Source: Henricia sp. BOLD:AAB3569
Taxonomy: Eukaryota > Echinodermata > Asteroidea > Spinulosida > Echinasteridae
Assembly: GCA_037783545.1 (NCBI GenBank)
Contig: JBBELK010000058.1
Coordinates: 124,001-188,000, forward strand
Length of the DNA: 64,000 bases
Reading direction: 5' to 3'
In this document: positions 1 through 64,000 of the stretch, one piece after another
Numbering within the stretch: position 1 is the stretch's first letter
Layout of the letters: each line of letters begins with the position of its first letter
Position numbers and translations under genes: made by a program
The notes under the pieces: generated by a model
Told to the model about the DNA's origin: nothing
The model's input: only the letters and a program-made list of their open reading frames with translations
Databases searched by the model: none

Positions 1-128
1 TATTTGCCCTAAAGATTCTTAATTTTTACTTTCAATAAATATGAGAAAATCGGTGATCCTTAGCAAATTTTGAGTTGTATGTTTATAAATCATTCTGTGG
101 TGCAGCAAATATTGACTGCAATGAGGGG

Positions 129-232
129 CATGGTTAAGATTATAGGCCCTCGGTGATCTCGAAGCCATGACTATGCCCCGAGGGGCATAGTCATGGCTTT
201 GAGATCACCTTGGGCCTATAATCTTAACCATG
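129..232. repeat. Hairpin element, two 51-bp arms with almost no loop
   Basis: The left arm (129-179) is matched by its reverse complement at 182-232 with a few mismatches; the centre reads TGCCCCGAGGGGCA. The arm starts CATGGTTAAGATTATAGG. A second copy lies at 41898-42030 in the other orientation, also next to AAATATTGACTGC. This looks like a small fold-back MITE. Confidence 0.75.
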
Positions 233-1655
233 ACCCGAATAAACGGCAGTCAGTTTGTTTTATATACTGAATGTGTAGATTTTTGTCATCTGGTTGTAAA
301 AAGTAGCGAGTCACAGTCATGACAGTGGTCCTTCGAGTTTCGGAAGCTGGTCTACGGCGGAAAAATTGTAGCATAATCACCTGAGCTGGCACTTTAGTAG
401 CACATTTCACCTGACAGTTTTCACTGTAGGCAACTTCTCTTATGGACTTCATCATCTACGACAAAACGACTTCGTCGAGATTCCGCCATTACCGTCCTGC
501 TGCTGAATGTTTACGTGAAGCGCCCAGCTGGTGCACAGCTACGCTAACACATGTAATGCGCGTGTCCGGAACCCGCTAAATGACTATGCCCGGTGGGCAT
601 AGACGTGCCGGGTCTAGCTGATTCACTGCCCCCACTTTTAACTAATCAGATGACAGGAATCTACGCATGAGGTATATAAACCAAATTATAGACCTTTCTT
701 TTTGCCAGCAGAGGTTGTAAGCCATAGTATGGATGGCCTTGACGTAATTCATTAATTTGACATTTTAAAATAAAGTTTAAAGCTGGGTGGAAATCTCCCT
801 TCATGTACTAAGAACATTTTATTCAGTCTTTTTCACGTGAAACTGAAAACGAAAGGTCACGTCAATCAACTCAAGCTGTGTGTGTGACGTCATAGCGAGG
901 AGACACAGAGCTGCTTCACTGTGGTGGAGTACCTAGCTCCTCGCAGCAAACACGTTGTATGCATGCACGGAACCGCGGATTTTCCACAGAGTTGCAAGTT
1001 TTACCACCACCAAGGCGGCATTTTATTGATATCAAAAATGAATTCAGTGTAACAACCACTGAGAAAATACACCGAAAACTTTTACAGATAAATAACGACT
1101 GGTGGTTTGTGCTATGCGGAAAGCATGCAACTTGCTTTGCAAAATAGTGACTGTCTCCTCGCTATGAAGTAGCGGGGTCAATGCATATCATTATGACGTC
1201 ATCCCCCCGTTTTTCTTTCTAATATAAAGTCAGCAATAAAGATAAGAAAAACGCAACTTTATCAAGTAACATCCGTTTTATAGAAAACTTTCAGTCCGGC
1301 TTTAACAAAAAAGCAGTTATATAAAAATAGTTAATTTTGGACAAAATGCTGCCCAGTGTTTGCAAAAGAAAGTACTGTATGGCAAATATTATAGTGATGA
1401 CAGTTTATCAACTTAGAACATTTCTTTGATTAAACTTTGCTTAAAAATAACTACGATCGGGTCTGGAAAACTAAACGATATAAATACAGTATCAAAATAT
1501 ATTTTTAACAAGTGAAATTGTGATTGGATCTTACAAAATGAGCGTTAATTTTAACGAGTTAAGGGCATTGCACAGCTTCATCCGATCTTCATTAGTGATT
1601 GCCCAACATGAGTAATACCGATCTTCGTTAAGTTAGATGTAGCGAACGATTCAAT
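233..1655. other. Non-coding stretch with minor inverted repeats
   Basis: No exon is recognised. A short palindrome, ATGCCCGGTGGGCAT, is at about 572-601. A short inverted pair, GCGAGGAGACACAG near 895 and CTGTCTCCTCGC near 1151, could bound a degenerate 300-bp element. Short open frames here lack domain or codon evidence. Confidence 0.4.
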
Positions 1656-2158
1656 AGGGAGGTGACGGATACGACATCGGTAACCGTGCACACTGAACTG
1701 GGTTTCGCACTGTGTGAATGTACGTGTGTATGTACATATATGCTAAATCCGCTCTTCGCTTGGCTTTGTTTTCAGCAGATATGACTCATTAAATTCGATC
1801 GGTATTCACGTAAGATGCATAAAAAATAAACAACTTATTAAAGGCACAGGCTCGTCAGCAATGCGCGCGCGCCAAATTAGTGCTACGATCGAAATACGCA
1901 GCTCCATAGCAAAGGCGTGGAGCTGCGTATTTCGTGGCACGAATTTGCCGCGCGCGCATTGCCGACTAGCCTGTGCCTTTAATCCATCACGGAAAAGGCG
2001 ACAAATCTGCATAACCGGTATCCGTTTTTATGCTACGCGTATGGAGGCCGATAACCGTTATTCACGCATATGAAAACATGTGTACTACGGTTACTCGTCA
2101 CGAGAAGCGCATAAAGTCATGACGTATCGGTATCCGTGACGGTGCGAAACCTCTCTAT
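1656..2158. mobile_element. Inverted-repeat element with nested TTAA MITE
   Basis: The ends read AGGGAGGTGACGGATACG on the left and, reverse-complemented, AGAGAGGTTTCGCACCGTCACGG on the right in shorter matching blocks. The right half (about 1995-2158) is repeated in opposite orientation at 40623-40788. A separate TTAA element (1838-1982) is inserted in the middle. Confidence 0.5.
1838..1982. mobile_element. TTAA MITE, GGCACAGGCTCG family
   Basis: This 145-bp element has TTAA at both ends and inverted termini TTAAAGGCACAGGCTCGT / CTAGCCTGTGCCTTTAA. Relatives are at 29978-30118, 38082-38186 and, as a half copy, 37959-37997. TTAA target duplication is typical of piggyBac-type transposition. 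No transposase is present. Confidence 0.8.
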
Positions 2159-2874
2159 TAAAGGGACACACCAGCTTTGTTGGGCTCGAAATAGACCCAT
2201 ACATTATGAAGCGTTTTCAAGAGTAAATTAGATATATCCTAATTCAAAAATTCAAGGTTAGGTGACTTTTCGTAACCAGATTCTGGTTCCGAAAAGTCTT
2301 GTGAGTTTGTTGTATTTCCCGGCCGTAGAAACCAGCGCGAGTTGCTTTTGTCATTCGCGGTTGGTTTCTCTTCTTTTTGGAAAATAATGTCCTACGAACA
2401 CTATGTACATACCGTATTTTCCAATTTGTACACAAATCTCCCAACAGATTTCATAAGAAGGGTTTCTGGGTGTTGATATAAATGAAAGAATATGTTCGCG
2501 GCGATAAATAATATCCGAAGAAAAAAAACGGCACAGGCCTATTGAGGGCGCTAAAGACACCAAAACGTTGCGTTCGAGTTGCTTCTCGAGTCAGCGCTTA
2601 CCATGCAAGGTGTGATGAGTCAGGGAAAACAAGGAATCGCGGTTAAACACGTGTCGACCCATATCGAATGCCACCTTTATTTACAAACACATGATACATA
2701 GTGACGGCTGGTAAAGCGTATAGCCCAACATTTGTCTCTTTTGTTAATTTTAAACACTTCTAGTTAATTACGTGACATTTTGATAATTGTTTTTCACAAC
2801 AACCATCGAAAAATTATTGTCAAGGATGCTAGATTGCTACATTATGTAAACAGTAAGCCGGTGTGTCCCTTTAA
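2158..2874. mobile_element. TTAA element, GGGACACACCGGC family, copy 1
   Basis: This 717-bp element has TTAA at both ends and termini TTAAAGGGACACACC / GGTGTGTCCCTTTAA. Related copies are at 49220-49997 and 55341-56172. It ends 55 bp beyond the stop codon of the minus-strand PPP6C paralog, so it probably lies in that gene's 3' UTR or just past it. A minus-strand AATAAA at 2676-2681 inside the element could act as a poly(A) signal. Confidence 0.75.
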
Positions 2875-2928
2875 CTAATCTCCGTCGAACAACGATTTCT
2901 CTGGCGAGAATGGGGTCTAAGACAGTAA

Positions 2929-3177
2929 TTACAAAAAGTAAGGAGTCGTAGCCGTGGAAGGAATGACCCTCTCCGAGTCCGGTACAGCATTGAAGATTTT
3001 ACTGACTTTGGTCTCGGCATCGCGGAATTCCAGAATAGACGCCACGTTACCACCGCGATAGCAGTAGTTGGGTGCAGACCATACAGTGACGAGCCTGTCG
3101 TCAAACATGTACTTGTAGCCCTCTTGCACAAGTTGGTGAGCACGACAGATTAGGGATAGGTCGTTGACGTGCTCAAA
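2929..3177 (-). CDS. PPP6C paralog exon 8 (C-terminus)
   Basis: The exon follows CCCACAG in phase 0 and encodes 82 residues ending TTPYFL and TAA. It includes the last metal ligand (CRAHQL) and [11 protein letters not shown] followed by GGN, where PPP enzymes normally have CGN. It has 21 differences from the canonical exon 8. Confidence 0.93.
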
Positions 3178-6100
3178 CTGTGGGAGTGAAACAATATTTA
3201 AAACCTTAAATCACAAGTAGACCAACAAAGATGCCATCCCCACAATGGATACTGACATGAGTCAAGTCTCGAGTCAAATAGAAAAACATGAGCCTAAGCT
3301 ATAGGCCATTTCGACATTTTCGCGGCCATTTTGAAGGAGGTGCAAAGAGCGCCCTCAAGCGCCGCATGTGCGTGCACAAAACATATCTAAGGCGGCTTCG
3401 CGCACTGGATACAACTTCGCAATTAATTCTTTTGACTAATTAAATCGATGGCTTTGACTATAAAGCTGGTTGATTGTGATTCTATATGAATTGTTCTTAT
3501 GCTTCAGTTGAAAAATCAAAATTAAAAGTGTCTTCTTGTCTGAATAAATCGCATTTTAAGACCCCTTCTTATTTCCCAATTTCTCTAAGATTAAGGCGGC
3601 TTGATTCCCGCAATGCATACAACTTCGCAATTAATTTGTTTGACTAATTAAATCGATTGCTATGACGATAAAGCTGATTGATGATGATTCTACATGAATA
3701 TTTCTTATACTACAGCTGAAAAATAGTAACAAAAAGTGCCTACTTGTCTAAATAAATCGATTTTAAGACCCCTTCTTATTTCCTAATTTCTTTAAGCTAA
3801 GGCGGCTTAATTCGCGCACTAGATACAACTTCGCAATTAATTTTTGTGACTAATTAAATCGATGGCTATGACAACAAAGCTGATTGATGATGATTCTGCA
3901 TGAATATTTCTTATATTACAGTTGAAAAATCTTAACAAAAAGTGCCTACTCGTCAGAATAAATCGATCTTTAAGGCCCCCCTTTTTATCTCCCAGCTACT
4001 GTTTTTTTCAAGTAAATATCTTCGGAAAATGAAGTGTCTCTGACCACTTATCACAGAAGTATGTTATATAAAAAAAAGTGTGAACAGGCTTGATATTAGT
4101 TCGCAGCAAGAAAGGATAAACATAACCCTTTCAATAATTATTTTAACAAAATACAATTGTCAACATTTCTGGTAACTTATTACACTTTAGGCTATTAATT
4201 AATACCATGATAAAATATGATCTTTTCCTGGGAAATTTGTATTGTTTCTGTTAAACCGATCATGATTATTGGAACAAATGATAAAGATTTCAAAATTGTC
4301 ATGGTGTTTCGACTATTGAAATTAAGTGTCGTTTTATTTTCAAGAACAGCACGGTGAAAGAAGGAGTAAAGAAATGCGACTTTCTCCACGAGATCGACGG
4401 AGAGGTGAGATTGAGGCAAAGCCAAAATTATTTCACACAGATCAACATCCAGATGGCTCTAGCAGAGGCTAAACAAGTCTTAAGCGGGCCTCCCACTGTG
4501 CGATTTTTGCTACGAATTAGGTACGATTAGCTACGATTTAGGTCGATTATGTATACACTCTACACACAATCGTACCAAATCGTAGTTAATTGTACCTAAT
4601 TCGTGGCAAAAATCGCACAGTGGGAGGCCCGCTTTATTTTGTTATCTGGACTTAACAGGACACGTTCGTAAAAAAATACCTTTGACAAACAACATTATAA
4701 AAAAGTTGCAATGAGCGCAACAGTGTTCTTCAAAACCTGTGCCCTGTATATCAATAAAAACCTATACTTTTGCGGCACTTGTGATAAACAGTGGCTAGAC
4801 GCCACTGAGATAAAAGAGGACGAAATAGACTGGAGAGCATCCAATGTGACGTATGGTTCCAAGTGCCAAGGACTGAAATCTGACGACGATTTAAGCGATG
4901 TCACCTGGATCCATTCCAAGAAACTTTATTGGAAGAAAAGTGAAATGAGAAAAGAAGCCTTAAAAATCGATTTATTCAGACATTGGAACTTTTTGTTTTG
5001 ATTTTTCCACTGTAATATAAGAAATATTCATCAATCAGCTTTATTGTCATAGGCATCGATTTAATAAGTCAAACAAATTAATTGCGAAATTTTATCCAGT
5101 GAGCCAATTAAGCCGCCTTAGCTTAGAGAAATTATGAAATAAGAAGGGGTCTTAAAATCGATTTATTCAGACTGTATATAAGAAATATTCGTACAGAATC
5201 AACATCAATTAGGTTTTTGTCATAGCCATCGATTTAATTAGTCACAACAATTAATTGCGAAGTTGTATCTAGTGCGCGAATTAAGCCGCCTTAGTTTAGA
5301 GAAATTAGGAAATAAGAAGGGGTCTGAAAATCGAATTTATTTAGACAAGAAGGCACTTTTAGTTTCGATTTTTCAGCTGTAATATAAGAAATATTCATGT
5401 AGAATCATCATCAATCAGCTTTATCGTCATAGCAATCGATTTAATTAGTCAAACAAATTAATTGCGAAGTTGTATCCAGTGCGGGAATCAAGCCGCCTTA
5501 ATCTTAGAGAAATTGGGAAATAAGAAGGGGTCTTAAAATGCGATTTATTCAGACAAGAAGACACTTTTAATTTTGATTTTTCAACTGAAGCATAAGAACA
5601 ATTCATATAGAATCATAATCAACCAGTTTTATAGTCAAAGCCATCGATTTAATTAGTGAAAAGAATTAATTGCGAAGTTGTATCCAGTGCGCGAAGCCGC
5701 CTTCGATATGTTTTGTGCACGCACATGCGGCGTTTGAGGGCGCTCTTTGCACCTCCTTCAAAATGGCCGCGAAAATGTCGAAATGGCCTATTAGGCCACA
5801 AAATCTGTGGCAAACTCACGCAAATGAAATTTGGCCCACGGCTCTGATATTTGCTCAATAGGTGCACTCACCCCAGTTTATCAATATTCCGAAGAGTACG
5901 CATCGATCCGATGTCTAGTTTCGGTGAAATCGTGGGGACAGTTTGAGACATTACTTACAATGAAATTCACACTCTTTGACCAAAAATCAAATATGCGCAT
6001 GCGCGAGGGCGGAGAGGTCAACATAATAGCGCCATCTCGCGACGGCGTCGTCACGTACCAGCTGCACAACGGCTGTTTCATGAGAGAGCACATCGACTCT

Positions 6101-9100
6101 ATCGCGCGGTACGTTCTATAGATCTACACGTACAGCGCGCGCTGCACGCGATGCCATGCCGCCAAGCCAGACGTTTGATCATTTTCAGGTAGATATCGAA
6201 GTTGTTCGACATCATATTGCAAAGATAACTTTGATTTGCGACGTCTCTTGTACGCCACCATAGAGTCGATGTGCTCTCTCATGAAACAGCCGTTGTGCAG
6301 CTGGTACGTGACGACGCCGTCGCGAGATGGCGCTATTATGTTGACCTCTCCGCCCTCGCGCATGCGCATATTTGATTTTTGGTCAAAGAGTGTGAATTTC
6401 ATTGTAAGTAATGTCTCAAACTGTCCCCACGATTTCACCGAAACTAGACATCGGATCGATGCGTACTCTTCGGAATATTGATAAACTGGGGTGAGTGCAC
6501 CTATTGAGCAAATATCAGAGCCGTGGGCCAAATTTCATTTGCGTGAGTTTGCCACAGATTTTGTGTATAGCAGAAGACAGGGCTAAGGTTTTGAAAACCG
6601 AAGCACTGCTCGCGGGGCTAATCGTAGGGCTGCGATGGATCGTGGCTACTATGGGTGCTGCGGTGGATTTCACCAAACCCATCGTAAGCGTGATGCGTTC
6701 AATTATCGATATGTTTTTAATAAAACGGTCGTCGGCTACACGAGTTCAAAAAGTCTCCTTGTCCATTCTGCGTAATGCAAGCGCGCGTTAAATTTGGCAC
6801 GCAGCTTGCAGGACGCGTACCAATACATTTTGTGCAGTCATCAAGCGCGTAGGACGCGGTAGCATCATTAGGTGATCGGGCCAACAGCCCGATCACCTAT
6901 TACTCTCGTACGATTTCTTTGTCTTTTTTAGGTGATCGGGCTCAACCCGATCACCTATTGATATCGTACGATTTCTTTGTCTTTTTAGGTGATCGGGCTC
7001 AACCCGATCACCTATTGATATCGTACGATTTCTTTGTCTTTTTTTTTTTTTTTTCTTCTTTTTCCACTCAAACGTTTCCAGAGCTTTTCTTCGAAACGGT
7101 TCAAGCTATCAACTTGAAACTTGGTAGGAACATCAACCCCAATGTGAAGGTGTGCATACAAGTGTGACGTCACCGTGACGTCATCGGGTATCAAATTACA
7201 ACAAAAAAATGACCAAAATATGCATGTTTTAAAATACTTCCGTCTGGAAAACCACGTGACTCATGATCTTTGTATTTGGCAGGCTTATATATCAGATCAT
7301 GGCCAACAATTTTCTTCGTGTGGGCATTTTCATCTGACCCTTCCTTCTGGGGTCAATTTGAGGTCAAAGTTCAACGAAAACGAAAATCTCAATTTTTGCA
7401 CTTATTGAGCAACAATGCCCATCAAACCAAGCTGAATCTTTAACAAACTAAGTACAGGCATAGGTCCTATGGCAGACTTTCACCAGCGTGTATAATATTA
7501 TAATGGCATCAAGCGTGACGTCATCGTGACGTCATCAAGTATCAAATTACACCCCCAAAAAAACCAAAATATGCATATTTTAAAATGCTTCCGTCTTGAA
7601 AACCACGTGACCCAGGATCTTCGTATTTGGCAGGTTTATAGATGACATTCTGTGCTACAATTTTCTTTGTGTGGGCATTTTCAGATGACCCTTCCTTCTT
7701 GGGTCAAATGGAGGTCAAAGTTCAACGAAACTGAGAATCTCAGTTTTTACACTTACCAGCAACAATGCCCATCAAACCAAGCTGAATCGTTAGTAAATTA
7801 GATACAGACATAGGCCCTACGGCAGACTTTCACCAGAATGTATAGTATCATGATGGCATCAAGTGTGACGTAATCATGACGTCATCAGGTATCAAATTAC
7901 AAAAATTCAAAGGTTATTATTTCCAAAATTCATATCTCAAGAACCGTAATAGATACTTGAACAATTCTTTCACAACATGATAAGTCTAAATGAACTGAAC
8001 AAATCATACGATGTCATGACCCCTGTGTGACGCCTACTTCCGGTCCAAACCGGAAGTTGTTTGAAAATGTGCATTTTTTAAAGCGTTTTGAATGCAAATA
8101 GATTCAAAGTGGTAGTGAATTTGACCATATTTCTACGGAACGAAATGTTTCCACACATGTGGACTTTTTGACTATACCATTGGTGGCGTCATCACATGGA
8201 CGGTAGTTACGTAATGTGGTGTCAAAATACGCAAATTTGGAGCTGAATTGTTTAAAAATGCTGTATCTTGAGAACTACAGCAGATATTTGCATGATTCTT
8301 TCGTCACATTTAAGAACTTGATGTTTATCAAATTGTTGAACAATTTGTGCACAACATTGTGACGTCATGATATCGTCACAGGAGTCAAATTACAAAAATT
8401 AAATGGTTATTATTTCAAAAATCCATATCTCAAGAATCGTAATAGATACTTGAACAATTCTTTCACAGCATGATAGGTCGCAATGAACTGAACAAATCAT
8501 ACAATGGCATGACCCCTGTGTGACCCAAACCTCCGGTCCAAACCGGAAGAGGTCCGAAAATGTACACTTTTTTAGCATTTTGAATGCAAATAGAGCCAAA
8601 GTGGTAGGGAATTTCACCATAGTTCTACGGAACGAAATGTTCCCTCACATGTGGACTTTATGACTACATATATATACCACTGATGACGTCATCACGTGCA
8701 CGGTGGTTACGTAATGTGGAGAAATTATTTGTTGGGTCCCTTGATAATTAAGCTAACTCAGTCGTTTGAGGGCGCTATGCCAAGCCTCCACTAATCTGAC
8801 GATTTGCGCCCATATATAGTGCTCTACTTCTAAAAATAGAACTTGTATCTAGGCGGCCTGTCTCGGGTCAGAGGTCATAATGTATATTTTTAGGTAGGAT
8901 GTCTGGGCCACACGGCCAATGATATACACGTACGTGCGCGTGTAGTGAATAAGTCAGACAGACGAGACATAATAAGCAGGGCTTGATTTACAACCGAGAA
9001 AATTTGACTTTTGAAGATGTAAAACTGCTAGTTTCCGTGGCATCATCGCCACGAAAGTTGAATGAACACTTCGATAGCACAAGGACATTTACTTTTGGTG

Positions 9101-12100
9101 ACTTAGCTGTTGTATCTTGGGTGTAATTATGTACGGCTAGCCTTAGTCGGCGGACCAGAGTAAATATGTCTTCTCCCCGAAAACTGTGAATGTGACATGC
9201 TGGAAATCGTTGCTGTGTTGGAAATAAAATGGACATGGTGGACCGCAACTCAAGTTGACTGGAGCGTCAGTTTATTCTAGATGCAATTGAACCCTAACTC
9301 CCCACACTGCGTTATACTACAGTAATATGATATCAAATGACAAAATCTTTAGAACTGTAATAGATATTGAAAAGATTCTTTCACACATATAGGCCTACAT
9401 GTCAAAACTTGTTCTTCAGTAGATACTTGAACAATCTGTGCACACAATAGTAACGTTATGATGAGATTGACAATCATGACGTCATCAGATACACAATTTT
9501 AGCGTTGAATATAGTCAGAGTCATGTCTTGAGAATTCCAATACTTTTTCAACATCAAACAACTCAAGTTTTCAAACAATCTCAAAACTGTGTCGACATCA
9601 TCATTTCAATGTTTATGTCACCCGATCACCTTGCGTTTGTAAAAAACACAAACGCGAAGCTCTAGTTTTTTTTTTTTTTTTTTTTTTTTTCTTTTTCCAC
9701 TCAAACGTTTCCAGAGGTTTTCTTCAAAACGGTTCAAGCTATCAACTTAAAACTTGGTAGGAACATCAACCCCAATGTGAAGATGTGCATACAAGTGTGA
9801 CGTCATTGTGACGTCATTAGGTATCAAATTACAAACCAGAAATGACCAAAATATGCATGTTTTAAAATGCTTCCGTCTGGAAAACCACGTGACCCATGAT
9901 CTTCGTATTTGACAGGCTTATATATCAGATCATGGCCTACAATTTTCTTCGTGTGGGCATTTTCATCTGACCCTTCCTTCTGGGGTCAATCTGAGGTCAA
10001 AGTTCAACGAAAACGAAAATCTCAATTTTTGCACTTATTGAGCAACAATGCCCATCAAACCAAGCTGAATCTTTAAGAAACTAAGTACAGGCATAGGTCC
10101 TATAGCAGACTTTCACCAGCGTGTTTAATATTATGATGGCATCAAGCGTGACGTCATCGTGACGTCATCAAGTATCAAATTACACCTCCCAAAAAACCAA
10201 AATATGCATATTTTAAAATGCTTCCGTCTCGAAAACCACGTGACCCAGGATCTTCGTATTTGGCAGGTTTATAGATGACATTCTGTGCTACAACTTTCTT
10301 TGTGTGGGCATTTTCATCTGACCCTTCCTTCTGGGGTCAATTGGAGGTCAAAGTTCAACGAAAACGGAAATCTCAGTTTTTACACTTACCAGTAACAATG
10401 CCCATCAAACCAAGCTGAATCGTTAGTAAATTAGATACAGACATAGGCCCTACGGCAGACTTTCACCAGCATGTATAGTATCATGACGTCATCAGGTGTC
10501 AAATTACAAAAATTCAAAGGTTATTATTTTCAAAATTCATATCTCAAGAACCGTAATACTGTTCCACAGACGGACTACTTCTGTTATCGTAAACAGAGAG
10601 CCCCATATACTCCACACACAGCGCCCGTGGTTACTGCACATTCCTATGGGCACACACAACTTCCGGCGAGTTCGTGTCAGTGGTACACACTTCAACGCTA
10701 AAACGAATCAGGCTAAATAAGATCGGAACACTTCGGGTAAAGATTTGCGCGTTCTGATTGGCCGGTTGGCTTAGAAACGTCATCATCGGAAAAGAGTATG
10801 TTTCCAGCTAGCCTGGGGTCCATTCGCGTACAAAATCGACCGCGGGTTGCAACATTTGCGATCAAAAACATTTTTTCTCGTCCATAAAGCGATCCATAAT
10901 CAACGTGAATCACCAAGCGACAAGGTATGTATACAAAAGTAGACATTAAACAATCCTACCATACTGACAAAAAGTCCGTAAGGCCTACCATTTGTCGCAA
11001 AAATGTACTTTTAGGAGGGCATGTTGAGCAGGAATCCGAGACTTCGCTCGCGTGCAATGTCCACACCGACGTACGACCGAGTTCCACGCCGTGTGTAGGG
11101 CCGGGACGTACGGCGGTGGTGTGCCCACTGCATACGCGATGATCTCGTAATTCCCGTGAAACAAGCAATGATGCAGCGTTAGAAAACCTGCGTTTTACGT
11201 CAATCTGTGCAAAATTGTGTGCCAATTTTGTAACTGATATTGAATTTATTAACATTCAAAGACAATACGTGATATCAGATACACCAATTAAAGATATTTA
11301 GTTGTTACTTAACAAATGAAGGCAAATAATTTGTTGAGTAATATTATTCTTTGTCAATTATTTTTGCAGCTTTTCTGTGGTCCTCGTCCTGTGACATACC
11401 ACCAGTGAGCCTGAAGATGAAAAAGGGTAGTACGAGTCCCTTGATGATGCAGAATCGTCATCCATAGTTGAGCCTCCTGCCCGTAGTAACATCTGTAATT
11501 ACTATTATTTGTAAAGATTTAAATATAACCTCTAGGCTCCACATCCGTTTGTTTTGATCAAAACATAAATTATTTATCTCTGAAGAATAATACGTCATTC
11601 TCTTCTCTGTTTTGTATTTAATGTAACTTTGTAAGCAATTTGGAAAGTTGTACAGTTTGTGTGTGGATGCGCTACCTGTCATTCTTTTTTGCTGCCCTCA
11701 ATCCACACCTCTCCAAAATAGTATTGGCTTGGTAATTAACACATACAGTGATTGATTATGTCAATTAAATTATTGATGCAAGTCCCAATCTTGACTATAG
11801 ACAGATTTGATTATATCAGTATCTCTTATCAATCTATTTTTCAACATTAATTGGGGAAAAATAAGGTTCCCTTAACAATCAACATTTTTGCATAAATTAT
11901 GCAAATTATGGGATTTCAATATAAATTAATTATCTGTAGTTAAGCAGGTTTGATTATTACAATGTCTTGCATCATTTAATTAAAGTAAATACTTTAATTA
12001 AATGATGCAAGATGCATTGTAATAATCAAACCTGCTTAAGATAAATTTGAGAAAAATGAGTTTTCCCTTGAAAATTGACCGTTTTTGCATAAATTATTAA

Positions 12101-15100
12101 TTTATTATGCAAATGAGGTATTTAAAATATAAATTAATTATCTTTCCTTGTACATATATTAATAACTGTTGTTTGTACCAACTTTGGGCCATCCAGGATA
12201 GAGTTGAGCAAAGATATATAACCAAAAGTATAAGCCACAGTGACCATTGTCGGTGCCAAATTAGAAATAAAGAAAAACATAGGATAACCTTTGACCTGCC
12301 GATGAATTTTTACCCTGTTTTCAATTATCCAAACCGACTGTAGCTTCGCAATGCAAAATCCGATTTGAAAAAAATAAACAGATTTCTTCTAGTCAATAAC
12401 CACTCTTTCAATTGACACTGATTTTAAATCGATGTGGGCTTTAAAATAAAAGGGTTGAAACTGCCTAAATTATAATTATAGATACTTGAACAATTCTTTC
12501 ACAACATGATAAGTCTAAATGAACTGAACAAATCATACGATGTCATGACCCCTGTGTGACGCCTACTTCCGGTCCAAACCGAAAGTTCTTCGAAAATGTG
12601 CAAATTTTTAGGATTTTTAATGCAAATAGATTCAAAGTGGTAGTGAATTTGACCATATTTCTACGGAACGAAATGTTTCCACACATGTGGACCTTTTGAC
12701 TATACCATTGGTGACGTCATGACATGGACGGTGGTTACGTAATGTGGTGTCAAATTACGCAAATTTGGAGCCGAGATGTTTTAAAATGCTGTATCTTGAA
12801 AACTACAACAGATATTGGTATGATTCCTTCGCCACATTTAAGAACTTGATGTTCAACATATTGTTCAACAATTTGTGCACAAAATTGTGACGTCATGATG
12901 TCGTCACAGGTGTCACATTACAAGATTTCAAAGATTATTATTTCAACAATTCATATCTCAAAACGGTGCAAGCTATCAACCCCCAGCTATGGCGGATATG
13001 CAGGGAGGAGATATTAGTTACCGGATTAGTGTATACAGCAGCCGATTTCACGAAACTTTACGCAATTGCGCAAGTCCACCTACGCCATAAGTTATTGCGC
13101 AAGTAATGGCGTAAGTGGACTTGCGCAATTGAGTAAAGTTTCGTGAAATCGGCTGCTGAACTTCCATTTTTGCCATTCCACAGGTGATAACAACGTCTGA
13201 AATTCATCACAAAATGTTCATTTACCCCGATCACCTGGCGTTTGTAACAACAAACGTCATACCTCTAGTTTTTTTTTTTTTTTTCTTCTTTTTCCACTCA
13301 AACGTTTCCAGAGCTTTTCTTCGAAACGGTTCAAGCTATCAACTTGAAACTTGGTAGGAACATCAACCCCAATGTGAAGGTGTGCATACAAGTGTGACGT
13401 CACCGTGACGTCATCGGGTATCAAATTACAACAAAAAAATGACCAAAATATGCATGTTTTAAAATGCTTCCGTCTGGAAAACCACGTGACTCATGATCTT
13501 CGTATTTGGCAGGCTTATATATCAGATCATGGCCAACAATTTTCTTCGTGTGGGCATTTTCATCTGACCCTTCCTTTTGGGGTCAATTTGAGGTCAAAGT
13601 TCAACGAAAACGAAAATCTCAATTTTTGCACTTATTGAGCAACAATGCCCATCAAACCAAGCTGAATCTTTAACAAACTAAGTACAGGCATAGGTCCTAT
13701 GGCAGACTTTCACCAGCGTGTATAATATTATAATGGCATCAAGCGTGACGTCATCGTGACGTCATCAAGTATCAAATTACACCCCCAAAAAAACCAAAAT
13801 ATGCATATTTTAAAATGCTTCCGTCTTGAAAACCACGTGACCCAGGATCTACGTATTTGGCGGGTTTATAGATGACATTCTGTGCTACAATTTTCTTTGT
13901 GTGGGCATTTTCATATGACCCTTCCTTCTTGATTCAAATGGAGGTCAAAGTTCAACGAAACTGAGAATCTCAGTTTTTACACTTACCAGCAACAATGCCC
14001 ATCAAACCAAGCTGAATCGTTAGTAAATTAGATACAGACATATAGGCCCTACGGCAGACTTTCACCAGAATGTATAGTATCATGATGGCATCAAGTGTGA
14101 CGTAATCATGACGTCATCAGGTATCAAATTACAAAAATTCAAAGGTTATTATTTCCAAAATTCATATCTCAAGAACCGTAATAGATACTTGAACAATTCT
14201 TTCACAACATGAAAAGTCTAAATGAACTGAACAAATCATACGATGTCATGACCCCTGTGTGACGCCTACTTCCGGTCCAAACCGGAAGTTGTTTGAAAAT
14301 GTGCATTTTTTAAAGCGTTTTGAATGCAAATAGATTCAAAGTGGTAGTGAATTTGACCATATTTCTACGGAACGAAATGTTTCCACACATGTGGACTTTT
14401 TGACTATACCATTGGTGGCGTCATCACATGGACGGTAGTTACGTAATGTGGTGTCAAAATACGCAAATTTGGAGCTGAATTGTTTAAAAATGCTGTATCT
14501 TGAGAACTACAGCAGATATTTGCATGATTCTTTCGTCACATTTAAGAACTTGACGGTTATTAAATTGTTGAACAATTTGTGCACAACATTCTGACGTCAT
14601 GATATCGTCACAGGTGTCAAATTACAAAAATTAAATGGTTATTATTTCAAAAATTCATATCTTAAGAATCGTAATAGATACTTGAACAATTCTTTCACAA
14701 CATGATAAGTCTAAATGAACTGAACAAATCATACGATGTCATGACCCCTGTGTGACGCCTACTTCCGGTCCAAACCGGAAGTTGTTTGAAAATGTGCATT
14801 TTTTAAAGCGTTTTGAATGCAAATAGATTCAAAGTGGTAGTGAATTTGACCATATTTCTACGGAACGAAATGTTTCCACACATGTGGACTTTTTGACTAT
14901 ACCATTGGTGGCGTCATCACATGGACGGTAGTTACGTAATGTGGTGTCAAAATACGCAAATTTGGAGCTGAATTGTTTAAAAATGCTGTATCTTGAGAAC
15001 TACAGCAGATATTTGCATGATTCTTTCGTCACATTTAAGAACTTGATGGTTATTAAATTGTTGAACAATTTGTGCACAACATTGTGACGTCATGATATCG

Positions 15101-18100
15101 TCACAGGTGTCAAATTACAAAAATTAAATGGTTATTATTTCAAAAATTCATATCTCAAGAATCGTAATAGATACTTAAACAATTCTTTCACAGCATGATA
15201 GGTCGCAATGAACTGAACAAATCATACAATGGCATGACCCCTGTGTGACCCAAACCTCCGGTCCAAACCGGAAGAGGTTCGAAAATGTACACTTTTTTAG
15301 CATTTTGAATGCAAATAGAGCCAAAGTGGTAGGGAATTTGACCATAGTTCTACGGAACGAAATGTTCCCTCACATGTGGACTTTATGACTACATATATAC
15401 CACTGATGACGTCATCACGTGCACGGTGGTTACGTAATGTGGAGAAATTATTTGTTGAGTCCCTTGATAATTAAGCTAACTCAGTCGTTTGAGGGCGCTA
15501 TGCCAAGCCTCCACTAATCTGACGATTTGCGCCCATATATAGTGCTCGACTTCTAATAATAGAACTTGTATCTAGGCAGCCTGTCTCGGATCAGAGGTCA
15601 TAATGTATCTTTTTAGGGAGGATGTCTGGGCCACACGGCCAATGATATAAACGTACGTGCGCGAGTAGTGAATACGTCAGACAAACGAGAAATAATAAGC
15701 AGGGATTGATTTACAACCGAGAAAATTTGACTTTTGAAGATATAAAACTGCTAGTTTCCGTGGCATCATCGCCAGGAAAGTTGAATGAACACTTAATGGC
15801 ACAATGAAATTTACTTTTGGTGACTTTAATTAGCTGTTGTATCTTGGGTGTAATCATGGTATGTACGGCTAACCTTAGTCGGCGAACCAGAGTAAATATG
15901 TCTTCTCCCCGAAAACTATGAATGTGACATGCTGGAAATCGTTGCTGTGTTGGAAATAAAATGGACATGGTGGACCGCAATTCAAGTTGACTGGAGCGTC
16001 AGTTTATTCTAGATGCAATTGAACCCCAACTCCCCACACGGCGATATACTACAGTAATATGATCTCAAATGAAAAAAATCTTTAGAACTGTAATAGATAT
16101 TGAAAAGATTCTTTCACCACATATAGGCCTAGGCCTACATGTCAAAACTTGTTCTTCAGTAGATACTTGAACAATCTATGCACACAATAGTAACGTTATG
16201 ATGAGATTGACAATTATGACGTCATCAGATACACAATTTTAGCGTTGAATAGTCAGTCATGTCTTGAGAATTCCAATACTTTTTCAACATCAAACAACTC
16301 AAGTTTTCAAACAATCTCAAAACTGTGTCGTCATCATCATTTCAATGTTTGTCACCCGATCACCTTGCGTTTGTAAAAAACACAAACGCCAAGCTCTAGT
16401 TTTTTTTTTTTCTTTTTCTTTTTTTTTTTCCACTCAAACGTTTCCAGAGCTTTTCTTCAAAACGGTTCAAGCTATCAATTTGAAACTTGGTAGGAACATC
16501 AACCCCAATGTGAAGGTGTGCATACAAGTGTGACGTCACTGTGACGTCATCGGGTATCAAATTACAACCCAAAAATGACCAAAATATGCATGTTTTAAAA
16601 TGCTTCCGTCTGGAAAACCACGTGACCCATGATCTTCGTATTTGACAGGCTTATATATCAGATCATGGCCTACAATTTTCTTCGTGTGGGCATTTTCATC
16701 TGACCCTTCCTTCTGGGGTCAATCTGAGGTCAAAGTTCAACGAAAACGAAAATCTCAATTTTTGCACTTATTGAGCAACAATGCCCATCAAACCAAGCTG
16801 AATCTTTAAGAAACTAAGTACAGGCATAGGTCCTATAGCAGACTTTCACCAGCGTGTTTAATATTATGATGGCATCAAGCGTGACGTCATCGTGACGTCA
16901 TCAAGTATCAAATTACACAACCCAAAAAACCAAAATATGCATATTTTAAAATGCTTCCGTCTCGAAAACCACGTGACCCAGGATCTTCGTATTTGGCAGG
17001 TTTATAGATGACATTCTGTTCTACAATTGTCTTTGTGTGGGCATTGTCATCTGACCCTTCCTTCTGGGGTCAATTGGAGGTAAAAGTTCAACGAAAACGG
17101 AAATCTCAGTTTTTACACTTACCAGTAACAATGCCCATCAAACCAAGCTGAATCGTTAGTAAATTAGATACAGACATAGGCCCTACGGCAGACTTTCACC
17201 AGCATGTATAGTATCATGATGGCATCAAGTGTGACGTAATCATGACGTCATCAGGTGTCAAATTACAAAAATTCAAAGGTTATTATTTTCAAAATTCATA
17301 TCTCAAGAACCCTAATAGATACTTGAAAAATTCTTTCACAACATGATAAGTCTAAATAAACTGAACAAATCATACGATGTCATGACCCCTGTGTGACGCC
17401 TACTTCCGGTCCAAACCGGAAGTTGTTCGAAAATGTGCAATTTTTTAGCATTTTGAATGCAAATAGATTCAAAGTGGTAGTGAATTTGACCATATTTCTA
17501 CGGAACGAAATGTTTCCACACATGTGGACCTTTTGACTATACCATTGGTGACGTCATTACATGGACGGTAGTTACGTAATGTGGTGTCAAATTACGCAAA
17601 TTTGGACCTGAGATGTTTTAAAAGGCTGTATCTTGAAAACTACAACAGATATTGGTATGATTCCTTCGCCACATTTAAGAACTTGATGTTCAACATATTG
17701 TTCAACAATTTGTGCACAAAATTGTGACGTCATGATGTCGTCACAGGTGTCACATTACAAGATTTCAAAGGTTATTATTTCAACAATTCATATCTCAAAA
17801 CGGTGCAAGCTATCAACCCCCCAGCTATGGCGGATATGCAGAGAGGAGATATTAGTTACCGGATTAGTGTATACAGCAGCCGATTTCACGAAACTTTACG
17901 CAATTGCGCAAGTCCACTTACGCCATAAGTTATTGCGCAAGTAATGGCGTAAGTGGACTTGCGCAATTGCGTAAAGTTTCGTGAAATCGGCTGCTGAACT
18001 TCCATTTTTGCCATTCCACAGGTGATAACAACGTCTGAAATTCATCACAAAATGTTCATTTAACCCGATCACCTGGCGTTTGTAACAACAAACGTCATAC

Positions 18101-21100
18101 CTCTAGTTCAAATTTGTATTTCATGGGTACACGTACAGGACGTTGTGGCCGACGTAGACAATGGATGGCCAACTGCAACGTAGCTTCTGTGTTTTTGCAT
18201 GCAGCAAAAACATAGACACTGAACAGTTTTGAAGCGACACTTTGTCACCTGCTAATATCGTATGTATAAAATTTAAAAATTTTCTCTTGTTTAAATATCG
18301 CTTAGCATAGAATCTATCAAGAGTGGCAATCAGTTTTTTGGGGAGCCAGAGTTCGTTTCGTCTTCCAAAAACCATCATTGGTCAAAATGCACGCCACGAT
18401 GACGCATTGCCTCATCGTAGCTTACAGTGCGTTGCCATGGCAAGTTTCTTGAAATTGTTCTTAGGACGCAACATGAGTTACGGAGCGGTAATCTCGAGTT
18501 ACGAAGGATCGTAAACGTTAGTGAAATCGGCCCCAGCTCTGCCCTGGTAGTACTGACCCAGCTAATTCTGTATAACTACGCAACCAAAATACCTGAAAAA
18601 GAATTATTTCAAATTTCCTAAGATGTTTCAGGCACATTGAGTCAGTGGTAGACGTTACGTTACGTAAACGGCTTGCTCTCTTTCCATAGACTGGAATGTA
18701 ATTTTAAGATGTACCCAAGTACTATTCGGACACAGTCTAAGGGCCCTCTCACACACGGAAAAATCTTGGGCGCAAGCGGCAGGAGCTTCACAAGTTAGTG
18801 AATTGGGGAAACTCGGGCAAACTCGTGGGACAACTCGTGATGATTCGTGTAACTCGGGCACAACTCGTAGCAGCGCGCAACTTGTGGCGAAAATTTTAAA
18901 CATGTTTAAAATTTTGGCCACAAGTTGCCAACTCGCACAATTTTTAGTGGTCTAAGAGTTATAAGACTTCAAGCATGAGTTGCAAGAGTCGCTGAAATTC
19001 CAGATGGTTTGGCGCCAAATCCCACGCAAAATGATAACTTGTACCAAACTTGTGCCACACTCGTAACTGACTCGCAGTAAGCTCGGAAAGCTCGTAGTGA
19101 ACTCGTGACTTAAGCGGGCCTCCCACTGTGTGATTTTTGTCACGAATTTCCTACGATTGTGTGTAGAGTCTATAGGCAGTCCCTGATAATCGTACCAATT
19201 CGTAGGAAATTCGTGGCAAAAATCGCACAGTGGGAGGCCCGCTTTACTTGGGAAAATCGGGACAAATTCGTAACTAATTCGTACCTAACTCGAAGTAAGC
19301 AAGCTCGCAGTGTACTCGTAGACATTGTGACGTCAAGGGTTTTACCAAGAGTTTCCCGAATTTGTCAACTCTTGGAGCTTGCGCCCGAGACTTTTCTGTG
19401 TGTGAGGGGAGCCTTAAGGCTTGTTTTACCTTACCTTGTAGACAACCTTTGCCCCAAACAGCCAGCCTGCTCCTCTACTACTGATTGCCCAAGTATCCAC
19501 ATCATCTGGGTCTGACCATACGATATGTGATTAGCAGCCGCTAAGGAACACAACTGTGCAATAACTCGTAGGGATGCATAGGGACCAGTGGCATTGCTGA
19601 ATGTTTGAAAATGGATATTCACCCAACATTATTTTTACAGAGTGGATCATATATACCGTAATTTTCGGAATATAGGCTGCCCGGGCTATAAGCCGCGGCG
19701 CCCAAAAATTCCAGAAGCAAGATTCAGCATCAACATATAAGCCGCAACATTGTGTAGGCTGTGGCGTCCTAAAAACATCCGCCGTAAGTGTTGCACATCG
19801 GACAGTGCACGCGGCTTATATTCCGAAAATTACGGTACTCTGCAACAATGAAGAAACTGTGCACACTAAAGAATTTCGACTTCGGTTTTGGCAAGTTTGT
19901 TGTCAGCACATTGGGTCATATTAATAAAAACTAGCATTTGCTTTTTCTACCATTTTTGGAGCGTTTGTATGAATACAAAACTAAGTATACATGCTTTTTA
20001 ATACTGGAAAGCATTTGCTACATGCTTAAAGTATTTACTTGTTGACGTTCCAGCATTTGCTAGACCAGTAGCAGTTGCTTCGATTGATATTAATAAAAAG
20101 GAGTAAGTGCTAGTAATTTCGAGTATTTACTAGTCAATTTTCAAGGCTGGGTATGGGCAGACTTGAAAAGGGTTAACCAAATACTAGTGTACAAAATGGC
20201 AGCGTTCAGGATTGCTGTTTGGAAGGAAAAGGTGTGTGCCCTTAAATGAGATTGTCCTGAATCTAAATACAAACATCTGCACTGATTTTAGAAACGAAAT
20301 GTGAGGAATAGATGCCAGTCACGCGCTGATACTCAACTCATGTCCTTTTTCAGCTTTTACGACGTCCTTTCAGGGTTTCCATAGCTCTGTGTACGTACAC
20401 AGACAATAGAAGCCTTATTGTTAAAAGCCATTCAACTGTGCAGGCAACCACAAGTATTAAGCATTTACTACGTTTCTACTAGTACATGCTGAACAGAAAA
20501 AAAGAAACTTTTTATTCATATAAATCGAAGCATTTGCTTGTTCTAAATGCTTATACTTCTTAGTAAATGCTTTACCTGTTTACTTGAATTTCTTAGCATT
20601 TGCTAGTTTTTATTAATACGACCCATTGTCATGATTATTTTGGTTTATCATTTGATTGGAGCCTTGGATTTCCAATAAAAGTTTACTACCGTTAATTTTC
20701 TGCTATGGCAGTAAAAAATACAGCAATTTTCAGTCTGCACAGAAATATTATACACGAATCCGGTTGCTAAGGACTCCTTCCCTGCAAGTCCGCCATTACT
20801 GGGGGCCATCCACTGGGCGCTTTGTCTTGTTAAATCGAACAGCTCACAACGCGTACGCGTACACAGGCCTTGCAAGCAAATAAACGCGCAAAATAATGTT
20901 CGAAGTGACAACATATCATCAACACAAAACCCACAGTTCATGGCACAGGATGGCCCCCAGCTATGGCGGACGTACATGGACCATGACTTTGCAGCTCGGA
21001 TTGGTGTATAGGTAAAGGTGTCCCTTGGACTCGAATCTGCCAAATTAGCAGTGGTCCGAGACCAATAAAAAATTAGGAGGACCACTAGATCTCAGGGGCG

Positions 21101-24100
21101 TAGCCTGGGGGGAGGGGGAGGGGGGTGCATCATGGAGTTCCAGTTTTTTTTGGGGGGGCGGTGGGGGGGGGGGGGGGGGTTGGGTTGTCATGATACCTGC
21201 AATTGACTGATCTCTGCTGTTGTCAAACACGAAGGCCTGAAACATATGGCAAATTTAAGAAATCATTTGAGGTGGGTTGAAAAAGGGCATTTAAATGAAA
21301 CAATTAACTCATACCAAGTTTGGTATACTATCAACTCTCAAAATGCATCTACAACTGCTTAAAAGGATATCACAGAACGGTCCTTTGTGTGGGATCTCCT
21401 GGCCTCTTTCGATGGTTCTCATCTGATCAATGGTGTTGATGTCAGGTGACAATCCACCGTGCACACACAGTACCTCATTGTCAATTAACTGCAAAAAAAA
21501 ACCCCTTCCAATTAGCAGTGTGTTTTGGATGAATAGCGTCCAGTATACACCAATCCGGTAACTAAGATCTCCTCCCTGCATATCCGCCATAGCTGGGGGG
21601 CGTCCAGTGCATGGGCTGTGCGTTTTGTGTTGCTGTTAGAACGAAAAGCGCTCATCCATTACATGCACGAACGAGCCTCCTTCACGTATACGCAACGCGC
21701 CCGCCTTTGCGTACACGCGACGCGCCCGCCTTCGCACGCACACAACCATACAAAGACGCGCAACCTGTTCGAAGTAAACAAATGCAGCTTCAGCAACAAC
21801 AAAAACATACAGTTCATTCAGTGGAAGCCCCCCAGCTATGGCGGATGTACAGGGAAGAAGACCTTATTACCGGATTGGTGTATACTGGCGTACTTCCTTT
21901 CACATGCACACTTAATATCCACTTGATCAGACTAACATTTTGTTGCTATGTGGTGCATGCGGCAGGTGTGAAGTACAGAATCAATAGACCTTTATCACGG
22001 TGCGGCCATGTTCCCTAATCAAATGAACGTGGGGTGTTATAGCCGAGCGGTCTAGTGCGTCGAACTTAAATTCCTTATATAGTACTAGAATGTAGGTTCG
22101 ATTCCGGGCCGCGACGGGTTGTGCCACCTGTGCTCTTGAGCAAGGCACTCAACCACACTTGCTCCCATTCCTGTAATGCACCTGTCAATTGTAATCCCGG
22201 CCCCGGGGGCCCCGGGACTTTGGAGAAAGTAGCGGGGACATGGCCGGGGATGTCCAAAAAATCGTGCCCCGCTAGCCGGGACAATAGCGGGGACTTGGCC
22301 GGGGTTGTACAATTTGTTGCCCCGCTATACCGGGACAATAGCGGGGACATAGCCGGGGTTGTACAATTGTGTTGCCCCGCTATAGCGGGGACATAGCCGG
22401 GGTTGTACAATTGTGTTGCCCCGCTCTACCGGGACAATAGCGGGGACATAGCCGGGGTTGTACAAATTCGCTGCCCCGCCCCACCGGGACAATAGCGCCG
22501 CTTGCCCGCCGGACTAGTAAACCAACATTTTAGGTAGTCCGCAAGCTGTTTCACTAGCCCGCATGTTGTTACCAATTTTTTTTCTAAATTTCTTCATTTT
22601 GTACCAACATCTATCGAGTGTGGAATTTTGCAAAGAAAAGGCTTTGGTTTTATTTTCAGCGGTACAGAACGACTTATCAAAGCATCAGTAGGTGCACATT
22701 TGATAAGGAAAAAAATAATAGTGAAAAAAAAAAACTTGAAGATTTTACTAAACTAGAAACGAACAGAAACAACATGTTGCTAGCAGGAATAACTTTACTA
22801 GGAAAAACTCTGTTCTCATGTGTTTTGTAAAGGTCTGGTAATTGCCAAGTATTAAATTCTTTCCAAATGTAAAAATAAACAGGTAGTTTTCCATTTCTTT
22901 TTCATCTATTACTTTTAAAAGCTTCTAATCGTTCCGAAAATTCCGTTTACGAACACCCCGTGCTGGCCGTGCGCACGTGGTTAGCATCGTGGTTAATGTT
23001 CATGTGTACACATGTGTAAACAAACCGGATGAATGTCCGGACATGCATGTACCCACTGCATGTACATGTATCGATACATGTGCCATTGTTTCTTCCCCAT
23101 GCATTATGGCCGTACACGTGTTGCATTCCAAACACACAAACGTTGGCCCAACGTCCGCCACTGGTTTCAGTGCTTTTGTGCACGCGTCTATGGGAAGCCT
23201 GGTACCTGTTGTTGGCCAACGTTGGGGTTCTCCCCATGTACAAACGTGCGTATCGGCCCGACCAAAAACAGCTCTCGATACGGTACTCGCGACCCGCTCC
23301 CCCGGTGCTGGTCCAAAGGGCGCCGGAACGTGCCTAGTCTGGTTTCCGGACAAAACATTCCCGGCTTTAGTGGGGCGGTAACCAGCCCGGCCAACTCATG
23401 CCGATCACCATTTTGTTAACTTGAACGTCATTGGCCAGAGTTTACTAGCAACAGGTCATATTATTTTTATCAGCCAATCAGCATGCGTTTTACAACACGA
23501 GTTGGCCTCTTACTCTGATCGGGAAATCCCCTGCACGTGAAATCCCCTGGACGTGCACGGGGTGTGGTTGAAACCCGGAGGTCGGTCCGGAGGTAACGGA
23601 GTAACCCGGGTAGAATTGTTTGTTACCGTGTAGTACATACATGCTACAACCTACCTCCGGCTTGTTATTTTAATACCACGTAGCTCCGGAGCCACCGTCA
23701 ACGCACCAACTACACGTTGACAAAAACATCTACCTCCGGGTACCTCCGACTTTTATATATTTCCTACATGACATACATATGTAGCTGGGTTGTCGATCGT
23801 AATTTTTGTGATGTTTTTTCGTGCATCGCAGCGACCGTGTTTTGCTTGATCGTCATTTTTATGGAAATATTCGACGATCCTCGGCGCCGGAGAAATAGTG
23901 CCAAACGAGACTGTTTTATACGGACGTACGATCGCATTGACATGAACACATTTTTAATGCTGAAATTGCGTGCGCGATCGCGAGCGGTCTTGTGGAAATC
24001 GGTGGCAAATGCGCCGGACTAGAGGCCCCAAAACTATATGGATATCAACAGGAGAAATTTCTAAATTAAATACACATGGGGACTGAAGTTTTGTTAAATC

Positions 24101-27100
24101 CACCGTACATGCCTTTCTGAAATATGGACCTTTTTAACTCGCCCGCCGGACTACAAAGAGAAGGGTTTTGACTCGCCCGCCGCTGTTTTCACTCGCATTT
24201 GGCGAGCGGGCGACCGCTAAGGTCGAACCAGACTGCGGGGACTTTGCGTTGTACTGTTATGCCCCGCAAGTTAGGGCCGGGACCGCGCGGGGGTTGTCCA
24301 AAATGCCCCGCATGTCGGGGCCGGGATTGTGCGGGGGTTGTACTAAATGCCCCGCATGTCGGGGCCGGGATCGTGCGGGGGTTGTACAATAATACCCCGC
24401 ATACCGGGGCCGGGGTATAGCCGGAGATGTACAAAATCAAGTGCCCCGCAGGGCCGGGCACGTAGCGGGGACGTAGCGGGAGTGTCACGCTGGGCCACTT
24501 GGACATCCCCGGCCCAGTCCCCGCTAGTCCCGGGTCTCCCGGGGCCGGGATTACAATTGACAGGTGCATAATTGGCGGTCCCTTCGCTGTTGGATGTGGT
24601 AAATAAATAAATAAATAAATAAATAAAAGTAACCAAAGCAGGTCCCGTGTTGAATTTGTTGATTGTGTGCATCACAATGGCAACGTGAACAGTGATTCTC
24701 TCAAAACAACAACGCTAGGTTACACGTGCTATCGCGGGGTCACGCCAACGCACTGATCGTGAAGACATGTACTACGGGGAACAAGACAAAAATGGACGCA
24801 CCATGATAAAGGTCTATAGTGTTCACCGTAGGAAAGAATGGCATAAAGCAAGCAGACTGTTGGTTGCTAGGCAACGGCAGTGTTGTAGTCGAGTCACCAA
24901 AGTCGAGTCCGAGTCACTTTCCTCGAGTCACGAGTCACTCGGTCGCCAAAATAATGAAACTGAATCTGCTATAGTTTCGTTCACACAATGTGAAATTATG
25001 ACATGCTCGTGCGCTCCTTGCCGGCCTAGTGGGGCAGGGTACATAATTATCATCGTAGTGTGTTTTTCCCAAGAATCATGCATTAAGCGCGCGAATATTA
25101 TATATCTTTTTTTTTTTAAAAATTATGTGACACAATGAGTCACGAGTCATCATGTTTGAGTCCGAGTCATCATGGTCGAGTCCGAGTCATCATGGTCGAG
25201 TCCGAGTCATCATGGTCGAGTCCGAGTCATCATGGTCGAGTCCGAGTCATCATGGTCGAGTCCGAGTCATCATGGTCGAGTCTGAGTCATCATGGTCGAG
25301 TCTGAGTCATCATGGTCGAGTCGGAGTCATCATGGTCGAGTCCGAGTCATCATGGTCGAGTCCGAGTCATCATGGTCGAGTCCGAGTCATCATGGTCGAG
25401 TCCGAGTCATCATGGTCGAGTCCGAGTCATCATGGTCGAGTCCGAGTCATCATGGTCGAGTCCGAGTCATCGTGGTCGAGTCCGAGTCATCGTGGTCGAG
25501 TCCGAGTCATCGTGGTCGAGTCCGAGTCATCGTGGTCGAGTCCGAGTCATCTTGGTCGAGTCCGAGTCATCGTGGTCGAGTCCGAGTCATCGTGGTCGAG
25601 TCCGAGTCATCATGGTCGAGTCCGAGTCATCATGGCCGAGTCCGAGTCATCATGGTCGAGTCCGAGTCATCATGGTCGAGTCGGAGTCATCATGGTCGAG
25701 TCGGAGTCATTTTCCAATGCGACTCGAGTCGAGTCCGAGTCACGAAAAATGTGACTCTAGTCCGAGTCTTGAGTATACAACACTGGGCATTGGCGTACAC
25801 CACGTAGCAACATGTGACTTTCTTTAATAAACTGCACTTCCATTCGGGGTGAAATGTTTAAATGTTAAAATGTTTAAATGCACATACCATTCATTCAATG
25901 GTATTTGTGCCACTACCCTGATTACTGGAGGGTGGTGACCATCTTGTGGAATTCTTTTGTATTTTTGGTATGTCCTCCTGATACAATGTTTTGTTATTCA
26001 TTATCCACCATGACTGTACACCAGATATAAGGGAGTGCTACTTGCTGGTCTAGTGAGTTCTTTCTGTCCTGACTGCCCGTGACACTGCCTTTCGGGCTGT
26101 GCTTGAGCCGTAGTGCTGCCAAGTTTCTGCTAGTTGACTGTCATTTAACACTTATAAGTTACAGTATCGTTTGATAGTGCCGTTTTACAATCCTTTTTAA
26201 CTTTTTGCATTTGTGAAAGTACCTGCCTGAGCACATTGAGCTAAACAATTTGATAATAAAATTAAGCTTGAAGTGCCAATTTAAATAAATTTATTAAATA
26301 AATCAAATGTATACCTGTTGGTTTGAATGCCCTCTGTTGTCCTGAAATTTTATTGTACACCGACTCGGTTACACATGCAAAACCTAATTGAGGGCCGTTA
26401 CTTTGCTAACCCTATGATTACACACCCAGCTACTGTACAATGTATGACCATCACATCTCTGGTAAAATACATGTACATGTAGGCTATTACTTACTGCAGC
26501 CACTGTTAGCAGATCAAAGACCATTGTGCTGTACCTCCATGCATTGGCATTGCCGTACTTTGTCAGACATTCATCTGGAATATGGATCAAAGATAAAAAG
26601 TTAAAATCTTGTGGCAAGGCTGACTGCACAAGCCTCTGTAAGAACTGCTGAGGCAGGGTGCGCCACTCTGCCTGACATGCTTCGATCCTCGAGTCCAAGG
26701 GGGCGGGGTTAATTGGGCAATCTCGGAACCATGCATTATACCAGATGCACTATGATATGTTTTCACCTGGGGTACCGTGGCCGAGTGGTTTGGGTCATGG
26801 ACTCGCAATCATAGGTGAAAACTTGGGGTTGCGAACCTCCCCCCGGCCGCAGTACCTGTGCCCTTGAGCAAGGCACTCAACCACACGACTCCATCCTTTG
26901 GAAGAGATGTAAAGCCGTTGGTCCAGTGTGTTGGGTAACGGTAATATATGCACTTTAAAGATCCCAGAGCATTCTTTCGTGAAGAGCAACGGGATTCCCC
27001 AGTGTCTCTGGCCATTTCTAATTTCTAATTCTTCATGGGTTTCCTCACGCTTGCGAGTGACAGTGCAATGGGCACTTTTGAGGAATCCTTGGTATGAATA

Positions 27101-27112
27101 CCAGAAAGAAAA

Positions 27113-27151
<39 letters not shown>

Positions 27152-30100
27152 GGTTGTGTGGCTTTTTCTTAAGACACTATTATGTAATTTGTTTGTCTCA
27201 CAATAACTCCACATTTACGTTTCGGTGAAAATGCCAAAAACTAGGACTTGAACTTAAAGGGCCTGTGACATCCTAAACAACTTTGTGCCTAAGCTTTGCT
27301 TCATAATGACGGATTACTTGTTCAGCAAGACATACTATTGTTCGTTTGGATGTAAAATCAATAAAAGGTGGCATTTTTCAACTTTGAAGATTTCATTGCA
27401 ATAAATCACAGACAGAGGGCGCTGTTTTGAGTGCATCACATAAGGAAGACAGAAGGGAAAAGTTAAGAAAAAACATAAGACTTCAAGTTGGACTTGTGGC
27501 AAATTGCTGCAGTTTCTACACCCAGTTTTGTCATGGCTTACAGCAGGCAACATGTAAAACAAACTCAAACAACCATGGATTACAAAAGTTACAGGAAAAT
27601 TGAGAAAAAAGTGGAATCTTTTGTGCACAGTTCAATGTGATTTTCCTGTGTTTGCCTCTTGTGACGTCATGACCTTGGTCATGAATATGCATATTTTCAT
27701 TAGCATAAAAACTAAAAACCTTTGTTTTAACCCCCAAAGCAAGCTCCAAATAGGATTTTTATGACTTTAACTGAGTAAAGTGGTTTTAAAGCATAGATTT
27801 CATTGATAAAAATCCTAAATAAGGGGCCCTTTAAACTGTATGAAATATGAAGATGAACTGCGAAAAGGAGAATGGTTGAGTTCATGTGGAAATAGCAAGT
27901 CATTCTTATCTCACCTGCGGTTAATAGTTGAGAAAAAGTTGCTTTCGGGGATGACAAGATGACAAAATGGTTGATGGCTCTTCATGAGTCTGATAAAATG
28001 GAAACATATGAAAGATGGCAAACAATTTCATGTTTGTGAAATAACAAGCAAATAAATAAGTAAATGATATTAAGGCTGTGCCTAACGAATCGAATATTCG
28101 AATAGCATTTTACCAAATCGAATATTCGGTATGCTTTTACCACTCCAAACCAAACATGTCGTTCAGCTAGGAAGAAGTAAAAACTTTTTCCTTTGCCGAA
28201 ACGGCTGCTTTGATGTCATATTTGCATCCAACCACGAATCCAGTGTACAAGGGCCGACGATAATTTCTGCAAAAACCTCTTCGGGCAAGAGACTGCTATG
28301 CAAGTTACAACATAAAGTCTGTAGTTTGAGCACAGATTATTTTTTGAGGAGGAAAATTTGGCCATAAAAAGGCTGCTGTATTCCTGTGAGCTGCGAGTTC
28401 GGATGTGCCAAAATCAATTAATTTCACCGCAAACTTTTTGGTCAAAATCTTAGGAAAACATTCATGCATCGAATATCGAATATTCGATCGAAAATGAAAC
28501 CGATTTTTCGAATAGTAAACTATTGCACAATCCTAAAGGATATGTTGGATTTGAATAATAATAATAATATACTCGCACATCCACCCTGCAGAGTGCTCAA
28601 GGCGCTGTAAACAACAAGTAATTAATTCTTGAAAAATTTGCGACATCAAGTAAGTGATTTAATTGAACCTAGTTGTACAGTGGCATGATCCGAGTTCAAG
28701 TAGCAATGAATTCTAAAGTGTATAGTGTATAGTGGTACTTTCCTCGCCTTCCACCTCTGTGGCCCTGGTTCGAATCCCGTCCAGGTCAGTATGTGGATTA
28801 GGTTCTCATTTCCTGCTTGCTGATTCCATGGGGTTTCCCCTGTACAGAATTGTGTAAGGGATTTCCTCCCACCTCTAAAACTGATAATTTCTTCATCGTC
28901 TTCTCTTCACAGGTTTCTTCAGGCTAATGAGCTACAGTGCCTCGGGCACTTTTGAGGAATCCTTGGTTTCAATACCAGAAATAATGAATATAATAATAAT
29001 AATTTAAATAAACTGCATGTTCATCCTTTATACAAATGGCTGGGCAATTCCGTAGTGACTGACGTTACAGGTTTTGTATTCCCCAGGTTAATCAAGGGTG
29101 ATCCCCAACTTCTATCTAACTGAATAGCTAAGCCCCCATAGCTGTTAAAATAACTGTCACTTTGTTTACTAATGCAATATTGTATGCAGGGGAGCTCATT
29201 AAATGTGCGTGACTGACGTTACAAAAAAAGGACATGCAAAAAAATCAATCATCTTTATTTTCAATTTCTTCTCAAACTAATGATACATTCAAAATGGTTA
29301 TTTTACCCCTCAAAATAGAAGAGTTGGACCTAACAAACACACCATTTGGAGTCAGAAATATTGCATCAGTATATGTGTACACATGAAAATATGCGTGACT
29401 GACGTTACATGTGACTGACGTTACATTTTCTGTCATTACAACTTATAACAAAAACGTGGATACCACAATACCTACAAAACGGACAATACAAAGTGTCCTA
29501 TACAAATTTACAACCTTAAAGGCATACTCTAACCATCCTAAGTAGTTTCTAATAAATTTGGGTTGTTTTTTTTTCCCTCATGTCCACCTATTTGCGGAAT
29601 TGCCCGGCTATGGTACTGATGATTGTTATCATAATCCACCTATTGATGGCCATAACAGCTACATACATCTATCCAGTCTTACCATAGTATCCATAGACCT
29701 GGGTGGTTTGTCGACATTCATGGTTGCCACGTAGTAGCGTGATACGATCAGGCCATTTTGCCTTGAGAGTAAGTAACCTAGTGAAGGTTTCTAGGCTGTA
29801 GTAACCACGGTCTACGAAGTCACCCTGAGAACAAATGTGGATTGAGAGATGGTAATTCCCAAAAGTAGGGGTCCAAAAGTGTGACCTGCTTTTTAAGATT
29901 TCCAAGTGTTTTTAGTGATTAAATGTGGTTTCCCAGTAAAAAATAATTATTTTTATTTTAACAAATGCCACTTAAATTTAAAGGCACATGCTCGTCAGCA
30001 ATGCGCGCGCGCCAAATTCGTGCCACGAAATAAGCAGCTCCATGCTTTTGCTGTGGAGCTGCGTATTTCCTGGCACAACTTTGGCACGCGCGCAATGCTG

Positions 30101-33100
30101 GCGAGCCTGTGCCTTTAATGTTTGTGTGTAGATATGGCCAATTTTCGTTGGCGTAGGTAACCCGGGACACCAAACTCCTATTCAATACCATGGAACAAAT
30201 TATAAGCCTTTATGGTCTTTTGTTTTAAATATTGTTCAGGAATCAGAGAACAAAATATTTAAGAAAATGATGCTGCCCCCTATAAACACAGGCCACAGTC
30301 CATTACTAAGAATTTGTGATCATGAGTGGTGATCTTCGAAGCAGAGAGTGTCGTACGTAACTGGGACACCAAAAATGTTGGACCCCTAATTTTAGGAATT
30401 ACCCAGATATGCGATTTAATTATCTTGCATCGGGAAATGTATATTAATTAGGGTTTGTTTTTCCCTACCTGACGTAACTTCATTAGCCCTGTATACGACT
30501 TCCTGCATACTAAGCACACATCTTAACTACTCAATCACATACAGGATGCTCAACACTGGCCAGCTCTGTGGTGAAGTGGATAAGACGTCTGCCTAATAAT
30601 ATGCAGGAGGCCGTGGGTTCGAGTCCTACCTGAGCAAGCTATGAAGTTTTTTTCATAGTGTCTCGTGGAAGCTAGCACTATACTAGTTAGTATAAGGGCA
30701 AAACAAACCCTAATTAAAAACTGTGGATGCATTATACTGGTTAAGATTTTTTCCAGAAAATGGATTGATTATTCTAAGCTAACAATCATATAAAAAAAAG
30801 CCTCCCCATAATTCTATCCATGGGAAGAAAGCTAGGAAATTTGCAATCTTTGGTGTGATCACTGCAATATATTCTTTATGGAACTGGATAAATTAGTTTA
30901 CAAAACATTGGTGGTTTTTTGACAATATTCTTCAAAATATAGGGATGGAGAGCGCAAAATTTCAGAAGGGTAATGGGAAAAATATGACATTGGTATCAAA
31001 ATCTGAACACCCATGGGAAAAATGGGGGTGCCTCGAAAATGTGATTTGAACACGCTCCTTTGACAGACGACTTAAAGGCAGTATACATGATTGGTATCTT
31101 GAAAATCGGAAATGTTCACAGATTTACACCTATTCTTACACAATATATAAACATGATGACCGTAGAAAACTTCCCCTGAAATGGTTTTGTCTGAAGTGCT
31201 ATAGTCTTTGAAAAATTAGTAAAACGATTAGTTTTCGTCTCATGAGACGAAAATTCAAATCGCCCCAAAACCATTTCGCCCAAGTGCCATTTCGACCCCA
31301 AACCACTTCGCCCAAGTGCCATTTCACCCCAAATCACTTCGTCCAAACACTACATCACCCAAATGCCACTCGCCCCAAAACGATACTTCTTGCACAGGCC
31401 GTGGTTCAGGGTGAAATGGTTCAGGGCGAAGTGGTTTTTGGGGCGAAATGGCTGCAAACCCTTTTTTGCCTGTTTTATCAAAAGTTAAACGAAGTACAGG
31501 CTGGTTTTTGCTCAGGTTGGTTTTAATTATGCATACCTTCAATCACACAGGGGGATAAAACTATTTGTAACAGTTTACCAAAAACTATGGATGCTAGGAT
31601 AGGGCAACAATTTGTGTGTAAAAAAGGTATATTAGGGCGACACGCTCAATAGGGCGACATTTTGGTGTCGCCCTAATATTTTCTTTTTTTAAAATCATTT
31701 TTTTAGGTCAAAAACCATTTTATTTTTAATCGAGAACCATTTTTATTAGGTCTAGAACCGTCTCTTACATGTAGGTCTGTGACCATCTTTGGAAGCTTTG
31801 GGTAGAAAAATAAGGTGTCATTTTGAGTGATTCTTGCCGAAATTTTGGTGGTTCCCGGGGAGAGTCTTCCCGAAATGTCGCCCTATTGCTGCATCCAGAG
31901 TTCTTACAATCATAATACTATCTTTAAGTGTTACTCCAGTTACCTGGGTCTAAACATTCACTGGTAAATCTAAAACATCAATTTCTAAAGCACAGGGTAA
32001 CAGTTCACTGGTTTCAGTGTAGACCTAGTAACCTTGGCAACAGTTTCACTTTAGTAGTCTTTTATTCCACTTTCAAATGGAGGTGCAGTTTACAAAGTCA
32101 CATACTAAGCTGTTGTTGCTACGTGGCACATGTCGTTGCCACGTGCACCACACATAGACAAACATTTAGTCTGGTCAAGTGGATATTAAGTGTGCATGTG
32201 AAAGGAAGTACGTTCGTCATCAGGACACCAGACACTAATATTAATGTGAAACATGCAAAAGGCTAATTAGCTACTCCTGCAGCCGATTTCACGAATCCTT
32301 GCGTATAAGCCCGCTTAATTGCGCAACTTTTTATTGCGTAAGTTGCACAACATTCCTGTGATAATTACACGCAAGCCTATGGGCTTATGCCATTTTTAAA
32401 TGTTGCGCAAGCTACGCATTTTTTTGGTAAAATCGGCTGCAAGAAACGTCAAGAATAGTCAATGTCATTCAAAAGTGTAGTTGGTGATAGGCCTACCTAC
32501 CATGAATACGTAGTTGGTGTCCGGGACCTGGCCACCACATCTGAATAATTCTTCCAAATCGTAGAACTGAAATAAAAGTACATCGTGTAAATTATGATAG
32601 TTTCGGTATTAGTGATTAGAGACGATAAACTGAAAGCCCCATTACATTTTACAATAATGCACCAAAATTTAACTTCATGAAAAACAGGCTTTCTCAAAGC
32701 GTTGATGGCAATGGTAACAAACACAATTTCTTTTTTTTGGGTCCAAGTTAGCAACTGATGAACATGGTTGCAAAAGCAAATCAATGCATAGTTCCGACCT
32801 GTCAATCAAGCCGAACCCGCGACCAATCACAACAGAGCTAGCAGACGGCGCCCACAAAGGTCAAAGTGATGCAATCATCACAAACAATCCGCGATGTTCT
32901 GCCCATACAGTTTGTATGTTGTATGCGCCATTGACCGGGTGAATTTTGGTTTCAATGTCGGGCGATTCGCTGTTCAAAGGTAGGAAAGCGCATTTTTATG
33001 AAAGATATGTCATCCCTGCATTACTAGCCCTTCGCTCAGTGTGTGCTACGGTAACTGTCGACCTCAAAACATAAATACCGTTGGGTTTTCTCCAATGAAT

Positions 33101-35531
33101 CTGTGCTTTCCATGCCGAGTCCCGTTGCTTTGTACGTAGTCTCGCCATTTTTTTGCGATGGCTTGTGAGCACATAGCAACAATATCCAAGGGGGCGGGGT
33201 TAACTGGGCAATCTCGGAACTATGCATTTAGTGCTGAGCAAATATTTTTGCTTACTAGTCACAAATCTTACTTACCTGACCATGGATATCCCCACAGACA
33301 GTAACTGGAGTGGATACGGGCTGTACATTACATTCCTCCATCAGTAGGTCACACACATACTCACACAGTTTCTGTGTAGAGATTTGTCAAAAACAAAATT
33401 ACTTTACTTAAAGATAGTATACATGATTGGTAAACTGTTACAAATAGTTTGATCCCCCGGTGTGATTGAAGATATGCATGATTAAAACCAACCTGAGCAA
33501 AAACCAGCTCCGAAAACAGTCAAAAAAGGGTTTGCAGTCATTTCGCCCCAAAACCACTTCGCCCTGAACCATTTCGCCCTGAACCACGGCCTGTGCAAGA
33601 AGTGGTTTTAGGGCGAAGTAGCATTTGGGCGATGTACAGTGTTTGGATGAAGTGATTTGGGGCGAAATGGTTTTGGGGCGAATTGAATTTTCGTCTCATG
33701 AGACGAAAACTAATCGTTTTACTCATTTCACAAAGGCTATAGCACTTTAGACAAAACCATTTCAGGAGAAGTTTTCTACGGTCATCATGTCTTGTGGTCA
33801 CCTCATTGTACTGCAGTGACGTCATACAATGAGGTGACCACAAGAGGGCGGTATATCTCGACCCTCATTTGCTGTGCTAGTTTTACGTCAACGTCAAGCT
33901 GTTCTCTTCAGTAAACTCGGAAAATGTGAAGAAAAATTACGTTGGACTAGTTTTTGCCCTGTTTAAAAGAATCATCGGGGAAAATAGACCACGGTACTAG
34001 ATTATGGAGATTCCAGGGACTTCCATGGTGAGCTTTTCAATGTTTAATTTTGACTGTCGGGTCAAATTTCACTTTGGAGAACAGCCGCCATCTTGCCCGT
34101 GCAGCTTTGTTCAACGTGGGCGAATGGGGTTCAATTGGTAAGGGGCTAAAAGTGATTCATCACGACCCAATGTAAACATCAGAAAATCAATTTTAGCCTT
34201 CTAAAAGTAGGTACAGCGGATCGACCTTTGACATGTATCTTATAGACCGGTTACTGATCCTATCGCTTATTGCGGATTGCCATCTCTAGCGGCCAGGAAC
34301 CAATCTATACATGTCAAAGGTCCGCTGTACCAAATATGCTAATTCCATTGTGTGCGGGAAAACCCCAAATGGGTCTATTATAAAATAATATCACCAGCAA
34401 TGGCAACGAACATACATGTATATAAATTTATTTCTATCCACGATGGCACTTTCTGTAAAAAAAAAATTAACTGAACTGAAGGGGGTGTTTTATTAAAAAA
34501 TAAAATGTGTGCAACCACACTTTTTTACTATTCACTTGATTGAAGGAGCTTGTTCAGATTTCGTTCAGAAAATGGATTTCATATACTGAAACACAAAAGA
34601 AACTTACCACCTTTAAACCTTTAAATAGCAACAATAACACTGCGTGTAGTAATGTGTGAACTTATTTGTGGACAATAGTGTCCTCACTGTCAGACCAAAT
34701 GGTGTCTGAAGGTCACTTGAACCTTCAATGGTCACTTCACAGCACAGCTGTTGAACAGCTGTTTTGACTGTCAGTGATTAGCCAAGGGGTATGGGATGAT
34801 TGTAATGAGCTGCACGTGATGTCTTAATGTTGGCTTTAAAAAGGCCAGTGCAAAATGGGCATTTCAAGCAACATGCCAAGACTGGTAGGCAGTATGCGCC
34901 GACGACGCACTGCCTGTATCCAAATCAATGGTGGCCATCACACACGCTATTGAAAGGCGACTGACAATGTCTAATTGAAACATTGGAATTTTATTGATGA
35001 CATGTCAAATTTTTGACCAAGATACACCATAGAGCCTTGCTCTATGGATACACCATCTCATCAGTTTGTTCTACAGTAAAGAACAGAAGAAGGTGTAATA
35101 TGTCACTGTTTTAGCAATTGCTGGTTTGTTTTATTTTGAACTGTTACAATTTCATTACATTTTAAACAAGTGATAAGTTTCTTTTGCGTTTCAGTATATA
35201 AGAATAATATGACAAATGATATGTTATCAAAATTTCGATACCAATTGGAAAAAAAGGTTCAAAATGTAATCTGGACACGCTCCTTTAATAAACAAACTTT
35301 AAACCCCGCCCCTTTTTAACGCAGTCACCTCCTCGACTGCACTTCTAAAACCGATTCTCACTATTAAAAAAAGGTAACAGAAGCAGCTATATGCAAGATT
35401 AAATAAGCCCACACACTCTTAAAGTTTACAGTGTTTTATTTAACCTATTTTTGTCTCACTTTGAAGTCATTTTCCGGCAGATACTTGCACTCTTTCGCGA
35501 TCTCAATCCACCTGTCAATCGATCCAGACAT
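2929..35531 (-). CDS. PPP6C-like paralog, complete, 8 exons, 304 aa
   Basis: Ser/Thr protein phosphatase of the PP6/Sit4 branch. Exons in order: 35531-35460, 33371-33276, 32566-32501, 29824-29683, 26574-26495, 21488-21371, 19526-19435, 3177-2929 (915 nt with stop). All junctions are phase-consistent and the frame is open throughout. Metal and active-site motifs are present: [34 protein letters not shown] and the C-terminal PYFL. Identity to the neighbouring canonical copy is about 83% over exons 2-8 by hand count. Odd substitutions at conserved positions: RCGN to RGGN, SPRGAG to SSRGAG, GNHES to GNHEC, RYCTK to RYSTM. Intron positions match the canonical gene, so this is a DNA duplicate, not a retrocopy. 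It is probably expressed from the shared 276-bp promoter. Function as PP6 is inferred from family; a specialised role is possible. Confidence 0.88.
4483..4634. mobile_element. PIF/Harbinger-type MITE, TTA target duplication
   Basis: This 152-bp element has termini AGCGGGCCTCCCACTGTG / CACAGTGGGAGGCCCGCT and TTA on each side (4480-4482 and 4635-4637). TWA target duplication is the PIF/Harbinger signature. A second copy is at 19113-19243. Confidence 0.85.
4711..5001 (+). CDS. Unrecognised 96-codon open frame inside the 2.5-kb element
   Basis: The frame opens ATGAGCGCAACAGTG and encodes a stretch with FCGTCDKQW and a later Cys, then many charged residues. Its 3' end runs into the right subterminal repeat array. 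I do not recognise the product. It may be a remnant of an element-encoded protein or a chance frame. Confidence 0.2.
   Translation: MSATVFFKTCALYINKNLYFCGTCDKQWLDATEIKEDEIDWRASNVTYGSKCQGLKSDDDLSDVTWIHSKKLYWKKSEMRKEALKIDLFRHWNFLF
5798..6564. repeat. Inverted repeat, 304-bp arms, 159-bp spacer
   Basis: Arms 5798-6101 and 6261-6564 are exact reverse complements wherever compared, with no indel and no mismatch seen. The outer end reads ACAAAATCTGTGGCAAAC. Because the arms match, both carry the same open frame of about 90 codons (5831 rightwards on plus, 6531 leftwards on minus), with no recognised domain. Candidates are a very young fold-back transposon, a recent inverted duplication kept identical by conversion, or an assembly fold-back. 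Confidence 0.85.
6872..7018. repeat. Three tandem hairpin units, AGGTGATCGGG...CCCGATCACCT
   Basis: Three units of about 60 bp each hold a palindrome AGGTGATCGGG-loop-CCCGATCACCT, followed by ATCGTACGATTTCTTTGTC and a T-run. CCCGATCACCT is also the sequence ending the array units to the right (9630, 13235, 16355, 18065), so these look like fused or collapsed unit termini at the array's left edge. Confidence 0.75.
7041..9666. repeat. Array unit 1
   Basis: First unit of the higher-order array. It is very similar to unit 3 including the segment GTTTGAGGGCGCTATGCC (8763) and the terminal hairpin GCGTTTGT...ACAAACGC (about 9633-9655). Confidence 0.7.
10558..12479. other. 1.9-kb insertion interrupting array unit 2
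   Basis: Unit 4 reads straight through at CCCTAATAGATACTTG, whereas here CCGTAATA and TAGATACTTG are separated by 1.9 kb. The join is compatible with a TA duplication. The insert contains no recognised gene. It is AT-rich in its second half and contains a strong hairpin at 11941-12040. No clear terminal inverted repeats were seen. Confidence 0.6.
11941..12040. repeat. AT-rich hairpin
   Basis: Arms TAAGCAGGTTTGATTATTAC and its complement at the right end enclose a near-complete palindrome of about 45-50 bp per arm, centred on AAGTAAATACTT. Probably a small fold-back element. Confidence 0.75.
13036..13158. mobile_element. Fold-back MITE, CAGCAGCCGATTTCACG family, copy 1
   Basis: This 123-bp palindrome reads CAGCAGCCGATTTCACG at the left and CGTGAAATCGGCTGCTG at the right, with arms of about 50 bp. 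It sits at the same place in array units 2 and 4, so it predates the block duplication. A related, longer copy is at 32280-32440. Confidence 0.8.
13269..16400. repeat. Array unit 3, with internal duplication
   Basis: Very close to unit 1. It carries an extra copy of the segment around GATGTCATGACCCCTGTG, seen at both about 14243 and 14734. Confidence 0.7.
16401..18107. repeat. Array unit 4, last
   Basis: Close to unit 2 without its 1.9-kb insertion. Ends GGCGTTTGTAACAACAAACG and then unique sequence. Confidence 0.7.
17874..17996. mobile_element. Fold-back MITE, CAGCAGCCGATTTCACG family, copy 2
   Basis: This 123-bp palindrome is almost identical to 13036-13158 and lies at the equivalent position in array unit 4. 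Confidence 0.8.
18108..18737. other. Intronic sequence without a recognised gene
   Basis: No exon is recognised. A 50-bp segment around GCTCTGCCCTGGTAGTACTG (18535) recurs at 50367, so a repeat remnant is present. Confidence 0.35.
18738..19416. mobile_element. Inverted-repeat element carrying a nested Harbinger MITE
   Basis: The left end reads CCCTCTCACACACGG and the right end GTGTGTGAGGGG, with GGGCGCAAGC / GCTTGCGCCC just inside. The interior repeats CAACTCGTG-like and AACTCGTA-like words. The TTA-flanked MITE at 19113-19243 is inserted within it. It ends about 20 bp beyond exon 7 of the PPP6C paralog. Confidence 0.65.
19113..19243. mobile_element. PIF/Harbinger-type MITE, second copy
   Basis: This 131-bp element has the same termini as 4483-4634 (AGCGGGCCTCCCACTGTG) and TTA duplicated at 19110-19112 and 19244-19246. 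Confidence 0.85.
19435..19526 (-). CDS. PPP6C paralog exon 7
   Basis: This 92-nt exon encodes [15 protein letters not shown] then [13 protein letters not shown]. It begins in phase 1 directly after an AC dinucleotide and ends before GTAAGG. The proline of the usual SPRGAG motif is Ser here, but the active-site Arg is kept. Confidence 0.92.
19527..19548 (-). promoter_or_regulatory. U12-type 3' splice region (AC end, branch motif) of the paralog
   Basis: The intron ends AATCAC. TTCCTTAGC at 19548-19540 differs at one position from the U12 branch consensus TTCCTTAAC and lies about 15 nt from the splice site. It pairs with the ATATCCTTT donor at 21370-21361. Confidence 0.75.
19656..19835. mobile_element. 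TA-flanked MITE, CCGTAATTTTCGG family
   Basis: This 180-bp element has termini CCGTAATTTTCGGAATAT / ATATTCCGAAAATTACGG and TA on both sides. The interior has several ATAAGCCGC words. TA duplication suggests a Tc1/mariner-type mobiliser. Confidence 0.8.
19912..20626. mobile_element. Inverted-repeat element, TGGGTCATATTAATAAAAAC termini
   Basis: Left terminus TGGGTCATATTAATAAAA and right complement TTTTATTAATACGACCCA frame about 715 bp. Words CTAGCATTTGCT and AGTATTTACT recur inside. No open frame of note. Confidence 0.7.
20747..21010. mobile_element. MITE, TATACACCAATCCGG family, copy 1
   Basis: Left ATTATACACGAATCCGGTT and right GCTCGGATTGGTGTATA are inverted, each followed inward by a CCGCCAT / ATGGCGG and CCCAGCTATGGCGG block. 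It is related to 21540-21888 and to short fragments in array units 2 and 4. Confidence 0.65.
21152..21180 (+). repeat. Poly-G tract
   Basis: A run of almost uninterrupted G (with one T) follows a GGGGGGCGGTG block. Homopolymers of this length are often mis-sized in assemblies. Confidence 0.8.
21361..21370 (-). promoter_or_regulatory. U12-type AT-AC 5' splice site of the paralog
   Basis: Read on the minus strand, exon 6 ends TTCTGTG and the intron starts ATATCCTTTT, which fits the U12 AT-AC donor consensus ATATCCTTT exactly. Confidence 0.85.
21371..21488 (-). CDS. PPP6C paralog exon 6
   Basis: This 118-nt exon follows TTTTTGCAG and encodes [16 protein letters not shown] and onward to HKGPFC. 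It ends in phase 1 at the AT-AC donor. CVHGG carries a metal-ligand histidine. It has ten differences from the canonical exon, more than exons 2-5. Confidence 0.93.
21540..21888. mobile_element. MITE, CCAGTATACACC family, CGT flanks
   Basis: This 349-bp element has termini CCAGTATACACCAATCCGG / CCGGATTGGTGTATACTGG. CGT directly flanks both ends (21537-21539 and 21889-21891), a likely 3-bp duplication. Open frames on the plus strand are low-complexity and not credible genes. A segment just right (21892-21970) recurs inverted at about 32110-32213. Confidence 0.8.
22031..24628 (+). mobile_element. tRNA-Leu-like SINE, split by a Harbinger-like element
   Basis: The head GGGGTGTTATAGCCGAGCGG and GGTTCGATTCC are pol III A- and B-box-like and resemble a tRNA-Leu. 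They are followed by CCTTGAGCAAGGCACTCAAC. The SINE breaks at CTGTAA (22176) and resumes at 24569 with TAATTGGCGGTCC, ending in an (AAAT)n tail. The uninterrupted copy at 50440-50642 confirms the join. Confidence 0.85.
22177..24568. mobile_element. Harbinger-like 2.4-kb element with GC-rich subterminal arrays, TAA duplication
   Basis: Termini TGCACCTGTCAATTGTAA / TTACAATTGACAGGTGCA are inverted, and the SINE target TAA is duplicated (22174-22176, 24569-24571). Inside the left end are about five roughly 54-bp units with GCCGGGGTTGTACAA and GCCCCGCT. Inside the right end are related units of about 45 bp with CGGGGGTTGTAC. The core has a 101-codon frame (23717-24022) with RRRR-containing sequence that may be a remnant of an element protein, but this is weak. 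No intact transposase. Confidence 0.8.
24895..25140 (+). repeat. GAGTC-ended repeat, copy 1
   Basis: Starts with GTCGAGTCCGAGTCA words and contains TTCACACAATGTGAAATTA and CGTGCGCTCCTTGCCGG. A shorter copy lies inverted at 57425-57690. The copy here runs directly into the minisatellite. Confidence 0.7.
25141..25740 (+). repeat. 20-bp minisatellite, about 30 copies
   Basis: The unit GAGTCATCATGGTCGAGTCC repeats with an exact 20-bp period (three per 60 bases). Variants are CATCGTGG in a central block and TCGGAG near the start and end. Since 20 is not a multiple of 3 and no frame has a stop, all three plus frames stay open and give the same 20-residue repeat in shifted register. There is no evidence that it is translated. 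Confidence 0.95.
25803..26494. other. Intron sequence, nothing recognised
   Basis: AT-rich, no clear inverted repeats or exon. It includes the intron immediately 3' of the paralog's exon 5 on the minus strand. Confidence 0.35.
26495..26574 (-). CDS. PPP6C paralog exon 5
   Basis: This 80-nt exon after ATTCCAG encodes (D)[14 protein letters not shown], then [12 protein letters not shown], and ends before GTAAGT. Human PPP6C and the canonical copy read CTKVF where this has STMVF. Confidence 0.93.
26770..27150 (+). mobile_element. tRNA-derived SINE with (AAT)n tail
   Basis: The head GTACCGTGGCCGAGTGG is tRNA-Ser/Leu-like, followed by CCTTGAGCAAGGCACTCAAC. The 3' body has GGGCACTTTTGAGGAATCC and a long AAT repeat. 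The 3' body is shared with 28700-29008. It probably begins close to a fragment of the GCATAGTTCCGA MITE (26698-26740). Confidence 0.75.
27254..27834. mobile_element. TTAA element, GGGCCTGTGACA family, copy 1
   Basis: This 581-bp element has TTAA ends and termini TTAAAGGGCCTGTGACA / GGGGCCCTTTAA. It is highly similar to 43916-44495 in opposite orientation. It lies between exons 5 and 4 of the paralog. The long open frames in it are shared by both copies but match no known domain. Confidence 0.8.
28075..28545. mobile_element. Probable hAT-type MITE with TCGAATATTCGA motifs
   Basis: The left end GGCTGTGCCTAACG and right end TATTGCACAATCCTA are imperfectly inverted. ATCGAATATTCG recurs near both ends. 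The family assignment is from resemblance only. Confidence 0.45.
28700..29008 (+). mobile_element. SINE copy with (AAT)n tail
   Basis: Has a B-box-like GGTTCGAATCCC and the 3' body GGGCACTTTTGAGGAATCC, ending in an AAT-rich tail as in 26770-27150. Confidence 0.65.
29038..29613. mobile_element. MITE with four GTGACTGACGTTACA motifs
   Basis: Termini GGCTGGGCAATTCCG / CGGAATTGCCCGGCT bound about 575 bp. GTGACTGACGTTACA occurs four times (about 29056, 29210, 29395 and, adjoining the last, 29410). It lies 70 bp from exon 4 of the paralog. Confidence 0.65.
29683..29824 (-). CDS. PPP6C paralog exon 4 (GDFVDRG, GNHE)
   Basis: This 142-nt exon after GTTCTCAG encodes [16 protein letters not shown] onward to [16 protein letters not shown], ending before GTAAGA in phase 1. 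The first 102 nt differ from the canonical exon 4 at only 4 silent sites, while the last 40 differ at 11. Confidence 0.95.
29978..30118. mobile_element. TTAA MITE, GGCACAGGCTCG family, copy 2
   Basis: This 141-bp element has TTAA at both ends and a CG-rich interior with AATGCGCGCGCG. Same family as 1838-1982. Confidence 0.8.
30548..30650 (+). mobile_element. tRNA-like SINE head (Thr-AGT-like)
   Basis: CAACACTGGCCAGCTCTGTG followed by an A-box-like GTGGATAAGAC and B-box-like GGTTCGAGTCC. A cleaner copy is at 50938-51080. Both sit between short flanks reading AATTAGGGTTTG and CAAACCCTAATT. The cloverleaf is degenerate, so this is a SINE and not a tRNA gene. Confidence 0.6.
30745..31066. mobile_element. 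Diverged TTAA element of the GGAGCGTG family
   Basis: Ends GAACACGCTCCTTTGAC and shares most of its length, inverted, with 44547-44911. It lacks a clean TTAA at the left end. Confidence 0.5.
31072..31588. mobile_element. TTAA element with internal TTCGCCCC repeats
   Basis: Begins TTAAAGGCAGTATACATG, passes through many ACTTCGCCCC / GGGGCGAAG words arranged as inverted blocks (31250-31450), and ends AACTATTTGTAACAGTTTACC. The complete relative is 48471-48882; a truncated one is 33408-33790. Confidence 0.65.
31590..31899. repeat. Inverted-repeat element with TAGGGCGACA words
   Basis: GGATGCTAGGATAGGGC at the left and GCCCTATTGCTGCATCC at the right are inverted. TTAGGGCGACAC and GTGTCGCCCTAA form an inner hairpin (about 31631-31678). 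Confidence 0.55.
31900..32279. other. Intron sequence with a shared 80-bp repeat
   Basis: No exon seen. Positions 32110-32213 resemble 21892-21970 in inverted orientation (GTGCATGTGAAAGGAAGTACG). Confidence 0.35.
32280..32440. mobile_element. Fold-back MITE, GCAGCCGATTTCACGAA family, copy 3
   Basis: Left GCAGCCGATTTCACGAA and right complement ending AAAATCGGCTGC, about 160 bp, with imperfect inner arms. Related to 13036-13158. Confidence 0.65.
32501..32566 (-). CDS. PPP6C paralog exon 3
   Basis: This 66-nt exon after TTATTTCAG encodes [16 protein letters not shown] and TNYVFM, ending before GTAGGT. Two residues differ from the canonical copy. Confidence 0.93.
32785..33226. mobile_element. 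MITE, TGCATAGTTCCGA family, copy 1
   Basis: Termini TGCATAGTTCCGA / TCGGAACTATGCA bound about 440 bp that is highly similar to 42879-43309 and, inverted, to 51180-51619. All three lie in PPP6C or paralog introns. A short open frame on the minus-oriented strand (starting ATGGCGAGACTACG) is preserved but unrecognised. Confidence 0.8.
33276..33371 (-). CDS. PPP6C paralog exon 2 (GDIHGQ)
   Basis: This 96-nt exon after CTCTACACAG encodes [17 protein letters not shown] onward to [10 protein letters not shown] and ends before GTAAGT. GDIHGQ supplies the first metal ligands. Confidence 0.95.
33408..33790. mobile_element. Truncated TTAA element with TTCGCCCC repeats
   Basis: Begins TTAAAGATAGTATACATG and runs through GGTAAACTGTTACAAATAG and ACTTCGCCCC blocks. 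It is inverted relative to 48471-48882 and passes into the repeat at 33790-34210. Confidence 0.6.
33790..34210. repeat. Dispersed repeat, inverted partner at 41440-41820
   Basis: Contains AATGAGGTGACCACAAGAGG, AGCCGCCATCTTGCC and ATTTTAGCCTTCTAAAAG, all found in reverse at 41440-41820. One copy lies in the paralog's intron 1, the other in the canonical gene's intron 1, so it could be an ancestral flank or a transposon. Confidence 0.6.
34211..34330. mobile_element. Fold-back MITE, GTACAGCGGA termini
   Basis: GTACAGCGGATCGACCTTTG at the left and CAAAGGTCCGCTGTAC at the right, with ACATGTAT / ATACATGT just inside; about 120 bp. Confidence 0.75.
34331..35459. other. Intron 1 of the paralog, mostly unrecognised
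   Basis: AT-rich. A fragment of the TTAAAGGAGCGTG element family ends here with GGACACGCTCCTTTAA (about 35272-35288), and TTTCAGTATATA is inverted at 34580/35191. No exon seen. Confidence 0.4.
35460..35531 (-). CDS. PPP6C paralog exon 1 (start codon)
   Basis: ATG at 35531-35529 opens 24 codons: [15 protein letters not shown] then KYLPENDFK, ending at a GTGAGA donor in phase 0. KYLPEND is shared with human PPP6C and the neighbouring gene. The start is fixed by homology to the canonical first exon. Confidence 0.92.
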
Positions 35532-35807
35532 GTTGATTGGTTGTCGTCTAATCGGTTGTCGGACGCTTCGCCCCATTTCCACTTCGCCCCATGTCAGTTC
35601 GCCCCATACCACTTCGCCCCATTACTGACTGCCGGCTAAATAGCATAGGTGGGGCGAAGTGGCGATGGGGCGAAGTGGTAATGGGGCGATGTGGTATGGG
35701 GCGAACTGACATGGGGCGAAATGGGGCGAAGTGACTGTAAAGCGTCTAATCAATACTGATCAACAGAGGGCGCTATTCCGTTTATCAGACAACCTGCAAC
35801 TTGCATC
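35532..35807. promoter_or_regulatory. Shared divergent promoter of the two PPP6C genes
   Basis: The two start codons face away from each other across 276 bp, so both 5' UTRs and core promoters must lie here unless upstream exons exist. No TATA box is evident. On the minus strand CGACAACCAAT and CGACAACCGAT occur directly upstream of the paralog ATG. Most of the rest is the TTCGCCCC hairpin. Whether transcription starts here is inferred, not shown. Confidence 0.7.
35566..35731. repeat. TTCGCCCC hairpin within the divergent promoter
   Basis: The left arm (35566-35625) is built of ACTTCGCCCCAT-like words and the right arm (35678-35731) of their complements, ATGGGGCGAAGT. GTCTAATC occurs on both sides (35546-35553 and 35744-35751), which could be an 8-bp target duplication. 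The same words fill TTAA elements in introns (31250-31450, 33540-33690, 48600-48735). Confidence 0.85.
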
Positions 35808-35885
35808 ATGGCGGAACCTTCGTCGGTTGAAAGATGGATCGACATCGCAAAACAGTGCAAATATCTTCCCGAAAACGATTTAAAG
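35808..35885 (+). CDS. PPP6C: PPP6C exon 1
   Basis: Twenty-six codons starting [16 protein letters not shown] and ending KYLPENDLK before GTAAAG. The context TTGCATCATGG is acceptable for initiation. Confidence 0.95.
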
Positions 35886-38800
35886 GTAAAGAACTGTGTG
35901 TAGGGTGTTCTTGGCAATATAATGGAGCACGTAGTTTTGATTTGAAGTAATTAAAAAAGTTATTTTTGTAGAAATGTCGTGACGGTGCACTGAAATGCGA
36001 CGACACAGCATACACGCCCGTTGTCGAGACAACTCGACCGCAACCCAACTTTACGAGAGCAAGTCAAATCGGACCCAGACTGAGTCGGACCCGATTTGAC
36101 GGAAGCTAGTCAACTCGTACGTGTGCCAACTCGTACGCAACCAACTCGTACGCGGGCCAACTGTAACCGTCATGACCGTCCGTTACACACCGAAGCTGGT
36201 CAACTCGTACGCGTTCCAACTCGTACGCAACCAACTCGTACGCGTGCCAACTCGTACGCCGACCAACTCGTACGCGTGCCAACTCGTACACCGGTCCGGC
36301 AATATAATTACAATGTTCGTTTTCATTATTATTATTTTATTTTATTGTTGAGGGGGCGAGGAAGCCATAACAAATTTATACTCTTAAAAATATTACGATG
36401 ATTCTGCAATTTCTTACAGTAAACAGTACATTATTTTGGACAGGTCTAATTAATATCAAACCGGTCATACTAATTGCCGTCAACTGCCGTCAACTGCCGT
36501 CAACTGCCGTCAACTGCCGTCAACTACCACCAAATACCACATTTTAATCAGAAATCAATAGATTATAGCATACTGACAAAGTAAATGCCGTATTTATGAT
36601 GTAAAGCTGCCTAAAAATGACTAAAAATATTACTTTTTTGTGAGGTTGTTTTAATTTTCCGCGGTGCGCGCGGTGGCAGCCATTTTGTTGCTGCTGCTGT
36701 GGGTCAAACCATTAATGGAGGGGTGTGTACTATTTTGTAGCTCGCATGCACAGATACCGTAATAAACAGGTCAAAAGAAATAAGTAACCCCTGGGAAATG
36801 TTAATTTTTCTGGAAAACAGTTAGGCTCCTTAACCTGTTACAAAAATGTAAAATGTAGAGTAAAATGTTACACATTTAATGTGCAATAAAGTTTCACCCA
36901 ACAGTTAACCCTCGCCTTGAAATGCTGCCAATTAAAAATAACACTTTCTTGCATAGGGATTTGACAAATTGATGAAATCATGTTTTTACATAATTTTTAA
37001 TATTCTTTTCTTACTTCAATTTAATTTTCCTAAAGTGTACAAATGTAAACATGCATTTAATGTTTTGGTTTTGGTTTTTAATTTTCTAAATTTATGAAGT
37101 ACAGTAAATTAGAGTCACCCAAGCAAAGCAATGTTGTTAATGCTTCCACAACCACATTTTTAAAAAAAACATAAAGGTTTTGTGGAAAGTTTGTTTTTGT
37201 CCTTTCGTTTCAGTAATGGGTTGGCCGTCCTTGCTTATCAACTACTTCAGTACATCGTCGACGCATACTGTTGATAAGATTTCTGATACGGCCTTGGTCA
37301 ATTCGCTCCCATGCGTTTTTTAAGGATTCTTTGAAGCTCCTGAAGAGTAGTGTTTTCTTTGATCTTCTTGTCTGCTTCCCGCTTGAGATGGTCCCAGAGA
37401 TGTTCAATTGGGTTTAAGTCTGGGGACTTTGATGGCCATTCCAGGCGCTCAATTCCTTGGTCATGTAAGAATTGGTTGGTGATCCTCGCTCTGTGTGGTG
37501 TGGCATTGTCGTCCATCAATATAAATTGTTGGCCGATTGCCGCTGCATAAGGCACCACATGGGGTTCCAAAACTCTAAGGGAGCTGAGAAGGATTAAGGA
37601 ATGATATTACAGAGCCCAATGACCAGGGGTAATAATGCAGAAAGCGCATTGAGAGATCCGTCTGATCTGTAATGCGCTATATAAGAACTGTCTATTATTA
37701 CAAAGCAAAAAGTCAATTAAATGTTTTTCCATTTATTTACCAAAATTTTCCATAAAGTAAAATTAAGGTTAAACAAATAACATTTGGGTGTCGCATTAGA
37801 ACCATCCAGTTTACTTGTCAACTAGTTTTAAAATGAACCATAATTTTAGTTCAAGGCAACTTGGAACAAAGTATTTTTTATTAAAAATGAAAACAAAGCA
37901 TTTTTGAACAAAAGGAGAGAATACATGCATCTTCATTTGGGTATATAAAAAAGTGAATTTGGCGCGCCCGCATTGTTGACGAGCCTGTGCCTTTAATGTG
38001 CGTTGGAAGATTATTCCACAACCGTGGGAAGACATGAACCGGTGTATTTCTGAGGCTAAGAGTTCTGGCAAGAAAGTGTACTTAAAGGCACAGGCTCGTC
38101 AACAATGCGCGCGCAAGGGCATGGAGCTGCGTGTTTTGTGGCAAGGCGTTGGTGCGCGCGCATTGTTAACGAGCCTGTGCCTTTAATTGAGATTGTGTCC
38201 AGGGGCCAATTTCATGGCGCTGCTAAGCACAAACATTTGCTTAGCCCAGGATTTGTTTGCTTTATTTTGCAAAAATGAATTCCATACCAAAATCGTAAGT
38301 GATGTGTATTGAAAGGTATTCTCCTACTCTTGCGAAGAACACAAGTTCGCGAATATTTTTGGCTGGTAATCCATTTTATAAGGCAAATAAATCCTGTGCT
38401 AAGCAAATTTGTGTGCTTAGCAGCGCCATGAAATTGGCACCTGATGACGAGTATGTAAAGTTTGGGTAATTTACCTGCAGGAAAAGAGCAAATAAAATAT
38501 TTAAAGCCTCTGAATATATTACAAAAGTTGGCGTGAAATCACAATTTTGCCATTTATTTGTTACGTTGTGACTAGGAAACGGTCATTTTTAAAAAATAAA
38601 TTTGGGCCCCAACTTGGGAACCCCTGTACTAATATTCAAAGTGTTTTGTAATATATACACGGCCAGCCCCCTTTCCATGGCTGGCGCATGGCCCAACACT
38701 CACTTTGGAGATTCACTTTGGACTTCACCGCAAAATAGTACACACCCCTCCTCCATTAATGGTTTGACCCACAGCAGCAGCAACAAAATGGCTGCCACCG

Positions 38801-41800
38801 CGCGCACCGCGGAAAATTAAAACAACCTCACAAAAAAGTAATATTTTTAGTCATTTTTAGGCAGCTTTACATCATAATTACGGCATTTACTTTGTCAGTA
38901 TGCTATAATCTATTGATTTGTGATAAAAATGTGGTATTTGGTGGTAGTTGACGGTAGTTGACGGCAGTTGACGGCAGTTGACGGCAATTAGTATGACCCT
39001 ATCAAACAGCAGGAAAAGTTATACAGCACAGTACAACTGAGAACGTAAGGAGAAAAGGGTATTTTTTATTGTAAGCCTACATGTAAATATTGTTTAATGC
39101 AATTAGGTCTACATGTAATTCTAGAGAAGTTATACAATTGCTTTCATAATATGATTCCTTATCTTTCTTATTTTTTTTGTTATAACAATGGAAAAACAAG
39201 TTATGAAATTTAGTTTAAATTTCTATCTGGTGTCAAAGTTCAAAATTCTAATTTCAAAATGCCACTATTATTAAAGTTTTCAACAATCGGAAGATGTTTC
39301 CAACAATCGGAAGATGTTTCCAACAATCGGAAGATGTTTCCAACAATCGGAAAAAAAGTTTGGGGCGATCAGAAGAGGATGTGATGATACAGTTATTTCC
39401 CGACGACCGCAGAAGCCATGACATCGCGTGCCCACCGGGAATGGGTTTCCTTCCTCCGTGCGAATTCCATAAACTAGTCTCCTGCCTCTAAAACTTGTAA
39501 AAGGGTGGAGCTGGTCAGAGAAGGCTGCAGGGAAGAAGTATGTTCTTCAATTGGTTCATGATTGCAGTCTGCAGGGAAAAACAAATTAATATATCCTGTT
39601 AAAATGATTCCGTTAAAATAACGATGAGTACGAGTTGGCACGCGTACGAGTTGGTGTGTGTACGAGTTGGCGTGTGTACGAGTTGGCACGTGTACGACTT
39701 GACCAACTTGCGTACGAGTTGGCTCGCGTACGAGTTGACCTGTATTCGTTACACACATTAAGGTTCGAATGACTCCACAGGATACGATTTCCAATTCAAT
39801 AACAACAATCCTGAACAATCTTTATTTCCAAATCACGGGGAGAATTACGTTACGTGTCTCATTGATAAACAGCCATCTTTGATTCTATCCCACCATGCTT
39901 TGGTGCATTGTAGTCTCATGTCCAGTCGTCACGTTTGTGCGTGACAGTCCATGTATAGTCTGTTTTCAAGTCGGCAGTTATAATGCGCCCGTTATATCCC
40001 CCCTCCCCCTCTCCTATTTCTCTGTAATTATCAAAATTTTACTTGAACAAGTTTACACGTTTCTCCTTAACAAAGTGTCAAAAAGTAGGAAAACAAAGTT
40101 AACAATTTTAACACATTAGTTAGGGACTTGGAAATCAGTGACGTCATCGCGCGCACTGGGTACACTAGTAATGGTTAGTTTCACAGCGGATTTTTGCCGT
40201 CTCTGAAGTGGCGCATCATGAAAAATGCGCTCTAAAATCTCACATTGTTCAATTCATTTTTTTTAATAGATGCGTGGGAAAAAGCATACTTTTCTGACGA
40301 TATGCATTTGTTAAAACGATTTGTAAAAGATTTATAGTGGGGCGCAGCAATATGTTTGTTTGATAGTGAGATTTATGACCCCAAAAAAGGTAGTTCTTGT
40401 TGCGAAACAGACTTGTGAAACCAACAAACAGTTTGGGGAGATAGTTGTTTGTGTTTGTGCCAAATTTCATTGAAGAAAACATTCCCCTTGCTTGTTATTT
40501 TTAGAACGCAAAAATGATTAACGGCTCCGTCTTGCACACGTTGTCGAGTGCGTAGTCTTCATTCCAGGCATAAATGTGAGCTTACACATAGACAAAGACG
40601 TTGCGCGCCCTCACGTGTGCATATTAGGGAGGTTTCGCACCGTCACGGATACCGATACGGATACGTCAAGACTCTATGCGCTTCTCGTGACGCGTAACCG
40701 AAGTACACACGTTTTCATACGCGTAAATAACGGATATCGGCCTCCATACGCGTAGCATAAAAACGGATACCGGTTATTGGGATTTTTCGCTTTTTTCGTG
40801 ATGGATGAATAAGTTCACTGTACTGCCAACATGCAAAAAACGGTTAGTACATTGTGGATGAGTGTTATTTTGGCGCGCAATTGCCACGTGAGGGCACATT
40901 GCTTATTACTCAGTTTAACGCAAAACGATAAAGCGTGTTGAATTAAGACTAATCAGACTTGAAGTTGAAGATATCTTCGTTGGCTTGGCGCAATATGTCA
41001 CTGTGGGGGCGCTTCATACTGCATCGCATTCTTCGAGCTCTCTCCTAATCAGTTTACACTCACGATTTCGCGGGAAAACGGCCGATTTCTAAGACGCATA
41101 TCTCGGCTACCGCTTGCTCAATTTATGTGATAAATGCTGATTTTTTCAATGATATTTTCAATCAAAATCGAAGTCCCTACATTAGTGTCCACTAAAGTGA
41201 TCTCTTAAACTTTAAGAGTCTTTCTACAGTTTTTTTCCTGTTGAAAAAAAGTGGGTTACTAAACACAACACAAAAATAAGCAGTCTCAGCTAAAATGGCA
41301 TCGCCCAGGGCATGCAGCTCAGAACGTTGTCCGAATTTTGTCCAATGTTTCAAGACGCCGTAGATGGCCAAATTGACGATTCCGTAAGCGTTACCGTTAT
41401 TTTATGAAACACTAGACTCTCAGGATTTACTTTTAGAAGGCTAAAAGTGTTTATTTTTACGTTTTATATTGGGACGTTATCATTTTCTATATAACACTTT
41501 TAGCCCCATACCAATTTAACCCCATTCACTACCTTACATTTTGCTGCACGCGGCAAGATGGCCGCCGTACCCCAAACTATAGTTCACCATACAGTCAAAA
41601 TTAAACATTGAAAAACTTATCATGGAATTACCTGGAATCTTCAGAATGTTGTACCGTGGTCCGTTTTACCCGATGATTCTTCTAAACAGAAAAAAACTAG
41701 TCCAACGTAATTTTTCTTGACATTTTCGAGCACACTCGAGACAACAGCCGTGTTACAGACGAACAAAAGATCATTGTACTGCTAGTGACGTCATTCAATG

Positions 41801-44800
41801 AGATGACCACAAGAGGGCGGGATATCTGGGCCCTGTTAACCGTAAGAAAATATATAATAATGCCTACCAAATACAAATATTGACTGCTTTTTATTCGGGT
41901 AATGGTTAAGATTATATGCCCTCGGTGATCTCGAAGCCATGACTACCGGGTATGCCCCTCAGCTTCCGCCTTGGGACATAGTCATGGCTTCGAGATCACC
42001 TTGGGCCTATAATCTTAACCATGCCCCTCATTGCAGTCAATATTTGTTTACTATACCGCCCACTGCGCCGACACATGGCAAGTCGACCTGCAAATTTTCA
42101 TCGCTTTTATCTTTTTTTATTGAGTGCTTTGGTGTACACTTTTCCATAGAAACTCTGTGACTACGTATGCGATCTCCTTCTGGAGGAGTCGAACGTTCAG
42201 CCTGTATCAACTCCAGTGACAGTATGTGGGGATATACACGGCCAGGTAAGCCTCAACTAACTAGTCCATGCCTTTTTAAATCGATTGCCTGCAAACTGTC
42301 TTGACATATTAAGAACTGACCATCATGCATGGTGAATAGACTGTATAAAATAGCTGCCATCTTGTAGGGCAGTTTCTTCGTTCCTTAAGGAAATGCATTG
42401 CATGGTTGCACTTTTTATGCTTACATTGTTGACCAATTTAAATGTCAAAAGTTGCCCTACAAGATGGCAGCTATTCGATACGTTCTATTCTGTCGGTCGG
42501 TGCCACGTAACATCCAAAAGGACTGGAGTGAAAACAGTGGTGTGCCCATGGTGACAAGCGAAGGAGCAAAGCTGTTGTCTACGCAACATGTACATGTACA
42601 TGTACATGTATCTCAGCATGAACGAATTTGTTTTCACTCCAGTCACGGTGCTATGCCCATGCAAAGGCATACCGGTATGACACAGGGTCACAAAAGTGCC
42701 AGGATCTCAACCGACGGAATATAATGTGCACTGTATACAAATTTAACAAAATAATTCCATACACACTGCTTGCCATCATTAACCAGTACTGTCCCAAACA
42801 GAATGAAATCTTTAGTTTCCTAAACAGGGTGAAGTCCAAATCGCAAGTGATTAAGCTTAAAGTCTGAGTTGAACTGAATGCATAGTTCCGACCTGTCAAT
42901 CAAGCCGAACCCGCGACCAATCACAACAGAGCTAGCAGACGGCGCCCACAAAGGTCAAAGTGATGCAATCATCACACAATCACTGCCCATACAGTTTGTA
43001 TGTTGTATGCGCCAGTGACCGGGTGAATTTTGGTTTCAATGTTGGGCGATTCGCTGTTCAAAGGTAGGAAAGCGCATTTTTATGAAATATATGGCACCCC
43101 TGCATTACTAGCATTTCGCTCAGTGTGTGCTACGGTAACTGTCGACCTCAAAACATAAATACCTTTGAGTTTTCTCCAATGAATCTGTGCTTTCCATGCC
43201 GAGTCCCATTGCTTTGTACGTAGTCTCGCCATTTTTTTGCGATGGCTTGTGAGCACATAGCAACAATATCTAAGGGGCGGGGTTAACTGGGCAATCTCGG
43301 AACTATGCATTGTGAGTTAGGGGCTATCCATAAAGTACATACGCATGGAGGAGGGGGGCGGAGGTTAAGATTAATTGCGTATCTAACCGCAAAGAGCTCG
43401 GTATCGAACCATCTGCCAACGCGAAACCAAAATCTTGGGTTCTGATCCGGGGCCAATTTGGTCCCGAGAGCGTTTACACTCAGTTTGTGATACGGAGCTG
43501 ATCCCGAGCTCTGTGTTCGACCCTGAGCTTGGAATCATGTGTAAACAGGGTGTAATGTATGGGAACCAGTGTATGGAATTCTTTGCAGATCCACATTATC
43601 ATCACGACAATGTTTCCCTCGCACTTCCAGTTATAGCATGTAGAACTTCAATAGTTCTTGAGTTACAAAATACAAGTTAGATTTACTTTGAATGTCTTTT
43701 CTGCTTGTTCTCTTCAGTTTTATGATTTAGAGGAACTGTTCAGGACAGGAGGCCAGATCCCCGACACCAACTACGTGTTCATGGTGAGAAATCGTCTGAC
43801 GTGACTTTGTAAATAACCAGAAAAGTGACAAAAGTTGGCCATGCCTCTTGAAAAATGGGAAGTTAAGTGGACGTACAGTTTCAGACTATTGTTTTGAGTA
43901 GATTTCCCAGTAACTTTAAAGGGCCCCTTATTTAGGATTTTTATCAATGGAATCTATGCTTTAAAACCACTCTACTCAGTTAAAGTCATAAAAATCCTAT
44001 TTGGAGCTTGCTTTGGGGGTTAAAACAAAGGTTTTTAGTTTTTATGCTAATGAGAATATGCATATTCATGACCAAGGTCACTATGTCACAAGAGGCAAAC
44101 ACAGGAAAGTCACATTCAACTGTGCACAAAAGATTCCACTTTTTCTCAAACGTCCTGGAACGTTTATAATCCATGACTGTTTGAGTTTGTTCTACATGTT
44201 TCCTGCTGTAAGCCATGATAAAACTGGGGGAGAAAACCGCAGCAATTTGCCACAAGTCGAACTTGAAGTCTTATGTTTTTTCCTAACTTTTCCCTTCTGT
44301 CTTCCTTATGTGATGCACTCAAAACAGCGCCCTCTGTCTGTGATTTATTGGAGTGAAATCTTCAAAGTTGAAAAAGGCCACCTTTTATTGATTTTACATC
44401 CAAACGAACAATAGTATGTCTTGCTGAACAAGTAATCCGTCATTATGAAGCAAAGCTTAGGCACAAAGTTATTTAGCATGTCACAGGCCCTTTAAGTGGA
44501 TGTACAGTTTCAGACTATTGTTTTGAGTAGATTTCCCAGTAACTTTAAGCAGCGTGTCCAGATCACGTTTTTGAACCCCCTTCCCCATTTTCCCTATGGG
44601 TGTTCATTGCTAAGATTTTGATACCATATCATTTGTCATATTTTTCTCATTACCATTCTGAATTTTTGCGCTCTCAATCCGTGTATTTTCAAGGGTATCG
44701 TAAAAAAAAAACACCAATGTTTTGTAAACTAATTTGTCCGGTTATATAAAGCAGTGCAGTGATTACACCAAACGTTTTGCTTCCACATCCAAATTGGAGA

Positions 44801-47800
44801 TTGCAATATTTCTGTTTTCTTCCCATGGATAGTATTTTGGGGAGATTTTTATATGATTGTTAGGTTAGAGCAAAATCTATTTTCTGGAAAAATCTGGAGA
44901 AGATCCTTTAAAACAGTGTCATAAAATTACAGATTCTAAACTTGACACATTTTAAAGAACTTTTCTCCTCAATCTACATTTTAATTCACAGGGTGACTTC
45001 GTAGACCGTGGTTACTACAGCCTAGAGACCTTCACTAGGTTACTCACACTCAAGGCAAAATGGCCTGATCGTATCACGCTACTCCGTGGCAACCACGAAA
45101 GCAGGCAAATCACTCAGGTCTACGGGTTTTATGGTAAGACAGCAAGTTTTCCTTTTATCTTAGGCCTAAAAAATTATGAAAATCTCTGATCAGAATTTGT
45201 TTCGGGGTGCATATACAATATTCTCCGCTGGCCGACAATTTGTCCGGGTGCGCTGAGCAGCGTCCTCAAGCGGCAAACACTGACCAACCCTCTGTTCGCC
45301 TCATGAGGGCATTGTTTAAAATGTCCGTGATCGGCCGTGATTGACCATGGATTTGTTCGCCGCTGCGATTGATATGCGTGGTAAGTACAGTAAACTCTCA
45401 TTACAACGCGCCCTGATAGTACGCTCTTTCAGATATAACGCTAAATTTTTCAAGTCCCGGCCATTCCCCTATTGAATTGTGTACATTTTCTTTGGTTACA
45501 GCGCTCTCGGTTACAGCGCTAATACAGATACAGCGCTCAATGTTCATTTCAAGTCCCTGGAACGATACATTATGTGTAAAATGACTCCTGTTATAACGCT
45601 CCTAACCTGAGAGTTTTACAGAGTGGTCCAGTCCTTCGTAAAGCGTGTAAAGTACATGTATGTTATTTTTTTAGCGGCAACTCGCTCTCGTCGCACATGC
45701 TGCATTCATAAAACGATGCATCGAGCGCAATCGCTGCTGTCAGCTAGCATGCATTGCACGTGTCTGGACACGGACCCACATTTGGTTTACAGTCAACTCG
45801 ACCGTTTGCGAACTCAACTCTTTCTGATCTTGTAGCGCGATTTTGTGCCTATCTTCACGCGAATCCTCTGTCGGCCCCACGCGAATCACGCGAAAGCGAA
45901 ATTTTATTATTTCCCCATGGTTTAACTTCTTTCTGCTTGCGCAAAGATTAGCAGGGAAATGTTAGACTTCATCAGTTTTGCCGATGATTCGCCTTCGCTT
46001 CGCTTTTGCAAACCGTCACTTTTGACTCGATTAAGTTTGAACGCACAACGGTCGAGTTGACTGACCTGCACCCACCGAGTCTAGTCTAGTGGGCGATGTA
46101 GCACATGTGGCACGGACCTTCAAATTATGTGCATGGGGGGTTTGCTTTTGTGGCTAGCTTTCAAAAATTACGGGCTTATAAAGTAATTAAATGTTTAGCT
46201 TATTGGACAAGTATTGTATTAACTTTTTTATGGAAAAACCAGAATTGTCTCTAGTATATCGTTATTTCGTAAAATATTGGGGAAAATACATGTCATACGT
46301 CACCCCTTGCATAAAATGCTCTATCTAGACCATACAACACGTGATCGCGCTGTCTAGTCTAGGGCTGCTCCGCGTCCGCGAGGGAGCGATAGGATCGTGC
46401 TGTGCCTAGCTGGCATGCACGGCCGGCCTATAGCCTGCCTGAGAGTCGAGTCCGGCGTTGAGCCGTGTTGAACCCCAACCGTTAATTTTTTGACAATTTA
46501 CGGCGCATTTATCATGCCTATTGTCATGTGGAGGATTTACGTTTAGCGCCCCAAAACATGCCCACAGTTAGAACGTCTGCTAAACTACATGTACGTCGGA
46601 CAAATTTAGCCTTTTAACCGTGGGAAAACTGAAAACATTCCCGACTTGTATCGGTAGGTTTCGGGCGGTATCCGGATATGGGACTCCTTCCTTTTTTTAT
46701 TTCGTTTTTCACTTTACTCACCAAAACCCAACTAAAGGCTAATGTATTAGTCAGCCAAAATGACAACTTAATTAAGTGTCCATATTTCTCACTTTCTATT
46801 TTGTGGTTATTAACTGAAAACGAAATAACACAAACACGTCACAAGATACTTGGAGAAATGATCGTTTTATTTGTCTGTCATAACAACACAAGCAGTCCAA
46901 GAACTCTTCTCTGTGATAAAAATACAAATACATGACACAGTAAAAATCTCCTGATTTTGCGACGCACGTCATACCTTCGATGTTTTTACTGTACATGTAC
47001 ACACATATGTATGTACTCTACATGTACCGTGCATTACATGTACATGTACTGTGCGTACATGTGTACATGTACATGTGTATCGCTTACTGCGCTATCTGGA
47101 TATAGCGCTCGCAAAAAAAGTTCTGTCCCTCGAAGAGCGCTATAACAAGAGTTTACTGTAAACGATAATGACGATAGTGGCTAGCGAATCATGTTTGGCG
47201 AATTTACACCTAATTTTGCCATACTTCTGAAATGGCTTGTTGTCTGGGCGGCCGAGTTTTTTGTCCGGGCGGCAAATTTTTGTCCGGGCGCTAACAGTAC
47301 CTCTGATGATTTTTGTCTGGCTGCGCCGCCCAGACAAAACAGGTAGTGGAGAACCCTAGAAGCATCATGACATGCATCAGAATTGTTCATAACATTAATT
47401 GAAAAAGTACCCCCCTCCCTCCAAAATACTACTTATCAACATCTTTTCACCAGCGATTTGACAGTGCATGTAAAGTCCTACGCGGCTCCCCCTCCAACCA
47501 CACCCCTCCCCCTTTCTGTGCTTTGTAGTACCGCGAAATGTTGACAACTTTAGACGGCACCTCGAGTATCAACTTGTGCTAGGTATTACCAAACTATGCT
47601 GTTTTATGTTTATTTTGTTATCTCTCTTAACACAGATGAATGTCAGACTAAGTACGGCAATGCCAATGCGTGGAGATACTGTACCAAAGTGTTTGATCTT
47701 CTAACTGTTGCTGCTGTAAGTATTAAACATCCCTTTGGTTTAAAGGAGCGTGACCAGAGTTTCTGGAAAATAGTTTTCGATGTAACTTACCAATATTATC

Positions 47801-50800
47801 AAGTAACTCCCATACACACCTCCCATGTCCCAAAAACCCGAAAACATTCGCAATTTCCAGTAAAAAATTGAACAAAACTATCGAGTCGGCTTTCAGCGGA
47901 TAAACGTTGATACTGGAAAATTAGTTTACAAATAATCGGTGGATTTTCGACGATATCCTCGGGAAATATGCGGCCTAGAAGCGCGGGAGTTTCAGTTTCG
48001 TAATCAGAAAAATATAACGGATGTTATGATATAAAAATCTCATGACCCATAAGGTAAGTCCCGGGGAGTTATGGGTAAAAAAAGGTGATCTGGTCACACT
48101 CCTTTAACCCAGGGATGCCCGTCTTCTAACTGTAGCCGGAATTCCGGCTTTTTCATATTGTGGACAAAGAAATCTGGCAAAGCCTCTTTTCCAGGACAGA
48201 AAATGGCCGGAAAATTGCATTTTTTGTAAGCATTATTTTTTTTGCACTGAGCACTCTTCGTCAACTGTGTGTGCACTAAATTTGACTATTAGAGAGACTG
48301 GTGTGAAGTCTAGTATTCTTACACTAGCACATGTGAGCAGCGGCATTTTTATTGGTGTACATCGCATGTGTCATGTGTGTACTGTGTGTGTGGATCGGTA
48401 CGGTTCGTGCAGCAAGCGTGGTGCCATGATGAGGAGCAGGATAAAATATCGTAGATTTCTAATCCCTGGTTTAAAGGTAGTATACATGATTGGTATTTCG
48501 AAAATCAGAAATGTTCACAGATTTACGCCTAACTTACACAATATAAACATGGTGACAGTAGAAAACTTCACCCGAAATGGTTTTGTCTGAAGTGCTATAG
48601 TGCCATTTCGCCCCAAATCACTTCGTCCAAACACTACATCGCCAAAATGCAACTTCGCTCCAAAACCACTTCGTGCACAGGCCGTGGTTCAGGGCAAAAT
48701 GGTTCAGGGCGAAGTGGTTTTGGGGCGAAATGACTGCAAACTTTTTTTGACTGTTTTCTCAAAAGTTAGACGAAGTACGTAGCTGGTTTTTGCTCAGGTT
48801 GGTTTTAATCATGCATATCTTCAATCACACAGGGGGATAAAACTATTTGTAACAGTTTACCAATCATGTATACTATATTTAACCTTAAACTGATCTTAGT
48901 CGGCTGGCTAATACAATTTAATATTGCAATTTTCCCTTGGTCCCCTTTTTTTCCAGATATTTTTTACTAAGATTTTGTGTGGATTGTACTTTTTGATAAA
49001 AAACTTCTTTTAATTTTGTATTGTTCTTGTTTGTGATTTGTTTTTGTAGATTATTGATGAACAAATACTCTGTGTTCACGGTGGCCTCTCGCCCGATGTT
49101 AAAACCGTCGACCAGATTCGCACTATAGAGCGAGCGCAGGAAATCCCACACAAAGGAGCCTTTTGTGATATCCTTTGAATGGAAATACCTATTTCAGTGA
49201 AATCTCACCGACTCAAACCTTAAATAGACACACCGGCTTTGTTGGGCTATTTTGGGCTCGAAATAGACCCAGACCCGTACATTATTCTGAAGTGCTTTCC
49301 AGATTAAATTAGATATATCCTGAAAAGACGCCGTCAAATTTGGCTGTTTTTGAGCATTTTTCAAAAATTCAAGGTCACGTGACTATTCGGAACCAGATTC
49401 TGGTTCCGAAAAGTCACGTGGTCTTGTGAGTTAGTTGTATTTCCAGCCATAGAAACCAGCGCAAAGTGCGAGTTGCTTTTGTCATTCGCGGTTGGTTTCT
49501 CTTCTTGTTGGAAAATAATGTCCTACGAACACTATACATACCGTATTTTCCAATATGTACACAAATCTGCCAACAGATTTCATAAGAAGGGTTTCTGGGT
49601 GTTGATATGGACGAGAGAATCTCTCAGATTTTCGTGTCTTTGCTTCGCGTTCGCGGCGATAAATAATATTAGAAGAAAAAACGGCATAGGCCGTTCGATG
49701 TGTTTCCTCGAGTCAGCGCTGACCTGAGGGATCATGCAAGGTGTGATGAGTCGGGGGAAAACAAGGAATCGAGGTTAAACGCCACCTTTATTTACAAACG
49801 CATGATACATACGGTGATACATCGCGACGGCTGGTAAAGCGTATAGCCCAATATTTGTCTCTTTTTTCAATTTTAAACATTTCTAGTTAATTAGGTGACA
49901 TTTTGATAATTTTTTTTCACAACGACCATCGAAATATTATTGTCAAGGATGCTAGATTGGTACGTTATGTAAACAGTAAGCCGGTGTGTCCCTTTAGGAA
50001 ATAAGTTTGATTTAAGAGCCCATTGTATCATTTGCAATGACCCAAAATTTTACTTTACGACATAAAAATGTTCAATACTCAAAGTTATGATAGCAGTGGT
50101 AACACTAGTATCTACCTTAATTGTATTTTCCTTCCAAAATAGTACCTTTCTGTTAACCCCTTCGCAGCACTAGGCATTTTCCAATTTATTCCCTAGAGCT
50201 TGCAGTTTTGGTTATGCAGTATACATGTATGTCTCTGGGGCTGGAGACTTGATGACTAGTTTTTATTTCAAGTCGTAAATCAATCTTATTTCCCAAGTTT
50301 AGTCACAAGTCATATTCTCCAGTCAAGTCACAGGTCAAAAACTGACGTCAAGCCAACAAGTTGAGAGACCGGCTCTGCCCTGGTAGTACTGACCCATGGG
50401 CTAATTCTGTATAACTGCCCCCAAGACACTAACTTAGTGTGGGGTGTTATGGCCGAGCGGTCTAGTGCGTCGAACTTAAGTTCCTGTGCTAGTACTAGAA
50501 TGTAGGTTCGATTCCAGTCCGCGACGGGTTGTGGCACCTGTGCCCTTGAGCAAGGCACTCAACCACACTTGCTCCCATTCCTGTAATTGGCAGTCCCTCC
50601 GCTGTTGGATGTGGTATATAAATTTAAAAAATAAAAATAAAAAAAATAGAACTGCATATGCAGTTCCCTGTCATGAAGTGGTTAAAAAAACAACTGAAGG
50701 TAAAAAATACCCACTTTTTTGCATTTATTTAAGGCTGGGTCTGAATTACATGTATCTTGCTACGTCTTGAAAAACCTTGCATTTCTTAACTAATCAAACA

Positions 50801-53188
50801 TTTTAAGAGTGAGATATGATGATTTTAGCTTGCATCGGGGAGAATGGATGTTAATTAACATCCATTTTCCCTGACACCCTGACAAGCAAAATCTCATCAG
50901 TTGCAGTTCCCGCTGCTATATGATTCGACCCAGCCATTCAACACTGGCCAACTTGGTGGTAGAGTGGTTAAGACATCTGCCTAGTATGCAGGAGGTCGTG
51001 GGTTCGAGCCCCACCTGAACATGCTATCAAGTTTTTCTCCTGTTTTTCTCAGTGCTGCTAATCAAGTTACGTCGGTTAAAGGCAAAACGAACCTTAATTA
51101 ACATTTTATTTTAAGAGTGCTTTGTTCAACAGGATTTTCTCTCCCACACCCCACAAAAATATTTGTGCATGCATTTTAATACATAGTTCCGAGATTGCCC
51201 AGTTAACCCCGCCTCTTAGATATTGTTGCTATGTGCTCACAAGCCATCGCAAAAAAATGGCGACACAACGTACAAAGCAACGGGACTTGGCATGGAAAGC
51301 ACAGATTCATTGAAGAAAACTCAAAGGTATTTATGTTTTGGGGTCGACAGTTACCGTAGCACACACTGAGCGAAGGGCTAGTAATGCAGGGATGACATAT
51401 ATTCATAAAAATGCGCTTTCCTACCTTTGAACAGCGAATCGCCCGACATTGAAACCAAAATTTACCCGGTCACTGGCGCATACATCATACAAACTGTATG
51501 GGCAGAAAATCGCGTGATTGGGTGATGATTGCATCACTTTCACCTATGTGGGCGCCGTCTGCTAGCTCTGTTGTGATTGGTCGGCAGGTTCGGCTTGATT
51601 GACAGGTCGGAACTATGCATTGCATTTTGTAATGGTAAATTCACACTGACCTTTTTTTGCGTGTAAATTTAATGCGTGTCACTTTAACAAAACAAAAAAA
51701 GCGGTTTGGATGGATTTTGTAGTGAAAATGACACACTGAAAATCACTGGATCACAAAAACACTCTCCACCCACAAGTTAATTCTGTAGTTTTCAGTCTGT
51801 CATTTTACCCCAAATTCCCTGCACACTGCTTTTTCTCAAAGAGACACGTGTCAAATTCCACCCTAATATCCCAGATTCCACCCTAATATCCCAGATTCCA
51901 CCCTAATATCCCAGATTCCACCCTAATATCTCAGATATGATTTAATCCACAACTTGCAAGTTTGCCTTGACTTTGTTGCCACATCTTGTATGGTCGGACC
52001 CTGAGGACGTTGATACATGGGCAATCAGCCCGCGGGGAGCTGGATGGCTGTTTGGAGCTAAAGTTGTTAACGAGGTAGGTACATGATTCTACTGAGCAAG
52101 GTACCTGAGCAAGGATCCCCATGGTTTATTGCATGAAGCCGACATTGGAGAAATGTTAAGGCTGAGCATACAATAATAACACCAACTTACGGCAGAGCAT
52201 TCTTTTTGCCATCACGTGATACACGAGTCTCCGGGTGGCAGCCACCACTGCCCCAACTCGCGGGCAGGTCTCTGGTTGTGTAGACTCAGTGTAATGACGT
52301 CACCTAGTAGCGAAACATGGCAGACAATTTGGAATGGCGACGCGAGTATGAAAACAAGCACGAATTTATGACAAAAATAGGGGAGTATACATTTTCCTTA
52401 ATCAGTAGATGTCTGTGGGCATTGACAAAGTTTATTACGGTACCTTTAGGGCAACTAGTTTTGCGTGGCGCCAGCTTGATTTTTCCTCGTGAGTCAACAA
52501 TAACAGTGTTTTAAAAGCCCTGTTTGGCAACAACCTTTGACTGTGTTCCCAGATTTCAAAGCTTTAGTGTGGTGTTTGTTTTGCACGCTCTGTAGGCTGT
52601 ATATGTAAATGCAACGAAAAATGAGGAAAACACCAGAAATCTGTTTAGAAATCTGTGACGTATCCGTTGCACTATCTGTATCCGTGCACTTGCGAAAACT
52701 CTCTACTATTTGAAAGTATAGTGTAATCCGAGCAACATTTAGTGAGCCCGCCTCTTGTGATTATTCCATTGTTACTGCGGTGTATTTCTATTGTGACGTC
52801 ATGTAAATACCTTGGAGATACACCGCAGTTTTCCTTCGTCGGATTAGTCTATACACATTTGAAAAATAAGATTTTAGCAGCAGTAAAATATAACATTTTA
52901 CCGAGTTTGGTGTATTTCTTTGCATTTTAATTCCTACAGTTTGTTCACATCAACAACTTGAAGCTAATTTGTCGAGCACACCAACTCGTCCACGAAGGCT
53001 ACAAGTATATGTTTGAGGAGAAGCTGGTAACTGTGTGGTCGGCACCCAACTACTGCTACCGATGTGGTAACATTGCGTCCATTCTCGCATTCCGCGACAC
53101 ATCGACTAAGGAAGCCAAGCTATTCCGCGCCGTACCGGACACTGAGCGGGTTATACCGACGCGCACAACGACGCCTTATTTTCTGTAA
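35808..53188 (+). CDS. PPP6C: PPP6C, protein phosphatase 6 catalytic subunit, 8 exons, 306 aa
   Basis: Catalytic Ser/Thr phosphatase of the PP6 holoenzyme. In known animals it works with SAPS and ankyrin subunits in cell-cycle and stress signalling in cytoplasm and nucleus. Exons: 35808-35885, 42150-42245, 43718-43783, 44992-45133, 47636-47715, 49050-49167, 51983-52074, 52940-53188; 921 nt with stop. Human PPP6C has 305 residues. Seen in order: [53 protein letters not shown] and the carboxyl end TTPYFL, whose last Leu is the family's methylation site. All introns are GT-AG except exon 6-7, which is AT-AC (U12). The start is the first in-frame ATG with homology to the family. Confidence 0.97.
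37213..37570 (-). pseudogene. Tc1/mariner transposase C-terminal fragment
   Basis: The minus strand encodes [30 protein letters not shown] and a downstream ELQR; a second frame continues as [13 protein letters not shown] and INSMRRRC. The DDN aspartate and the PIEH glutamate are the last two catalytic acids of a DD34E-type enzyme. The frame shifts once near 37330 and the N-terminal two thirds, including the DNA-binding domain, are missing. It is a dead plain DNA transposon remnant nested in the hAT-like element. Confidence 0.9.
37605..37705 (+). mobile_element. SINE 3' tail fragment
   Basis: AAAGCGCATTGAGAGATC and TGTAATGCGCTATATAAG followed by AACTGTCTATTATTA resemble the conserved 3' ends of many invertebrate SINEs. 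The head is absent. Confidence 0.55.
38082..38186. mobile_element. TTAA MITE, GGCACAGGCTCG family, copy 3
   Basis: This 105-bp element has TTAA ends; shorter interior than the other copies. A half copy precedes it at 37959-37997. Confidence 0.75.
38205..38438. mobile_element. MITE, GCCAATTTCATGGCGCTGC termini
   Basis: Left GCCAATTTCATGGCGCTGC and right GCAGCGCCATGAAATTGGC are exact inverted ends, followed inward by TAAGCACA / TGTGCTTA. About 234 bp. Confidence 0.8.
39286..39352 (+). repeat. 20-bp minisatellite, four copies
   Basis: CAACAATCGGAAGATGTTTC repeats with a 20-bp period, the last copy ending in an A-run. Confidence 0.9.
39741..40622. other. PPP6C intron 1, nothing recognised
   Basis: No exon, inverted repeat or domain noted. 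A single TGACGTCATCGCGCGC word is at about 40139. Confidence 0.35.
40623..40788. mobile_element. Partial copy of the 1656-2158 element
   Basis: Starts TTAGGGAGGTTTCGCACCG and parallels 2158 back to about 1995 in inverted orientation, with many CGGATACCG words. Confidence 0.65.
41440..41820. repeat. Dispersed repeat, inverted partner of 33790-34210
   Basis: Contains TTTTAGAAGGCTAAAAGTG, AAGATGGCCGCCGTA and GACCACAAGAGGGCGGGATA in the reverse order and orientation of the partner. Confidence 0.6.
41898..42030. repeat. Hairpin element, second copy of 129-232
   Basis: Arms ATGGTTAAGATTATATGCC and its complement, with a longer loop than the first copy. Flanked on both sides by AATATTGACTGC-type sequence, inverted. 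Confidence 0.7.
42150..42245 (+). CDS. PPP6C: PPP6C exon 2 (GDIHGQ)
   Basis: This 96-nt exon after TTTCCATAG encodes [17 protein letters not shown] and [10 protein letters not shown], then GTAAGC. Confidence 0.97.
42336..42490. mobile_element. Fold-back MITE, related to 53299-53426
   Basis: AATAGCTGCCATCTTGTAGG and CCTACAAGATGGCAGCTATT are inverted around a loop; tips are diverged. Confidence 0.65.
42590..42612. repeat. ACATGT microsatellite
   Basis: Tandem TGTACA / ACATGT words, also seen at 46990-47080. Confidence 0.7.
42879..43309. mobile_element. MITE, TGCATAGTTCCGA family, copy 2
   Basis: Same termini and orientation as 32785-33226; about 430 bp with small indels. Confidence 0.8.
43718..43783 (+). 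CDS. PPP6C: PPP6C exon 3
   Basis: Twenty-two codons after [24 protein letters not shown] and TNYVFM, then GTGAGA. Confidence 0.96.
43868..44550. repeat. 52-bp direct repeats, each abutting a different TTAA element
   Basis: GTGGACGTACAGTTTCAGAC...CCCAGTAACTTTAA occurs at about 43868-43919 and again, with one change noted, at about 44496-44550. The first copy's TTAA starts the element 43916-44495; the second copy's TTAA starts the element 44547-44911. Confidence 0.85.
43916..44495. mobile_element. TTAA element, GGGCCCCTTATT family, copy 2
   Basis: This 580-bp element has TTAA ends, TTAAAGGGCCCCTTA / GTCACAGGCCCTTTAA, inverted relative to 27254-27834 and very similar throughout. Confidence 0.8.
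44547..44911. mobile_element. Diverged TTAA element of the GGAGCGTG family
   Basis: Starts TTAAGCAGCGTGTCCAGA and ends AAGATCCTTTAAA. Related, inverted, to 30745-31066 and more distantly to 47740-48107. Confidence 0.6.
44992..45133 (+). CDS. PPP6C: PPP6C exon 4 (GDFVDRG, GNHESR)
   Basis: This 142-nt exon after TTAATTCACAG encodes 47 residues with two metal-binding motifs, ending in phase 1 before GTAAGA. Confidence 0.97.
45388..47158. mobile_element. Tc1/pogo-like element, CAGTAAACTCT ends, TA duplication
   Basis: CAGTAAACTCTCATTACAAC at the left and, reverse-complemented, CAGTAAACTCTTGTTATAGC at the right, with TA on both sides. GCGCTATAAC-type words recur near both ends. No transposase remains; another small inverted-repeat element (45790-46063) is inside. 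Confidence 0.75.
45790..46063. mobile_element. Nested MITE, CAGTCAACTCGACCG ends
   Basis: CAGTCAACTCGACCGTTTG and complement CAACGGTCGAGTTGACTG frame 274 bp rich in CGCGAA words. TA precedes the left end only. Confidence 0.7.
47636..47715 (+). CDS. PPP6C: PPP6C exon 5
   Basis: This 80-nt exon after TTAACACAG encodes (D)[15 protein letters not shown] and [11 protein letters not shown], then GTAAGT. Confidence 0.96.
47740..48107. mobile_element. TTAA element, GGAGCGTGACCAGA family, copy 1
   Basis: This 368-bp element has TTAA ends and termini TTAAAGGAGCGTGACCAGA / TCTGGTCACACTCCTTTAA. Nearly identical to 61106-61472 (only a few differences seen), hence young. It starts 25 bp after the exon 5 donor. 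Confidence 0.85.
48471..48882. mobile_element. TTAA element with TTCGCCCC repeats, complete copy
   Basis: TTAAAGGTAGTATACATGAT at the left and ATCATGTATACTATATTTAA at the right, 412 bp, with CACTTCGTCC / GGGGCGAAATG words inside. The full-length reference for the copies at 31072 and 33408. Confidence 0.8.
49050..49167 (+). CDS. PPP6C: PPP6C exon 6
   Basis: This 118-nt exon after TTTTTGTAG encodes [16 protein letters not shown] and onward to HKGAFC, ending in phase 1 directly before ATATCCTTT. Confidence 0.96.
49168..49177 (+). promoter_or_regulatory. PPP6C: U12-type AT-AC 5' splice site
   Basis: The intron begins ATATCCTTTG, matching the U12 AT-AC donor consensus. A GT-AG reading would break the conserved AFCDLVWSDP sequence. 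Confidence 0.9.
49220..49997. mobile_element. TTAA element, GACACACCGGC family, copy 2
   Basis: This 778-bp element begins TTAAATAGACACACCGG and ends GGTGTGTCCCTTTAG, the right TTAA changed by one base. It starts 52 bp into the U12 intron. Related to 2158-2874. Confidence 0.75.
50440..50642 (+). mobile_element. tRNA-Leu-like SINE, uninterrupted
   Basis: TGGGGTGTTATGGCCGAGCG, B-box GGTTCGATTCC, CCTTGAGCAAGGCACTCAAC, then CTGTAATTGGCAGTCC and an A-rich tail. Reference copy for the split SINE at 22031-24628. Confidence 0.85.
50938..51080 (+). mobile_element. tRNA-Thr-like SINE head
   Basis: A-box-like TGGTAGAGTGGTTAAGAC, anticodon-like stem CTGC-CTAGTAT-GCAG (AGT) and B-box GGTTCGAGCCC. The D-stem and acceptor stem do not pair well, so a functional tRNA is unlikely. 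Same family as 30548-30650. Confidence 0.65.
51180..51619. mobile_element. MITE, TGCATAGTTCCGA family, copy 3
   Basis: Inverted relative to the copies at 32785 and 42879; starts ACATAGTTCCGAGATTGCC and ends GGTCGGAACTATGCA. Confidence 0.8.
51855..51934 (+). repeat. 20-bp minisatellite, four copies, beside the U12 acceptor
   Basis: ATTCCACCCTAATATCCCAG repeats exactly four times, the last with one change. It ends 49 bp upstream of exon 7. Confidence 0.93.
51965..51982 (+). promoter_or_regulatory. PPP6C: U12-type branch site and AC 3' splice site
   Basis: CCTTGAC (51965-51971) fits the U12 branch core CCTTRAC. The branch A lies 12 nt from the intron's last base, and the intron ends GCCAC. Confidence 0.87.
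51983..52074 (+). CDS. PPP6C: PPP6C exon 7 (SPRGAG)
   Basis: This 92-nt exon in phase 1 encodes (D)[15 protein letters not shown] and [15 protein letters not shown], then GTAGGT. Confidence 0.96.
52075..52939. other. PPP6C intron 7
   Basis: No transposon resolved. A hairpin ACTGCGGTGTATTTCTA / GAGATACACCGCAGT lies at about 52775-52830, and an unrecognised 65-codon frame starts ATGGCAGACAATTTGG at 52317. Confidence 0.4.
52940..53188 (+). CDS. PPP6C: PPP6C exon 8 (C-terminus)
   Basis: This 249-nt exon after TTCCTACAG encodes [23 protein letters not shown] and the end TTPYFL, TAA. Very close to the human C-terminus. Confidence 0.97.
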
Positions 53189-53274
53189 TGTGAGGTTTAC
53201 GTGGTATTAATAGTGTTGTAGTCAAGTCCAGTCATAATGCGTTTTGCAAGTGAAGTCAAAAGGTATTTAACTGT

Positions 53275-53881
53275 GGGCAAGTTCGATTCATGACTATAGA
53301 CCATATCGAATAGCCGCCGTTTCGTGGGGCAGTCTCTTTGTTCCTTGAGCACATATCATGCTTCCATTAGTGAACGGTTTAAGTAACAAAAGGTGCCCCA
53401 CGAAATGGCGTCTATTCGATATGGTCTATCGTTAACTATAGTTCGACTATTTGCAACCGAACGCAGTCTAGTCAACCATTTGTCTGGTCGACCATTTGGA
53501 GCCAGCAAACGGGGCACGGTCGCACTGGTCACTGGTACCCATCAGGTAATGAGTTGATGCAGCATTTTGCACGGAACCAGTTGACAAACCAAAGGCTTTC
53601 GCAATTGAGCGTTAGTGCACATGTGTATTGCCAGAATGTCAACCCTAGTACTGAATCGAACTTGCTCACATTCAAGTGTGAATGCCTTCGGTTAGTTAAC
53701 TGGTTTCCTGCAAAATGCTACATCAACTCAATGCCTGATGGGTTCCAGTGATCGGCACGACTGTGCCCTCTGAGCTGGTTCCGAATGGTCGACCAGACAT
53801 GACTAACCATTGTCAACTAGACTGCGATTGGTTGGAAATAGTCAAACGATAGTTAACAATAGTCAGAAATCGAACTTGTCC
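53275..53881. mobile_element. Inverted-repeat element interrupted by a TA MITE
   Basis: GGGCAAGTTCGATTCATGAC and GTCAGAAATCGAACTTGTCC are the tips. Long inverted arms continue through CGCAGTCTAGT and CTGGTCGACCATT. A 128-bp MITE sits 24 bp from the left tip. Confidence 0.75.
53299..53426. mobile_element. TA-flanked fold-back MITE
   Basis: GACCATATCGAATAGCCGCC at the left and CTATTCGATATGGTC at the right, with TA at 53297-53298 and 53427-53428. Related to 42336-42490. Confidence 0.8.
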
Positions 53882-53894
53882 TAACCTGAGATCT

Positions 53895-54693
53895 CAGGGA
53901 ATTTCCACTCTGCGAAGCGACGTTACAATTGAGCTCGTGCCAATGACGTCATTTTGGGAGTAAAACAATGCCGCGTCGTTGTGGAAGCAATGTGTGTGCG
54001 CGTTGTGTGTGTCCATAGCGCGCGTAACGCGGTATGCTAAGGCTCCCATTGGTGAACTAAACCGCGTTACGCCCACCAGAGAGACACACAACGCGCACGC
54101 ACATTGCTTCCACAATGACTCAGCATTATTTGACTCCCAAAATGGCATATTCGCACGTGTTCGAAAGGGGTCAATACACTGAGAAAACCAGCCCCATTTC
54201 GCTGGGGAACAAGCGACAGAAATCTTGTCGCCTCCTCTGGACCAATCAGGAAACTTGACAGTGCATTGCAGGCATTCAAATGTAACGCGCACAGATTGTA
54301 AGTACCGTGCATGCATGTGATACATGTACTCGGTAATGCTGGCTGTTGTCCGCGTCCGCGATTGGCTGCTATTTAAAGCATACAGCGGAATCCGTTTTAT
54401 TCACATTCGTCAACATGCATCCCTGTTATTAATTTGAAAAGCTGCGGAGTAAATAAGATCGTCACCGGGAATTTTGGTAGGAATGGGACAGTCGTAAGGA
54501 ACAGAACCCAATACAATTTCTGGAAAGTATAGAAATCGTTTCTTTTTGGCATCACATGACCAAATGGATTAAATTACATCAAAATGACTCGGGCGTGTGT
54601 TTGCTGAATGCAACAGCCGCCTTACTTCACAGATTTGCGTGGATTTCCTCGGGGCATTGTAACGTCGCTTAGCAGAGTGGAAATTCCCAGGAT
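53895..54693. mobile_element. Inverted-repeat element with internal hairpin
   Basis: CAGGGAATTTCCACTCTGC and complement GCAGAGTGGAAATTCCCAG, followed inward by AAGCGACGTTACAAT / ATTGTAACGTCGCTT, frame about 800 bp. The interior hairpin at 53951-54143 may be a separate insertion. Confidence 0.75.
53951..54143. repeat. Hairpin, ATTTTGGGAGTAAAA arms
   Basis: Arms of about 85 bp: TTTTGGGAGT, GTTGTGGAAGCAATGTG, CGCGTTGTGTGTGT and ACCGCGTTACG pair with the right arm. Confidence 0.75.
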
Positions 54694-55236
54694 GTAAACT
54701 GGGGGCATTTGTGAAAAGAAATGCTTGGGCTTCAGAATTGGGCTTGAAGCATTGGCTGATGTCTCTCACTTGAGCAGAATCAAACCTGAAAGAGTTAATA
54801 GTCCTGAAAGAATTATCTGCCAAGCTGAAGTCTAAACATGTTCTTTTAAAAACTTCATCACTTGTGACCTCACAGCGAATGTTACATGTGATTTACTTGA
54901 CTACAACTTCGCAATTTGTTGAGTGTTTGGCACAAAGGCATTTTAAGTTTGGGATCTACTTTTGTCCTTGCGTCCTTCTGCTAGGCACGCAACAAATTCA
55001 TGAAATTTCCTTAATTATTTAATAATGCCGCAGGTGAATACCTTTGTAAATATATGTGCTTGTTCCGTTGCATGTTGTACTTAGATTGATTGCATTTTTA
55101 TATGTTTTGTTTTGTTTTATTTTTGTTTTATGACTACGGCACTCCGTGAGTGCCATCCTAGTTGTCAAGACACCCAGATAATTTATCTTGCCAAGTCGAC
55201 TTCCCAAATTTACTAATTCGACTTGGCTAGATAACT
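54694..55236. other. Intergenic, nothing recognised
   Basis: No exon or clear repeat; short AAGTCGACTT words start near 55193. Confidence 0.35.
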
Positions 55237-55319
55237 GGGGCGCGTTCAATAGGGCAAGACGTATGCATACCGGAAAATACCCAATACCGGCGTACGTATT
55301 GTGCTATTGAACACGCCCC
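55237..55319. mobile_element. Small fold-back MITE, GGGGCGCGTTCAATAG
   Basis: GGGGCGCGTTCAATAG and CTATTGAACACGCCCC are inverted tips of an 83-bp element with an ACGTATG-containing interior. Confidence 0.75.
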
Positions 55320-55340
55320 TGATGTTGCCAAGTCGCCCAC

Positions 55341-56172
55341 TTAAAGGTAGACACCGGCTTCGTTGGGCTCGAAATTAAACCATACAAGATTCTGAATGCC
55401 CTTCCGAAATAAACTGAACATATCCTGAAAAGAAACCACAGAAATTTGCTGTTTTTGAGCTATTTTCAAAAAACAGAGCTCACGTGACTTTTCGGAAGCA
55501 GATTCTGTTTTGAAAAGTCACATGGTCTTGCGAGTTAGTTTTGTGTCCAGTCGCATGAAAGTTTCTTACTGCAGAACTGCACCAAATTCAACTCTGATTT
55601 TTCCCCAATATTTAAAAGTAATCGACAAAAGAGACTATTTATACAGGTATGAAACAAAGTTGAACATAAGTATGAAAATTCGAACATAAATGTTTGTTTC
55701 GAGAGTCCAGAGAATGGGACTCAGCGAGCGCGTGCTAGTATGGCAAACTACAGTGGAGTGAAGGATATTTGCCCCTCGCAGCACGGCAAATATCCAGAGT
55801 GCACACACGGCCGGGTTGGTTGCTCCGGTGTACGTTCGTGAAGAAAAAAAACATGATGCTAACTTCTCCAGAGAAAACGGAAATTCCTAATTGGTCGTCC
55901 GGGCTGTCCAGTGAAATCGTGATCAGAAAATTTGAGATATCCCGAGTAGGAGAAGAGCGAATCGTTTGTGACAAAGTCGTAAAGCTCGCGCGTAGTTGCA
56001 ACGGCTGGTAAAGCGTATAACACGTACTTTGACCGTTTTGGTTAATTTTGCACTTCTTTATTAAATTACGGGATATTTTGATGATTTGTTTTCACAAAGA
56101 CCATCAAAAACGTATTGTCAATGCTGCTACATCACTAAATCATGTAAACAGTAGGCCGGTGTGTACCTTTAA
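55341..56172. mobile_element. TTAA element, GACACCGGC family, copy 3
   Basis: This 832-bp element has TTAA at both ends: TTAAAGGTAGACACCGG / CCGGTGTGTACCTTTAA. It lies between blocks rich in TTGCCAAGTCGACTT (55180-55335, 56190-56350), which it probably split. Confidence 0.75.
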
Positions 56173-57424
56173 ATTCAATCATTCAATATTTTGTTGCCAA
56201 GTCGACTTAGTAGATTTATGAAGTTGATTAGGCAACATAAAAATACCTCGCCAAATCGACTTATTAAATCTAGGAAGTCAACTTGGCAACATAAATTATC
56301 TTGCCAAGTCGACATAATCCACATTATAAATCAACTTGGTGAGATAAATTATCTCGGTACATGGGTCTTTCCACAGTAAATGGGGAATTTTGGCAACACA
56401 GACCATATTTTCGAGGAAATACCCTTGTCTGGTCCCAAAATAAAAGAAATAAGTAACGGGACGGACACTTGTGTTACATTTTAGGAGCGTATATTGGAAA
56501 TTTGTACACGGGGTTTTTAGAAAGGCTTGTTGTCACACTATTTGTAACCTTTTTGGGCCTAAGTTATCTCTTCAGAACAACTGAAACTTATTTATTTTAT
56601 TTTGAGACCATACAAAGGTATTTTCTGGAAAATATAGTCTGTTGCCAAAATGCCCCTTTACCGTGGAAAGTCTCATCTATACAAGTAGGATGGCACTCAC
56701 AGAGCGCTGAAATAAACTTTTGAACGTGCACAATTTTAATCCCATGCACTTTTTATTTTTCATTTGAATGTACACCTGCAGTCTATCTTACCTTGACATT
56801 TCAATTTGAGCTTGATGCGTGAACGCATCTCCTGAGATATATTGCTTTGAAAATGTAACAATTTTTACTGTTTAATTTCCTTTCGTAAAGAACATGTGCA
56901 TAAATACACAGTGATACAATGTGCATCAGGTTCGGAAACCAGGGTTTTGAGAAAAACTAAAAACCGAAGCATGGGAAATTGGATGTGTTTATATACAGAG
57001 TTGCAGCATAATGTTCATAGCGGCACAAAGATGGCTGCTTGTGTGTACAAACTGAAGCTCAGTCAGCCATTTTTGTGCCAGGTTTTGAGACGCCTCATGT
57101 CTCAACTATGCCGGAGTAGGAATGCATTGTTAACCAAGATGTATAAAGTATTTTATCTGTACAGTAAGATATTTCACTAGTCGACTATTGTTTGTTTCTT
57201 TTTAATAGGAACTTTTAAAATTGAACTACAGATTTTGCATGCAAACTCCGGACCAGATATTGTGATGTATTATAAACGATTATGTCATTAAATACTAGCA
57301 TGGAGTAGTTTCATAAAGCGTCAATGATGTTCAAAATAACATTGTGCCACATTCAAAACATTGTAACATTTATTACCAACAGGGCCCCTAGTTACACAAA
57401 TTACAATGTATATTCAAACCAGCA
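56173..57424. other. Intergenic, AAGTCGACTT-rich block then unrecognised sequence
   Basis: GCCAAGTCGACTT-like inverted words recur to about 56350. From there to 57424 no exon or repeat was seen. Confidence 0.35.
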
Positions 57425-57690
57425 ACCAGTGTTGTAGGATTCGAGTCCGGGACTCAACCGAACATGAGTTGTGACTCACGAGTCGCATATTTTTTTCAAA
57501 AAGAAAAAAAAATAATTCGCACGCTGAATGTAGGATTCTTGGGGGAAACACAGTACGACGCGTGAATACTGTATGTACACTGCCCCGGCAAGGAGCGCAC
57601 AAGCATGTCGTCATTTCACATATTGTGTGAAACTATAACAGATTCAGTTTCATTAATTTAAGCGAACAAGTGACTCGGACTCGAAATTGG
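57425..57690 (-). repeat. GAGTC-ended repeat, copy 2
   Basis: Inverted relative to 24895-25140: CGGCAAGGAGCGCACAAGC and TCACATATTGTGTGAAAC, ending in a few GAGTC words. No minisatellite expansion here. Confidence 0.7.
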
Positions 57691-58928
57691 TGACTGCCAG
57701 CAACGACTGAAATTCAAAAATGTGTACAATATTACATTCTGCTGATTAACCAATTTTGGGATGAGAAAAGTCACACATGTATGAGCCCGAGACCTCCGAC
57801 TCACCGGGCAGATGATCTACCAGCTGAGCTTTAAGGCAGAGTGGTTTTCCCTACGTTTCTTTGTGTTGCATGGGGGCGATTGGAGTGCAACTGGGTGAAG
57901 TAACGAACAGAGAGAGGTTGCGGGTTCGAATCCTGATAAAGCGCATATGACTTCTCTCGTTCCAAGTTTGGTTGTTAGCGTTAATTGTAATGATTTTTCA
58001 TGCCTCAGTTTAGCGAGTTTATATTCCATGTCCTGCATTGTCTATCTTGATGTGTCATCTAGTATCGGAGTACTAACTGAAAATGTCACCCTTTGTGTGT
58101 TGCCAAGGTCTACACTAAAACCAGTGAACTGTTTCCCTGCGCTTTAGCAATGGACGTTTCAGATTACCAATGAAGCTTAGACCCAGTTTCCCTGGTAACT
58201 GACGTCCCATTTTAGTAGTCTATTTTGTACACAATTCATTGGGAAAAGAATTTCAAACATGTTCGGTAAAATCAAACAGTCGTATAGGGGGTGTGGGTAA
58301 TTTGCGGAACTCTCAGAATAACATAAAACAACAGGTCCCATTGCCTCTGCGGGGCCTCCTAAAGACGTGTGCGAAATCCATATTGGCAGGGGGCTATTCA
58401 AAAAAATTATATTTTCCACCCAGGAGAAAGAGTTCCACAGGCTTGAATAGCCCTCGCGCGCCAAAATAGGAAGCGCCCGATTCTTGAGTTTGCCCTGCGA
58501 TATTGTATGCTTCATTTTGACAAGATGTATTTTGTTGGTAATAATCTTTTTTTTGTTATTTTGGCAAGGTTCTGCAAAGTCCTGCAAAATACCAATTGCC
58601 TGATTAGGAATTCAACTCTCTGGGCAGACAAACCAAATTGGACGCTCCCTCGTTTTTGCCACAGGCATTTGGCATATAAAGTCAAATCGTAGTCCAGGAA
58701 TTTTTTAAAACTGTTTGGTTCAATATTTATTTATTCTGTTAAGATTTCTTGCAAGTTAAAACGTCCATCATTAACTGCCAGTTCTCATGCAAATAAAATA
58801 AAATGTCGGCAGAATGTTTTTTTTTTTGAAGAAACATTTGCCAAGGCAAGTGACATGCAGCCATTCTGACAAATTTGGCTATGGGCCTCCGCAAATGTAC
58901 ATGTGCTATTTAAAATATGGTAAGGATC
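57691..58928. other. Intergenic, weak tRNA-like pieces
   Basis: The minus strand near 57785-57835 has an A-box-like AGCTCAGCTGGTAGATC, and GGTTCGAATCC lies at 57921. Neither folds as a tRNA. A 136-codon minus frame (58177-58587) has no recognised domain. Confidence 0.35.
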
Positions 58929-59444
58929 AATAGACCAGTTGCGTGATAGATTTGCACAAGTCCTGGACTCACGCCTTATATTTACATAAATGCTAGAGTC
59001 CCGCCTTCACGCTATATGGCGCTCGTGTACGAGTGACTCAAGCACCATACTATATCTGGCAAATTGTCACCATGCGGTACCTGGAATTTTTCGTATTACT
59101 CTAAGCTGGAACATGTTGATCAGCAACTTCAAACCAGTCACATAACCCAAAATCGTTTTCAACTTTCTTGAATGCATCATTGCAGTTTTTAAATGTTTAA
59201 AGTTGACATCATTTAAAGTAAAAAGAACACATTATATTTCGTTATTTTTGACGAAAATTCACGATGACTATATGTAATTTTGGATGGTCCAGCTTAAAAA
59301 TGCGCGAGGTATTCCAGGTACCGCACAGACTTTCGCGCTGGTTACTATGGACCAGCTTGCACCACCTGGCAACAGCTCACTTTGCCAGGTAGTCTGGTGC
59401 TTGACTCACTCGCATGCGAGTGCCACAGCGCAACTGGTCTATTA
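58929..59444. mobile_element. Inverted-repeat element, AATAGACCAGTTGCG ends
   Basis: AATAGACCAGTTGCG and complement CGCAACTGGTCTATT bound 516 bp, with CCTGGAATT / AGGTATTCCAGG and CTGGAAC / GGTCCAGC blocks inside. Confidence 0.7.
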
Positions 59445-61105
59445 ACTTATGAAAATATATATATTGGTGATACCAAATGTTGTCAACATGCGTCATGCAC
59501 GAGTAGGCACTTTATAGATCTTTTGTCACATAAACCTGCCGCCTGTCATGGCTGCCAGTGAAAAGCGTCAATATTAGTTGCTAACTGGCATCAGTTTAAC
59601 CACTTGATGCCGGAGGACGTTTAAACACGCCATGATTTCCGCATCGGTGTAACGTAGGACTTGTTAACACGTTGAGGGGAAATTCACTGACGTCTACACT
59701 CACAGTAATTTACGAGGAAAATGGGCAAAACAGTTTATTATAAGGCGGCATTGGGGTGTACAATGACTGTGTATCGACATAACAATATTTTACCGTGCAT
59801 GATTAATGAGTTCAGTTTTCCTTCCTCCATGCTTCAACTAAAAATTAACCCGTTAAAACACTACCTACGTGTACTCGGCCTACACACAGCCCCCTCCCAA
59901 GTTTCAACAATTTAGAAAACAGGTAACACTATACATGTACTATCTTTAGTCTTGAAAATATTATTAAATTCACTTTACATAATGCACAAGTTTTAAAATG
60001 AAACCTTAAGAATGTTGTTTTTTTATTAAAATTGTCAATTCCCTAAAAATTCCAATTTTTGACAAGCTACAGATACACGAAATGTATTTAAAAATGCAAC
60101 TACTACCATTTGTGACATGCCATGGAAAAATGAAGAATATCCCCAAATATTAAAACCACGTACCGGTAATCGGCGCCTGAAGTGAAATATAGGTGAACAA
60201 TTTGTCCATAATAGATTTGGGTTTTTTTGCATTGTATAAGTATTCAAGATTCATCCTAGCATAGTTGTTTTTGTCAAAATGTTTCATAAACCTGTTAAAA
60301 ATGAGATTTTTTTTAAATCCGTTCTTTTTCGAAAAGTCTTTCGGGTAACGATAGCGCGCTGTGTCATCTTTCTTGCATCATATTTCCCAAATGCATTAAG
60401 TTACAGAAATAAATTTGGTGTCATTAGAAAGCTGAAATATTGGTCTTTCTTCTCATGTATGAATCTCAAAAGGTCAAATTTGGGGGACATTCCTCATTTT
60501 GCCGTGGCAGGTTACATTTACTACTTTTCCAGAATATCACAGGGCATTTCCATTTCATTTTCGGTAAGTGATTAAAATTAAGAGAAAATTCTTAAAATTT
60601 ATTTACAAGTTTTCTGAAGCCTCGGTTGCATCATTTCCAGAGCTACCAACCCTCCCGGATTTTGGGGAGGTTCATTCCGTGACTTCAAACACATCTAAAA
60701 ATCCCCAAGGTTGTTAATTGAGAATTCTCGTCGTTGACTGATTATGATACGATTATAACAAATTTAGGGTCACACGCATAAAGTCTCGTAATCGTACTAT
60801 AGTAATACTACAACAAATTGTGATGTCGTAATTAATGTGACCCCGGCCATAGACTTGCGTGTAATTTTAAGATGGAGCCAATATATTTGGACAGTCTCAT
60901 TTTCAGAGTATTAAAATCGATACTGGTTGTCAAATTTTTGATTTTATTGAAGCCTATGACATCATTTGCAGTAACCCAACAATTTTAATTTTGAAAAAAC
61001 CCGACAAGAAAAAACCTGGCTAAAACTGTTGATAGCAATGGTAACAAACGGTACATTATTTGTTTTCCTGTGTAAAATGGTACATGCAATTTTTTTACCA
61101 TTCAC
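59445..61105. other. Intergenic, nothing recognised
   Basis: AT-rich; open frames are short and without domain evidence. Confidence 0.35.
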
Positions 61106-61472
61106 TTAAAGGAGCGTGACCAGAGTTTCTGGAAAATAGTTTTCGATGTAACTTACCAATATTATCAAGTAACTCCCATACACACCTCCCATGTCCCAAA
61201 AACCCGAAAACATTCGCGATTTCCAGTAAAAAATTGAACAAAACTATCGAGTATGCTTTCAGCGGATAAACGTTGATACTGGAAAATTAGTTTACAAATA
61301 ATCGGTGGATTTTCGACGATATCCTCGGAAATATGCGGCCTAGAAGCGCGGGAGTTTCAGTTTCGTAATCAGAAAAATATAACGGATGTTATGATATAAA
61401 AATCTCATGACCCATAAGGTAAGTCCCGGGGAGTTATGGGTAAAAAAAAGTGATCTGGTCACACTCCTTTAA
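61106..61472. mobile_element. TTAA element, GGAGCGTGACCAGA family, copy 2
   Basis: This 367-bp element has TTAA at both ends and is almost identical to 47740-48107. Confidence 0.85.
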
Positions 61473-61752
61473 CTCAAAACCATGCACTGATTTTTAAGGT
61501 TTTCTGCAGTATTACTGCATCTATGTGGCAGTTTATCAACATTATTCTTTAGTTATGTATTGCTGAAATTTGTAAAAAATAATTTTTTTTTTTTTAAATC
61601 TGCAAATGATATAATATGCCTTTAAAGTAATTTTGCACAAGTCAGTCACTTGTTTCGATGACGTGCCCCGTATAAAAAATAAGTGTTTTAATTTCTTAGG
61701 GTTACGTACATGTATGTAGACACTTGCGTAGTGAATTGCGCTCCTTCAGTAA

Positions 61753-62052
61753 CTAAATCAAATCCAACGCAAAATTACGTATGAGGTTCGGACAATTGGC
61801 GTCAAACCCCGCAATGTCCAACATGCCTTTGTCGGCCGGGTCGGCAATGGTGAAACTATTGGCCGACATTCCGACTACAATTAGCTTAGCGTCAATTTTC
61901 ATGGCTTTGCGGTAGTCACGCAGTGCTTGCGAGGGATGGACATCACCGAAATACGTTTCACTGTCGGTGTAGATGATGAATATATCTACGGGAATCTTCT
62001 TTTTTTGTGCGTGGATCATCGGCAGTGCGCAGTCTGTACCGCCCATTGAAAT
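61753..62052 (-). CDS. RO60: Ro60 last exon
   Basis: Ninety-nine codons after [26 protein letters not shown] onward to [14 protein letters not shown] and IRNFALDLI, then TAG. Confidence 0.95.
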
Positions 62053-63266
62053 CTGCGAGATATAAAACCAAAAGGGACTAAGTTAGTGTTTTATGCAAAT
62101 CAAGTACACTGACTTGCATGACTACACGTGCACATTTGTTGTTAAATTTAGCTACTAAAGCCGTGTCCGCATTGGACTTGTTTTTTTAGGTTTTACCGAG
62201 ACAATGGTAAAATTAAAAATTGCTAAATTTTTCTGCTGTCTGCATTTGGACTTTTTGACACAGTAAAATTTTACCTAGATCGTGGGAGAGCATGTGCAGT
62301 GTCCCTTCGCAGTTTGGCCTTCACGGCCAGGACGTACGCATTACATTTTGTACGTATTACATTTGTTCACAGTATAGACATCTTCAAGGAATCCCCATCT
62401 TACAAGTACATGTAGGCTTGGGCGACTCCAGCATTTTCGGAGTCGACTCCGATTCAAACGGGAAACATTAACTACATTTAGTGTGTTTAAAACCTAGTTT
62501 CCATATATAATCGTAACACACACACGCAGACACTGACGGAAACAATCGGCAAAGTTAAGGCAAACAAATATATATATATATGTTTAGCGTAAGTTGAAGT
62601 CTCCCAAAATGATGTGGTGACGCGGGGTTTTTTTCGTTTTTTTTTTAGTAAGTGGATTCCAAGCAATAAAGTCAAGTTGATACGAAGCTAACAGGCATGT
62701 TTTTAATCGAAACACTAAACAGACAGTGCGTGCGCTCAAGGATATAGGTTTTATTTTTGGTGTTTTTAACAAATAACCCTCTGAAAACTATTGTAGATTC
62801 TTTAAAATTGGGTTTTGTTTAAACGTTCGGCAAAACCGGTTTTTCAAAACAAAAAATTTGGTTAAACAGTTAAACATTCCACCCTTACTTTCAATATTGT
62901 ACACCATTAAGAAATGGCACAGGAAATGTTAGCAACTTGGAATAGCCAGTTTTACAAAGGCATCAAAATGTCACACTTTAGCTCCCGTTTTTACAAAAAG
63001 ACCCACGTAGATGTAGATCAGACACTCACCAAGCCAACAGTCCGAATAACTTCATCAAGCCGCATTTTTGAGTTAATTCCCGCATCAACCAAATGATCTG
63101 AGAAAGCCATAACGTAGTGGTTCTGCTCAGTCTTCATAGTAACCATGGCCATAGCCGCTGATGCCTCACGGGCCATGATGTTAGGGATCCCATTGACTCC
63201 GCTACAGATCATAGACCCGCTGACATCGAGAGCCAGTAGGAAGCGCTTGCCAGTCGGTTCAACAAA
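61753..63266 (-). CDS. RO60: Ro60 (SS-A/Ro ribonucleoprotein), 3' part, vWA domain
   Basis: Two minus-strand exons, 63266-63030 and 62052-61753, encode the last 178 residues. Ro60 is a ring-shaped cytoplasmic and nuclear RNA-binding protein that holds Y RNAs and misfolded small RNAs. Its N-terminal HEAT-like TROVE module is expected further right, outside the window. Seen: [19 protein letters not shown], with the DxSxS metal site of the von Willebrand A fold, then [45 protein letters not shown] and the end IRNFALDLI. These follow the human C-terminus block by block. Splice sites CTCTGCAG, GTGAGT and TCTCGCAG are standard and phase 0. It converges on PPP6C. Confidence 0.95.
62053..63029. other. 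Ro60 intron
   Basis: No exon. Contains a short (TA)n near 62569 and a GGCGACTCC...GGAGTCGACTCC palindromic fragment near 62419-62454. Confidence 0.4.
63030..63266 (-). CDS. RO60: Ro60 penultimate exon (MIDAS motif)
   Basis: Seventy-nine codons after CCTCTGCAG with [28 protein letters not shown] and [10 protein letters not shown], then GTGAGT. Confidence 0.95.
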
Positions 63267-64000
63267 CTGCAGAGGAACAGACATTAAACTGAGATCACTT
63301 AAAGAGCTAGTATCCCCCTTGATGAAAATTCTAGCATTTGCACCTTTTTCGATAGTCCACATATCCCTCCAGCCGACTTATACCGCTGTTTATTTCAAAT
63401 TGTCCATTTTAAGTGGATAAATCGCAAGCAAAAGTGCAGTTTTCGCGATTTCTGAAACGCTCATTAGGTATTAATGATATGCGCATGACCCCGTGACGCA
63501 TTCCTGAGAAACACGAGTAAACACGGTCGGCAGTTTCATACGTTTACATGCAAAAAACTCTGAAAACCATCTCTGTTCAATGGTGTTTTTTAAAGAATTG
63601 TTATCGTGTAAAAAGCCAGAGATGTGCCCAGTAGTTGTGTGGTTGTATGCTTTACCAGACACCATGAAAAAGAAAGCGCAGACATTTTTTAATTTTTTTT
63701 ACCAAGAGAGAGAAAAATTAGTAGCTCATTCTAACTTGTACCGACTGATGTACATACCGTGCTGTGCCAATTTCAAATACGTGGGAACTACGGCTCGCAG
63801 GGACCGTCCCACTGCTGTACACGGACCGCTGTGTGCTGTTGGTTCTGTGACAAAACCACCGGTCGCAATGCACGAGTATTTACAAAAAAGGTAGTAGTAG
63901 AGTATTGTTATAGTACATCAAGTGAATTTTGAATTACAAGGACGAAACAGGCATGATGAACATTAACTCCGTATATTTTCCATTCAATACTGCACAGGCC
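63267..64000. other. Ro60 intron, window edge
   Basis: No further Ro60 exon was recognised. A 104-codon plus frame (63580-63894) lacks domain evidence. Confidence 0.35.

Follow-up and report, generated by a model that had tools for sequence, protein, structure and literature searches.

A head-to-head pair of PP6 catalytic-subunit genes

The window, i.e. the whole 64,000-nucleotide stretch of DNA analysed here, contains two PPP6C genes that diverge from a short central gap. The first-pass annotation had described them as complete genes on opposite strands with ATGs 276 bp apart and equal intron phases, and on all these points the gene models agree with it. The minus-strand gene (M) begins at 35531 and the plus-strand gene (P) at 35808, head to head, with 276 bp between the start codons (35532-35807). 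Both frames are open from ATG to stop across eight exons, encoding 304 aa in M and 306 aa in P.

35460..35531, minus strand: M exon 1 of the diverged PPP6C copy, ATG at 35531; ATG..AAA, then gtgaga
33276..33371, minus strand: M exon 2, GDIHGQ motif
32501..32566, minus strand: M exon 3, gene model
29683..29824, minus strand: M exon 4, GDFVDRG and RGNHE; holds the patch of low synonymous divergence
26495..26574, minus strand: M exon 5, gene model
21371..21488, minus strand: M exon 6, CVHGG; followed by the AT-AC U12-like intron
19435..19526, minus strand: M exon 7, gene model
2929..3177, minus strand: M exon 8 and stop, protein end ...TTPYFL
35808..35885, plus strand: P exon 1 of the apparently conserved PPP6C copy, ATG at 35808
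42150..42245, plus strand: P exon 2, gene model
43718..43783, plus strand: P exon 3, gene model
44992..45133, plus strand: P exon 4, partner of the conversion-like patch
47636..47715, plus strand: P exon 5, gene model
49050..49167, plus strand: P exon 6, followed by the AT-AC U12-like intron
51983..52074, plus strand: P exon 7, gene model
52940..53188, plus strand: P exon 8 and stop, gene model

Exons 2-8 are of the same size in M and P (96, 66, 142, 80, 118, 92 and 249 nt), and exon 1 differs in length by two codons. Intron positions match at 7/7 introns and cumulative phase agrees at all of them (0,0,0,1,0,1,0). This includes the AT-AC, U12-like intron 6, which has the donor ATATCCTTT in both genes and a branch-like element, TTCCTTAGC 13 nt upstream of the acceptor in M and TGCCTTGAC 11 nt upstream in P. 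In length, PPP motifs and PYFL C-terminus, both proteins resemble the catalytic subunit of PP6, a PP2A-like member of the PPP family.

A hairpin transposon in the intergenic gap

Most of the gap consists of a hairpin (foldback/MITE-like) transposon copy.

35532..35553, minus strand: non-transposon sequence upstream of M, 22 bp, one 8-bp duplicate included
35546..35553, no strand: left copy of the target-site duplication GTCTAATC, 8 bp (9 bp counting the preceding C)
35554..35743, no strand: transposon copy, 190 bp, inserted between M and P
35744..35751, no strand: right copy of the target-site duplication GTCTAATC, 8 bp
35744..35807, plus strand: non-transposon sequence upstream of P, 64 bp, one 8-bp duplicate included

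The arms of the element are 96% complementary along 47 nt, and the minus strand of 35532-35751 is predicted to fold at -120 kcal/mol, compared with -60.3 ± 4.5 kcal/mol in 200 shuffles. The family is dispersed over many sites in the genome with unrelated flanks: 185 matches were found among 40 scored of 691 first-look candidates. Among those 40, the closest other match is 95% identical over 119 bp, with shorter pieces reaching 99%, and one locus (L071) has the same two ends as the copy described here. Target duplications of 8-10 bp accompany six copies, this one included; at five loci with both ends (L018, L020, L021, L062 and L063) no clear target duplication was seen by eye. Flanks are common to L018, L020 and L021 and, separately, to L062 and L063. 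The element is foldback/MITE-like: with these non-autonomous DNA transposons it shares long inverted arms of short repeats as well as dispersed copies and 8-10 bp target duplications; at 190 bp it is too short for a transposase.

Consequences for the putative promoter

Without the insertion, the empty site would place the start codons only 78 bp apart, and a single, very compact divergent promoter would then have served both M and P, provided that they did not start elsewhere. An inverted 7-mer in this 78-bp site (GGTTGTC/GACAACC) is no better than chance (526/5000 shuffles). The transposon would have entered the gap much later than the gene duplication. A leader that ran across the hairpin would include a stem of about -120 kcal/mol, which suggests that M and P are now transcribed from starts on their respective sides of it; the start of M would then lie in the remaining 22 bp or within the near arm of the transposon.

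The 190-bp transposon, which takes up most of the 276 bp, weakens the proposal that this gap acts as one small promoter for both genes; competition or co-expression between M and P is possible. A divergent promoter spanning the whole gap, with co-expression or competition and with a transposon that is mere padding or even beneficial, strikes us as conceivable but rather doubtful. The locus resembles head-to-head pairs with bidirectional promoters in its opposite strands and in a gap below 1000 bp, the usual limit (PMC2871058). Human divergent pairs with a median TSS distance near 95 bp show the less biased co-expression (PMC12672016), although the distance here is from ATG to ATG, not between TSSs. 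However, a dispersed repeat makes up 190 of the 276 bp, and over 500 bp centred on this region the CpG observed/expected ratio does not stand out (73rd percentile of the 64-kb window). Unlike the usual pairs, moreover, M and P are paralogous to each other, and the transposon with one copy of its target duplication occupies 198 of the 276 bp.

It is unlikely that the gap is no promoter and that one or both genes start from a non-coding exon further upstream or from a promoter at some distance. The 22 non-transposon bp upstream of the M ATG are short for a leader and a core promoter, and a CAG (TTTATCAG) 19 nt upstream of the P ATG, noticed by eye, could serve as an acceptor. On the other side, no pyrimidine-rich acceptor was seen by eye beside the M ATG, and an upstream exon of M would need to sit past P exon 1 or inside the hairpin.

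Divergence and fate of the two copies

Of 301 aligned residues, the M and P proteins have 249 in common. Synonymous sites approach saturation (dS about 1.8: 1.84 by NG86, 1.77 by YN00 and 1.05 by LWL85; overall pS 0.69), with dN at 0.10 and dN/dS about 0.055. Exon 4 departs from this pattern with a 30-codon stretch nearly devoid of synonymous change (lowest 30-codon pS 0.14, reached in 6/20000 shuffles; 1/20000 for 40 codons). The patch is best read as recent gene conversion. Constraint at the RNA or DNA level is a less convincing, though tenable, explanation: exon 4 downstream of the patch and the intron that follows it have no excess M/P similarity, but similarity does extend beyond the coding sequence to the end of intron 3, with a local score of 24 against 13-16 at the corresponding end of the six other introns (a comparison made without a shuffle test).

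P looks like the conserved PPP6C copy by comparison with a hand-entered human PPP6C sequence, to which P is identical at 272/305 residues and M at 241/304. Departures from it number 37 M-only and 7 P-only sites, an asymmetry that depends on that hand-entered sequence; with human PP2A as the outgroup there is none (11 M-unique vs 11 P-unique sites). The M-only changes comprise C264G, at the position of PP2A Cys269, and 36 others. M is diverged and yet under purifying selection. Decay of M into a pseudogene is highly improbable: among residues common to human PP2A and the human PPP6C sequence used here, M does alter 10/170 and P 5/170, but M keeps 304 open codons across eight exons with consensus splice sites despite the near-saturated synonymous sites, its dN/dS with P is low, and it retains all PPP metal and phosphate motifs (catalytic motifs 6/6). 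Both genes look functional when judged by sequence.

Origin of the pair

PPP6C is usually single-copy in animals; here two copies lie in one genome. The mitochondrial sequence marks the genome as that of a sea star. A genome-wide search with the P protein gave 40 matches, of which 15 on contig C58 correspond to the eight P exons and to all M exons but the first, which the search missed. The remaining 25 fall on different contigs with 38-76% identity, and no third PP6-like gene was found in this search. A four-sequence tree favours neither a sister nor a non-sister relation of M and P (AU p 0.46 vs 0.60), and the duplication may be older or younger than the split from vertebrates. Recognised neighbouring genes are absent from the duplication. 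A retrocopy origin is ruled out, because introns and phases came along with the duplicate.

The inverted paralogue pair reported by the first-pass annotation is real: the assembly has some redundancy, e.g. a mitochondrial multimer contig, but misassembly, or the head-to-head joining of an allelic haplotig, has a negligible chance of explaining two intact frames within a 2.47-Mb contig. Synonymous divergence between the copies is far above allelic levels, and their introns resemble each other only through repeats: in side-versus-side blastn, two matches link corresponding introns (1 and 3), each of them a dispersed repeat. Two intact and so diverged frames also exclude chance.

The PP6 catalytic-subunit gene of this sea star was duplicated long ago, inverted and head to head, as DNA. 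We consider it probable that this old duplication had a compact ancestral promoter, was later invaded by the hairpin, and now has each gene starting on its own side. Since P kept the conserved sequence and M, itself selectively constrained, retains every PPP metal and phosphate motif, the sea star probably makes two PP6 isoforms.

Two complete PPP6C genes on opposite strands

The window holds two PPP6C genes arranged head to head, a diverged copy on the minus strand (M) and an apparently conserved copy on the plus strand (P). Gene models with eight coding exons each bear out the first-pass annotation, which had described a complete opposite-strand pair with start codons 276 bp apart and equal intron phases; all seven introns agree in both position and phase. 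An origin by retrocopying is ruled out by the seven introns common to both copies. Splice sites are GT-AG throughout M and P, the one exception being intron 6, an AT-AC intron in each gene.

Gene models and intron 6
35531 to 2929, minus strand: M gene, 8 coding exons
35808 to 53188, plus strand: P gene, 8 coding exons
19527-21370, minus strand: intron 6 of M, AT-AC, U12-like
49168-51982, plus strand: intron 6 of P, AT-AC, U12-like

U12-type introns carry the donor ATATCCTTT and a branch site like TTCCTTRAC near the acceptor. The donor of intron 6 is exactly ATATCCTTT in both genes, and the branch site, which matches the U12 consensus at 8 of 9 positions in each, lies 13 nt (M) and 11 nt (P) from the AC acceptor. 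A literature search for PPP6C with a minor or U12-type intron found none.

The encoded proteins, of 304 (M) and 306 (P) amino acids, are identical at 249 of 301 aligned residues. Both match the PPP catalytic domain PF00149 (E = 1.6e-41 for M, 1.6e-44 for P) and retain all six of the PPP metal/phosphate motifs tested. Identity to a provisional human PPP6C sequence is 79% for M and 89% for P, while identity to human PP2A (PDB sequence) is 57% for each. Judged by identity to these two references, M and P are nearer to PP6 than to PP2A. The closest solved structures to M are human PP2A catalytic subunits.

Age and extent of the duplication

A search of the genome (740.7 Mb, 2104 contigs) with P as the protein query raised 57 candidates; all were scored, and they yielded 40 matches. 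Fifteen lie on the contig of the window and correspond to the eight P exons and seven of the eight M exons, the latter 60-81% identical to P; exon 1 of M was missed. The other 25 (38-76% identical) belong to genes that by appearance are PP2A-like, PP4-like and others. Two of the genes labelled PP2A-like by eye (G000:C147:1918468-1921064 and C86:408388-410545) lie on different contigs with matching exon layouts and are either uncollapsed alleles or recent paralogues.

Between M and P, 69% of synonymous sites and 9% of non-synonymous sites differ. Because of this synonymous-site difference, they can be neither alleles nor haplotigs. The estimated dS is 1.84 (NG86), 1.77 (YN00) or 1.05 (LWL85), and a dN/dS of about 0.055 indicates constraint on the pair. 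The duplication is old. A four-sequence tree is compatible both with M and P as sisters (AU 0.46) and with P grouping with human (AU 0.60); with exon 4 omitted, the values were 0.24 and 0.82. Literature searches for a PPP6C duplicate, PPP6C in starfish or PP6 in sea urchins returned nothing relevant, and a search on head-to-head inverted paralogues found no paper.

Elsewhere in the assembly, the 16,221-bp mitochondrial contig C2104 translates sensibly under the echinoderm code. Its genes, placed by eye, are cox1, nad4L, cox2, cox3, nad3, nad4, nad5 and cob on one strand, with nad1, nad2 and nad6 opposite, which we take to be the sea-star arrangement. A second contig (G000:C955, 48,576 bp) carries three head-to-tail mitochondrial cox1 copies spaced 16,221 bp apart and is a mitochondrial multimer produced by the assembly.

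The nearest recognised genes are SURF6 and OGG1 (plus strand) to the left of M and RO60 (minus strand) to the right of P, so that M and P are each convergent with a neighbouring gene. For none of the three was an inverted counterpart present on the far side of the axis in C58:94001-208000 (C58 being the contig of the window). The left-right comparison of this region gave 75 matches, none touching the reading frames used for the neighbours (one of SURF6, one of OGG1, two of RO60); the tail of the OGG1 frame matches a dispersed repeat only. A large segmental palindrome was therefore dropped, and the duplication seems to have involved PPP6C only.

Ancient intron sequence common to M and P was likewise dropped, since the two same-intron blastn matches between the two sides, in intron 1 (78% over 325 columns) and intron 3 (73% over 357), are both dispersed repeats, with 1430 and 5763 first-look candidates in the genome, respectively (40 scored each).

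Dispersed repeats
33898-34209: repeat of about 310 bp in M intron 1, with a relative in P intron 1
30748-31060: repeat of about 310 bp in M intron 3, with a relative in P intron 3

Several further repeats were seen. Intron 1 of P shows, by eye, nested inverted repeats (36100-36300 with 39620-39740, and 36476-36540 with 38936-38990) with units ACTCGTACGC and CCGTCAACTG; between them lies a minus-strand reading frame (37301-37606) with a match to DDE_3. M intron 5 contains a minisatellite at 25137-25710 (a 20-bp unit repeated 28.6 times, with 97% matches), and a tRNA-like stretch at 30560-30650 with a B-box-like GGTTCGAGTCC appears by eye to be a tRNA-derived SINE.

Divergence of the two copies and an exon-4 patch

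Relative to the provisional human PPP6C, 37 sites are changed in M alone and 7 in P alone (binomial p = 5e-6). With human PP2A as the reference, the unique sites are equal, at 11 each. Among the 170 sites common to human PP2A and the provisional human PPP6C, 10 are changed in M and 5 in P. One change in M, C264G in exon 8 (2929-3177), places glycine at the position of PP2A Cys269, which we take to be the residue attacked by covalent phosphatase inhibitors. This position adjoins the active site and is cysteine in P, the provisional human PPP6C and human PP2A.

Synonymous divergence between M and P falls to pS 0.37 in exon 4, versus 0.59-0.86 across the seven remaining exons. The minimum over 30 codons is a pS of 0.14 at M residues 79-108, which 6 of 20000 codon shuffles reached (1/20000 for 40 codons, 510/20000 for 20 codons).

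Low-divergence patch
29717-29846 (M, minus strand) and 44968-45100 (P, plus strand), approximate: near-identical synonymous patch, exon 4 towards intron 3

Near its end, intron 3 of M and P is identical at 16 of 18 aligned columns, with one mismatch and one gap; its score of 24 compares with 13-16 at the same end of the six other introns. The best explanation is probably a short, relatively recent gene conversion between the inverted copies. Synonymous constraint may instead account for the low divergence in exon 4, and we rank it below gene conversion.

A hairpin transposon between the start codons

Most of the interval between the two ATGs (35532-35807) is occupied by a foldback- or MITE-like element.

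Intergenic element
35554-35743: 190-bp hairpin element, between two copies of GTCTAATC

The flanking copies form an 8-bp target-site duplication, and removal of the element with one GTCTAATC leaves 78 bp between the ATGs. The terminal inverted arms (47 nt, 96% complementary) are built from TTCGCCCC-type units, and the ends read GG[TA]TGTCGGACGC and GCTTTACAGTCAC. A genome search with 35540-35770 gave 185 matches among 40 scored of 691 first-look candidates. The copies are dispersed, with unrelated flanks; among the matches listed, the closest is 95% identical over 119 bp, with up to 99% in shorter pieces.

Both ends are present at 11 of the loci read, and six of these carry flanking direct repeats, 8, 8, 8, 9, 9 and 10 bp long (the intergenic copy, L071, L036, L037, and the L040/L041 and L042/L043 pairs). 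By eye, the other five (L018, L020, L021, L062, L063) have no clear flanking repeat; they represent two distinct sites, L018/L020/L021 having common flanks and L062/L063 likewise. A literature search on starfish foldback elements found nothing relevant. TTCGCCC-type repeats in introns of both genes (31240-31460, 33540-33680 and 48603-48882) look related to the element by eye.

The element was rejected as the cause of the inverted duplication, as its relatives are 95-99% identical whereas the synonymous sites of M and P are near saturation; its own target duplication also argues against this role.

Implications for transcription

The distance of 276 bp, measured between start codons rather than transcription starts, compares with a 1000-bp criterion for divergent starts. 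The earlier proposal that this interval is a divergent promoter holds in part: only 78 bp once separated the start codons, but most of the present 276 bp is transposon. As RNA, the minus strand of 35532-35751 folds with -120 kcal/mol (z = -13.2); the entire interval folds as DNA with -86.7 (z = -12.6). Leaders with stems that stable are poorly scanned. If M and P are both expressed, transcription of each would most likely start on the gene's near side of the stem. Alternatively, one promoter may act across the element, or the genes may have distant promoters. A conserved inverted promoter motif was rejected (the 7-mer was reached in 526 of 5000 shuffles, and the local alignment of the M-side and P-side upstream regions was equalled in 451 of 5000), as was a CpG-island promoter.

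A bolder, speculative reading, which we consider rather unlikely, has a duplicated essential phosphatase relying for long on one 78-bp divergent promoter until a hairpin transposon halved it; this would have uncoupled a second, fast-evolving PP6 from the conserved one, the two still exchanging sequence through gene conversion.

Pairs in head-to-head orientation, paralogue pairs and insertions into promoters are each already known; the history of this pair is clear and testable. Old inverted paralogues with a tiny gap provide a natural test of whether divergence is possible despite a common promoter. The insertion is placed almost to the base, so that comparing populations or sister species that carry it with those that lack it would directly reveal the effect of a hairpin on divergent starts. 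A second sea-star PP6 isoform, if real, would offer a naturally occurring variant of a phosphatase that is otherwise very conserved.
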